NCBI GenBank assembly: GCA_903813345.2
Contig: CAIIXF020000012.1
Coordinates: 36,066,528 to 36,130,527, forward strand
Origin: Owenia fusiformis
Lineage: Eukaryota; Annelida; Polychaeta; Sabellida; Oweniidae
Direction: 5' to 3'
DNA: 64,000 nucleotides
The position numbers were made by a program, and so were the translations under genes. The stretch's first letter is position 1. Each line of letters opens with the position of its first letter. This document shows, piece after piece, positions 1 to 64,000 of the stretch. A model generated the notes under the pieces. The model was not told the DNA's origin and did not search any database. It worked only from the letters and a program-made list of their open reading frames with translations.

Positions 1-24
1 CTTGGACCAAGACTACTATTCCAA
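1..24 (-). pseudogene. Partial second copy of gene 1 exon 2
   Basis: Positions 1-22 nearly repeat 129-150, the part of exon 2 coding for WNSNLGPS, with one substitution. The homology stops at about 23 and continues off the left edge. It implies a local duplication with a breakpoint inside the exon. Confidence 0.5.
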
Positions 25-102
25 AAAAGGCTTGTTTCATTGCAATTGATGTACTACTTTTAAAGAGCGTGAACATTATAAAGTACATCATGTGATATTT
101 AC

Positions 103-229
103 TGATATTGTGTGCCAAGTCTTGCCCTGCTTGGACCAAGATTACTATTCCATTCAGAAGAGGCTGTCAACGCATCATCCTCGACTCTGGGATATGTTCG
201 AGAAATCAAAAACTCTTCCCAACAAAAAT
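103..229 (-). CDS. Gene 1, coding exon 2 (start of F5/8C domain)
   Basis: 127 nt, phase 1 in and phase 2 out. Acceptor ttttttcag at 230-238, donor GTAAAT from 102 downward. The peptide carries the N-terminal F5/8C Cys, LTASSEWNS and GPSRARLGT. The same segment at 31090-31216 is alignable over its whole length. The sequence just right of it (230-572) is intron with nothing recognisable. Confidence 0.85.
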
Positions 230-2911
230 CTGAAAAAATGGATAGTCATATCGAAAAAATCCAAATAGTTAAAGAGAGAATCAGAGATAGCGAGCAGGCT
301 AAACGAAAAATTTCGATTTTAGAATATTTTTGGCTCATGTCTTTCCTTGTCATGTCTATTCTCTAAAAATCACGAAAGTGCATACTTTATTCGAGGAAAA
401 CTAAAGATTTTTACAATAATGTATTATTTTTCTTTCAGAATGGTTCCCATTCTTATTATTTGGGAGAATTTAAACATTTTTCATCCATTTTTGCACTTTG
501 AATCATTAATAATTTCATCAATTTATAACATAAACTTTGGAAGATATTGTATTTGATATTGCAAGGAATTCATTCATGGTAGGTCAATTACACAAGTTGC
601 TTGTAATTTTGTCACCCCATATATATCTGATTCTGCCTTTAAGAAACTTATTGATATAATATCGGTGATTTATGCTATCAATTATGAAGCAATTGTGACT
701 ACTGCTCTTTTTCTCTTCACATATGGTGCTATTCTAAGAGTTGGGGAACTCACATAACACAAAGACAACTTTAATACCGCACAACTTTTTAATATAACCA
801 TCTCAAATCAAGGCATCCACCTAAGAATGTCTAATTTCAAACACAAAAACCCAACCCAATCTTTCAACATATTAATATCACCCAAAAGGTGCTCAATGAA
901 TTACCCATACTCTGCCATGGTATATTATCTCAAGCGTAGGGGGAACCGACAGGGCCCATTGTTCTTAGATGAATATGAAGTGATTTGTAGGTCTTTATTT
1001 GTGAAACATTTAAAAATTCTCTTGGAGCCTCTGGTATTCATCCTATTAAGTATAACTCTCACAGGTTACGCATTGGCTATGCTACACAACTTATATCAGA
1101 ATGGTTGAGTCAGGATATTGTAACGCAAAAGGAGCGATGGAAATCGTGTTCTGTAAAAAAGTATATAACAATTCAACAATCTAACGCTATCATAATTACT
1201 GTTATGTAATATTATGTAATCAGATAAAAAATTAATTTTTCATGCCCACATATATCTTAGTTTCCTTTTGAAATATAAATCTATGACATAAATAAAGTAG
1301 CAATGAATAGCCGAAAGTGTAACCAGTGAAAAGCAATCATCATTGTTAATTATTTAACTTACTTATAATATTTTTCAGTACCTTTGGTTTTCTTAACTCA
1401 AACTAAAATTAAGACTTTATAGCTTGAGTCTCAATGTATGCTGGACGCTCAGATATGGCGTGGACAGGGTACACATGATGCCAGATGTAATTTGTTCCAT
1501 TGTATCTAAGAAATTGATTCATACGCATTGTAGAGTGTTGCCACTTACCCGTTGATTCATACGCATTGTAAAGTGTTGCCACTTACCTGTTGATTCATAC
1601 GCATTGTAGAGTGTTGCCATTTACCTGTTGATTCATACGCATTGTAAAGTGTTGCCACTTACCTGTTAATTCATACGCATTGTAAAATGTTGCCACTTAC
1701 CTGTTGATTCATACGCATTGTAGAGCGTTGCCACTTACCTGTTGATTCATACGCATTGTAGAGTGTTGTCACTTACCTGTTGATTCATACGCATTGTAGA
1801 GTGTTGCCACTTACCTGTTGATTCATACGCATTGTAGAGTGTTCCCACTTACCTGTTGATTCATACGCATTGTATAGTGTGTCCACTTTCCCGTTGATTC
1901 ATACGCATTGTAGAGTGTTGCCCCTTACCTGTTGATTTATACGCATTGTAAAGTGTTGCCACTTAACTGTTGATTCATACGCATTGTAGAGTGTTGCCAC
2001 TTACCTGTTGATTCATACGCATTATAGAAAGGTGCCACTTACCTGTTGATTCATACGCATTGTAGAGTGTTGCCACTTACCTGTTGATTCATACGCATTG
2101 TAGAGTGTTGCCACTTACCTGTTGAATCATACGCATTGTAGAGTGTTGCCACTTACCTGTTGAATCATACGCATTGTAGAGTGTTGCCACTTTCCCGTTG
2201 ATTCATACGCATTGTAAAGTGTTGCCACTTACCTGTTGATTCATACGCATTGTAGAGTGTTGCCACTTACCTGCTGATTCATACGCATTGTAAAGTGTTG
2301 CCACTTACCTGTTGATTCATACGCATTGTAGAGTGTTGCCACTTACCTGTTGATTCATGCGCATTGTAGAGTGTTGCCACTTACCTGCTGATTCATACGC
2401 ATTGTAAAGTGTTGCCACTTACCTGTTGAATCATACGCATTGTATAGTGTTGCCACTTTCCCGTTGATTCATACGCATTGTAAAGTGTTGCCACTTACCT
2501 GTTGATTCATACGTATTTTAGAGTGTTGCCACTTACCTGCTGATACATACGCTTTGTAGAGTGTTGCAACTTACCCATTGATTCATCTTCCGATTCACAT
2601 TTAATATTCTGTATATCTTCCTGAATTTTTTCCTGCATATATGGCAAAGAAGATCGTATCCCATATGTAATATCAAGTAGCTCGTAAATAAGGGACTCTA
2701 CTCCCTCAATTGTCGCCTTGGCCTTGGACACATCGTTTGCGATGTCAACATTTCCTGCGGAACAATTTTGTGTTTCAGTCTTTAACTCGTTTAATGTCGT
2801 CATCACGTTTTCGATGTCCGTTTTCTTGCATGTCGGAGATTTCCCTTTCTTCAGTTCTGCTGTCACCACAAGCGTAACAAGCATTACTATTGTAACTACC
2901 TTGAGCTGCAT
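103..2911 (-). CDS. Secreted coiled-coil + F5/8 type C protein, gene 1 (exons 1-2, 3' part outside window)
   Basis: Two coding exons on the minus strand: exon 1 2911-2575 and exon 2 229-103. Exon 1 starts at an ATG and encodes a signal peptide (MQLKVVTIVMLVTLVVTAEL), a Cys, then a helical heptad-rich stretch with a second Cys. It ends in phase 1 at donor ATGG|GTAAGT. Exon 2 begins after a pyrimidine-rich acceptor (ttttttcag) and reads in the matching phase. It starts the F5/8C fold with a conserved Cys and the motifs LTASSEWNS and GPSRARLGT, and ends at CA|GTAAAT. Both exons match gene 2 at 24785-33924 in phase, and exon 2 has the same length (127 nt). The rest of the domain (exons 3-4 by analogy) must lie left of position 1. 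F5/8C domains of secreted proteins bind phospholipid or glycan; the coiled coil suggests an oligomer. The ligand is unknown. Intron 1 contains a tyrosine recombinase relic and the donor-site minisatellite. Confidence 0.85.
573..1175 (+). pseudogene. Degenerate tyrosine recombinase of a DIRS/Crypton-like element
   Basis: Three frame-shifted segments, read in order, give the landmarks of the eukaryotic transposon tyrosine-recombinase family. They are TALFLFTYGAILRVGELT (first catalytic Arg in LRVGEL, then a stop near 757), an FKHKN segment with the box-II Lys region, RRGNRQGPLF, then in another frame SHRLRIGYATQLI (the H-x-x-R box) and a final RWKSCSVKKYI with the candidate nucleophile Tyr. At least one frameshift (near 1020) and one stop break it, so it cannot encode an enzyme. 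It lies in intron 1 of gene 1 on the opposite strand. DIRS/Ngaro and Crypton enzymes share these motifs and I cannot separate them without the rest of the element. Confidence 0.7.
1176..1511. other. Intron 1 of gene 1, no recognisable feature
   Basis: AT-rich intronic sequence between the recombinase relic and the minisatellite. I see no gene, RNA or repeat in it. Confidence 0.5.
1512..2574 (-). repeat. 38-bp minisatellite made of copies of the gene 1 exon 1 splice donor
   Basis: About 28 head-to-tail copies of a 38-bp unit. Read on the gene's strand, each unit contains GAATCAACAG|GTAAGTGGC, which closely matches the true exon/intron junction GAATCAATGG|GTAAGTTGC at 2575/2574. Most copies keep CAGGTAAGT, the consensus animal 5' splice site; a few carry GGGTAAGT or have lost the GT. 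The array directly abuts the exon. The paralogue at 33597 has no such array, so the amplification is specific to gene 1. Confidence 0.95.
2575..2911 (-). CDS. Gene 1, coding exon 1 (signal peptide and coiled coil)
   Basis: 337 nt from ATG 2911-2909 to donor G|GTAAGT at 2574. It encodes 112 codons plus one nucleotide. Hydrophobic signal peptide, then basic KKGKSPTCKKTDIE and a heptad-like helix, ending in acidic CESEDES. It is alignable with 33597-33924, which has the same phase. The reading frame runs on past the donor to 2507 only because the intron repeat happens to be open. Confidence 0.85.
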
Positions 2912-3060
2912 GGTTCCAACGAGTTGTTAGCCGAGACGATTATATCGCAGACGGGGTCTGTATGTGCATGGCGGCGAGTTTAGTTTATATAACTCTTTAT
3001 TCCTACAATCAATCGAGGCACGTCGTCTCATTAGCATCAACTATAAACACAGGGTGTGTA
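2912..3060 (-). promoter_or_regulatory. TATA-type promoter of gene 1
   Basis: A TTATATAAA box (plus-strand 2984-2992) lies about 75 bp upstream of the exon 1 ATG. The block from 2935 to 3050 aligns with 33955-34060 upstream of gene 2 and with an orphan copy at 33420-33550, which supports a conserved core promoter. Confidence 0.65.
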
Positions 3061-3567
3061 CCAAATTATGCGTGAATGTTGAACACACGGGGTACGGTAC
3101 AGGGTGTTCAAAAAACGCAACCCAAAGAAATCCCTATACGTCGAAAAATACTAGTTCAGTTATGTTCATTTTTCAGGAAAGAAATGAGATAATGTGTATA
3201 TATAGCTCTTGTTAGTTAATTGTAAAACATGATGCCTTGGAAACCTGCTCAAAAGACAGTTGTACTAGGAAAATACGAAAAACGCAGTCAGGGGTGACTA
3301 CAATCGCAAAGAAACTAAATAACTTCCTAACCATATTTTTTGCTCTTCAAATTTGGCACAAATCATCTTCATTCAAACTAATGTCAAACTTAAGGTATAA
3401 TAGCACGCACCACATACCACCAAAAAGAAGGATTGTACCCATTTTAAGTTCGCCTTAAAACATAATGAAAACAGAAAATAATATAATATTACTGAACACT
3501 AAGATATACAGCATGGGCATACAATTAATTTGATGAGAATGTTTCTACAAAAAAACTTCGACATGAT
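3061..3567. other. Upstream flank of gene 1, no recognisable feature
   Basis: Short reading frames only; none has recognisable motifs. No repeat seen. Confidence 0.45.
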
Positions 3568-5291
3568 CACGAGGGGAAAGAGTACCCGTGTATATACAAC
3601 CTACCGCCGAGCAAAGACCCGAAGATGTCTGAAAATGTAGGGGATAAGTTAATAAACTCCTGTTTTATATTGAATTTCTCAATATGAGAAAATAAAACAC
3701 AAAACTGTTTGTAACCGATATAATTGTTGTTCCAGGCACTCATGTTTAGAGAATAATGAGTACTTAATGCAATATTTACTATCAAATCGCTAAATCCAAC
3801 TTCTAAATCTTAGAATGATCTTTTACATCTTAAATAAGTAAGAACCATGGCTGTATTTACTCCATTTGATTCAAAGATACATTAGGTGCAAATATATTAC
3901 ATTTGTTTCACTGCCACACGTTGCATATCATTGAAATCACCGGTGAAAGTTGAAAATGAAAGACCCAATTATACCACGAGTACGATTCAATATGACCCGA
4001 TGCTGCCGCCTGAGTATTCCGATTATACCGTGAGTAAAACCCTATGAGGTAGTGAGTAAGCTTTCGAATGATCATATAATAACATGAAGTATATCACAAA
4101 TATTCCTGTTAATATGATATAATTCCCGCAGCACTATACGTCAACGTCTGTGTCCCGCGAAGTTCTTTAAAACATTGAATTCATTCACTCGAATCACCAT
4201 AATTTTCATTGTTGATGATATCACCACTTCTATCCGACTATGCTCATAATCCAATGAGTTTGATTCGTGTTATTTTGTATCTACCAAGACGGTAAACATA
4301 TGAAAAATAGTTATATATTTTGACTGGCCTAAAATGTGCAAAGTTTACCCGTTATGCTCATTCGATCTCATTATTGAATAAAATAAGATATCAGTAGAAA
4401 GGCTACTAAAATGAAAAAAGATTGACCAGTAGAGATTAGGAAGTTCAACGTGACACATATTCATTTTTATCCATAAATGCAATCGCTCTCAAGTTTGACT
4501 AAAAGATCAGTACAACGGCTCCTAAGATGAAGAAAGATCATATTCATAATTGATTTAAACGCAATTCCGCGCTTTTCCTATCCTCCAATGTTGATAGCCT
4601 AATTTGTGTTGTGTCAGTCTGGGTCAAAATGTTACAATAGTATTAATAACGAGTGACCCTTCTAATAAAGACAATTAAATCAAGGTTCGAAAACTCCCAA
4701 AAGTAACACTTACACTATTTCATCAGCAGCATGTCATAGACTCGACGATATACTCGGATCTCAACAGATTTTACTCATGTAATGTTCGGATTCTGAGATC
4801 ATTTACTCAAGATATTTTCGGATCTTGATAATATTACTCGTCGATCACATCGATGTCCGATAACATCGGATCTTTTAGGACAAAGTTTATGTGAAGATTT
4901 TGCTGTTCAAAAGTGCTATTTTGACCTAATATTTTGACACTTAATATATTATACATATGACATACATTTACCGGCCCAAGTATGTCTTATGTTTGGCTCA
5001 TTATCAATTAAAGCGAGTATGAATGTGAAAAACAAATCGAAAACCATTACGTTTAACTTATCTCTTAATTTGGACATAACAAATATATTTCAACTATAAT
5101 TCTAGGCCAACTCCGCCTGCTAGAACATCTTAGTAACGATTCTAACCATCCAAGGGAACTGATAGAGGTCCAATATTACCTGTATTGTCCATTTTCCTAT
5201 GAGATGTAGTTAAACAAACATTTGATAGGCGGTATATGCGTGTCTTGCTCGGCGGTAGGTTGTATATACACGGGTACACTTTCCCCTCGTG
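3568..5291. mobile_element. Non-autonomous DNA transposon, CACGAGGGG termini, 5-bp target duplication
   Basis: 1,724 bp with inverted termini of about 50 bp starting CACGAGGGGAAAG and containing the stretch GTATATACAACCTACCGCCG. It is flanked by ATGAT at 3563-3567 and 5292-5296; a 3-bp TGA reading is also possible if the terminus starts one base pair earlier. No coding capacity. Part of its interior (about 4425-4837) recurs inverted at 12775-13137. Confidence 0.8.
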
Positions 5292-5379
5292 ATGATACTA
5301 AGCACATAAAACAAGTATGCAAAATAAAGTGACATAACCATAGAGGAGTCGACACTTTAATAGATTCACCTGCATTCTG

Positions 5380-5500
5380 AGGTGAATGTAAATTATTTTT
5401 ATGAATATTTTAATGTCTATTTCGTTAATGAATGTAAATTATTGTTATGAATATTTTAATGTCTATTTATGTAATGAATGTAAATTATTGTTAGTTTATG
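5380..5500. repeat. Short AT-rich tandem repeat
   Basis: Nearly three copies of a unit beginning GAATGTAAATTATT and ending TTTTAATGTCTATTT, immediately left of the retrotransposon tail. Confidence 0.7.
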
Positions 5501-5518
5501 AGATGCATCTTCTAGAGC

Positions 5519-6076
5519 AATCGTATTTATTATTATTTATTTATTTATTTAAGTGCCACGTACCTTAATCGGCACCCAGCCTTATCAGGCTTATGTGGCA
5601 CTATACAAATACATACATATAATTACAGTGTGTTTTTTATACAATTTTTGTCGTTTTTCAAGTGCTGACATTATATTTTGCTGTAAGTTTTACACATTTT
5701 TTATTTGAAAGAAGATGTGTCAGTAAATCTTGATTATCATGAACCCTAGGGGGTCTGATTATAGTTTTTCTCAAATCTTTGTAACAAGAGCATTCTAGAA
5801 GAAAATGTTTCTCAGTTTCTTATATGTCCATATTTACATGCCTCACAGAGTCTTCGTTCAACAGCAAGGCCTTTATATCCACCCGTTTCTATGTTCACAT
5901 GAAGAGTGCCTGACCGAATTCTAGCTATAACAGATCTTTGATTCCTTGATAAAAATAATTGTATAATTTATACTCCTCTGTACCAAAATTGTCTTCAATT
6001 AACTTATATGTACGTCACTTTGGCATTGTAGTTATTTGAACTGTCCATTTATGTATCGTATTAAACGTGATTGTTG
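5519..6076 (-). mobile_element. 5'-truncated non-LTR retrotransposon, 3' end only
   Basis: On the minus strand the sequence decodes to the C-terminal Cys/His region typical of CR1/L2/RTE-type ORF2 proteins: an RTYKLIEDNFG segment, SRNQRSVIARIRSGTLHVNI, RRLCEACKYGH and a FLLECSCY motif, with one stop after HIRN. A 3' untranslated hairpin around AAGTGCCAC follows, then a TAAA-type microsatellite tail (plus strand 5520-5552). Such tails mark the 3' end of these elements. It is a dead copy. Confidence 0.75.
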
Positions 6077-6153
6077 ACTTTTTCAAGTGAAACCAACATT
6101 TTAGAGTATATAAGTTAGTACTCTAAAATTTGGGTTTCACTTGAAAAAGTCAC
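6077..6153. mobile_element. Short hairpin element
   Basis: Inverted arms GACTTTTTCAAGTGAAACC and its complement, continuing through TTTTAGAGTA, enclose a short loop. It looks like a small MITE or fold-back remnant. Confidence 0.6.
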
Positions 6154-7115
6154 CAATTGATTCATATTTTTTCACTTTTATTTAACATAAAAGACTCGCG
6201 TGAATTCGGGAATTGGAGCTTCTTTTCATTTATCATTCGGAATTTGTCAATATCCAATAATAATATTGATTTACAAAAATTGATAAATGTAAAGTTAGAA
6301 AATCAATATATAGTGGGTCGCAAAAATAAATCTCAACCCTCAAAAGTTGTCACAATGAGCTAAATTCTAAGCTTCGTTTCTCAAACTCTCCCAAGCGGTA
6401 GAAAAATAACTCCCATTGACTTTAAGTAGCACAATAAATGAATCCAAAGCTTCATACCTGCAAATGATGGATAAATCCCTACCAAATTGAACGAATGTTT
6501 TCATGAATCGCCATGTTTGAGATCCAAGGAGCCAATCCACATTGTCGCGTAATCCGGCTCCGAAATCACCTCAACATTTGAAGAGTCGGCATTAACATGT
6601 GATGGACACGAATTCCACTATATCTGGACTTACAAGAACGGAGAAAATAGAGCACTGAATACACTGAGGTAAGAATGTATTACATGTGCGACAGCATGTA
6701 ATTACCATAACTTTTGTAATTCTTTATGGTGAACACTGTAAAAGCGCGTTTATGCAAGAGATCAACAGACCAAATGATGCTCCGGGTAAATTCAGAAGTT
6801 ATAAATAAGTAAAACATGCAGATAAAAGAGAAGGTTATCTCAATTTACAGAACTCCACCTATAGACAATCTATTGCTAAGGTACGGTTATCGATGCATAA
6901 TTTCCCAATTGAACGAGATCGATACTTCAAAGTAGAAAAATCGAAATGATTTTGTTTCTTTTGTAATTCGAAAAATACAATGTGATGAAGAACACGTTCT
7001 TGTTTGTTGTTCTCAATCAGAACTTAAACTAGCTCGATCTTTATATCTCAGTAAAATAAAAAGTATAAACAACAGTTTTACTCATTTCAATACAGGTAGT
7101 CTATTTTATACTTAA
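6154..7115. other. Intergenic, no recognisable feature
   Basis: AT-rich, short frames without motifs. Confidence 0.4.
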
Positions 7116-7274
7116 GGAATAAATAATGATAGGCCATTCAATATGGTGAAATTCAGCACGAGTTGGACAGAATGTTGTACAAAGCACGAACCGAAGGTGA
7201 GTGCATTTGTACTAACATTCTGTCCAACGAGTGCTGAATTTCACCATATTGAATGGCCTATCATTATTTATTCC
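7116..7274. mobile_element. Long hairpin, 61-bp arms
   Basis: GGAATAAATAATGATAGGCC and the following 41 bases are repeated inverted at 7214-7274 with two mismatches, and pairing continues toward the loop. The open frame starting here (7143-7577) is explained by the palindrome and has no recognisable domain. Confidence 0.8.
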
Positions 7275-8820
7275 GATTCAAACATAAAAATTAGTAAAAG
7301 CCGTGTCTGTGGAACGGGCATGAAGGAAGAATACGCATGCTGTCAAGATTCTGAAGTCGGCCGGAAAAATTTTAGAATTTGTTTGGGCTGTTCTATTTTA
7401 CTCCCCGTTTTAGATTTTATACGGTGTATGCAAACATGGGGTGTTGATAAAACAGGGAGTAAAAAAGAACAGCGATCCCCAGACAGAGCCCCAGATGTGC
7501 AGCTGAGATGTGACGTCACTCAAAACAATGCAAATTGCAGATTGAATAGAGCATGGTCGTGCATCTATGGAGAATAAGAGAACGTTCTATATTGGCTATG
7601 CTGCATTCTGATTGGTTGAGAAATTCGAATAGAGCACGGTCATGTTTGAATCCTTGTTAGCGCACGATGATACAATTAACAAAACAATTGGTGATATTTT
7701 ACAAGAGTTCATAATATTATGAAAGAGTTGTTCAATAAAATTGACGTTAAATCATTTTGTGCTACTTAGTACTTGGTGATTGTTAGAATTAGATTGTAAT
7801 TATTATGTTTTGTCATGCATGAATGTTTTATTTCTTATTTGCTTTATTGGACTTATATCTCAATGTACCTTGGATGTTCAAGATACCAATACACTTATTA
7901 AGTTGTAGCGAGACATAATTTTACAATCTACTTAGTGTAATAGAAAACTTTAAATAGGCCAATAGTACAGGCTGGTCAAAAAAGTAAAACACTTTTATAT
8001 TTAGGGTATCCCCTTTATAGCAGAACTATGTGCGAAAGAGAAACAACTGGGTCGATAATTCAATTTCTAAAAAAATGTGTAATATTTGTGCTTTTTAGGT
8101 AAAAATTTATAGTTTCTATAACATATAATGAACCATCATTTGTTCCCCTTAACATTTGCCAACCAACTAATGTGGTTGTATTGATTTACCATGTACTGAG
8201 TGTGGCCAAAGAATATAAATAAGACACTCTTTGTTGTTTTGAATTTGCCTTTAAATTGCCCAGCCGTCTTATTTTTGATGTAAACATGATAAACTCACCT
8301 TCATATTACTTGCACTCCTAGTTTATACATCGTCTACTTCGCAGAATATTTACTCACAAAAATTGAAATAAAACTGAAAGAAGTATTTTAGAACAAGCGC
8401 GGTCATTTTGTCTTTTCGCTATAGCGAAATTAAGGCATGCTTTCAAAATGGAGAATGGGACGACGTCTATTTTAAATGAAAACGTTCAATATCTTATCAA
8501 CAAGACAAGCCGTTACTATTTCAATTCTTGAAATATTAACAGGATGGTCTTTAGAATATTACTTAAATTTATTGAACGGCGGCTAAAGATTTTACAATAG
8601 TTCACGGTGTTCCAGATGGAATTACTTCTAGCCAAGAAATGGCTAGAGACTCGAGTAAGTATCGATAAAAATGTATGTATATATGTATTTTGAGTAACTC
8701 TCTTTACATCTATATATCTATATAAGTCGACACATTTTTATCACACCATCGGTGGGATATAGTCGTCATACTGGTCGTGATCGTGGTCGTGATCGTGATC
8801 GTCCCGCTTTTTGTCATCGC
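7275..8820. other. Intergenic, only a short microsatellite
   Basis: A CGTGATCGTGGT-type run occurs at about 8768-8800. Otherwise I see nothing supportable. Confidence 0.4.
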
Positions 8821-9645
8821 TGTTTAAGGAAAACTGCTCATCAGATTTTCTCCAAATTCGCAGAGATGATAGAGCATATGAAGTACTAGAGCTAAGTACT
8901 AGAACTTTTCGGTGGCCATCTTGTTTTCTGGCGGCCATTTTGGTTTTTCGAAAAATCTTGTCATCGCCATTTCAGGAAAACCGCTCATTGGATTTCCTTC
9001 AAATTTACACAAACGATAGAGGATATCAAGTACTAGAGCTGATTAACTTTTGGGCGGCCATCTTGTTTTCTGGCAGCCATTTTGAAGATTTTTCGAAAAA
9101 TCTTGTCATCGCCATTTTAGAAAATCCGCTCATCGGATTCCCTTCAAATTTACACACATGATAGAGGATATCAAGTACTAGAGCTGATTAACTTTTGGGC
9201 GGCCATCTTGTTTTCTGGCGGCCATTTTGAAGGTTTTTCGAAAAATCTTGTCATCGCCATTTTAGGAAAACCGCTCATTGGATTTCCTTCAAATTTACAC
9301 AAATGATAGAGGAAATCAAGTACTAGAGCTGATTAACTTTTGGGCGGCCATCTTGTTTCCTGGCAGCCATTTTGAAGATTTTTCGAAAAATCTTGTCATC
9401 GCCATTTCAGAAAATCCGCTCATCGGATTTCCTTCAAATTTACACACATGATAGAGGATATCAAGTACTAGAGCTGATTAACTTTTGGGCGGCCATCTTG
9501 TTTTCTGGTGGCCATTTTTCGAAAAATCTTGTCATCGCCATTTCAGGAAAACCGCTCATCGGATTTCCTTCAAATTTACACAAATGATAGAGGATATCAA
9601 GTACTATAGCTGATTAACTTTTTGGCGGCCATCTTGTTTTCTTGT
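8820..9645 (+). repeat. ~145-bp tandem array with paired GGCCATCTTG motifs
   Basis: Six head-to-tail units with anchors at about 8910, 9053, 9199, 9341, 9487 and 9627. Each unit carries two GGC(G/A)GCCAT motifs, the first in GGCGGCCATCTTG, a FCGAAAAATCTTGTCATCGCC-like block at DNA level, and a conserved segment ending AAGTACTAGAGCTGATTAAC. The same unit, diverged, forms the subterminal repeats of the 4.5 kb transposon at 44717-49218, so this may be a decayed end of that family. Confidence 0.85.
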
Positions 9646-10949
9646 TTTTGAAATTTGTAAACATAATAGGAGAACAGTTTTCCTGGTTCATAGTGTCTGC
9701 CTATTTGATGGTGTGATCTCGTTCACGTCCTGTGCCTTGTTTAATGTTATTGTCTCTGTCAAAATGAAAGAGTGTGGTGGCGTTTTCCAATATAATATTT
9801 TTTCTCATTTAGTAAGTCTTTTATTTTGGACACTTAGTACTTTATTCATTTTCTTTCGTAAGTTTTTATTGATTCTTCTCATGAAGTATATTCTTGAAAT
9901 TGTATACCTGCATATAGCAGAATGAAATACGTTGTAAAACATCTGTTGTTTTTTCCATATAATTTCAAATTAATAACGCTTCATCTATGAAAGCAATAAA
10001 TTGGGAACCCCTTGACTGATTATAGCTTATTTTGATACAAGTATATGTTAATATTTGAAATGACAAAAATCACGTTTCCCATCAACTAGACTTCCACAAT
10101 GTATTGTCTAATATATATTGACCTTGACCTTTGACACTTAAAATTGTGAGTTTTCTGGCCTTTTATCATCCTCTTTTGTAAGATCTAAAAACAAATTGAC
10201 CTGTTAAACAAATTGACCCGTTTTACTTAAACAGGTCATAGAGGACTGATATAATGCTGTGTATGAAAACGTGGCACTATTTCGAAACCGGCATTTGAAC
10301 AAGTTAAATTCTGCCCTCAAGATTTTATTTTTTAGATTTTATTTAGATTAGTAGTAGTGGTAAGTTTATTTATCAAAGTCTCACGCACTAAAAATATTAC
10401 ATTAAAAGATAAAAAAAATATATTACATAATATAAGTCAAAACAGCGCCTGGTCGATGCCGACTTATGAGAGACCATTATTAACTGCCATATCCCAGTGT
10501 ACGGGAAAAACATGATCATAATCATAGGCGGACAGTAGGGGAGGGGGCTATTTAGATAACTCACTGACATGTCTTGGCATTATTAGGCGGCCCTCTATAG
10601 TCATAGCTAGGGGACCTGAGCTGGATTTGGTTGGAAATAGTTTTATCTAGGTCAAGGTCATAGGTCAAACACTAGGTCAAATCAAAGTTCTTTTTAAGTT
10701 TTTATCAACTTCCTTACATTTACCCTAATGTGTTGAGGGGAGGGGGAGTCGGATGTAAAACTCGAGGTGATAGGCGGTATAGTGGCTGAGTTAGGATGAT
10801 AGGGAGTTGCTTGAAAATCACACCATCTCTATGTTTTCATGAAATATAAACTGGTTCTATTTGCTTTCTTTTGAAAATATACCAAATACGTATTACCCAT
10901 GTATCAGTATAGTGAATACACTTTCATACAAGCTATATATAAGGGTTAT
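9646..10949. other. Intergenic, no recognisable feature
   Basis: AT-rich sequence with short frames lacking motifs; G-rich runs near 10535 and 10735. Confidence 0.4.
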
Positions 10950-11085
10950 GTACTGGGAGGTTTTGGATATGGGGTTTATCCAGAGGGAGATATACATATC
11001 TACCTGAGGGACCGTAGGGACCGAAGGTAGATGTGCATATCTCACGAAGGATGAACCCCATATCCAAACCGACCGTACATAATTG
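10950..11085. repeat. Imperfect hairpin
   Basis: GGTTTTGGATATGGGGTTTA and AGATATACATATCTACCT are echoed inverted as AGGTAGATGTGCATATCT and GAACCCCATATCCAAACC. Probably a small fold-back relic. Confidence 0.6.
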
Positions 11086-11979
11086 CTTTATCCTATACCA
11101 AGTAGAGATTTCAGGGGCATATGGCCATTTCAATATTACAAGGTGTAAAAATAAACAAATCATTCATATGCAAAGTCATTTTATTGCATTTCCACTACTT
11201 ACCGGAAGCGGGAAGATACAGGTATGCACCGAAGCGGGAAGATATGCACCGAAGCGGGAGATATGGCGGGAGAAATGGAAGTTCTTGATATGGAAACCTC
11301 AAAATCAGGATACTGGATATATCTTACCAACTTATCACCCTAAAACTCTACTTGGCATAGGGTAATACAAGGTAATCGGACTTTTATTGATTGAGATACA
11401 ATGTTTTCAATATTATAGTGTGGTCCGCGACTAACGTTTCGATCCAAATAATTTGAGTAAAAAAATGATTTTTCAAATACTAGTTTTACTATACTATATA
11501 CTATATTTACCCACTGCTTTTTGTCCCAAATTGGTAGGTGCTATATACATCTATCACATTTAGTACCCATTTCTGGCTGAAAATACGTTATATGATGATT
11601 TTTATTGAAAAAGTAAAAAATCTGCCAAAAAGCTCGAAATAAAACAAAACTATCACATTAAAAGTTGTCATTTACCCATTAAAATGTATTCTTATTTCCA
11701 ATAAAGGATTATGTTACATATGGGGTATTTTGAGGATCAATCGTTTTCTTCGGATTGCAATGTTTTTTTAACTTTTCAGCGTGAATATAGGGTTTGGATC
11801 TCAAAACCATGGAATGCCGGAGCGGCACTATTGGGCAACTCTCTACAGAGCATTTCTTATATCCCCCCCTAATAAAATCTACAGGGGGTACATATAACAT
11901 AGCCATCATTCACTTTTGAGGAACACCATGTGAGCCCAGAACCCGCGGTACTATTTTTATTATTAGTTTAATAGTTCTT
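11086..11979. other. Intergenic, no recognisable feature
   Basis: A short GAAGCGGGA duplication lies at about 11203-11270. Nothing else seen. Confidence 0.4.
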
Positions 11980-12775
11980 CTTTACAAGAAGGGTGATGAG
12001 AGCGATCTTCAAACTATAGAGGGATTTCTCTAACAAGCTTATTGGACGCAAATATATTTACTTCAATTTTAAACACAAGATTAGCACAATGGCTATCAGA
12101 GAATAAGATTTTATGCAAAGTTCAAATAGGATTTTGTAAAGAGCGGCGAACAACTGATCACCTATCTGTTCTAAATTGTATTATTAAGTCCATGAAAGTA
12201 AGAAAAAGCCGTTGCTTACATGTTTTGTTGATCTTAAACGTGCATTTGACACAGTATGGTGACAAGGAGTATTTTATAAACTTCATAACTTCGCTTTATT
12301 AGTGTTATCGACCATATGTATGTGAATACTGAATGCAGAGTCAAGCTAAAAGGTGGTTTTACTGAACACTTCCCAGTAATGTGGGAACTAGACAAGGCTG
12401 TAACTTGAGTCCGATGTTATTTAATATACATCTTAATGATGTTCCATCTCTGTTTAATGATGTAACTTTTGATCCTATATATCAAAAGGAAACAGAATCA
12501 ACAAATTGATGTATGTCGATGATATAGTATTGTTTAGTTAGACAGCGAAAGGATTACAGCTGATGCTAAATAATTTTGAAAAATATTGTAATTCATGGAA
12601 ATTAAATGTTAGAATTTTCAAAACCAAAAAGGTGATATTTAATGAAACTAGAAAGAATGCAATAGCATTATTACAAAATGTGCAAACTATTGTTATTTGG
12701 GTGTAACATTTCATCATAATAATTATTTTAAATCTGCATATAATGTTTTGTACTCAAAAGCATCAAAAGCCAAAT
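11980..12775 (+). pseudogene. Degenerate non-LTR retrotransposon reverse transcriptase
   Basis: Across several frames the plus strand shows a KKGDESD start, NYRGISLTSLLD, QIGFCKERRTTDHL, a ruined motif-A region, GCNLSPMLFNIHLND (motif B), and MLYVDDIVLF with the catalytic YVDD (motif C), followed by KGLQLMLNNFEKYCNSWKLN. At least three frameshifts or stops separate these blocks. It is a dead CR1/Jockey-group type copy, not closely related to the element at 42757-50690. Confidence 0.8.
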
Positions 12776-13137
12776 ATGCAAATATTATAAAGATCCGAAA
12801 ATATCTTGAGTAAAAGGATCTCAGATTCCGAACATTACTTGAGTAAAATCAGTTGAGGTCCGATGATATCGTCGAGTTCATGACGTTCTGATCATGAAAT
12901 AGTATTGTGTGTTAGGGTTACTTTTGGAGTTTTCGAACATTGGTTTAATTGCCTTTATTAGAAGGGTTCCTCGTTATTAATACTATATTGTAACATTTTG
13001 ACCCAGACTGACACAACAGAAAATAGGCTATCAACACTGGAGGATAGGAATAGCGCGGAATTGCATTTAAATCAATTATTATCTATATTTATAGATAAAA
13101 ATGAATATATCCCACGTTCCCAATCTCTACTGGTCAA
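12775..13137 (-). mobile_element. Fragment of the CACGAGGGG element family, inverted
   Basis: Aligns as reverse complement with 4425-4837 inside the element at 3568-5291, including the repeated ACTCAAGATATTTTCGGATC motif. It carries neither terminus. Confidence 0.75.
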
Positions 13138-13454
13138 TCGCTGACACAGTTGATACAGATACTTGATTATTTTCCATTTTTGTTTCTTACATCAACACCA
13201 AATCATCACATAGGAATACCCTTTTTGTATGTTTTATCATGCATTCATCAAAATAACCTGAACCCACTTTCAAAGATGACTTGTAAGAAAAAGAAATGGG
13301 GATTGATATTTGGGAAAGAGGAAAGGGGATGGCTTTTTAACGTTAAAATTATGACTCAAGTTATTCAAGCATTTTGCTCATTGAGGCGGCCCATTTGAAT
13401 CAAATGTCTTCAACTCGAGTGATCGTTGAACAGAATTGAACATCCGTTGACGCT
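13138..13454. other. Intergenic, no recognisable feature
   Basis: One 82-codon frame with no motifs. Nothing else seen. Confidence 0.35.
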
Positions 13455-13459
13455 ATGAT

Positions 13460-13865
13460 CACTGGTACTCACCTAGTTACGCTGACGATACGTCAGCGTA
13501 ATAAGATGGAAGAACTTCCGGGCTTCGTTTTCGGTAAGATATTTTTATTTCTCGATTCTACACCACTTATGAGACAAGTTGTGGACAATAATTTGGTTCA
13601 AAATTAAGGAAGATAGTCTAGTTTGAGACTATGCAGGTGGTTCTATGTTTGGTATATTAACGAAGACGCAATTCACATATTTAGTCCCTCGCTTTTGTTA
13701 CGTTAATGACGATCTTCATGAATATTGTCACATTGGCAGTATTCAACTTGACTTATAAGTGATATAGAATCTAGAAGTAAAAATATCTTACCGAAAACGA
13801 AGCCCGGAAGTTCTTCCATCTTGTTACGCTGAAGTATCGTAAGCGAAACTAGGTGAGTACCAGTG
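13460..13865. mobile_element. MITE with CACTGGTACTCACC termini and 5-bp target duplication
   Basis: 406 bp. Inverted termini of about 95 bp start CACTGGTACTCACCTAGTT and continue through GAAGAACTTCCGGGCTTCG. Flanked by ATGAT at 13455-13459 and 13866-13870. Non-coding centre. Confidence 0.85.
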
Positions 13866-16800
13866 ATGATGACCTTTTGGGTCTAAACGTCTTACAATTT
13901 ATTTTTAGATGTCTTAACCCATTTATTTTAATGACATGTGTATGTGGTTATGATTACGGCATTTACATCTTGACGTTCCCAATCGTTTTATTTTTGTAAA
14001 AAGACGTTTCGTGTACATGAAATTTGTACGCACCTTTATGTACAAACAAATATTAGTTGTTATAAATCAGTCGCTGATTGTGTTCTGTATCTGCTACTGC
14101 TTGCATTTATATTTAACTATTTGTCATTTATTTCACCCTTGGTATACGCAGCTAACGAAAATTGACCGGTACGGGTCAAAAGCTGGACCGGTACGGGTTA
14201 ACGGTTTTATTTGAATTTAAAACAGCCATAACTTGCTCAATATTGACTTCCTCGTGTCTAATTTGAAATATATGATGCCTCCCGATGCTTTTAAGTACCC
14301 CAATTTTTTACAGATTTTTAAACGGACCAAAACTCTCTAAATGCGCATTTATGCTCTTTTCTCTCGAGAACGACTGTCTCATTTTCACGATAACTTTTAT
14401 TTAGTACTTCTAACATATAAGATCTATTTTTCCCCATCAAGGTATGATGTAAATGACATGCTATTTACATCTTGTGAGTTTCAATGACGCGCGTTTGATT
14501 TTATAAAAAATGCCAAACTTTGTGACAAAGAATTTCATCCTGCTTGCAGCGAGAAGACGGACCGGTTCGGGGAAATCTGCTTGCCGCGAGAAGACGGACC
14601 GGTTCGGGGCAAAAGCTGATGAAATTCTTTGTCACAAAGTTTGGCATTTTTTATAAAATCAAACGCGCGTCATTGAAACTCACAAGATGTAAATAGCATG
14701 TCATTTACATCATACCTTGATGGGGAAAAATAGATCTTATATGTTAGAAGTACTAAATAAAAGTTATCGTGAAAATGAGACAGTCGTTCTCGAGAGAAAA
14801 GAGCATAAATGCGCATTTAGAGAGTTTTGGTCCGTTTAAAAATCTGTAAAAAATTGGGGTACTTAAAAGCATCGGGAGGCATCATATATTTCAAATTAGA
14901 CACGAGGAAGTCAATATTGAGCAAGTTATGGCTATTTTAAATTCAAATAAAACCGTTAACTCGTACCGGTCCAGCTTTTGACACTGTGAAAAAACCCAAA
15001 TATAGTTTGTACTATAGCAAACTATTTTTTAGAATAACCCCCATATAGTTTGAATTTCACCTAAAATATGGGCGAGAATAGTTTCTCCCATATTCCTAAA
15101 AACGGAACACTTTAATATAAGTCCTGATATACTCTCCGGTACGCCCATATAAACTAAAATAAGTTGCATATATCATTGCAGAGTGTATATCTTTACTGAA
15201 CTATTTTCCACGTATACGCCTCAAAGTAGGAATCAAACCTACTATATGCGGTGAAAAACAACTTATATTAAATAAAAACAGACTATATCAAACTATACTT
15301 GACTTATTCTTCTCTTATTCTACCTCAAAACAAACTATACGCGTCTTATACGCGATATTACGTAATAGCTTCAGTTCCCGAGTTTGTTGTTTTAACAGAT
15401 TAAAAGCAAAGTCCAGCATTGAATGCATTTTGTTTTCAATGCTAATTAATTCGCTTGTTCAGATTAATCTGGCCATTTCTATAACTGAGGGTTCTAATTT
15501 CCATCAAAAAGTAATTTATAAATTAAGCTTTTTACTTTTACTAAATTGGACAATGACAGTCGAATTATAATTAACACCGTGTTAAATTTTGGATTCATTT
15601 CATTAAGTCTGTGGAAAGTTACATTTTTCAATTCACTTGGTATTGAAGTAAAAATAATATAGAATAAAATGTTTAATATAGTTGCAATAAGAGGGAATCG
15701 TAGAGAATATTTTTTCCTGTATGGTAGGCAGTTATTTCCTGTATTATAGGGGAATAAGATATAATAACTATTTTTAAAAATTAATTTTTCTTAAATAATA
15801 TTATTTGTGTATTATTTGAAGGGAACAACATATAATGCCATATAATATAGAATAATATTCTAGTCAGGAGCAAATAATATGTTGGCATTTGCAATCAAAA
15901 CCGGATTATATGTGTTTATTTTTGAGCCGTTAATCCCTAAGTATTCCATTCCTATGAAGTGAGTCTCATTCACGCTAATTAATCCGTTTGTTAGGATTCT
16001 TTTCTACAGCTGATGGTTCTTATTTCTCAAAAAATTATTTGCAAATTAAGTTTTTACATATTTATTTGATTGTATAATGTCCCTCGAGTTATGATTAAGA
16101 TTGTGTTAAATTTTGGATTCAATCGATCAATCCATTGGAAAGTTAATTTTTTATTCTTAATTAATGAGTTTTCCTCACATTTTTACTCTATTGTTTCTCT
16201 GTCACATCAGGTTTACAACAAACAACATTTAAATCCCTCTCTTACACAGGTACGAGCAACCACCTGTACTATTCACTTTGCCAACCAAAAACACTCATGA
16301 CACGGAACTGCTCAATATTCAGTTAATATATTACGCATTTTATACATGCCCGTACCTAAGGACCCCCTTCCCCTGGCCAACAATTCTTTAAAAATGCAGT
16401 TTTTCACCATTCACATACATGTATTGACATGTCAAAACAATGCAATTAGTAAAACTTTAATCCCTAAGTATTCAATTTCTATAAATTGAGTTTTATTCAC
16501 CCTGATAAATAATCTGTTTGTTAGAGTTAATGGATTAATTTCTACAGCCTATAGCTCTAATTTCCACAAAAAATACAAATTAAGTTTTTCATATTTATTT
16601 GATTGTATAGTGTACCTCGTGCTATGATTAACATTTTGTTAAAATTTGGATTCAATATATTAACTCATTGGGAAGTAATTTCTTGATTTTTAATTATGGG
16701 GTTTCCTCACAATTTAACTCCATTGTTTCTCTGTAACATTAAGTTTAATACAACAAACAACATTTAAAGCCCTCTCTTACACAGACACAAACAAACACCA

Positions 16801-17364
16801 GTATTCACCTCGCAAACCACACAAAACGTTTAAAACACACAATTGCAAAAATATTCAGCTCAATACATTACACATTTGATACAGGTCTGTGGCCATGGGG
16901 GAGGGTCGTTGGGTTCATGTGAATCCCCCACCCCCTTGCCAAGATTCTTTCAGAATCAAACAGTTTCACCAATCTGAGCACTGTCAAGTGATTTTTGGCC
17001 AACATTATCAATTTTGACCCCCTTGGTACGTTTTGAAAATTGACCCCCTGAGCTCAAACTTATTACGAGCCTGTAATATACCAGAAATATTGCTCAGACA
17101 ATTCACTTATAATAAATTAGGAAATAACATGCTTTATGTAAATGATACAAGTACTATAAGCCATATTAAAACAAAGTTAAAACTTGTATCCTTTCACATT
17201 TCAAAATTCATGTGTTTTCTGTTATCCATATGATATCTGAGATAAACACCTGTGATAAACAACAGAGATTAGCCCGTGCAATACAATTGTTTCTATTAGA
17301 ATTGGACCATTTCTGTTTATAACAGCTGGTTTTATTAATCATTCTTTGTTTCCGTTTCAATATA

Positions 17365-19337
17365 CAGGGTGGGCCAAAAAAAAGTTCACCCTTTTTCATT
17401 TTAATCTCATTTTTTTATTTTTGATACAATCCCTTAAAAAATTGATATGTAGATAACTGAGACATTTCTAAACAAGGTCGATATATAACATTAGGTGTGT
17501 CTTTGGCTGTTTTGTTTTTAAAGTAAATGTTCAATATGTCCTCCTTGTTCCTGCACAACCAGTTTTAGTCTATGACGCCATTTATTTATTGCTGCGTTAA
17601 TTGATTGTTGTGATAATTGTTCCCAACATAAAGTTATTCTTTGTTGGAGTTCTTGAACTGAATGGATGGGAACACTATGAACATGTTTTTCTAGTTCACC
17701 CCACACAAAATAATCCATAACATTGAGATCAGGGCTATTTGGGGGCCATAAGTCAGGGGGGATAAAATCAGGTGCATTGGCATGCAAGAACTCCATTGTC
17801 GCTTTAGATGTGTGCGAGGGAGCCCCATCTTGTTGGAATATGTAGTTTGGATTGATGCGATTCATATCCTTTAATAAGGACTTTTTTAGCACTCTGTCTA
17901 TATAGTATGTAGAATTCATTTTGGCTCCAGGTTGAACAAATGTTACTCTAGTTTTTCCCAATTTAGATACGCCGGCAGATACCATTATTTTTGAGGTAAA
18001 CTTTCTCCTCTCCTTTACAAGTCGCTCTCGGTGTATTTGCTTCTTTGTTTCAACATCAGCGTAAATCCGATCATTTTGTGAATTTTTAGGTGGATCAACT
18101 GTGAACATCTTCTCGTCTGTGAACCAGGTTGTATCTACCATACGTTTGGAAAATGTTCTCAGGAGTCGCTTGCTATTATCCAGTCTTTTCTTTCTATTGT
18201 TGTCTGTTAAGAGAGTAAGGTGCTGGCGCTTAAATGTTTTCATCTTTAACTCAGTTTTGGCAATTCTTCGAACGGTTGATCTGGATATGCCTGCTTTCTT
18301 TTCTATCTCTCTTGGAGACATGCTACTCCCTGGGTTATCCTCTTGGCTACATATTAAATCAGCTACAGTCTCTATGTTTTCTGCTGTTGTAACAGTTCTG
18401 GGACGCCCACTTCCAAGCTTCCTCTTAGTGGAGCCAGTGATGTCAACTTTTCTAATGAGTTTCGCAACTGTGCGAACATTCCAATTTTTATTTGGAAACA
18501 TCTTACAGACTTTCTTTGCCCCATATTTCTTTTCTGTTCTCAGTACTTTGATTATAGCCTTATCTTCATCTGATAGGGGAGGCATGATATCATGTGACAG
18601 TTACTGAAAAAGAATTGCAGTTCATTTCTAAATAGTAATTTTCATTAATCCCAGTTTGAACTCAACTCTTAAGGGGTGCCCAATGACTCTGAGCTTGGAA
18701 TAAAATCACCAGTATTAGTATTCCCAACTCTGAGTACCCCTTTTCCCTGCACTATAAAGCATGAACAGAATTAAAATGGCATCTTGTACAAATTATATTA
18801 TGTAGAATTTAATAACTTATTCATTTGTAATTATATCATAAGTGTATTACATAAAACCATCAAATTATTATCAATATTGTGAACGTAAAAATGAGGAAAA
18901 TTGGATAAAACCATGGATTTTCAGTAACTTGTTGACCAACTCATCTATGGTAGTATCGGGTGTTTATAAGAGTACTTAATTGTTTAAAGAGGTGTTTATC
19001 ATCAACTCCGACTATTAATTAACACTCTACTTTGTAATATTTTGCATTAACGGACATAAAAATTATATTTACCATGATAACTTCTTTTCAAATTTCCCTC
19101 CTTTTTTTGAAATCCGCCATTTTGTAAATGAAGTGAATTTTTGGTTTTTTTTTCATGACACACCATAAATATACTTTAGGTGTCATGACAACACTGTTGC
19201 ATAAATTTCACTCAAATCCTAACAACATGTACAGAAATGTCTGAGCTATATACATATCAATTTTTAGAGGCATAGTATCAAAAATAAGAAAATTAGATTT
19301 AAATGAAAAAGGGTGAACTTTTTTTTGGCCCACCCTG
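17365..19337 (-). mobile_element. Mariner-family transposon, apparently complete
   Basis: 1,973 bp flanked by TA (17363-17364, 19338-19339). Termini CAGGGTGGGCCAAAAAAAAG are identical for about 36 bp, and similarity extends, with mismatches, to about 110 bp at each end (17365-17474 and 19228-19337). One uninterrupted transposase frame lies between them. Some 640 bp between the frame's start and the right terminus are non-coding. Good terminal identity and an open frame point to a relatively recent insertion. Confidence 0.92.
17518..18585 (-). CDS. Mariner-type transposase, DD37D catalytic triad
   Basis: 355 residues, ATG start, single stop, no breaks. An N-terminal pair of helix-turn-helix domains covers about residues 1-120 with a GSGRPRT linker between them, as in Tc1/mariner transposases. 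The RNase H-like core follows: first Asp in WFTDEKMFTV, second in IFQQDGAPSHTS, third in NVMDYFVWGELE. Counting from the second to the third Asp gives 37 intervening residues, which matches the DD37D (maT-like) lineage rather than classic DD34D mariner. The enzyme would cut and paste the surrounding element at TA sites. All three catalytic Asp residues are present, so activity is plausible but unproven. Confidence 0.93.
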   Translation of the reverse strand: MPPLSDEDKAIIKVLRTEKKYGAKKVCKMFPNKNWNVRTVAKLIRKVDITGSTKRKLGSGRPRTVTTAENIETVADLICSQEDNPGSSMSPREIEKKAGISRSTVRRIAKTELKMKTFKRQHLTLLTDNNRKKRLDNSKRLLRTFSKRMVDTTWFTDEKMFTVDPPKNSQNDRIYADVETKKQIHRERLVKERRKFTSKIMVSAGVSKLGKTRVTFVQPGAKMNSTYYIDRVLKKSLLKDMNRINPNYIFQQDGAPSHTSKATMEFLHANAPDFIPPDLWPPNSPDLNVMDYFVWGELEKHVHSVPIHSVQELQQRITLCWEQLSQQSINAAINKWRHRLKLVVQEQGGHIEHLL

Positions 19338-20383
19338 TATACATATACAAAAGGTGCAAGATTCGGTATGTTTAGTTGATAATGTAATAATGCAAATAAA
19401 GAAACGGGCGCATTTTACATTTATTGCAAATGTTTCATCTGACAAATTGATGATTATGTTTTGAGCAAATTGGTGCATGGAAGAACAAACTGATGCAAAT
19501 AACATACATGTACAGTATGGACATACATGTACAGCTATGTCAGAGCAATATGATAAGTAAGACTTTAATCCCTAATTATTCAATTTCTATAAAATGAGTT
19601 TCGTTAAAACTGATAACTAATCTGTTTGTTAGAGTCAATGGATTAATTTCCTACAGCCAACGATTCTAAGTTCCACAAAAAATAGTTTGCAAATTAAGTT
19701 TTTTATATTTATTTGATTGTATATTATCCCCCATGTTATGATTAACATTGTGTTAATCATTGGAAAAATAACTTTTTAATTCTTAATTAATAAGTTTTCC
19801 TCACATGTTTACTCTATTGTTTCTCTGTCACATCAAGGTTACAATAAACGACATTTAAATCCCCCTCTTATATTACACAGGCACAACCACCTGTTTTCAC
19901 TTTGTCAGCCACAAAAAACAATCTTGACACAGAAATGCTCAATATTCAGCTAAATAAATTACGCATTTTATACAGGCCCGTACCTAGCGACCCCCTCCCT
20001 TTGACCATCAATTCTTTCAAGATCATGCAGTTTTTCACCATCTCGTACATGTATTGACATGTCAGAGCAATATAAAAAAAACTTTAATCCCCAAGTATTT
20101 TATTTCTACGACATGAGTTTTGTTCACTGATAACTAATCCGTTTGTTATGAGTTAAAGGATTAATATCTACAGCAGATGGTTGTGATTTCCACAGTAAAA
20201 TAGTTTGCAAATTAAGTTTTTCTAATTTATTTGATTCTTTAATGTCCCTCTTGCTATGATTAATATTGTGTTAAAATTTGGAATTAATCGATTAACTCAT
20301 TGAAAAGTTAATTTTTGATTTTTAATAAATGACTTTTCTCCACCTTTAATCCACAGTTATTACCCAAATGTTGAAAGAAACAG

Positions 20384-22365
20384 TGAAAGGTTAAACTAGG
20401 CTCATGAGTATGTTTCAATTTGAGACATACATGTAGTATGTGATGTGCTCCAGGTACATCAGTATATTAAAAAGTTCAATTTAGCGCATTAGTATACATG
20501 TAGTTCAATTTGGCGCATTATTTATGATGTTCAAAGTACATCCTTACAGTGAAAGATTAAACTTGGCTCATGAGTATGTTTCAATTTGGGGCATAGTATG
20601 TCATGTGCTCCATGTACATCAGTATTTTAAAGAGTTCAATTTGGCGCGTTAGTATAGATCAATTTGGCGCGGCGCTATTTATTATGTTCAAAGTTCATCC
20701 TTGTATTGAAAGGTTAAACTTGGCTTATGAGAATGTTTCAATTTGGGAATAGTCTGTGCCATGCTCTAAGTTCATCAGTATATTAAAAAGTTCAATTTGG
20801 CGCATTGGTATAGTTCAATTTGGCGCGTTATTTATGATGTTCAAAATACATCATTATATTGAAAGATTAAACTTGGCTCATGAGTATGTTTCAATTTGGG
20901 ACATAGTATGTTATATGCTCTAAGTTCGTCAGTAAGTTCAATTTGGTGCATTATCATAGTTCAATTTGACACGTTATTCATGATGTTCAAAGTACATCCT
21001 TACATTGAAAGGTTAAACATGGCTCATGAGTATGTTTCAACGGGACATAGTATGTGTGATGTGCTCCAAGTTCATCAGTATATTAAAAAGTTCAATTTGG
21101 CGCATTATCATAGTTCAATTTGGCGCGTTATTTATGATGTTCAAAGTACATCCTTACATTGAAAGGTTAAACTTGGCTCATGAGTATGTTTCAATGGGAC
21201 TTAGTATGTGATGTGCTCCAAGTTCATCAGTATATTAAAAAGTTCAATTTGGCGCATTATCATAGTTCAATTTGGCGCGTTATTTATGATGTTCAAAGTA
21301 CATCCTTACATTAAAGGTTAAACTTGGCTCATGAGTATGTTTCAATTTGGGACATAGTATGTGATGTGCTGTAAGTTCATCAGTATATACTAAAGTTCAA
21401 TTTGGCGCATTAGTATAGTTCAATTTGGTGCATTATTTATGATGTTCAAAGTACATCCTTACATTGAAAGGTTAAACTTGGCTAATGAGTATGTTTCAAT
21501 TTGGGATAGAGTATGTGATGTGCTTCACGTACATCAGTTTATTAAAGAGTTCAATTAGGCGCACTAGTATCGTTCAATTTGGCGCATTATTTATGATGTT
21601 CAAAGTACATCTTTACATTAAAGGTTAAACTTGGCTCATGAGTATGTTTCAATTTACGACATGGTATGTGATGTGCTCAAACTTCATCAATATAATAAAA
21701 AGCTCAATTCGGCGCATTAGTGTAGTTCAATTTGGCGCATTATTTATGATGTTCAAAGTAAATCCTTACATTGAAAGGTTGAACTTGGCTCATGAGAGTA
21801 TGTTCCAATTTTGGACATAGTATGTGATGTGCTCAAACTTCATCAATATATTAAAAAGCTCAATTTGGCGCATTAATGTAGTTCAATTTGGCGCATTATT
21901 TATGATGTTCAAAGTAAATCCTTACATTGAAAGGTTGAACTTGGCTCATGAGAGTATGTTTCAATTTTGGACATAGTATGTGATGTGCTCAAACTTAATC
22001 AATATATTAAAAAGCTCAATTTGGCGCATTAGTGTAGTCCGATTTGGTGCATTATTTATGATGTTCAAAGTACATCCTTACATTGAAAGATTAAACTTGG
22101 CTCATGAGAGTATGTTTCAATTTTGGACATAGTATGTGATGTGCTCCAAGTACATCAGTATTTTAAAAAGTTCAATTTGGTGCGTTAGTATTTATCAATT
22201 TGGCGCATTTTTTATGACGTTCAAAGTTCATCCTTACATTGAAAGGTTAAACTTTGCTCATGAGTATGTTTCAATTTGGGACTTAGTATGTGATGTGCTC
22301 TCAGTTCAATAGTATATTAAAAAGTTCAATCTGGCGTGTTAGCATAGTTCAATTTTGGGCATTAT
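20384..22365 (+). repeat. ~152-bp tandem array with TTTGGCGC motifs
   Basis: About 13 direct units, each with two copies of GTTCAATTTGGCGCATTA-like sequence plus GATGTTCAAAGTACATCC and GGTTAAACTTGGCTCATGAG. Several copies read TTTGGCGCG. Short open frames across it are repeat translations, not genes. Confidence 0.95.
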
Positions 22366-22505
22366 GAACATCATAAATAACGCGCCAAATTGAACTATAC
22401 AAATGCACCAAATTTAACCTTTTGATATACTGATGAACCTACAGCACATCACATACTATGTCTCAAATTGAAACATACTCATGAGCCAAGTCTAACCTTT
22501 TAACC
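22366..22505 (-). repeat. Terminal inverted unit of the 152-bp array
   Basis: The last unit is the reverse complement of the preceding ones (ends in CATGAGCCAAG...AACCTTTT), so the array closes in a hairpin-forming junction at about 22365. Confidence 0.85.
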
Positions 22506-22534
22506 ATTTTATTCATGAAATTGTAAAATATATA

Positions 22535-22680
22535 GAGGATATCCTATGATTTATGAGTGATATGATTTTTATCCACGAATGGATATGATATCTGCACGAG
22601 CGAGTGTAGCGAGAGAGTGCAGATATCAATATCCACGAGTGGATTAAAATCATATCACGAGTAAATCATAGGATGTTCTT
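22535..22680. mobile_element. Palindromic element
   Basis: ATCCTATGATTTATGAGTGA...TGGATATGATATCTGCAC and its inverted partner ending ATAAATCATAGGAT-like sequence surround AGCGAGTGTAGCGAGAGAG. Arms about 60 bp. Confidence 0.65.
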
Positions 22681-22967
22681 TTTATTCCATAGTTAAAGTC
22701 ATCATCAGAATCGTCGGAAATTAAGTTATTTAATTCGAATTTTCCAAACGATCCGGCGATGATGACACTTAGCCTCGTTTTGAGTCTGAAGTAGCAAAAC
22801 TCCACAAACCATCGCATACGGCGTCGTATGTCATGGCTAAAAAACGTATGCTATGGTTAAGTGAAAATTTGTCAAAAATATCATATTTTACCACTGATTA
22901 CAAAAATACCGTTTTTATTTTCACATATTATCCTATGAATATCATGCTAACTATGGAATAAAATGTA
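22679..22967. mobile_element. Small MITE with TTTATTCCATAGTTA termini
   Basis: TTTTTATTCCATAGTTAA at 22680 recurs inverted as CTAACTATGGAATAAAA at about 22950-22967. Non-coding. Confidence 0.55.
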
Positions 22968-24116
22968 CTCTGTAATTACTGTATGCTATGTAATTGACAA
23001 ATATATTGAAATATATGCATATTTTATACTTAAACTTTGTGTTTTGTTCTGTATTGTTTTGTGACACTTGTTGATAAGGTTGATCCGTACTATCATATAT
23101 GTTATAAATTATACATGTAACCTAATGATTTGCATACAAAAATAAGTTTTCGTTCAGCGCAATCCCCCATCCTTCATATTATTTAATCCCGGGGATTTTA
23201 TACCGATTCCTTATTGTATTTCATACATTTGAATATTGTTTTCTTTTTAAAATTTAAAAATGCATCATCATCATCATCATCAACTTCTGCCACATAATTA
23301 TACAACAATTAATTTCCCTCCAGATGGCTTCACTCTAAACCTCCGAACCCCCTCCCTGACTAGGGGTCTAATTTGTCATAGGAAAGTCAGGATTGTCTCA
23401 ATTTAAAACTGACAAGGAACAAAGATATCACGGATACGGTTTACCTCATTTTAATTTTAACTACACCGAAATTGCTGCTGATTTTTGGTAAGACTAAAAA
23501 CAAACTTCAAATTAATAAACGCTTATTTTACTCAAAACGGAGAATAAATAATTTACTGATTTATATTCGAAATATACCCAAATTTTTCATTCCACTTTTT
23601 GTATTGACTTACATTTTTAAAATATATTTAAAGTTCATTTAAAATCATATACTTCAACATCATAAAGTTTGATTAAGCTTTCTTAAGTGAAATGCATGAT
23701 TTTATTTGTTTACATTAGCGCTTAATTGAAAAATAAAATAGGATTAACTCCAAGCAAATTAAGGCACATCAAAGAATATATAGCCTCGCATATAAGAGGC
23801 GTATAGTTTGTTTTTGGATTACGTAATACATACTATACTCATCTTTTCTATGTACTTATATCCTACTATTCCTGGCTCTTAAGAATAATCGGAGAATAGT
23901 TCAAACGATATTTAGTATCGTAGAGTATATACCACTAATACTAAATGTTCCGCTTCTGAGGCAAGAATAGTTTGTTTCCCATACCAATTACAATATAGTG
24001 AGGACATACTGAACTATATTCACAAATAGTTTGCCACTTATATGCTACTATATTTGGCTTTTTGCACAGTGTGACCCGTACCGGTCAATTTTCGTTAGCT
24101 GCGTATACCAAGGGTG

Positions 24117-24639
24117 TATTTGTTGTCATAATTTGTAAGAAAAGAAATCGGGATCAATAATGTTTTAGGCGTCAGGCTTATAGTACTTCTTTGTTTCTGC
24201 ACGTCATTCTTCATATCGAAACACATATACCGAGATGCATTTTAGTTATTCTACAAAGCAGTGTCCTTTGGTAAATGCGTTTTGGTTAAATGTGCTGATT
24301 CAAAAGAAAATACAAAAAGACATGCAATCTAGTTTTATTCCACATCATTGTATTCCTTCATTTAAAGTTACAATTAAAAGAGTGACTAGTAATAATTTTT
24401 CCCATTTGAATAATTTCATTTGTTAACTCAAATGAGCAGAAAACTATCAAGGCTCGTTCCTTTATGGCCATTTGTATTGTTTTCAAAATGATGCAACGAC
24501 AATAGTCAAATGTCCTATCCAAATATAACGTCTTGTAGAGATGATTCCAAACACTAAACAACCATGTGGAGAAATATCAATTGCTGCTCTTTGTCATTTT
24601 GATTGATATACCATAATCTGGAGAAGGTCGGAAGAAATC
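24117..24639. other. Downstream flank of gene 2, no recognisable feature
   Basis: AT-rich, short frames without motifs. Confidence 0.4.
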
Positions 24640-24784
24640 TCATGACTGAACAGTTAATTGTTTCCATCCAGTAATATCAAATCGCAAAGACGGATGGCCC
24701 ATATGATGGTGATAATCGGGATGTACTATAATCGGGAGAAGGTCGGAAGGAATCTCATGACTGAACAGTGGAATATAACGACTG
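24640..24784 (-). pseudogene. Duplicated and decayed tail of gene 2 exon 4 in its 3' flank
   Basis: Just beyond the gene 2 stop the minus strand repeats the end of the F5/8C domain: HPDYHHHMGHPSLRFDITGW mirrors HPVTWNEHPSLRFDVTGC. The terminal Cys has become Trp. The duplicated block is about 120-130 bp and the ATGAGATTCCTTCCGACC segment occurs twice. It is downstream of a stop, so probably untranslated. Confidence 0.7.
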
Positions 24785-24925
24785 TTAATTATAGCATCCG
24801 GTGACATCAAATCGCAAGGAAGGATGCTCATTCCATGTCACGGGATGGATGCGGATGTACCGTGCTTGCACAGGCTTAAACGAGTTGAGGACGGGGGTAT
24901 ACCTGTCATTGTTCCCTTTGAAGAC
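24785..24925 (-). CDS. Gene 2, coding exon 4 (end of F5/8C domain)
   Basis: Phase 0 acceptor ttatttttcag, then VFKGNNDRYTPV, ARYIRIHPVTWNEH, LRFDVTGC, two residues and TAA. This is the classic F5/8C C terminus, with the closing Cys three codons before the stop. Confidence 0.92.
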   Translation of the reverse strand, partial: VFKGNNDRYTPVLNSFKPVQARYIRIHPVTWNEHPSLRFDVTGCYN

Positions 24926-27900
24926 CTGAAAAATAATTGATTCAAATTCATTCATGATGTTACGCCCTAAACACGATATAAATATATGTCATACTCCGCA
25001 ACAAATATGGCATATTCACTTCTGGTGTATGACACATTTCACCTGCGGTATATGACATACTAACTAACCAATGAGACCGTGATATGGAAGTACGCAATTG
25101 TCAATTGCATCGATTGAGTGAACAGGTAAACGTTTTTGAATTATTATAATCAACAGTACAGTGTATTGAGTATATTAACTGATGCTGAAGTATCACTCAG
25201 CAATCTCACGTAATAAACATACTGACGTGTCGCAAAAAGGTGGCGCATTTGTTTTTTAGGGGTATCGCGTGAATGTAACTTTGATTCCCCGGATTATAAA
25301 ATAATATTCTAATTAAAGTTGTATATCATTTTAAAGCTGTTTCGATGAAGTTTTTAGATCAACTACACTCCGTTCACAATTCTTGCGCGTTCTTTTTGAA
25401 AAAAGAGTTTTTTACCAAAACATCTGGCAAATATTCCCTGTTGACACGTTACATTTTGAATTATTTTTCGTCTTTAAACGCTCATAACCCAAACAATATA
25501 TGACTATTATACTTATTTTTCGTCTTGATAAAGGTAGATAGAAGTTTTATTTCAAAGGATGAATTTTAGTAAGCGTCCCATATTGTGACGTCATAGAGTT
25601 TGAAAAATAGAATCTGTTGACAGCGACCTTTTCTGCTCATTTTTTTGTTCCTTCAACTTTTCAGGTGTACATTAAACAAAAAATACGAGATCAATTTTTA
25701 ATAAATCATACATGATTATTTTGCTCCTAAACTCTAGTTTATTAATAAATAGTTGATTTTGTTCGCAAAAGTATGTGTTTTCTGTTGTATGTGGAAAAGT
25801 GGAGGACGAAAGGTTTTCAAAATTCATCAAAATAGGGCTAATTTACGCCATTCGCCTATTTTCAAGCACGGCAACACGTATATTTATTTCACCTAAAATA
25901 TCAATTGATTCGTGTTTTATGATGCTCCTAGCCCATTAACAATATATATATGATATCAGAGTTATTCGTCTAAAATGTTTTGAGATAGAGAGGTAAATGT
26001 GGAGGACGAAAGGATTTTCATTTGTGTACATTTTTCTCAAAAACGTCACATTCTACCATGTTAAAAGCGAGGATCCTCTGGATTACGCCACAAAATGTGT
26101 AACAATGCGTGCGCGAGCTTTTTGCGATACATCACTCAATAAACACCCTATGCAGACAGAGCCTGTGGGAAATATTGGGTGCGGCGCAAATGAGCGGAGG
26201 GTGCGGAGCTAACGGTCATTTTTGAATTTAAAATTGGGATATTTCTGAAACTAAGCCGTTTTGGGACTTCAAATATACCAAGATATGTGTATTTGACACC
26301 AAATATCAATAAAATTATGAAAATAGTAGTGCAATTCATTTTATAGCGACGCAGTATGCCTTAAACATTTCCCAGACCTATATATTTTGAGACTATCCTT
26401 TTAATACTGCGTCCCCAGCATTCATAAAAAATGGTGTTCAAGATACACTACCCATGCAAATTATTTTTGCATCTTGGAAGCCAGGCAGTATCTGTGTGAT
26501 TTTATAAAAATTCGGAAATGTTCTTCAGATATGAGCCCCCTCTAAATATTGGGTGCGGAGGTACGTTTATGGAGCTCCTCCGCACCCAATATTTAGAGGG
26601 GGCTCATATCTGAAAAACATTTCCGAATTTTTATAAAATCACACAGATACTGCCTGGCTTCCAAGATGCAAAAATAATATGTATAGATAGTGTACCTTGA
26701 ACACCATTTTTATGAATGCTGGGGACTCAGTATTAAAAGGATAATTTCAAAATATATAGGTCTGGGAAAGGTTTAAAGCACACTGCGTCGCTATAGAATG
26801 AATTGCGCTACTATTTTCACAATTGTATTGATATTTGATGTCAAATACACATATCTTGGTATATTTGAAGTCCCAAAACGGCTTAGTTTCAGAAATATCC
26901 CAAATTTAAATTCAAAAATGACCGTTAGCTCCGCACCCTCCGTTCATTTGCTCCGCACCCAATATTTCCCACAGGCTCTGTCTGCATAGGGTGATAAATT
27001 CAGGATTCATATATTAGTACGCAGACCACTATAGTAACTATATTGGTAATCCAACGAAGCTTTGCATTTAGAGTCGATTCTCCCAAACAATCAATGCAAG
27101 TCTTTCTGTATCTCGTTTTCATCTGCGGTATATGTCATACTCATCTGCAGTATATGGCATATTTCGCAAGTGAGTATGACATACCCCTAATGTGAGTATC
27201 GGTATTCACTGAAATCAATGTATCGCATATTCACTGCGGAATATCCCATACTGACGGATTATGCCATATACCGCAGGTGAGTATATTCATCCGTATCACA
27301 AATACCGCACAACAATGAATACATGCCATATTCCTCGTAACACATGATTGTATGCATTTTTACGATATGCAAATCGAGTCGCCGGACAACCATCTAAGGA
27401 TAACACGTGTAAAGGTAAACCAGAAAGGACATGATTATTTAAAAGAAAGATGAACGAATGCGTCAAAGTCGAAATATTTGAACATATTGATGCGAGATCT
27501 TATCGAGACCGAAAATGCTTGTAAAAATTGCATGTAGATCCGCAATTGCATGTAGACGATATTTTGCCATCGTATGACCAGAGTTTATTCTGCGCCTTGC
27601 ATAGACCGAAATCGTTAATTAGCTTCTCTAAATAAAAGATATACGACTAAAACGGTTGTGTTACACATGAATTGAATATATATGTTTTCACCTGGTTCCC
27701 ATCCTTCTCGATTTTCTTAAATGAACTGCCATCTTCGCTGTAGGAAACTTTGTAGGACGTCACCCACTGGTATGCCCCGTCTCTACCCTGTGTAACAACA
27801 CCATTCACTTGCATCAATTTTCCCAGATCTGCTTGTATCCATTGATTCACTTTTATTGCCGAAGACCATGCTCCCTTGTAAGGATTCCTGGAATATAGAC

Positions 27901-30900
27901 AAAAAATCAGAAAGCGAAAACAACTGTTCAACATGATGGCATCACTCGGGAAACAACCATATTGCAACCGTATCTGGTCAACTCGGACCCTTAGTTAGCT
28001 CAGACTCTTGTCAACTTTGACCCTGCTTAACTAATAATACATGATAATACAGTTATACTACCTTTGACCAAAAAGTCTAATTAAGAAATCTTGTATCCAC
28101 TGAAAAGCATTTATTTAGGCTGTTGAAGTAAACAAAATATAGTATGGGGAATGTATAGTGAATTTGTGTTTAAACCAATTTTTATTTAAAAACTCATTTT
28201 CTAAATTTTCTGTTTGTCTAGAAAATTCTTGGGATTAAGTAATGTGTACCATTTACACAATTTGAGAAATTATTTGAATACATGAAACTCTTTTAAAGGT
28301 TCAGGATAAGTTTCCCGTATAAAAACAATGTACTGGATCAGTCTATTTTAAGAAATAAGAGGAGTTTTGTAAATTCCAGTTTATTGAAATCCTCTTGAAA
28401 ATACAATTATTCGTCAGGAAGTTACACTGATTCTATAAACTTTGAGAGAGTGCATTATCCAAAGGATCCATGAGCATCAGCCAACGATAATAATTACTTG
28501 TTTCATTTCCAGTACATTTTATTCGATCATGTGTTAATACGTGATGGGCAAATCTAGATACCAACTGTTTCCTGAAAAGTTTCCAATGAAATGTGAAATT
28601 GATTTGTCTATAATCAAATGTTTCAAAGTTTATCGATATTGTCTTTTTGGATGAAAAATATAAAAAATGCATAAAAATCTCCCCCGATTTATCGTTTGAT
28701 TTGAAACTTTAATATCTTACTTTGATTAAAAATCATGGGATTTCAAATTAATTCACACGTTTACTTCCTATAACTTAGAATTTCTAATTTATTGTCAAAT
28801 ACTATATGTTTGAAATAAAAATTAACCTACTTCATGTAAAATCAGACTCTGGTTATTCAATATTCAATCGTCAAAAGTCAAAAACATGATACAAGCTCTT
28901 TTTAGAATATTTGAAATATGCAAAATAAGCGCTGTTATTCCACCTGCCCCGCCTTTGCGTTGTTATGCCAACCACAGAATTGACAAATGAAATCCCTCGA
29001 GGCTGAAACTTCAAAAATAAATCCAAATATGTTGTAACTGCAAATTAAATTGAAATCCATGAACAATTAAAAATGTTATTGTTACATTATTGTCTTTCTT
29101 TCCTGAACACCCTGTATATACTGTTCATTTCAGTGCTAAAACCAAGGGAAAATATAAAGAATACACAGGTCCAAATTGACTAGGGTCCGAGTTAACTCAG
29201 ACTGGGAACCATTGGAACCAAGCCTTATTACAAATACAGTGTACGTGCCGTTGCGACTAAGTTATATGAGCCATACTGCAGCTATGGTATATACCATATT
29301 GTAACTATAGTAAGTAGCATATTCCGTGTGATATTTCATCTTAAGTACGTACCATATTTATAATACAGTATGTACCATATTGTAACTACAGTACTTGCCA
29401 TAATGCAACTACAGTACGCGTGATATTACATTTACAGTATGTACCATATTGTAACTACAGAACGTGCCATAATGCAACTACAGTACGCGTGATATTACAT
29501 CTACATTATATACCATATTGTAACAACAGTACGTACCATATTTAAACTACAGTATGTACCATATTGAAACTACAGTAAGTGCCCTATTGCAACTACAGTA
29601 CGTGTGATATTACATCTACAGTATGTACCATATTGTAACAACAGTACGTACCATATTCCGTGTGATATTTCATCTTAAATACGTACCATATTTATAATAC
29701 AGTATGTACCATATTGTAACAACAGTACGTGCAATATTGCAACTACAGTACGTGTGATATTACATCTACAGTATGTACCATATTGTAACAACAGTACGTA
29801 CCATATTCCGTGTGATATTTCATCTTAAGTACGTACCATATTTATAATACAGTGTGTACCATATTGTAACTACAGTACGTGCCATAATGCAACTACAGTA
29901 CGTGTGATATTACATCTACAGTATGTACCATATTGTAACTACAGTACGTGCCATATCCCATGTGATATTTCATCTTAAGTACGTACCATATTTAAACTAC
30001 AGTATGTACCATATTGTAACAACAGTACGTACCATATTCCGTGTGATATTTCATCTTAAGTACGTACCATATTTATAATACAGTATGTACCATATTGTAA
30101 CTACAGTACGTGCCACATTGCATTGCAACTACAGTATGTGTGATATTACATCTACAGTATGTACCATATTGTAACTACAGTACGTGCCATATTGCAACTA
30201 CAGCACGTATGATATTACATCTACAGTATGTACCATATTGTAACTACAGTACGTGCCATATTCCGTGTGATATTTCATCTAAAGTACATACCATATTTAA
30301 ACTACAGTTTGTACCATATTGTAACTACAGTACGTGCCATAATGCAACTACAGTACGTGTGATATTACATCTACAGTATGTACCATATTGTAACTACAGT
30401 ACGTGCCATATTCCGTGTGATATTTCATCTAAAGTACATACCATATTTAAACTACAGTTTGTACCATATTGTAACTACAGTACGTGCCATAATGCAACTA
30501 CAGTACGTGTGATATTACATCTACAGTATGTACCATATTGTAACTACAGTACGTGCCATATTGCAACTATAGTACGTATGATATTACATCTACAGTATGT
30601 AGCATATTGTAACAACAGTATGTGCCGTATTGCAACTATAGTACGTGTGATATTACATCTAAAGTACGTACCATATTTAATCTACAGTATGTGGCATATT
30701 GTAACTACAGTACGTGCCATATTGCAACTACAGCACGTATGATATTACATCTACAGTATGTACCATATTGTAACTACAGTACGTGCCATATTGCAACTAC
30801 ATCACGTATGATATTACATCTACGTACAGTATGTACCATATTGTAACTTCAATACGTGACATATTGCAACTACAGAACTTGTGATATTACATCTAAAGTA

Positions 30901-33900
30901 CGTGCCATATTGTAACTACAGCACGTGTAATATTATATCTTCAGAACGTACCACGTACCATTGTAGCTACAATATAACAGCTACTGCACGTACCATGAAA
31001 CAAAAAAAGCGTATTTCTATTGTAATAATTACGTATGTGCTCACTTTAAAAGAGCGTAAGAATTATTTAATGCTCTATAGGATATTTACAGTTCTTGTGT
31101 GCCAAGTCTTGCCCTACTTGGTCCATGGTAACGATCCCATACAGTCGAGGCTATCAACGTATTGTCTGCGACTCTGTGATTTGGTCCAGAAACCAAAAAC
31201 TCACCAACGCATTCATCTAAAAGTATTGTGATAGTCAATCAACAAAAACCACTGGTCGGCCTCTTCTGTTCTTTCATATTAGGCGGTACATAGTTTCAAC
31301 TAAAAAGTACTGACAATTTGTTTGGTGTAAATTCTGTGTCAAAAGTTTACGTACATAATTTTTTTGTAATTTAGGTGCACGAAAATGTACGATTTTGCAT
31401 GCTCTTTATTCCGGACGCTTTCAATCTATTTCAGACGCTCAAAAAACGAAAGTTCTCAATTCCGGACGCTAATAGTCTATCTATTCCAGACACTATTAAA
31501 CTATTCCCGACGCTCTCTCCGAACGCTATCGAATCAGGACGCTCCATTCTGGACGCTCACTATTAGACCGAACGCTACCGATTCAGGACGCTCCATTCTG
31601 ATAATTTGGGCATTTCCGTGACTTAGACAAGCTGCAACTTTCCTCCTGGGATGGTTAGTCACAAATTTTTCTCTAAAATATGCCTAATTCAGTTGTATGA
31701 AGAGCCAGAATGTTTCGGGTCAAGAGCCCAACTACGAAAAATAGTTTTCAAAGGGATAAATGCAAATGCCTTTTAATATGAACAAAATGTCAACTGCGGG
31801 GGAGTTTTCTGCCTCTGCGATATGGTTTGTTCATTAAGAATAAGATAAACCATGCCCATGTATTCCATTCTGACAGAATTTCATCATATTATTACGTTCG
31901 GAATCCCAGTTCGGAATCTCCCCGGAGCAATGTCTCTTCGAAATATTAATGTCAGGTAGGTACAAAATAATATTGATAATACACGTAGACACTTAATTTG
32001 GCTCCAGTTTTAATTTGACGGATTGGCGATTTTATAAAATCCACCAAATTAAAAATCCGTCAAATAACTTCTGGGGTCCCCTTTCCCATCATGATAAACC
32101 ATGACATCTCATTTCTTCTCAGCCCTGAGATGTCATGATATAATGAGTTTGATTTGGTGATCCAGGAGAGCCCAAAATTGAGGATTTTCAAGATCTTTCA
32201 TCCTAGCTCATATTTCATCTCATTGGCGTCAGAAGGGGGAGGGCGTTGGGGGCGACCGCCCCCCCCCCCCCTCCCTGATTTTTTAGATTTCAAACCTAGC
32301 CTAGAAGTGAAAGCTCTAGAGCTTATTAAAGTAGGCCTAAACGCGTAATGTCAGAAATGATTCTATGTCAGTATATAGGCTATATGTACATCAAGCAGAT
32401 TTCTCATATTATATTTAATTACCATGTATAGTTTCTCAGGAATCCATACAGTATGTAAAAGTACTTTGAAGAATAAGTGCAAAATGTATATTAAAGTAAA
32501 AGTCTAAGTTTTTTAGTCAAAGTCCTTTTGACGCCCCTGCATCTAATTGGGGTCATAAACTTGTGAACCTGTGCCGAAAATACACAAATACTTTATCCTT
32601 AATCATGATAAAATTCACAGGGTAGCAAGATTTCGATGACAATATTTCTTAAATGTTTTTGAACGAAATAAACAAACCGGTTGTTTAGTAAATATCGCCG
32701 TGACAATATTGTGCAGTTAATTTTTTCACATCAGACCTAAATTAGAAGGTTAAATCAAGGTAAAATATTTGCTCGTCCCCTTCGCCTTCAAAACTTTACA
32801 CAATTTTGAAAATTCTAAAAGCGTTCATATTTAGACAATTTGAACTGGAGCCGTTACCACCCTTGGTATGCGCAGCTGACGAAATGGACCGGTACGGGTC
32901 AAAAGCTGGACCGGTTCGAGTTAACGGTTTTATTTGAATTTAAAACTGCCATAACTTGCTCAATATTGACTTTTTTAGTTTCTAAGTTGAAAAATATGAT
33001 GTCTCTGAATGATTTTAAGTTCCCTAAATTTTTACAGATTTTCAAACGGAACAAATTCTCGAGAGAAGACCAAAAATAGCATTTAGAGATTTTTGTTCCA
33101 TTTAAAAATCTGTAAAAATTTTGGGTACTTAAAATCATTCGGAGGTATCATATATTCCAAATTAGACACGAAGAAGTCAATATTGAGCAAGACTTGCAAA
33201 ATCCGGCCACATGGCGATTAATTACGACTATTTAATTTCGTCTTGGCATGTCTAGCCATGGTGTGCTTAGAGATTTCTAGACTCTAGTCACGCTCTGTCC
33301 ATGCCAGCTCTCAGCACGTCTAAGCACGCCTAGATACGCGGAGTTTCTAGGCCGGCTAAGCACGTCTAGAAATTACTAGAAATTCCACATTTGATGCAGT
33401 GCAGAAATACTTTGAGATTTTCCGAGACGATGATATGGTACAGTTCTGGTAGTCGGGTTCTGTTTGTGCATGGCAGCGATTTCAGTTTATATAACACTTA
33501 AATTCATTTACCGAACGAGCCACGTTGCCTCATAAGCATCAAATATACATTTTGTTGTATCTTTTTTACTATTTATTACTATTATCTATTATTTACCTCG
33601 TGATTCACATTCTGAACTCCGCATTTTTTCCAAAATATCTTTTATCGTAGATATACCACCAGTTATCTCGTCAACATCCGCCTTAACCTCCTCAATTGTC
33701 GCCTTGGACTGTGTCACATCGTCCTTCATTTCTGCTATGTCAGGGACATCTCCTCCATTTCCTGCGCAGCAATTTTGGGTTTCAGTCTTCAACTCGTTAA
33801 GTTTCGTCACCATGATTTCGATGTCCGTTTTCTTGCATGTCGGAGATTTTCTTTTCCTTTTCTTCGCTTCCACGTTTACTGCAAGCGTAACAAGCATTAC

Positions 33901-33924
33901 TATCAGAAATACCTTGAGCTCCAT
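24785..33924 (-). CDS. Secreted coiled-coil + F5/8 type C domain protein, gene 2 (complete, 4 exons)
   Basis: Exons 33924-33597, 31216-31090, 27887-27692 and 24925-24785 join in frame (phases 1, 2, 0; 792 nt) to a 263-residue protein. Residues 1-20 are a signal peptide (MELKVFLIVMLVTLAVNVEA). Then come a basic KKRKRKSPTC stretch and a helical, heptad-like segment to about residue 107 with Cys residues suited to interchain bonds. Residues about 112-261 form a full-length F5/8C domain that begins and ends with the canonical disulfide Cys pair. Its motifs are GPSRARLGT, GAWSSAI, WIQADLGKLMQVNGVVTQG, YQWVTSYKVSYSEDG and ARYIRIHPVTW. I infer an oligomeric extracellular lectin-like or membrane-binding protein; the ligand cannot be told from sequence. 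All junctions are GT/AG. Introns hold a 23-mer satellite, a fold-back element and other repeats. Gene 1 is its paralogue in the same orientation. Confidence 0.9.
24960..27345. mobile_element. Possible transposon with CTGCGGTATATGNCATA subterminal repeats (intron 3 of gene 2)
   Basis: CACCTGCGGTATATGACATA-like motifs cluster at 25045-25075 and, mainly inverted, at 27115-27290, with GTTACG near both outer limits. The ends are not sharp and no target duplication is visible. Confidence 0.35.
26144..26993. mobile_element. Fold-back element with CACCCTATGCAGAC termini and 5-bp target duplication
   Basis: 850 bp, almost entirely palindromic: two arms of about 410 bp around a GGAGCTCC centre near 26575. 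Termini CACCCTATGCAGACAGAGCC; flanked by ATAAA at 26139-26143 and 26994-26998. CTCCGCACCCAATATTT recurs several times within. It lies in intron 3 of gene 2. Confidence 0.92.
27692..27887 (-). CDS. Gene 2, coding exon 3 (core of F5/8C domain)
   Basis: 196 nt, acceptor tatattccag, donor ACCAG|GTGAAA. It encodes NPYKGAWSSAIKVNQWIQAD through YQWVTSYKVSYSEDGSSFKK, the most conserved part of the F5/8C fold. Confidence 0.92.
27976..29205. mobile_element. Possible transposon with AACTCGGACCCT termini (intron 2 of gene 2)
   Basis: GTCAACTCGGACCCTTAG near 27978 and TAGGGTCCGAGTTAACTC near 29182 are inverted partners, each accompanied by a CTCAGACT block. The interior has no recognisable gene and I could not fix the target duplication. 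Confidence 0.45.
29225..30975. repeat. Satellite of 23-mers in 69-bp higher-order units (intron 2 of gene 2)
   Basis: A basic 23-mer such as ACAGTACGTGCCATATTGCAACT alternates with two variants (…GTACCATATTGTAACT and …GTGTGATATTACATCT). This gives a three-part 69-bp unit over 1.75 kb, about 75 monomers. The long frame across 30110-30742 is repeat translation. Confidence 0.95.
31090..31216 (-). CDS. Gene 2, coding exon 2 (start of F5/8C domain)
   Basis: 127 nt, acceptor acaatacttttag, donor CT|GTAAAT. It encodes the first domain Cys, LIASTVWDRYHGPSRARLGT. The same length and phases as gene 1 exon 2. Confidence 0.88.
31375..31610. repeat. Irregular GGACGCT-motif repeat
   Basis: (C/G)GGACGCT or a close variant occurs about a dozen times with spacing of 11-25 bp. 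Confidence 0.7.
32086..32145. repeat. Dispersed short repeat, copy 1
   Basis: CCCATCATGATAAACCATGA and the following 22 bases recur identically at 40032-40075. Here it continues into a small hairpin (CATGACATCTCA / TGAGATGTCATG). Confidence 0.75.
32858..33191. mobile_element. Truncated second copy of the CACCCTTGG fold-back element
   Basis: Starts CACCCTTGGTATGCGCAGC and aligns with 14134-14340, then jumps to the right arm (about 14815-14930) and stops at GAGCAAG. The centre and right terminus are deleted. It lies in intron 1 of gene 2. Confidence 0.85.
33400..33560 (-). promoter_or_regulatory. Orphan copy of the gene 1/gene 2 promoter inside intron 1 of gene 2
   Basis: Contains TTATATAAA (plus-strand 33486-33494), GCTGCCATGCACAAACAGAA and the ATATCATCGTCTCGG block of the real promoters, in the same orientation. 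Homology ends near 33418, just before the exon would begin. No coding exon follows. It may be what is left of a third gene copy or could start transcripts lacking exon 1. Confidence 0.7.
33597..33924 (-). CDS. Gene 2, coding exon 1 (signal peptide and coiled coil)
   Basis: 328 nt. I chose ATG 33924-33922 because the signal peptide starts there and it aligns with gene 1; an in-frame upstream ATG at 34008 would put the TATA box inside the message. Donor CGAG|GTAAAT, phase 1. Confidence 0.88.
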
Positions 33925-34060
33925 TGTTCCAACAAGTCGTTTACCGAGACGATGATATCGCAGTCGAGTTCTGCTTGTGCATGGCAGCGATTTCAGTTTA
34001 TATAACACTTAAAGTCATTCACCAAACGGCCCACGTTGCCTCATAAGCATCAAATAAACA
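33925..34060 (-). promoter_or_regulatory. TATA-type promoter of gene 2
   Basis: TTATATAAA (plus-strand 33997-34005) about 75 bp upstream of the ATG, within a block conserved with gene 1 and with 33400-33560. Confidence 0.65.
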
Positions 34061-37000
34061 TTATTACAATGTGTGTTCGTAAAATGTGGCGTTGCATCTT
34101 TGTGTTTATATCCTTCTATACAGATAAGGCAATAAAATGGTAATGGTGACACATGTCAGACCAGCGGTCGAAAAAAACGCTGCTTGTGTATGTTAAAATC
34201 AAAAACAATTTTTATCTAGAATATATAGTTAACGAGACCAAATTTTTTAAAGAACTAAATGATATCTAATTAATGTTAAAATTGTTTTATCTTTGGAAAT
34301 CGAGAAAGTGTTCAAAAATATATAATAAAGTTAAAAAATACGCCGGTAACAAAATATTTTTTAAGAAAATCTAAAGCTCTCTCAATGTGTCTAAACACTT
34401 TTCGGGTATAGCTTTGCATGATAATATGCACTTCTAAAATTTTAAGGGAATCCCTTGGGCAGATTTTTATGAAACAAAATAAATGTATATAAAAAAACTA
34501 AAATAAAAATAAAAATAGACCCTTGATCAAACCCTCGATTACTTCTATATACTTAAATTGATTGAACTAAGTATAGCCAAAATTAACCGATAAATGACCA
34601 TATTATGTTTAAGAGAGCTTTTCATTGTGAATTTCTAAATTAGATTTTTGATAGAACTTTTGCTCATAAAAGGACCCCTGTTAAACTCCGCCAGAATTTT
34701 CACTTCACATTTTCAATGCATAGTCGCACCTCAGTTTGAATCTGACCGAGTATTTGGTGAGATATTCCATAATCAAGAACTATGACGTTTGATTAGTCTG
34801 GTCATTTTAAAAAAACAATTATTGATAAGTTTATTGGTCTCTCCCCTCCCTTCGGAAACCGTCTTCGAATGAAACTTTAAATATTCATCGTACATTAAGA
34901 TTTATCGAACTGGTAACATTTTGAATTAATTCATCATAATACTTTTGAATCTAAGCTATTCTTTTTAGCTGACTTTTACACTGCTGTTCTGACAAAGCAA
35001 AATATATGTGGAACCTGAATCTTATTATTAGACTCCAGATTGCTTTTGCCAGTATTCTTCATCATGAGTGATGAAATAGCTATAAATTCATCATTCATCA
35101 TTCAAAATGTTAAAGCAATGTAGAACATATTATATTCTGGGTAAGACTAATTGTTTTAGGAACCGAGCTTCTTTGGACTATATATTCAGGGGGCGTATTT
35201 TTATTTTGACACCGGCAGCTGACGGGATGGAAAGGAACCTTCCTTAGCATCTCATCGCGATCAGCGCCCCCTCTGTCTTGAACTTTCCAACTTCTCCCAC
35301 GCAAGAGGCAGATAAGCGGGGTTGTAAACCAGAATGAGAGCATCATATTTATTCAAATAAAAAGTGATTTGAATTGCAATTTAAAACAACTGGGAAATAA
35401 ACGTCTTTGGATAAAAATTTAAATATTCATCGTACATTAAAAAATATCGAACCGGTAACATTTTGATCTTCATTATACTTTTAATAGCTATTCTTGTCGT
35501 GTCAGACACGCAGTTGTTCCGCTAAGCTGACATTCACAAGCTGTTCTGACAAATGGAAGTATATGGAGAAAAATTTAGCATAATTCATATCTAAACTTAA
35601 CTTCGATTATGACAAAATAAATCCCGCCATGTAATGGCTATTTCATTTCTAAAGTAAGAATTCTGTTGAAACTCAGCTCTGGTCTAATTCGTAGCGAAGT
35701 TATTGATAGAACATTTTTCTTATTTTAACTTTTTACATCATTAACACGCCCGGTGATCGTACAAAATGGATGGAGGGGGGATAAGGCGATTGGAAAAGTT
35801 GATTGCTCCAGGGACTTTAAAGATACTGAACTTGGATGACCAAAATGAAATGAAACCAATGGATAGCATGAGATTTGTCAATGGAGAAATAACATGGGGA
35901 ACACTTATCTTAAAGCAATTGAGTTTTTCTTTCAAGAACTATTTGATACATCAAAATAAATAATAGTAATGCATTAAACATCGTAAAAATGATTGCATTT
36001 TTGGTGAAAATGGGGTCAACATCTTTGATTTCAAACGTGTGTTGATGGGTTGATTGCTAGTTAGATATTTCCGAGTTTGTTTGACTTTATTATTACTGTA
36101 TACAATTTTCTTTGAGATAATGAATTTATCTAAAAGATAAACTCTTCATTGTCAGAAAAAATCATAATCCAAGATATACCTTCTGAAATTGTTTGCGATA
36201 ACCTACGTGCTCCTTTACAACTGAATTGCCAAATGAATAGGCGCAGTGCATGGCAAAATATGTTAGGTCATCTAGTATTTTTTTTGAACTGATGCCCTTC
36301 TAAGATATGAGATCAATTAGAAGAGGCGCATCATCACCAATGTGCAATTTAGTCAATGTTTTTGCTATAAATTGGGCAACAATGGTCTACACGACCTGTA
36401 ATAAATAGGTATAAGGGACGTTATTATCACATTACTAATGACATTGCTCACTTTTTTTTAAAAAGTTAGTTTCCATGCGTTATACAAAAAATAATCTAAA
36501 TAAATCAATAGTAAGACATGATATGACATGCTACTTGAATTTATTCTTACGGCTCCAAATTTTCCCATTTTTCATTTTCCTGAGAGATATAATATCCAGT
36601 TTCTTACTGGGTTACTGAGTTTAGTTTTTTCAAATACACGAGTTCTTGTGAATTTGTTCCATCGTAAAGACATATAAATCCCCCCTTCCATCCTATCAAT
36701 AAATCTTCCAAAGTTGAGTTTTCTTGCAGAAATATTTCGACATCGTAAATGTATGTTTACAAGATTTACACGTTTTACATGTCTCATAGTCTACCGAACT
36801 TTTCAATGGTATCAACTATTATGCCAAACCGAAATGTTGTAAAAAGCTGGAAGAAGGAGGTTCGGAAGATGTAAAAAGTTATAAAAGAAAAAACATCTTT
36901 CGGAGTAAAACATGTCTGCGCCGTTTTCAATATAACATCAGAACTGGGTTCCAAAAGAACCTTTAGTTTATAAATGAAATACTAAGTATCTTACCCATCC

Positions 37001-37455
37001 AATTTTAAAATGATTTGAAACCATAGATCTCTTTTTTAAATAATAAGGGTTAAATTATATTTTATTCAAATTCTATCACTGTTAGATCTGCTTTTAAATG
37101 GACTTTTGGCATTTTGCAGTTTATTGACATAGGCCTATACATAGCACTGATGGATCCAGGGGGGGGGTAGCAAAATCTTTTTTGGGCCAAACAATTTTGT
37201 AGGGCCTTTTTTCTCACTAGCCTTTGCATTCGTTTGACTTCACAATTCTTAAAAGAGAGCTTCGTCTTCAGTAGTTTAACTAGACTCTGCACGCAGGGTA
37301 TTTTCTCACAACAATGAAAACAAATTTTAGTATGTTATTAAAAAGATGTCGCCACATTATGTGTGAAAATGAAATACGCACCACTCCCTGTTAACAAGAT
37401 GGTGGAAATATTTACGTAAAAAAGTTATCACAATTTTTCATGATTTATGAAACGG
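34061..37455. other. Intergenic region between gene 2 and Mondo (head to head)
   Basis: It holds a diverged direct duplication (about 34865-35015 and 35405-35575, sharing AATATTCATCGTACATTAA and CTGTTCTGACAAA). A 65-codon frame at 35766-35963 has no recognisable motif. A G-run lies at 37158-37166. The Mondo promoter and 5' UTR should be near the right end, but I cannot place the start site. Confidence 0.5.
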
Positions 37456-37467
37456 TAGAAATTGCCA

Positions 37468-37790
37468 ATGTGCGCAACAATGGCAAAAGACGACATATAC
37501 ATCAATACAGAATCTCCTGGGAAAATAAGAACCAGAAAACCGGAGTGTGACTCCCCAGAAACGGTGTTTGATAGCAATGACAAAACAATTCATAGCGGGC
37601 ATTTTATGATGTCCTATGTCCATGATGCTGATGACGAAGATGATAGCCCCACGGAGAATAAAGGATTTAATTTTAAAGCTGCTACACAAGAGACATCAAA
37701 CACCTATCAATTTGGACCCAAGAATACTAATTCCATCTCCATTGATTCATCACTCACCAAACTTTTTGAATGCCTCACACTCGCATACAG
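37468..37790 (+). CDS. Mondo: Mondo exon 1
   Basis: 107 codons plus two nucleotides. Conserved region I at IHSGHFMMSYVHD, acidic DADDEDD, then SLTKLFECLTLAY. Donor CATACAG|GTGAGT at 37791, phase 2. Confidence 0.92.
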
Positions 37791-40700
37791 GTGAGTTTGT
37801 TTGTTTGTTTTACACTCGCATACAGATGAGTTTGTTTCACAATCGCTTACAGGTGAGTTTGTCTGTTTCACACTTGCATACCGGTGAGTTTGTTTGTTTC
37901 ACTGTGAGTTTGTTTGCAGTCAAAATCTGTGTTTGTGATGTTGTCACGACCGTATGCACTGATGGAGGGGGTTGGTGTGAGCGAGCCCCCTTGGTCAAAA
38001 ACTGTTTCAAAATTATTCACGAATCAGTGAGCCCCCCCCCCCCCCCCCATCGGTCTTTTTTCGTAAACCCCAGAACTTTTTGAAAAGTGAAAAGCTGGCC
38101 AGGGCCTGAATTAAATTTGAAATTAAGATCAAATGACCACAGTGTTATGTGTAGTTTTATGTGGAAAATACATTGTTTAGTTACAATACTAAATTGTGCA
38201 TTTTAGATTTTTGGTTTTATGGGTAGTCGTAGACTATATCCTCTTGTCTGAAATTTGGAAGGAAATTTGGAAGGAAATTCAGTCTATTGGATATAGACTA
38301 GGGTAGTAGGTCAAAACTTCAGCCTCTTATTACTTATTAGGTACTCTCACTGTCTCATCTATTGATATACCTCCCCCATTTCAAAAGTGGTAGTTAGGCA
38401 CCCTGACATTGATTTTCAAAACCAAAATTTTTTCTTGTGTTGTATATGCCACTGTATTCTCCTCGGCTCTTCAGGCCTGTCAACTTGGGAACACCTAACA
38501 TGAGTGACTTGGAAATGTTGAACACCTCCCTTCAAAATGTGGACACCTTGGTCCAAATCTGAAAAATTTCGAACGGAATGCGTGACATATACGGAATTCG
38601 CGTGAAAAGTCCGAACGAAATGCGAACTCCAAAATATATATAGGTTTTGTATCATTTGTGAAACATCACATATATGCACAACAATGTAGAACTGCCCATG
38701 CTTTTGTAAACTCATGAAAATTGAACAGAAATAATATATATAATAATATTTTGACCTGTAAAATGAATGATTTAAGGCCATAATAATACAAGAATTAAAT
38801 AATAATGACCTTATTTTTGCTGTTGCCGTTTGTAAATCAAACCATTTGTATAATAATTATCCTAATTCGGAGTTTGGTATTATTTCAGAAAAAGGCATGT
38901 TGCTCCTAATCAAGGTTATAATGACTGAATGAATACACTTAGTTAAACAATATAGATAATGGGCAGAGGAAAAAATACCTGCAGCCATAAAAGGAGACTT
39001 GTATTTTTTTATTTACTGGTAGCTAATAAATATCATGAGTATATCTGCATTTTCTGATATGAACATCCTGGTTTGCGGAGACAGTTGTTTACATAGTTAT
39101 TCCCAGGGTTTTTATTATATCTCACCACAGAGTAAAACAACATAACCTTGAAATGATTCTATCCCTCTTTCTATGTTCATCTTTATATACCAGTTTTCTA
39201 AGTACAGTTAAAACTAATCCAAATGCCTTAGGGACCAGCCAAAGGTGTTCTTCAGTTATGTAATGGGAGATAACAATTTTGGGGTCAAGAAAAAGTGTTC
39301 ACATTGAGAAATGTTCACATTAAGAGGTGTTCACATAAGACATGTTCACATTAAGAGGTGTTCACATAAGACATGTTCACATTAAGAGGTGTTCACATAA
39401 GACATGTTTACATTAAGAGGTGTTCACATAAGACATGTTCATATTAAGAGGTGTTCACATAAGACATGTTCACATTAAGAGGTGTTCACATAACATATGT
39501 TCACATTAAGAGGTGTTCACATAAGACATGTTCACATTAAGAGGTGTTCACATAAGACATGTTCACATTAAGAGGTGTTCACATAACATATGTTCACATT
39601 AAGAGGTGTTCACCTAAGACATGTTCACATTAAGAGGTGTTCACATAAGACATGTTCATTAGACAGGTTTCACTATATAAGGGAATAGCTGACCTAATTC
39701 ATGTAGATATAAGTTCACTTTTGGCATAGTCCCAGACGACAAGGGCATATCAATTTGAAAACAGCTATGTCAGGCAATTAACCGTTATTTATTTATTGAC
39801 TAAAGATGACTAAAGATTGCACATATCTATTCTGATACTCATAGCATCTTTCTGTTTCACCTGAGCATATATCTGTTCAAATCAGGTCTGTTGACCTGGA
39901 AAATACAAAGTATGTCTATCCTGTTAATAAGGTTATTTTCACCCTGACATCAAGGGTATGTCCAACTTGTCATCCAATGGGATGCTATTAGAGCCATTTA
40001 CCTGTTTTCTAATCAACTATTTTGAATACACACCCATCATGATAAACCATGACATCTCATTTCTTCTCAGCCCTGTTTCAGGTGAAACAGAAACATGAAT
40101 GAGTATCAGAATGACACAAAACCAAATTTTCTGACAAAATATCGATTTGATATCTATAGATTTGAATTTTGCATGTAGAATCACCCATTTTCATTCCTCC
40201 ATTCATCCATTCCTTTAGTTCATCACATCAATCTACGATTTTCAGACAGATAAGCTGCTATTTTTCTGAACCATTCGTCATAACATTTAGTGGTGTTCCC
40301 TTACTGGAGATTTCCATGATAGGTTATGGCTACTTCTTTTTCTCTTTCCTTGTTTTGGAGAAGCCTAGCAAGTTCATAATATAGACCCAACAAATGGTAC
40401 AATTTTAAAATGTAAAAACCCGTGTGTGTTAACAAGTTGTCCTAAAGCTGAATGTCCCTACTTGATCACCAGGGTAACCACAATATAGAATCACAATGAA
40501 GATATATGATATTACCAGGGTAACCACATATTGTTCTAAGTTTGTTTTCTTTATTTTATGATAATACCAGTAAAATACAAATATGTACTTGGTCTATGCT
40601 GAGGCATAATATTGACCCCATTAAAATGAATTGCATTATATATAATTATGATGCATATAAGTGTTTGGATAAGAAATAATAATGAAAACTTGAAGACATG

Positions 40701-43700
40701 TCAGAGAGAGATTCTGTGTTACCATTAACCAATATATTTATGGAGTAGTGGTCTCCCCAGGATTTTTTCTCAAGTTGGGGCAAAATTTTCATTTTCACAA
40801 TTCAGACCAATTCAATTGGTCAAAATATGCCAATTTTTCATAATTTTTTCTCATTTTCAACTGGGTGCAAATGGATTTTCACGTGGGTGCAAGCCTGTTT
40901 TTAAATCTCATGTAGGTGCTGCTGCGCCCACTTGTTTTAATGCTGGGGAGACCACTGTGGAGATTAATTATTTTATAATTTATTGGTTCTTTATTTGATG
41001 AGAGAGATATGGAACCATTATGACTTATGATAGTAACTCCTGCCTTATCTAACACCTCTTGACCAGCCAAAGGTATACTTGCCACTGCTGTAAAAGTGTG
41101 TGTAAATAAATAAATAAATAAATAAAAATACTGTAAATTGGTTTTAATTTCAAAACAAGCCCAATCTTTATAATAGTGCCAATTTAAAGCAATTTACAGT
41201 ATTCACATTTTGTATTCACATTTCTGTTCACATTTTGAGGTTATATAAATAGACGTTCGGATTGATTCGATCAATTCTGAAGAGCATTGTTTTTCATCTT
41301 CGTATTGATTTGATTGAAATACTATGGGTGACATTTACAGTATTCACATTTTGTATTCACATTTTGATGTTATATAAATAGGCGTTTGATTTGATCAATT
41401 CTGAAGAGCATTGTTTTTCATCTTCATATTGGTTATACTGAAATGCTATGAGAGACATAATCAGGCTATTGTATCAGCACAAATACAAAAATTGATCCAT
41501 CGCAAGCTACTGCAACTGTGCGCAGAGTTCAGCGTCTGTTAAAGTGCAGAAGGGTAGCATTCATATTTAGTAGGCTAAGCATCCATAAATAAGCACAATT
41601 CATAGCTAGTATTTGCTATTCAACTGACAGCTGATGGTTTAACCTACTATTTCATGGCCAACACATTAAATTTGAATAAAATAGAAGCAGATACTTCTTG
41701 TATTTAGCTTTCTCAAGAAAGTAATAATATTTAAGTTAAATCACATTTAAATGAATTGGCTATAAAATCACGAATGCTAATAACATTTATGCACTGTCCT
41801 TAAAATGGGAGGATGTATTAAGTATGTGTGAATATAACATATTTACACACTATGATTCGTTGCAATCTGAAGGTGTAGTTGTTGTTGTTGAACTTAACAC
41901 TTTGGGTCCAAAGTTTCTCTTATGTACTCATTGTACTCAGCTGGTCATATCAATAATTACCAACTACTGTTATATCTACTGTTGAACCCTACCCTGAGCA
42001 TATTATAGCTTAGTTATGAACTAACCTCTCTGAAGAGTTAAGACAGTCGTACAGTTTAGCGACCCTACCCCCACTACCAACGACCATCAGAGACCCTACC
42101 CCCACTATCAAAGGCCATCAGAGACCCTACCCCCACTATCAACGGCCATCAGAGACCCTACCCCCACTATCAACGGCCACCAGAGTCTTGGACATAAATC
42201 ATAAATGATGTTGATCTCAATTGCACTGATATTTTTCAGCTAATCAGCAAACAGAAAGAAATATGTTTAAATAATGTTGTAATTTTGGTCAATACTGGGT
42301 AAACAATGACTTCAGTCCAAATGTTCATACGTGTTTATTTAGAAAATCGATATTCTGGCAACAAAGCGCTCTGTTTGGATCCACTCATTCAGAGGTTTAA
42401 CTTTAAGTATAGACGAAGCTATCTTTTAAGAACCTGTCAATTTATGATTTACATATATGTACCATGCTTGAGAATTCACATGTAATTTTAGTTTTCATAT
42501 AAAGTTCAATTTTCATTCAACTGGTTGTATTGCATCATCCTTACACGTTTCTTAAAAGATAAGGTTTGTCTACACTATTAAAGTTAAAAAGAAACCTTTG
42601 GACTTGCTGACCAGAGCTCGGTGTTGCCAAAAAGACAATTTTCTCCATATGGTAATTTTCTCTTGACACCATTCTTGCCAGTATTGACCCATATTTAAAC
42701 CTCATTGATTTTTTCTGCATGCTGATTGGTTGAGAAAATCTCAGCGCAACGGGCTTGTTTATGTTTATTTATTATTTGAAATACACACAAAATACAATAT
42801 ATGAACTGGGTGACACTTTAAAAAGTGTATATTCCCAATATTAGACAAAATAATACATGTGTGTTGTCATACCTATTAAATGCAGTTGGGGACCTGCCTA
42901 TGTATTCATCTATTTGAACGAAAGTATTGGTTTGTCACATCATAATAGACCAAATGAGGTAAAGTTTTGGCATAATGTCAAAAGTGTTCTTGAATACAAT
43001 TATACCAATGAGTGCAAATATACTTACAATGTAGTTTGAACATTATTTGGAACAGAGGCAAAATCAGGGGGTACAGCAGAGCTTATAGGAAATATAAGTC
43101 AGTTTAGTAAAAAACAAACAACAACAAAAAAACCACAAAAACAGCATAACTGTATGTGATTGAAATGTTACCATATGGGTCAGATATACTGAGCAATCAT
43201 ATTGAGAGCAGTTTTGTTCTTCGAAGAAACCAAAAGAGCATACACGAGAGAAAGCATGGTGAGGGCAATGGGTGATAAAGAGACAGCAAAATATCAATTG
43301 AGTTATTATGTTTCCAAAAATAGTTTTTTTAGTTCTCTTTTAAATGAATAGAGGCTTTTTATTTGTTTAAGTCTTTCTGGTAATTTGTTCCAAAGCTGGG
43401 GTACTGAAATGGATATAGATGATTTACCATAATTTGTGCGAAATTTAGGTTGATCATAGGTCATTCTATTTCTGGTGTTATAAGGATTTCTTTCATGAAC
43501 TGTTGTAAAGAGACGAGGGTATATACTCCTATAGTTATCTAAGTCATTTTTCCATTTGAACATAAATATACATTTCGCTTGCTTATTAATGTCAAAAATA
43601 GTAATAAGTTTTAACATTTCAAAAAGTGGAGAAGAATGTGCTCTATAGTCACTATTTGTTGCAAGACGTACAAACCTTTTCTGGGACAAGTGAAGTGGAT

Positions 43701-46700
43701 TTATTGATGTAGGATTTGCATCCCCCCAAACAAGATTACCATATATTAGATATGAATAGATCAAGGAGTAGTAAATATTTGTAAACCCTTGAATGTTTAA
43801 GATATGCTTAATCTTGTACAAAATACCTATGGTCCTTGAAATTTTCATATTAACTGAAGATATGTGATCTTTCCATGTCAAATGTTGGTCAATTATAATG
43901 CCTAAAAAACTGATCGTTGAAACTTGTTCGAGTTTATTTTCATTGAGATATATTTTGAAGTTACTTGGATCATAGTGCTTCTGTCTTGACGTAAAAATGA
44001 TGTATTTGGTTTTAAAAATGTTTATAGAAAGTCTATTAGTCACCAGCCATTCTTCAATATGTTTTAGCTCGGTGTTCAATATATCATTGAGTTCATTTAG
44101 ATTTTTGCCATTTATCAATATATTAGTGTCATCTGCAAAAAGAACAAAAAATAACCTTGGAGATGATAAGTATATGTCATTAATATAAACAATGAAGAAA
44201 AGGGGACCTAGTATGGAGCCTTGAGGGATTCCACAGTTAATGGTATTTGGCTCAGAAATAACATCTTTGTATGAAGTTCTTTGAATTCTATTTTTGAAAT
44301 AACTTTTTACCAAATCAAGTGATACGCCACGTATACCATAAAAATATAATTTTTAAAAAAGAATTTCATGGTCGATAGTGTCAAATGCCTTGGAAAAATC
44401 TAAAAATAGGCCAATTGAGTATTCTCCGAGATCAATAGATTTTCTTATTTTTTCAACAAAATTTAGAACAGCCATAAAAGTTGACTTCTTTTCTCTAAAT
44501 CCAAATTGATTAGAATATAAAATTACCATTTTGTCAATAAAAGTAGAAAATCTCCTATGCATTAATTTTTCAAGTAGTTTAGAGAATACAGGAAGGACAG
44601 AAATGGGGCGATAATTTGTAAATAATTTGTCATTATCTTTTTTATAAATTGGAATGACTTTGGCGGCTTTTAAATGATCTGGAAATATACCATTGCTAAA
44701 CGATAGATTAAATATATAGTCCCCGATCTGATTTCCAAAAGGGCTCTAGAAAAGGGGTTTTGTTGTCCGGTACTTTCCCACATAAAATGATTGTACCGTT
44801 TGAAAGAACAGACTTCCCTCTTAAAGAAAACACCTCTTCTATTGATGTAAACAGGGGCAAAAGGCACCAAAAACGGGGTTAGACAAGGTGGCATTCTAAA
44901 GTCTCACTTTCTTGTCATCACGATTCCAGGTAAACCATTAGACGGATTTACTTCAAATTTTCACACATGTTACATGGTAAGAAGTTCTAGAGCTGATTAA
45001 CTTTGCGGCGGCCATCTTGCATTCTGGCGGCCATCTTGGAATTTTTTCAGATAAATATTGTCATCGTGATTCCACAAAAACCACATATTAACAGATGTAC
45101 TTGAAATGTTCACACATGTAACATGGTAAAAAGTCCTAGACCTCATTATTTTTTCGATGGCCATCTTGCATTCTGGTGGCCATCTTGGAAGTTTAAAGAA
45201 AAATCTTGTCATCACGATTTCAGGAAAACCAAACGGATTTACTTCAAATTTTCACACATATCACATGGTAAGAAGTTCTAGACCTAATTAACCTTTCGGT
45301 GGCCATCTTGCATTCTGGCGGCCATCTTAGAGTTTTTTGGATAAATCTTGTCATTGTGATTCCAGGAAAACCACTTTACTGATTTTCTTGAAACTTTTAC
45401 ACATGTTACAAGGAAGGTTACATGCTACCTTTTATATTGATATAAACAGGGGCAAAAGGCAGTAAAGTGGCGTTACACAAGGTGGTATTCTAAGGAGAAT
45501 GTTATCTATTTTTCTGTATTTTAAACCACATAATTTGACATAAATGCATATTTGGTGTATGGTATCATGTTTTATATTGATAGAAACATGGGCAAGAGGC
45601 GCTACAATGGGGTAACACATGGTGATATTCTAAAATACATATTTTTACTCTGCTTCTGTACTTTATACCACTTAAATGCATTTTGTGTATGACATCGATA
45701 ATAAATAAAATAACTACATTTCATCAAAAAGAAAAAAGAATATTGAAAACGTCAAACATTTCTTGGAAATCCATTATTGCACAGTGATTTTTTAGAGCGA
45801 AATGTATGCTAAATTGGCCTTGATCTGAGTATATAACGGAATTAAAGCTCTTTTAAACGAAAATGTAAATGTGTGGAAAACCTTTCACTGTGCATCATTT
45901 CAACGAAATGTTCTTCATGCAGTTGAATTATCTTCTGGACAGGTGATCACACAGAAGGAGAGACCTGCGTATCATATCCTTACTAAATAAAAACAAAAAT
46001 GACAAATGAGAAAGGAAAAAAGTGTAAAGCAACCTAGTGGGAAAAGCAAACTGTAAAGTGTAAAACTGGCAAACAAAAATCAAACCTGATTATCCCAAGA
46101 CAATAATCTAATATGGGAATAAACAGCATCCACACCGTTCAATGACCAATTCCTCATCAACGACAACAACTCCGAGGGACATTCCATTCATACTGAAGTC
46201 ATTAATTAAAAATACATGTTGAAGAAAAATTGAAAATAATGATATCCAATACTCATAAGATCAAAAATAGTTGTAGATACTATAGTACTCATAAAAGCTG
46301 CAGATAACGTTTCTTCATCGGGAAAGCAAGCTGCTGTCTCTTTTAACTAACGAGCTGGTTCGGAGCACCAGCATGTCAAACTATGTGAATGGGCTCTGTA
46401 TCCACAATGTTGCGAGTTCGAGACACATGTGCTCGTTGCGTTTAATAATCAACAAAAATCACTTAAACCTGCACTGAAACTGTGTGTCAGATCGATATAA
46501 GTATAGGGTTTGGAAACTAATTGTACCAACAAAAAGAACTTAAAAAGCACTGCTACAATATCAACATAAGCTTTCAATAGTAGTGACGATGCAGAAACAT
46601 GCAAAATGTCACCACACCTTGTTAAGTATACATAACATTAACCACTGAACAGTGTCAAGATAAACGTTCGAGGCTATTACAATATGTCACCCAATCACTA

Positions 46701-49700
46701 GTGGTGGTGACATAAAAATAATGTATAGAAAAATCTACTGAACAAAAATAAACTTTGTGTTAGAAGAACTGATTGTTTACTCTAAGTTTTCAACTAAATA
46801 TATTTCTAATAAGCAATGTTTTATCGAAAAGAAAAAATAATTTCATGTTATATAAAATCAAATAAATTAATTATATTTTTTTTCGTTGTGTTAGTTATAC
46901 CAGTAATAATAAACCTGTTTTTAAAGTGGTGTTAACTAGACTATATAATTTAACAGTCATAAAAGTAATAATAAACCTGTTTATAAAGTGGTCTTAACAA
47001 GACTTTAGAATTTAACAGTCATAAAACCTAAAAAAATATACCAGGAAGGAACCATTGTGAATGTAAATGTATAAAGCACTGATGCCATAGCAAACGGAAC
47101 AAAAGTTATAACAGAACCTAGCATGGAGAAAGTGTAACTGGTAAATTGTAATAAAAATAGTATAGATCATGATCTAACATGACATAGTATGCCTTACAAC
47201 TCATCCTCCCTAACATTATTAAAGACTACTAAAGTATATTATAGTGATCCACTCGATTATGCTGGTTACCTAAACGGTTTGTTTCGGTAACAAAATGTGG
47301 GAACATCGAAGGTATGATTTTTCCTTTTTCCTTTCACACTTTGTAGGCAGAATTCCCACGACATTTTTTCTCACAAACGTGTATCAGTATCATATGTTTA
47401 AGAAAATGTGCATATTTGCAAACAAATAGTTCAGAAGACAACATAATCGTACATTTAATTCCTCACTTAAGTTACATAAACGGTATTTCGAAAAAACAGT
47501 TCAGATCTGCACTTTTAACCCAAACCTTTATGTAACATACGTTAGGAATTAAATCGACGATTCTGTCGTCTTCTGAGCTATTTTTCGCAAACATGTACAT
47601 TTTCTAAGACATATGATACTGATTCATGTTTGTGAGAAAAAACGTCGAGAGGATTCTGCCTACAACACATGAAATAAGGAATAAGGACAAATCGTACCTG
47701 TAATCGAGCGGATCACCAGTGTATATACAGGGTGAGATAATTCATATTATGGCATCAACTTTGACAAGTTGGTTCATCCAGTCGTCAGGTAAAAGATTTT
47801 CAGGTAATTCATTTTCTTCCTGATCTTCAACGTTTGGTGTAATGGTGTCATCAACTGGTTCAAATTCATTGTCGCTCTCATCAATATCATCGTGCTGATT
47901 GGTTGGACAGTTCTCACACACACCTTTGCGGCACTTACATGAACTTCCACAAATGAGATCCTGTTTCTTACAACTACATCTCATTGAGTCACACGCTCCT
48001 TTACAACTACAAGCAACAAGCTCCATTATTTCTTGTGGGGCATGACCGTTTTCCATCTACTTAATTTGTAGTTTATTCCCTTTAAATGTCCAACCATGTA
48101 ATGTGGGGGATTGATAATCAATCATTGATTTGCCTGCGTTTCGCCAAATATAGGCCTGATAGTTGGCTCTATTTATATGGAGAATGAGAGCATCCTTTGT
48201 TGGTGGTAAATGCTTTGACTGTATTTTATATTTATCTACAAACTTCCGAGATGGCCGCCAGAATGCAAGATGGCTATTGGAAAGTTAATTAGCTCTATAA
48301 CTTCTTACCATGTAACATGTGTGAAAATTTGAAGTAAAACTGTTACGTGGTTTTCATGGAAAAGTTAGTCAGCTCTAGAACTTCATACCATGTAACACAT
48401 GTGAAAATTCGAAGTAAAACTGTGAAGTGGTTTTTCTGGAATCGTGATTACAAGATTTATCTATAAACCTTCCAAAATGGCTGCCAGAATGCATGATGAC
48501 CACTGGAAAGTTAATCAGCTCTAGAACTTCATACCATGTAACATGTGTGAAAATTTGAAGTTGATCTGTTAGGTTGTTTTCCTGGAATCACGATGACAAG
48601 ATTTATCCCCAAATTTCCAAGATGGCCGCCAGAATGCAAGATGGCTGCCGAGAAGTTATTCACCTCTATATTTTCTTACCATGTTACATGTGTGGAAATT
48701 TGAAGTAAATCTGTTTGGATTTCCTGAAATCGTGATGACAGGATTTATCTTAAAACTTCCAAGATGGCTGCCAGAATGCAAGATGGCCACCGAAAAAAAT
48801 AATGAGGTCTAGGACTTTTTACCATGTAACATGTGTGAACATTTGAAGTACATCTGTTATGTGTTTTTTGTGGAATCGCGATGACAATATTTATCTGAAA
48901 AAAATTCCAAGATGGCCGCCAGAATGCAAGATGGCCGCTGCAAAGTTAATCAGCTCTAGAACTTCTCACCATGTGACATGTGTGAAAACTTGAAGTAAAT
49001 CCGTCTGATGGTTTACCTGGAATCGTGATGACAAGAAAGTGAGACTTCAGAATGCTACCTTGTTTAACCCCGTTTTGGTGCCTTTTGCCCCTGTTTACAT
49101 CAATAGAAGAGGTGTTTTCTTTAAGAGGGAAGTCTGTTCTTTCAAACGGTACTATCATTTTATGTGGGAAAGTACCGGACAACAAAACTTTTTTTCAGAG
49201 GGTCCAGATCAGGGACTAATATGCAAAAGGGGCTGTAAGAGTGTGTAACCACACTCCTTTATGACAAACGGCTTAAAGTCATCAAGACCAGCAGCTGAAT
49301 TTTTCAGATTATTTATTTCAGTTTGGATTTCATCATGAGATATTGGATTAAGAAATAGAGTAGATTCTGTTTGACCTAAGTTCTGCATGAAATCAAGTGG
49401 GTTCTTTTTTGATTTGGGGATTTTTGAAGCAAGATTCTCACCTACAGTTGAAAAAAAGTTGTTAAATTGATTTGCAATTTGCTGTTTGTCTGTAATTTCA
49501 ATGTTATTGTGAAGAAAAGATTCAGAAATATTGGTTGATTTATTTTTCCTTTGAAGTAATTCATTTAAAATTTGCCAGTTAGCTTTAATATTACCTTGGG
49601 TTTTTTGAAATCTATTGTTGTAGTACATTTTCTGAGAGTTTTTAATTATTCTTTTTAAGGTTTTTGCATAAGTTTTGTAATTGATTTTATTTGGTTGGGA

Positions 49701-52700
49701 AGGATTTCTAAGGACCTTTTTATATAATTTGCTTTTGTTCCTGATGGAAGTAAGAATGGCAGAAGTGACCCACGGTTTATTATTATTATTATAGATCCTT
49801 TTTATAGTAGTTTTAAGAGGAAAGCATCTATCATAGTGTTTAGTTAAAATATCTTCAAATATATTATATGACGCATTAGAATCATTATTACTTATAACCT
49901 CATTCCAATTTTCACTTGAAAGTAATTCTTTAAATAGTTGAATATTTGGGTCAGTATATTTTCGCTGTTTGACTTTGATGTTTTTTATTCTATTAACATG
50001 TTTTTTACAAGAGGCATAAACAGGAAAATGGTCTGAAATATCGTTAAAAATTATACCACATGAGTCTGCCTTAGAGTCATTTGTAAATATGTTATCAATA
50101 AGAGTGGCAGAAGTTGATGTGACTCTTGTTGCTTTGTAGATCAGGGGAACTAGGTTAAATGAAGTCATCATATTATAAAAATTCTGTGTAGGAATATGCT
50201 GAGCTACTTTAAATAAGTCAATATTAAAGTCACCAGTGACATAGCAAATTTTATTCTCCAATGAAAGTTGAGATAGATAAGTGTTGAGATCATTATTGAA
50301 ATCTTCAACATCAACATTAGGCGGCTTATATAAACAAGTGAATAATACATTTTTGCTATTTTCCATAACAATCTCAATAGTTATCACATCACAGTCATTA
50401 TTGTTAAATTTGAGATCAGGTCTTTCAATAATAGTCATGGAATTATGAACATAAATGCCTACCCCACCTCCTCTCGTGTTGCGTGATTTAAAGTGACCAT
50501 TGTAATTCAAGAATTTGGAAAAATATGATTCCTGGTCCTTATAGAGCCATGTTTCTGAAAGTGCTATTACTGAAATGGTCTTGTCAATAGCAGAAATGAA
50601 TTGATTTAAGACCAAGGTTTGACTCAGCAGTGAGGGTGAGGCTATTTAACTGTAAAATTGAACTACCTCTGGGGCCTTGACTCAGGGTACAGCATCTACC
50701 CTACCTCCATCACCTGTTCCCTTACCACCCAGAAGTTACTTTATGCTTGAATGAATCATGTACTTCTGCAGTAAGGTGAAGTTAAAGAGCCCCATCTTTG
50801 GTGTTTTCAATCTGTTTTGTATGAACATTTTGGCAATCTTAAATGTATTATTAAATCAATTATGAGTGGAATAAAATGGGTCAATAGTATTTTATTTGTT
50901 TGTCCTCAGGAGGGCAAGGGAGATATGAAAGTATTACTACAGTAAAACAATTTAAAACAATCTACAGTAAAACAAGTCTAATCCGAACATTACCGGGACT
51001 AGCCATTAATGTTGGGATTAGCAGGTACTCACATTCAAAGGTTTTTTAATATTTGACTATGGGAGTTAACAAAATTGCAACTGGAAAAAGGTGTTCAGAA
51101 CAGCAAGTGTTCGCATTTTGAGGTATCTCAATATGTGAGTCAATGGGAGATATAAAAATTGGAGGAACTAAGAATTGTTTAAATTAGCAGGTGTAACATC
51201 TCAAGGTTTCTTAATATGTAAGTCAATTTGAGGAAATTCGGTACAACGGCAAAGTGTTCACATTGAGAGGTGTTCAGATTAGAAAGGTGTTCAGATATAC
51301 AAGTTTAACTGTATTTTATCAGCTTAACAGCTTGCCAAGCTTTGCACCCAACCTGTTTATGTTTATTAATTGTAACAGGATGCTTACTTTTATCATATGC
51401 AACAATTGCTTTTACAATTGTGGGATTTTTATTGTTTGCTTTTATGGTTAAAAAACATGTTCAGTGGTTGCTACAATATTTTAAAATGATATTGGAGATA
51501 GAGTTGATACTATGAGTTTATATTAAGTCTAAGGCAGAATGGGAATATCAAACATAGCTTAAAAATATGTATTTTACAGGCCTGTAGCCGGTTTTTGCCA
51601 ATTGGGTTCATTTTAAAGATTTCAGGGGGGTTCACATATGACCATTCTGGCCCAGAATCACTTGAAAAGTGCTGCTCAGAATGGTGAAAGAATTTTTTGC
51701 CAGGTAGGATTCTCTTGACCCCCCCCCCCCTCTATGGGCATTATATGCAATATTACATATATATGGAAATATACATCTTTATCAAGCTGCAAACTCTTGC
51801 ATGTAAACCTCTGTCTTGTGGTTCAGAAAATTCCATTGGTATTTTTGTCAAAAGTAATATGTTGTTAACCAAACCACAAGCAAAGCAAAATATGCATCTA
51901 AAATATAAATGTACTCATATTTTTCAATATGGTATTGCACTTTGGTCTTTTGATTACTTATTTTAGCTTTGATTGCTTACAATTACCTTTGATTGCTTGC
52001 TTATTGGTTATTTTGATTGCTTATTGCTTGTTTTTGATTTGATAGACCTGTGTTTTCACTGCTTTGACTTCTATGTACTATAAACAGTAAAGTAACATTT
52101 TCTTAACTTTGTCAGTTTAACATACATCTCAAATCTCAGTGGACCAAAAAGTTGGTCTTTTCTACCTTAGCTCATTTATTAGAACCTTGTTTATTTGAAA
52201 ATGACATATTCTAGTTTACAGAGGTTGAACTGACCTAGTATTATTGTGAACTACCCTGGATATACCTGCCAACAAAACAGTTGCTACAGCAACTAGAGAT
52301 ATTGAGATCATATCAAATTATGCTGTCTCGTTCCCTTTCCCCTTCGCATTTGTTTGATTTAACTTCTTAAAAGAGCTTCGTTTTCTCTGTTTGAGAAACC
52401 TCCAAAACTCGGCAAGCCAACTGGAGCTTATCATTATCAGAAGGATGATTTTTTCTATATATGACCATCTTGTCTGATATCATTGTTCAGCTAATATTGA
52501 CCAATCTGAGTCTATAAAATTGTCTAAACTATTCAGAGATTAGTTTCGAACTTAACTCTGCTCTGACAGGGTCATTTCTTAGACATGATGATGCTAGAGA
52601 AAGCAGAAAGATGTGTGAAGCCTTGTAGCTTTCTGCTTTATCACTGAGCCGTGAGCCCCTCTTTTTCTGATGCTTGAGATAGATGTCTGTTTTCCGATGG

Positions 52701-55700
52701 AGAGTCAGGCAATGATGCTTGGATGTGTTTGTTGTCACTCAGAATGATAATTGAGAGTTTATTTGCAAGGGTGATGATATGTCATTTGAAATCATCATGG
52801 GCACACATAATTAAACACATAGAATTGAAATACAGTGAAACTTGTCTATATTGAACACACTATTTTGAAATCATCATGGGCACACGTAATATATACACAT
52901 AGAATTGAAATACAGTGAAACTTGTCTAACTTGAACACACTATTTTGAAATCATCATGGGCACACATAATATATACACATAGAATTGAAATACAGTGAAA
53001 CTTGTCTAACTTGAACACACTATTGTGAGATTAACCTTGGCACACATAATTATACACATAGAATTGAAATACAGTGAAACTTGTCTAACTTGAACACACT
53101 ATTGTGAGATCAACCTTGGCACACATAATTAAACACATAGAATTGAAATACAGTGAAACTTGTCTATATTGAACACACTATTTTGAAATCATCATGGGCA
53201 CACATAATATATACACATAGAATTGAAATACAGTGAAACTTGTCTAACTTGAACACACTATTGTGAGATCAACCTTGGCACACATAATTATACACATAGA
53301 ATTGAAATACAGTGAAACTTGTCTAACTTGAACACACTATTGTGAGATCAACCTTGGCACACATAATTATACACATAGAATTGAAATACAGTGAAACTTG
53401 TCTAACTTGAACACACTATTGTGAGATCAACCTTGGCACACATAATTATACACATAGAATTGAAATACAGTGAAACTTGTCTAACTTGAACACAATATTG
53501 TGAGATCAACCTTGGCACACATAATTATACACATAGAATTGAAATACAGTGAAACTTGTCTAACTTGAACACACTATTGTGAGATCAACCTTGGCACACA
53601 TAATTATACACATAGAATTGAAATACAGTGAAACTTGTCTAACTTGAACACACTATTGTGAGATCAACCTTGGCACACATAATTATACACATAGAATTGA
53701 AATACAGTGAAACTTGTCTAACTTGAACACACTATTGTGAGATCAACCTTGGCACACATAATTATACACATAGAATTGAAATACAGTGAAACTTGTCTAA
53801 CTTGAACACACTATTGTGAGATCAACCTTGGCACACATAATTATACACATAGAATTGAAATACAGTGAAACTTGTCTAACTTGAACACACTATTGTGAGA
53901 TCAACCTTGGCACACATAATTATACACATAGAATTGAAATACAGTGAAACTTGTCTAACTTGAACACAATATTGTGAGATCAACCTTGGCACACATAATT
54001 ATACACATGAAATTGAAATTAGATAAGGCCTTTTGGAGGATTTCCTACTCGCCTGAATACAGTGAAACCACTGGAACCAGCCAAAAGTGTTCTGATAGGC
54101 AGTTGTTCAAATTTCCAAGTTTTTTAACATTGTTCTCTATAGCAAATTAAAAGATGGGTCTTTAACACAGTGTTCACATTGAGAAGTGAAAATTAGACAA
54201 TATGACAAAGTTAATGGCCATTCAATTATGAGAATGTACTTAAAGTTATGCTTGAAACTCCCTTAGAATCACCAGTATCTATTTAAAGATTTCATCAATT
54301 TTCTTTTTGACTAGTGATATATTTAGATTTAGATAAAGCTATTTTAACTTCAGGGTCATTTTACTGATCACGAGCAGGCCCAATGATCATAAAAAAGGTT
54401 AGCCTGAATTAAGTACAAGTATATTTACATTTGCAGAAAGTGAAAACATAACATTATATTGGATTTCAATATGTGATATATTGGTGCACTTTTAGCCTTT
54501 TATAATTGGTAAACAGTGTTGTGGCGATATACAATTATGGAGACTTTTATTATAAATTTGCTTAAGCATAAAGTTTATTTCATTCTCATAAGAGAATTTT
54601 TTTAGTATATTTAGCTATTCAGTTTTTTTTTTCAGTATGCTATTCAGTGCAAAAAAATATGAAGCCCTGTCATTCCTTTTTACAACCCTCATATCCTATA
54701 CCTAGACACAGGGAATCAAAATGTTTTCTTCCTTTAAGTACAAATAGATCTTCTACAAATAAATTGTTACACCAACATTTTGATTGACTTAAAACAGAAT
54801 TACGCTCTGAGTATTATAATAGAATACTGAAATATACTTTCTTCTTAGGTTATTTTTAAGCCTCTGCAGGGGCTTTTGCCTCTGGGTCCCCAGCCCCCCC
54901 CCCCCCTCAGATCCGCCAGTGCTCTAGGTAATGGGTATACAACCAACTTGAAGAGTATTGTAATGGTCTTTGCCTTTTGTCTTCATTAAGTATTTGTCAT
55001 CATTGAACATTTGTCATCATTGAACATTTGTCATCATTGAGTATTTTTCACCATTTAGCATTGTCATCTTGCAATGAGTGATTGTCATCATTGAGTACTT
55101 GCCATCATTGAGTATTTGTCATCATTGAACATTTGTCATCATTGAACATTTGTCATCATTGAGTATTTTTCACCATTTAGCATTGTCATCTTGCAATGAG
55201 TGTTTGTCATCATTGAGTCTTTGCCATCATTGAGTATTTGCCATCATTGAGTATTTATCTTCATTGTGTATTTGTCATCATTGAGTATTTGTCATCATTG
55301 TGTATTTGTCATCATTGAGTATTTGTCATCATTGTGTATTTGTCATCATTGAGCATTTTTTGTCATTAGGCATTTTCTTCACCCTAACTTTAAGGAAAGA
55401 TAAGGTGAAAGGCAAGATCAATTTGGAATTTAAATTGATATTTGTAACAGTTCCATTAAGTTTGATATGTCTCAGAATGTACTTATATTTCACAGTGAAT
55501 TTGGTATTCAGTCAAAGTTATCTAGGACGAACATCTAGTAAATTCAATTCAGATTTACCTATTAAAGACCCCTTTCACTTTTATTTAAGCAAATGTTTGT
55601 TTTAACAGTTTATTGTTTTTATGTATGGTTCATCCATTTCCTGAGATATTACGGCATATCACCTGATCTCAGCGTTAAAAACAACAGCTTGGTGTTTTAC

Positions 55701-58700
55701 AGTGTTTTATTGGATCAGCTGATTCCAGATCATAATATTCAGAGCCCTTGCAAGATAATAACTCAATATTGCAATAATCACGGGATAAAACTCATTTAAT
55801 TATTCATTTAGGTCTTGCAAAGCATCGTGTATCTTAATATTCGGATTTCTTATTGCGAGACAAAATTATAAATCGTAATATTCAGGTCGGTATGAAGATT
55901 CATGTCACAAGATTAGGTTTTGGCACTTTAAACCAAAAGTAATTGGTTTACTTTTAGTCTATTGTATGATATTTTGAATGTATATATATGTCTGAACTTG
56001 ACACAAGTATTTCTTCCTGACTTTCCCTGGGTCCTTATTTTACAAGAAATTAGTAATTTTTAGATCTTCACAAAATTGTCATTTATTACAATTGAATAAA
56101 AGTTTAATGGAATATTTTACGTCTCCTAAGCTATCTGACCAGAATTAGCCATCTGGTGGTGAAACTGGTAACTACCTACTAGCAACTATGTAAATAATCT
56201 GAAAATTTTTATACTACAATGCCATGCTCCATCTATTGTTCAATAAATGCAGAATTAATATAATTGAACATTTAAATGAATATGAGCTTGAGCCTATGAT
56301 CAAATGTATTTAACTTTTGAAATTGATTGTTTTGACATTTTACAAATGACACTGACCTGGTCAGTTCATGTAGGATTAAAATACCTACTACTGAAAATCA
56401 GTTCTAAATTCAACAACTTTTTCACCATCATTTGCATTATACCAATTATAAACAAAGTACATCGTACGTTTGATTGCTACGGCTTTTTACTTCTTTTTAC
56501 GTATGTTTTTTTGGTGTGTTTTGAAGGAACAATAAATTACCACTAAACATGCACGAGTATCATAGTATTTTCATTCAAAGTTGCTATGAACACACTCTTT
56601 ATTTCTGTAGAATAAGGTCATAATTTCTACTGAATGTCCCATATAATTAATAATATCATTTCTTGTATTTACATAAACAAACTATAGAATATAGCTTGGC
56701 TTGGCTATTAGATATGGTGAAACTTATATTTTATGTAGTGTAGCCAGGATCTAAAGTTAGGCGTGGCAAATGTGAATAGGTGAGGCAAATGTGAATAGGT
56801 GAGGCAAATGTGAATAGGCTGTGTTCTCCCTGACTGAAAAATGCGTGGCGTTCGCGCCACGCACATTGTGGCTGCGCCACGCTGATTTATTGCGCGCCAC
56901 ACATTTATTAACAGCGCCACGCATTAGACTTTGACAGAAAAATTTCCCAAAGTGAAAATAGAAATTGAAAAAATTCAAAGTTTTAATCACATCAAAATCT
57001 CAGCCCGTTTTACTTGAAAACGATACAAAATGCTCTATTTAGATAAAGAAATGTCTGTACTTACCTTTCTTGCACTAAAGAATCTTCAATTTACCTTCTA
57101 TTTTGATAAAAAACAGTTTGATTTGCACAGAAATGAAACATGTTTTTTCTAGGTCAGGACTCACAGCCTCCGATTTTGAAGAGTACACTGAACGAAAATG
57201 AACATGTGTGCACATTTTCCCGGGAATTTCGGACTCAATAATTATAGTTGAATTATATTGAAGAAATATGTGGCCACATACTGAAAATTATTTTGTATAT
57301 TGAACTTTATATTATATTATGGAAATAAATATTAAATTGAACATTGAATTAAAACAAACCTCTGAGCATTTATATTGCAACATGGCCTATTGTCATTAAA
57401 GTAGATGATTATACAGTGCTAAATTTCATTTGTTTTGATGTTATGTAATTTCATAACATCAAAACAAATGTTTAGCATATTTATATCAATTGGCTGTTGA
57501 TGCAAATGATTGAGATTAAGTAACTCCGCGAAGCGGCGCCGATTTTTTTTAAGCACGTTTTTGTAAACTTATCACCACCCTAATAATTTGGCCACCACCC
57601 ATCAATTTTTATTGAAACTTTTTCACCACTCACTTTTGAAAAATTAGGGAGAACACTGATAGGTGAGGCAAATGTGAATAGGTGAGGCAAATCTGAATAG
57701 GTGAGGCAAATCTGAATAGGTGAGGCAAATGTGAATAGGAGAGGCAAATGTGAATAGGAGAGGCAAATGTGAATAGGTGAGGCAAATGTAAATAGGCAAG
57801 GCAAATGTGAATAGATGAGGCAAATGCCAATAGATGAGGCAAATGTGAATAGGTGAGGCAAATGTAAACAGGTGAGGCAAATCTGAATAGGTGAGGCAAA
57901 TGTGAATAGGAGAGGCAAATGTGAATAGGGGAGGCAAAATTTTGTTGAGGCAAATAAAAACAATTCTTGAAATCCACTCATGCTGCTTTATTCAGCGATA
58001 ATGAACAACTACACTGATAACACCAGATGCAATGTTAATAAATAAGCGACAAAACTTATCAAATGCTCACTTGTGAACTATCACGAAATTCCAGATCAAT
58101 AGGTATGCAGGGAATTCAGATGTCGTCTATTTATATTTGACGAAGTAAAACGCAAGAAGAAGCATGATTTATTGCGTTAGAATACAATAGAATACAATAT
58201 TAGACATATTATTGCAAAACGATTACGAGGGACAGTCATTGGTTTCAAATATCCTGATTATGTTAGACGCAGTCTTACCTCTAAGTGCAAAGGCAGAAGT
58301 TCGAGAATTTAAAACAGATTTCAGATTTCCTCTTGAAAATCTTACAAAACACAAGTATCTGACAACAAACAAGCGGAGTCTTGAGGTGTCTAGGTGAGTG
58401 ACAAATATGAGATGAGATGGTTGACTAGAAAAATCATTTTCCGTGCCAAAACAAAAATTCTGCAAAAAAAGTGAAAATGCAAATTTCTGTGGTTTTTCTG
58501 CGGCGACGCGGAATCAGGGAATACTAGTATGAGTGTTTAATTGCTTATTTTTTAGATTCAAAGTTGTTCCAAACATTTAAAATTTTACTGTAGTTCGACT
58601 TTATTTATATAGTAGCAGTCAAAAAACATATATTTTTATAAAATTTTTGTGCAGCATTTGCCCTCTTGCCTCATGTCAGGCCCAGCCCATGTATATTCAT

Positions 58701-61700
58701 ACTTTTACAATTTTTTTAACATTTTTCATTGTTTGCTTTTGAGCTCAAGTTTAATCCCTTACATCAACCGCATGCAGCTTAGCATAATGTTTTCTAGATT
58801 TTCTGTATCCAATTTAGTATAATTGTTAGTACAGTACAATTCTTTTTTTTAAATAGATTTAAAGAATTAATATAGAATGAATTAAAATCTGCAAAGTATT
58901 ATAGTATTAAAATAGAATGTTAGTTGTTTTATTGCTAAATCCTCTTTTTTGTTCATGTATTTAGTTCATGTATGATATTGATGTTTTCTTTTCTGGTCAT
59001 TCCCTCACTGCATGATCTCTGAGTGCACACATTCAAGATATCCATGGTACTAACTTACTATATCCCAGCATTCTTTAGTCCCATACTTGAAATCCTTTAA
59101 TCTGATTGGCCAATTGATTGTCATGTGAGTAAAATCGTCCCTAAACATAGACTCCTTCTAAGTTGCATCAGTTTTCAGAATGATCAAAAATTGAAGAATG
59201 AATGATTCTAAAATGTGTGAAGTTTACTATACAGTCTGCAAAGTGAACTCTTGTACTTGTTTGTGAAATAGATTTCCTTGTAAAATCTAACAAATTTTGA
59301 AAAAAAAATCAGAAGATTACTTTTTGTTGATGTATATAGAAGCTAACGACATCTACACAATCGATTTAATGTTAATGAAGGAGGAATAGGATCGGATACT
59401 GTTTTGTATAATCTGAGGAGGTGACACTAAAAGTGGGATTTAGTTTAATCTTGAGATGGGTTCAAAATCATTCCTGTACAGATACTACTATTATATTTAC
59501 ATATACAGGTGAGAGTGATGAGATTACTATGAAATTACTATGTATATATTGTTTACTATGTTTACAAATGACAGCTTTATAGTTGATAGCCAGCTTTTGC
59601 TAAAGGGAGGTTGTGGATGATTTTATGCATGACTGTCTTGTTTCAGACTTTAAATGAAAGTAAAGGCCAAATTCAAAGGCTAGGAGACAAAACATGAGTG
59701 CATTAAATCACCAACAATTCATTGAGTTGTGAGCTTTGTTCTTTTCACATACTTTTAATTTGGTGCCGACTTTAATTTGGTAAAGGTGAAATAGAAAAAA
59801 GCCAATTTACATCTTCACCAAATTAAATAGCACCAAATTAACCCAATCTAAAGTATTGCTCAAGATTTTAAAAAATACATAATTTATCCAGTTTTTTCAA
59901 GTTTGATATTTTGACCCGCAAGCACTAAACATTGTAAGTTTTGTATTTAGGTTGCTAAATATGGGATATGCACATCTTTTAAGGCAGAATCAGATCTACA
60001 GGGGTGAAAAAATTACAAGCAACATGGACAATTGACCTATAATCTATTCTTTATAATCTCAAATACCATATCTCCCAAAAGATTCACGATGTGTTTTAAA
60101 TTGGTGAAGTTATTATGGATTCAAAGTTCAAAAATGGGTGACAAATATGTAAATTCTCCCAAATAATAATAATGGTAACCATTATTATAGAAAAATAGTT
60201 ATTGTAAAAATCTTTAGTTTCCTTGAAATAAAATGTGCACCTTAGGAATTTTTAGAAAATAAACATGACAAGGAATGACATGAGCCAGAAATATTCTAAA
60301 ATTGAAACAATTTTTTGTTGGCCTGCTCGCTAGATCTGATTCTCTCTTTAACTTAGGATAAGCCCTATCTATCTAAAACTTCCAGTTCACCTAATGTCAT
60401 GCCATTATCATATGTTAGGATTATCAAAATCTAGTAAGTTTAATTGTTATTTTCTCTATGATTCAGGTGGTGAACTGACATCATAACTGTTATTTTCTCA
60501 ATATATCCAGTTGTAAACTGACATCAGAATTGTTATTTCTCTATATTTCCAGTGGTAAACTGACATCATGATTTTTATTTTTTCTATATTTCCAGTGGTA
60601 AATTGACATCAAAATTGTTCTTTTCTCTATATATCCAGTGGTGAACTAACACCATGATTTTTATTTTCTCTATTTTTCCAGTGGTAAACTGACATCATAG
60701 TTGTTATTTTCTCTATATTTTCAATGGTAAACTGACATCATAATTGTTATTTTCTCTATATTTTCAATGGTAAACTGACATCATAATTGTTATTTTCTCT
60801 ATATTTTCAATGGTAAACTGACATCATAATTGTTATTTTCTCTATATTTTCAATGGTAAACTGACATCATAATTGTTATTTTCTCTATATTTCCAGTGGT
60901 AAACTGACATCACCAAGATGGAAAACATTCAAAGGTCTCAAGCTGATGCTAAAAGACAAGATACGATTAAACAACATGATTTGGCGGGAATGGCATATGC
61001 AATGTGAGTAGCGAGAAACCAGGTTTTATTACTTTGTGTTATGTACAATGACATGAATAAATATTTAGCTACTTTCAAAACATCTTCCGATCTCAGGGCT
61101 TCAAAATCCAGAATGTATTCTTTCTTTTTACCCCCTGCGATAAGCAGTTAGCATTTCCCTGATTAAGAACTCGCAATCTGATTGGCTGTCGCAACACTGC
61201 GACAGAAACCATGTACAAGTCATTTCGCATAATTAGATCACGTGATTCAGTTTAATCGGGCGCTTCCAAATTGGTTATAGCAGGGGGAAGAAGGAGGTAC
61301 GGATTCTGGATACCTGCTTAGGAGGATGCTTTCAAAAAGTCAATTTCATCAAATTAATATGTTGACATTACTGATTCATAATTTTTTTCTTTTTGCAATG
61401 ATTGCATAGATTTTAAAAATTCTAATAATTATTCAGAATCTAGTCCCTAATGTAACAGAACTGAAGTTGTTGCTTGGAAGGTATTCCTTAATAAAAAATG
61501 AATTGTTAATAAAAAATCTAATTCCATCAGTCATTCCTTGTTGACAGAAATTATTTGAAGTAAAATAAAATAAGTTATTGTCACAATTACATGAAATTCA
61601 AATACATGTACATGCAAAATGTCAGTTTCAGTAATACTTAATATTATGTAACCATAATTTAGTAATGGTTATTTTCATATAAAGATTTCTAGAATTTATA

Positions 61701-64000
61701 CAGCATTAGAAATTGCTAAAGAGGATAAGTATTGTTGATTATAAAGTGTTTTTTTATTCTAAAGCAAAAATTACAAAATAAATGTTATTCAGTTGATTTT
61801 CTCCCGAATTAATTTATATCCAAAATCAGTTTCATCAAAATGAATCAATCAAATAATTGAGCAATTTTAAGATGACAGTTTTGTAAGAATTAACAGTCCA
61901 AATATATACCAATAATGCTGTACAGTGTATATTACTTATGTTCCCTAGAAAAATGGAAAATATTTCAAAATTAAGTTGAGTCAATCAACACTTAAGAAAA
62001 TAAATCACTTGCTGTTAAATGAGTCAGAATCATTCAATTAGTAATAAAAAACATGAATTGCGTTCCAATTCGAAAATATTTAACCTCCAGTGCCTATACA
62101 TTCTAAAGAGACTGAATAAGTAATAAATAAACACAGATTTTGCTTTTTATTTTAAATCTAATTTTAAGTGCCTCCATATTAAAAAGAGCCACAATTAGAA
62201 ATAAATTTAGAAGAGAAATACATGATGAACAAATAGAGATACTCAAAGAACAGAAAGAAATACAAAGGAAACAAAAGAAACACTACAAACAAAAATACAA
62301 AATTAACAAAGATAAATGTACTGGAGTAAATAAACTTCAATTTTGCTTCTTACTTAATCTTAATCTAACCTGCAGAGCTGTATTAAATAATTTTCTAACA
62401 TGCTGCCATTTTATGTCACCACCATAAGTAGTAACATATTGTTAATCTCCAACTTTTTTTCTTGGTAGCATTGGCTTGTCAGCATGTGGTGTCTGTAACA
62501 AATGGCAGGTGGTGACATTTTGCCATTTCATTTTTAACTAGTGTTTATCATCAGGTGTTCATGCAGGTGGTGGGACACACATACAGTAAAACCTGTCTAA
62601 TCCGAACACCATTAGGACTAGCCAGAAATGTATCTCTTAGAATGCAGGGGTTTCACTAGAATTTCTCACAACAAGCTAAATAAATTAAAACAACAAGCAA
62701 AATTAATGGAAATCATACATTTAACATGGAAAAGTTGAAAAGTCCCTAAAAACAACAGGTGATTTTGTGAAAACAACTGGTAAAAATCGTCTGTTTCCTG
62801 CTACTAATGAAATCTCTGGAATGGTAGTTAATGGGACATAACAAATTTGGAAATGTTCACAGGAAGTGTACATGAAGAGGTGTTCGGATTAGAGATGTGT
62901 TTTGATATACAGGTTTCACTGTATAGACATAGGAAATATATCCAGACGGACTTGTTACTCCATCTCAACTGCAGTTTGCTGTTGTTTTACAGATATTCAA
63001 TTCAAGAAACCTGTGGTGTCCCAGTTTGCAACTCCAATCACAGATGAGTCGCACTCTAAACCAGAGGTGAGTATATTAACCCCCCACCCCCTCCCATTAT
63101 GGAATATTCCATATAAGTGTACCCAGTATTTGTTATTTTATTTTCATCAAAACACAATTTTTGCTGCAAAATGTAAAATTGTTGAATTGAGTGCCATCTA
63201 TCTAACATTTTCAAAGCTCCTTTAATTTGTCAGATCTTCCATGTAAATAGTCCATCCTATCAGCGTTTGGATCTGTCTAACTACTGTTTCACCCTTTTCA
63301 GGCGGTTGTGTTGGAAGGGAAATACTGGAAGAGAAGGCTAGATACAGTCACCTGCGAATATCAGAAATGGCGGGAATTTTTTAAATTGCGTATTCAGCGG
63401 GAGTATCAAAGAAATAATGAGGTAACTTTTTTAATATCATTAAAAACATTCCTTGTTTACAAAAAATGTTAAAAAAATGTGTAGGAAATGTTCACTCTTT
63501 AAAATTAGGCTTGCTGAATATGCCATTTACAATTGAGCATAACTGGGAAATAACTCAGGATATTTTATGTCACATGACACATATATTCAACCAATCACAG
63601 AAAGGGAGACAACAGCGCGTATGGTGAAGTGATAATAAAAAGATAACTGCTTATCAGTTCAACGTTCTGGTTTTGGGCATACTTGGTAAATTACACGGTG
63701 GCCATTTTGAATTTTTCAATAAAAAAAGTTGATATATTTATCACTTTGTCATGATCTACTCTCTTAAACTTACCTAAATGTTTTTAGAATGAATTAAAAT
63801 ATTTTTTGACGCTGATATTGTAGGATGTACCAACTGAAGTTCTGTTGGACAGGGTGGCCCAGCAAAATGTTTTCCATCTCATTCAATCACACAATATGCA
63901 GACGGATGATATGCAGTTGTTAATGGATGATGATTACGCCATGGACCTGTCAGACACACTTTTCTCAACTCTTAATCAGCCGTTTCAGTTCCCAAACCCT
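37468..64000 (+). CDS. Mondo: Mondo-type bHLHZip transcription factor (MLXIP/MLXIPL orthologue), N-terminal exons, 3' truncated
   Basis: Five exons (37468-37790, 60897-61003, 62993-63066, 63302-63421, 63824-64000 and on) join in frame to 267 residues of the Mondo N terminus. Mondo proteins are glucose-6-phosphate-responsive factors that shuttle to the nucleus and activate carbohydrate-response genes with Mlx. Visible landmarks: IHSGHFMMS (conserved region I, about residues 41-49), LTKLFECLTLAYSGKL (region II, nuclear-export segment), PRWKTFKGLKLMLKDKIRLN with IWREWHMQY (region III, 14-3-3-binding helix), VLEGKYWKRRL (region IV) and DLSDTLFSTL. The activation and bHLH-zipper parts lie beyond the right edge. 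An in-frame TAG at 37456 precedes two possible starts, ATG 37468 and ATG 37480; the second has A at -3. Intron 1 is 23.1 kb and filled with transposons; both of its splice sites are tandemly amplified. Confidence 0.93.
37772..37917 (+). repeat. Tandem copies of the Mondo exon 1 splice donor
   Basis: The junction ACTCGCATACAG|GTGAGTTTG is followed by about four diverged copies with breakpoints at 37825 (ACAG|ATGAG, donor GT lost), 37852 (ACAG|GTGAG), 37883 (ACCG|GTGAG) and a partial at about 37904. Spacing 27-35 bp. The first extra codon after the true junction is TGA, so use of a downstream donor would end translation. Confidence 0.85.
37918..39202. other. Mondo intron 1, no recognisable gene
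   Basis: A C-run lies at about 38033-38048. Short frames only. Confidence 0.4.
39203..39677. mobile_element. Pogo-like MITE, copy A, with an expanded internal 31-bp array
   Basis: Ends TACAGTTAAAACTAATCC and AGACAGGTTTCACTATA, inverted relatives of the TACAGTGAAACCTGTCTAATC termini seen at 62582. Within it, 39285-39660 is about 12 copies of ACATTAAGAGGTGTTCACAT + AAGACATGTTC, so the minisatellite grew inside the element. Confidence 0.75.
39678..42756. other. Mondo intron 1, small repeats only
   Basis: Contains copy 2 of a dispersed 42-bp repeat (40032-40075), a two-copy ~146-bp duplication with TATATAAATA boxes (41180-41460), a TAAA run near 41105, and four 31-bp copies of AGAGACCCTACCCCCACTAT + CAACGGCCATC (42058-42182). 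No gene seen. Confidence 0.55.
41180..41460 (+). repeat. Two-copy ~146-bp duplication carrying TATA-like boxes
   Basis: Both copies share TTACAGTATTCACATTTTG, GTTATATAAATAG and TCTGAAGAGCATTGTTTTTC. The TATA-like box and a conserved downstream segment resemble a core promoter, but no transcript unit follows. Confidence 0.6.
43306..44716 (-). pseudogene. Retrotransposon ORF2, 3' part: reverse transcriptase
   Basis: Continues exactly where 49219 stops. RT blocks: GIFPDHLKAAKVIPIYKK, YRPISVLPVFSKLLEKL, NQFGFREKKST, LFLDFSKAFDTIDH (motif A Asp), GIPQGSILGPLFFIVYIND (motif B), LFADDTNI (motif C). A C-terminal domain with YNTRNR and QLWNKLPERL follows, to TAA at 43306-43308. One premature TAA at 44353-44355 lies in frame between IDHEILF and KLYFYGIRG. 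Apart from that stop and the insertion the frame is intact, so the copy died recently. Confidence 0.9.
47244..47716. mobile_element. Nested palindromic MITE
   Basis: GTGATCCACTCGATTA at the left and TAATCGAGCGGATCAC at the right are inverted. Long internal inverted blocks (TAGGCAGAATTC, ATCAGTATCATATGT, TTAATTCCT) give a near-palindrome of 473 bp. Outer duplication unclear. Confidence 0.65.
47742..48056 (-). CDS. Small Cys-rich (CXC/tesmin-like) frame inside the 4.5 kb transposon
   Basis: 104 codons, ATG directly preceded by an in-frame TAG that could also be a splice acceptor. The N-terminal half has ACSCKGACDSMRCSCKKQDL and a following CGSSCKCRKGVCENC, a Cys pattern like one tesmin/TSO1 CXC repeat. 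The tail is acidic. In other invertebrates such Cys-rich segments occur at the C terminus of long uncharacterised, probably transposon-encoded proteins. I infer this is the last exon of the lost transposase gene of this element; it might bind DNA through zinc. Confidence 0.55.
   Translation of the reverse strand: MENGHAPQEIMELVACSCKGACDSMRCSCKKQDLICGSSCKCRKGVCENCPTNQHDDIDESDNEFEPVDDTITPNVEDQEENELPENLLPDDWMNQLVKVDAII
49219..50615 (-). pseudogene. Retrotransposon ORF2, 5' part: AP endonuclease domain and start of RT
   Basis: About 465 codons without a stop. Endonuclease motifs in order: ALSETWL, RGGGVGIYV, YKPPNVDV, TGDFNIDL, ATLIDNIFTND and SDHFPVY (catalytic His). A linker region and the RT entry segment (AAGLDDFKPFVIKECGYTLL) follow, then the frame is cut by the DNA transposon at 49218. 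No ATG opens the frame; the apparent first codon is TTG, and upstream homology continues in another frame, suggesting a 5' frameshift. Confidence 0.88.
50963..51313. mobile_element. Pogo-like MITE, copy B
   Basis: TACAGTAAAACAAGTCTAATC at the left; AGGTGTTCAGATATACAAGT then TTAACTGTA at the right. 351 bp with a centre homologous to copy D (GGGACTAGCC, ATGGGAGATA). Confidence 0.75.
51314..52781. other. Mondo intron 1, no recognisable feature
   Basis: A C-run near 51720 and AT-rich sequence. No gene seen. Confidence 0.4.
52782..54015 (+). repeat. 79-bp minisatellite built from a pogo-like MITE end
   Basis: About 15 nearly identical copies. Each includes TACAGTGAAACTTGTCTAAC + TTGAACACAC, a version of the MITE terminus, plus ATTGTGAGATCAACCTTGGC and ACACATAATTATACACATAG. 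Just outside, TACAGTGAAACCACTGGAAC at 54060 starts what looks like the parent MITE. Confidence 0.95.
54016..54979. other. Mondo intron 1, MITE remnant then no recognisable feature
   Basis: 54058-54215 resembles the interior of the pogo-like MITE (GGAACCAGCC, GTGTTC, TGTTCACATTGAGAAG). A C-run lies at 54893-54906. Confidence 0.45.
54980..55370. repeat. 17-bp minisatellite
   Basis: About 22 copies of TTTGTCATCATTGAGTA with variants (GAACA, GTGTA), including an internal duplication of a longer block with CACCATTTAGCATTGTC. Confidence 0.9.
55371..56756. other. Mondo intron 1, no recognisable feature
   Basis: AT-rich; a frame at 55300-55605 starts in the minisatellite and shows no domain. Confidence 0.4.
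56819..57658. mobile_element. hAT-like non-autonomous transposon
   Basis: 840 bp with short termini C(T/A)GTGTTCTCCCT and a GCGCCACGC-rich left part. ATAGG occurs directly at both edges (56814-56818, 57659-57663), compatible with a 5-bp duplication, although the host repeat itself contains this word. hAT membership is inferred from the CAGTG terminus. Confidence 0.65.
57427..57470. repeat. Perfect 19-bp hairpin
   Basis: CATTTGTTTTGATGTTATG, 6-nt loop, exact complement. It lies inside the hAT-like element. Confidence 0.9.
57956..60439. other. Mondo intron 1, one hairpin and no confirmed gene
   Basis: 59756-59841 is a palindrome of TTAATTTGGTGC / GCACCAAATTAA, a small MITE type. A frame at 58212-58393 ends at a consensus donor (TCTAG|GTGAGT) but has no recognised domain. 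Confidence 0.45.
60440..60896 (+). repeat. 43-bp minisatellite made of copies of the Mondo exon 2 acceptor
   Basis: Ten units precede the true exon. Each contains a pyrimidine-rich TTATTTTCTCTATATTTCCAG-like tract of which the last part and TGGTAAACTGACATCA match the real junction at 60896/60897. The six distal units keep an AG at the junction. The four units nearest the exon are nearly identical to each other and read TTTTCAATGG, without AG. Every decoy unit continues with TAA right after the exon-like part. Confidence 0.95.
60897..61003 (+). CDS. Mondo: Mondo exon 2
   Basis: 107 nt, acceptor tatttccag, donor CAAT|GTGAGT. Encodes GKLTSPRWKTFKGLK and DKIRLNNMIWREWHMQ, the best-conserved helix of the glucose-sensing module. 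It starts with the sequence that is repeated upstream as a 43-bp array. Confidence 0.93.
61004..62581. other. Mondo intron 2, no recognisable gene
   Basis: AT-rich; a Lys-rich frame at 62140-62427 shows no domain. Confidence 0.4.
62582..62923. mobile_element. Pogo-like MITE, copy D (best preserved)
   Basis: 342 bp with TA ends: TACAGTAAAACCTGTCTAATC on the left and GATATACAGGTTTCACTGTA on the right, each with CCGAACACC/GGTGTTCGG inside. It lies in Mondo intron 2, 69 bp before exon 3. Confidence 0.85.
62993..63066 (+). CDS. Mondo: Mondo exon 3
   Basis: 74 nt, acceptor ttgttttacag, donor CCAGAG|GTGAGT. Encodes IQFKKPVVSQFATPITDE and ends SHSKPE, in the same place as the vertebrate HRKPE sequence. 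Confidence 0.9.
63302..63421 (+). CDS. Mondo: Mondo exon 4
   Basis: 120 nt, acceptor cccttttcag, donor AATGAG|GTAACT, phase 0 both sides. Encodes AVVLEGKYWKRRLDTV and CEYQKWREFFKLRIQRE. Confidence 0.92.
63824..64000 (+). CDS. Mondo: Mondo exon 5 (runs off the window)
   Basis: Acceptor gatattgtag, open to the end of the window (59 codons). Ends in an acidic stretch with MDDDYAMDLSDTLFSTL. SDTLFS is conserved in vertebrate Mondo proteins. Confidence 0.88.

Follow-up and report, generated by a model that had tools for sequence, protein, structure and literature searches.

Introduction

Splice junctions amplified as minisatellites have been described in lancelets under the name of 'mirages', in Adh3, troponin C, the globins BflGb6 and BflGb9, and PGBD5 (PMC3087553, PMC3902484). 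Minisatellite-like tandem copies lie there over an exon-intron boundary, at acceptors as well as at donors; according to the available portions of these reports, many but not all copies carry an AG or a GT, the inner globin copies are homogenised, and normal splicing is reportedly left undisturbed (PMC3087553, PMC3902484). Internal tandem repeats were also found at human exon-intron boundaries in segmental duplications and, in the available part of that study, proposed as a source of new introns (PMC2812944). Earthworm metallothionein genes contain minisatellites within their first intron, which the available text does not say span a junction (PMC12783039). Our literature search found no annelid minisatellite that spans a junction. 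Cuin and Porter are said to have described, in 1995, a human interferon-induced minisatellite that gives rise to multiple splice donor sites; the gene is reportedly IFI6 (6-16).

Here we describe such an array in the annelid Owenia fusiformis, within a stretch of 64,000 nucleotides (contig CAIIXF020000012.1 of assembly GCA_903813345.2; hereafter the window). At the exon 2 acceptor of a gene that we identify as Mondo, it has the same anatomy as the lancelet mirages. Its units lie across the exon-intron boundary, with the true junction in the last of them; an AG is present in many of the copies but not in all (five of the ten decoys in register, one shifted, four CAA); and the inner copies are homogenised to the exclusion of those at the edges. 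What differs from the lancelet cases, as far as the available portions of those papers describe them, is the annelid host, the presence of arrays at both ends of one intron, the sampling of junction frequency, and an AG-less block adjoining the exon, which is a feature of Mondo. In the human interferon-induced gene, as in Mondo, a minisatellite reportedly multiplies a splice site, but that case concerns the donor side and a human gene. The human boundary repeats resemble our arrays in lying at boundaries and changing gene structure; they are described in the available text as belonging to recent paralogues, half of them in coding sequence, whereas our arrays add copies to the intronic flank of conserved exons (PMC2812944). 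The O. fusiformis arrays are the known kind of mirage in an apparently new lineage, with an estimate of their frequency.

Results

The Mondo gene and its exon 2 acceptor array

Exons 1 and 2 of the gene share one reading frame across their junction, LAY-S-GKL. Their combined peptide (residues 34-139) matches ChREBP chain 5f74_B with E=2.1e-24 through the LAYSGKL junction, and the conserved N-terminal region of Mondo/ChREBP runs across it without a break. No Pfam family was matched by the joined peptide. Some 16.6 kb beyond the end of the window, at C12:36147157, the same strand has a partial HLH match (19-53 of 53, E=4.5e-4). The ChREBP match supports the identification of the gene as Mondo, and the partial HLH match may belong to its C-terminal bHLH-zipper. 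The parts of the gene and of the array at its second exon are as follows.

37480..37790, plus strand: coding part of Mondo exon 1, from ATG to donor, ending in TACAG, with AG|T encoding Ser across the junction (open frame, ChREBP match)
37791..60896, plus strand: Mondo intron 1, about 23.1 kb, with an array at both ends (sequence for the junctions; reading frame and ChREBP match spanning them)
60441..60697, plus strand: six distal decoy acceptor units, AG kept (sequence, register alignment)
60698..60869, plus strand: four proximal decoy units reading CAA (sequence, register alignment)
60701..60894, plus strand: 194 nt devoid of AG, up to the true one (AG gap scan)
60870..60912, plus strand: eleventh unit, with the true tract, the true AG (60895-60896) and the first 16 bases of exon 2 (TRF, sequence)
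60897..61003, plus strand: Mondo exon 2, starting SGKLTSPRWKTFKGLKLMLKDKIRLNNMIWREWHMQ, with donor T|GTGAGT (sequence, ChREBP match)

A second in-frame ATG is found 12 bases upstream of 37480, at 37468. Shortly after exon 2, 61078-61200 is a dispersed repeat with at least 40 other matches at 94-97% identity.

A first-pass annotation of this DNA had reported ten 43-bp copies of the polypyrimidine tract, the AG and about 16 bases of exon 2. TRF reports 60441-60912 as a 43-bp unit in 11.0 copies (88% matches, score 713), and no array with a score of at least 50 turned up when 60001-61400 was shuffled 50 times by single nucleotides. Read in register, ten units are intronic and the eleventh contains the true exon 2 acceptor. 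The spacing is 43 bp throughout, except for the unit at 60527-60568, which has 42 bp. The 43-bp units consist of 27 intronic and 16 exonic bases; a polypyrimidine tract, the AG position and the 16 exonic bases are found in every unit, and the last unit is the true site. The copies had been attributed to the exon 2 acceptor, and this direction is borne out: SGKL is common to exon 2 and ChREBP, which makes the exon the original and the intron units its copies. A 40-base pattern of the CAA unit, with up to three mismatches allowed, matched the genome five times, always inside the Mondo array, and the exon 2 region has a single full-length match in the assembly. The Mondo acceptor array is a genuine feature.

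The AG had been reported as kept in the six distal copies and lost from the four proximal ones. The four proximal units do read CAA and all six distal units have an AG, but it stands in register in five of these only; in the outermost unit it has moved by one base (60465) and the in-register letters are GG. Compared with the true unit, units 1 to 6 reach scores of 37 to 40 out of 43. Among the CAA units, units 8-10 are identical to one another and differ from the true unit at two bases, and unit 7, the first of the block, is one base further off. Two stray AGs fall within the array, at 60526 and 60699, and the AG-free run before the true AG ranks second longest among the 3156 AG gaps of the window.

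Products and choice of the decoy sites

Conceptual translation from the six distal decoy AGs reached a stop in every case, at a distance of 3 to 21 codons. The first-pass annotation had expected any decoy acceptor to add Ser-Gly-Lys-Leu-Thr-Ser and then a stop. Truncation of Mondo is indeed common to all six, but the exact SGKLTS-stop comes from two decoys only (60551 and 60680); the remaining four would yield RW-stop (60465), SCKLTSELLFLYISSGKLTS-stop (60509), SGKLTSKLFFSLYIQW-stop (60594) and SGELTP-stop (60637). The three GTGAGT sites downstream of exon 1 give R-stop.

With generic splice-site weights, the decoy at 60680 outscores the true acceptor (10.5 against 8.6). By our reading, the true site is the last one of an acceptor array and the first one of a donor array, and consequently yields the shortest exon. 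Exon definition would favour the shortest exon, whatever the strength of the copies, and the true Mondo acceptor probably wins by its position. The motif CTGAC, which resembles a branch point, occurs in each of the four CAA units; in the last decoy it falls within the copy of the exonic bases, 32 nt upstream of the true AG (counted to G60896), where it is a plausible candidate branch point.

Donor arrays in the window

Two further arrays in the window carry donor sites, one of them at the other end of Mondo intron 1, on which the first-pass annotation was silent.

37775..37902, plus strand: exon 1 donor tandem array, CATACAG|GTGAGT, with the G of the true donor at 37791 (TRF, sequence, spacing, donor scores)
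1514..2586, minus strand: 38-bp unit in 28 copies with CAG|GTAAGT, at the end of ORF 2507-2926 and separate from Mondo (TRF, sequence)

The exon 1 donor decoys are at 37826 (dead, reading ATGAGT), 37853 and 37884, and another GTGAGT follows at 37904. Mondo intron 1 is hence amplified at both ends, and at both the nearest decoy is dead. The minus-strand ORF 2507-2926 has a hydrophobic start and matched no Pfam family above the cut-off. The first GTAAGT of its array would be the true donor; GT is kept in 23 of the 28 decoys, the two nearest included. Three likely splice sites are thus amplified within 64 kb.

Other features of the window were noted in passing. A similar minus-strand ORF, 33589-34008, has no TRF array adjoining it. 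The units of the tandem arrays 8811-9642, 44910-45410 and 48281-48441 look related by eye, one of them inverted, and these arrays are probably one dispersed repeat family. Transposase-like and reverse-transcriptase-like ORFs, named by eye, are found on the minus strand at 17518-18600, 43306-44745 and 49209-50645.

Frequency of junction arrays in CCT, kinesin and myosin genes

The frequency of such arrays was sampled with exon matches to CCT, kinesin and myosin in the same genome, 232 exons in 127 stretches. Junctions were called with the generic weights and arrays with TRF, and a junction was counted as inside an array if the array extended at least 4 bases on both sides of it with a TRF score of at least 50. 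For CCT, 52 of 66 rows were used. For kinesin, 114 of 144 rows were used; we left out 17 of 18 rows that repeat one exon (G000:C2:23266359-23269174) and 13 others, which were joined exons, contained several stops or were the weakest matches. For myosin, 66 of 92 rows were used, the omitted ones being 12 rows of a repeated-exon cluster, 13 with stops or weak matches, and one exon. The repeated kinesin exon piece (profile 290-327, 18 rows) recurs at 159-bp steps, and the copies read in L036, which together with L037 covers the ends of the repeat, each have a tract and an AG. At G000:C9:37986009-37994334, one part of the myosin head (profile about 18-84) is matched twelve separate times, hundreds of bases apart; the matches are perhaps mutually exclusive exons.

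Of the 342 junctions called over the three families, 16 fell inside an array: 11 among 193 acceptors and 5 among 149 donors. Another 12 arrays with a score of at least 50 overlapped exon matches but held no called junction. Base-by-base inspection of the CCT and kinesin hits found clean tandem tract-AG-exon or exon-GT copies in 13 of 14, L058 being doubtful; the two myosin hits were judged by even spacing only. Since a junction can occupy just one unit of an array, we preferred as null the share of noncoding ancestral bases that lie in an array unit, which is 1.48%, 1.10% and 0.86% at TRF scores of 50, 100 and 200. Against this null, junctions in arrays are in excess 3.2, 4.2 and 4.7 times, respectively (p from 7e-5 to 2e-6), and a bootstrap over stretches gave ratios of 1.6-5.6 at score 50 and 2.1-8.3 at score 100. 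With raw array coverage as the null there is no enrichment: in CCT and kinesin 15 of 243 junctions are in arrays, below the 10.6% of noncoding bases that arrays cover. The enrichment is driven by kinesin, and the bootstrap intervals include 1 for CCT alone and for myosin alone. Taken as a replication, myosin gave 2 of 99 junctions, a ratio of 1.9 to 3.4 that is not significant alone (p from 0.12 to 0.29).

Genome-wide, pairs of donors CAGGTAAGT with 15 to 45 bases between them number 214, against 83 for the reversed pattern; the single donor patterns number 4020 against 4455 reversed. Most of the first 100 donor-pair places listed belong to one dispersed repeat and a handful of large arrays, and the pair excess backs junction amplification weakly. 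As to the lineage, an annelid haemoglobin-linker family matches this genome in three places above its cut-off and none of 14 control genomes, and a search for GFP, as a sign of lancelet origin, drew no match either here or in its controls.

Decoy sites close to the true site

The first-pass annotation had proposed that AGs near the true site are selected against, a usable AG just upstream being a competitor. The comparison covered the decoys of 25 arrays: the three of the window and 22 of the survey, some of these selected by eye. All copies were aligned to the true site. Seven of the 12 overlapping arrays without a called junction were added by eye (L006 twice, L009, L011, L012, L064 and L082); the doubtful L058, the weak L007, L008 (twice) and L081, and L115 were left out of the set.

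In these 25 arrays, AG or GT is kept in 120 of 139 decoys (50 of 57 acceptors, 70 of 82 donors). There is no general excess of AG or GT loss near true sites: the nearest decoys are intact in 21 of 25 cases, no less often than the others (99 of 114). The decoy dinucleotide columns vary like their flanks (11 of 42 against 119 of 504, Fisher p=0.71), and the decoy sites accordingly look like drifting passengers. As a rule, then, selection against AGs near the true site is not supported, and spare splice sites mostly look like tolerated by-products. Mondo is an outlier. Whereas AG is kept in 45 of the 47 acceptor decoys of the other 14 acceptor arrays and is absent in two, an AG in register is absent from five of its ten decoys. 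Unit length shows no sign of coding preference, 10 of 25 periods (one averaged) being divisible by three, near one third.

Discussion

We consider it quite probable that the Mondo array is a minisatellite straddling a splice junction, a mirage in the lancelet sense, whose decoys are passive, whose true site is chosen by position, and whose CAA block records one loss of AG that has spread. The minisatellite would have grown from a tandem duplication across the exon-intron junction. Because the duplicated segment includes the tract and the AG, each new copy begins as a decoy acceptor. The copy that touches the body of the exon would be maintained by selection on the protein and on splicing, while the copies behind it would drift in the intron. 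What keeps splicing correct is presumably that no other acceptor lies as near to the exon 2 donor as the true one (exon definition, shortest exon), and the array unit also provides the CTGAC motif, a possible branch point, ahead of the true AG. All four CAA units depart from the true unit by the same two substitutions, and three of them are identical, so the block looks like one event; most simply, it would be one mutation that spread by duplication of the unit next to the exon, and it may well be neutral.

The alternative closest to the first-pass annotation holds that selection stripped the AG from the units near the true site, as competitors, and that the AG-less unit spread under this selection. 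The four nearest units do lack an AG, the AG-free run is unusually long, as AG exclusion would predict, the nearest exon 1 donor decoy is dead as well, and each distal decoy AG would truncate Mondo. Yet the loss appears to be a single mutational event, and a block made by one event cannot show selection. By chance, one of the seven possible positions of a contiguous block of four among ten is the proximal one, with a further factor of 1/3 for the donor, and elsewhere intact sites persist right beside the true one: in kinesin L063 (7 of 7), L060 (4 of 4) and L042 (3 of 3), in CCT L008 (8 of 8) and in the second donor array of L011 (19 of 19). We regard selection on the Mondo block as unlikely.

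Decidedly less probable still is a regulated ladder of decoys, in which the distal AGs would divert some Mondo transcripts to early-stop, decaying isoforms and the number of units would tune output. Four of the six distal AGs score at least as high as the true site (8.6 to 10.5 against 8.6, with the generic matrix) and all lead to a stop, but similar arrays in unrelated genes, those of CCT and kinesin, argue against a device specific to Mondo. That the array is an assembly artefact or a product of collapsed haplotypes seems to us the least credible of these explanations. A single assembly was used, and in the available part of the lancelet report the draft assembly seemed to have misassembled one such array (PMC3087553). 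On the other hand, the Mondo units differ among themselves and keep a regular 43-bp spacing with one of 42; three arrays occur in one window, and the 25 compared arrays are spread over nine chromosome-sized contigs.

A broader idea, to which we hold tentatively and at somewhat less than even chances, is that splice junctions are preferred birthplaces of minisatellites genome-wide. About 1 in 20 junctions would be arrayed, at several times the intronic rate per ancestral base, through a junction-linked duplication shared with lancelets that leaves from one to dozens of ignored decoys per array.

The arrays are natural experiments in splice-site choice, with up to 28 copies standing beside a real site and often matching the consensus equally well. 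If splicing stays exact, then position, not strength, decides, and each arrayed gene offers a measurement of this. The arrays are also relevant to the lengthening of introns and to the origin of new ones, as proposed for lancelets. Arrays at several percent of the junctions sampled in an annelid would mean that more than one lineage has the habit seen in lancelets.
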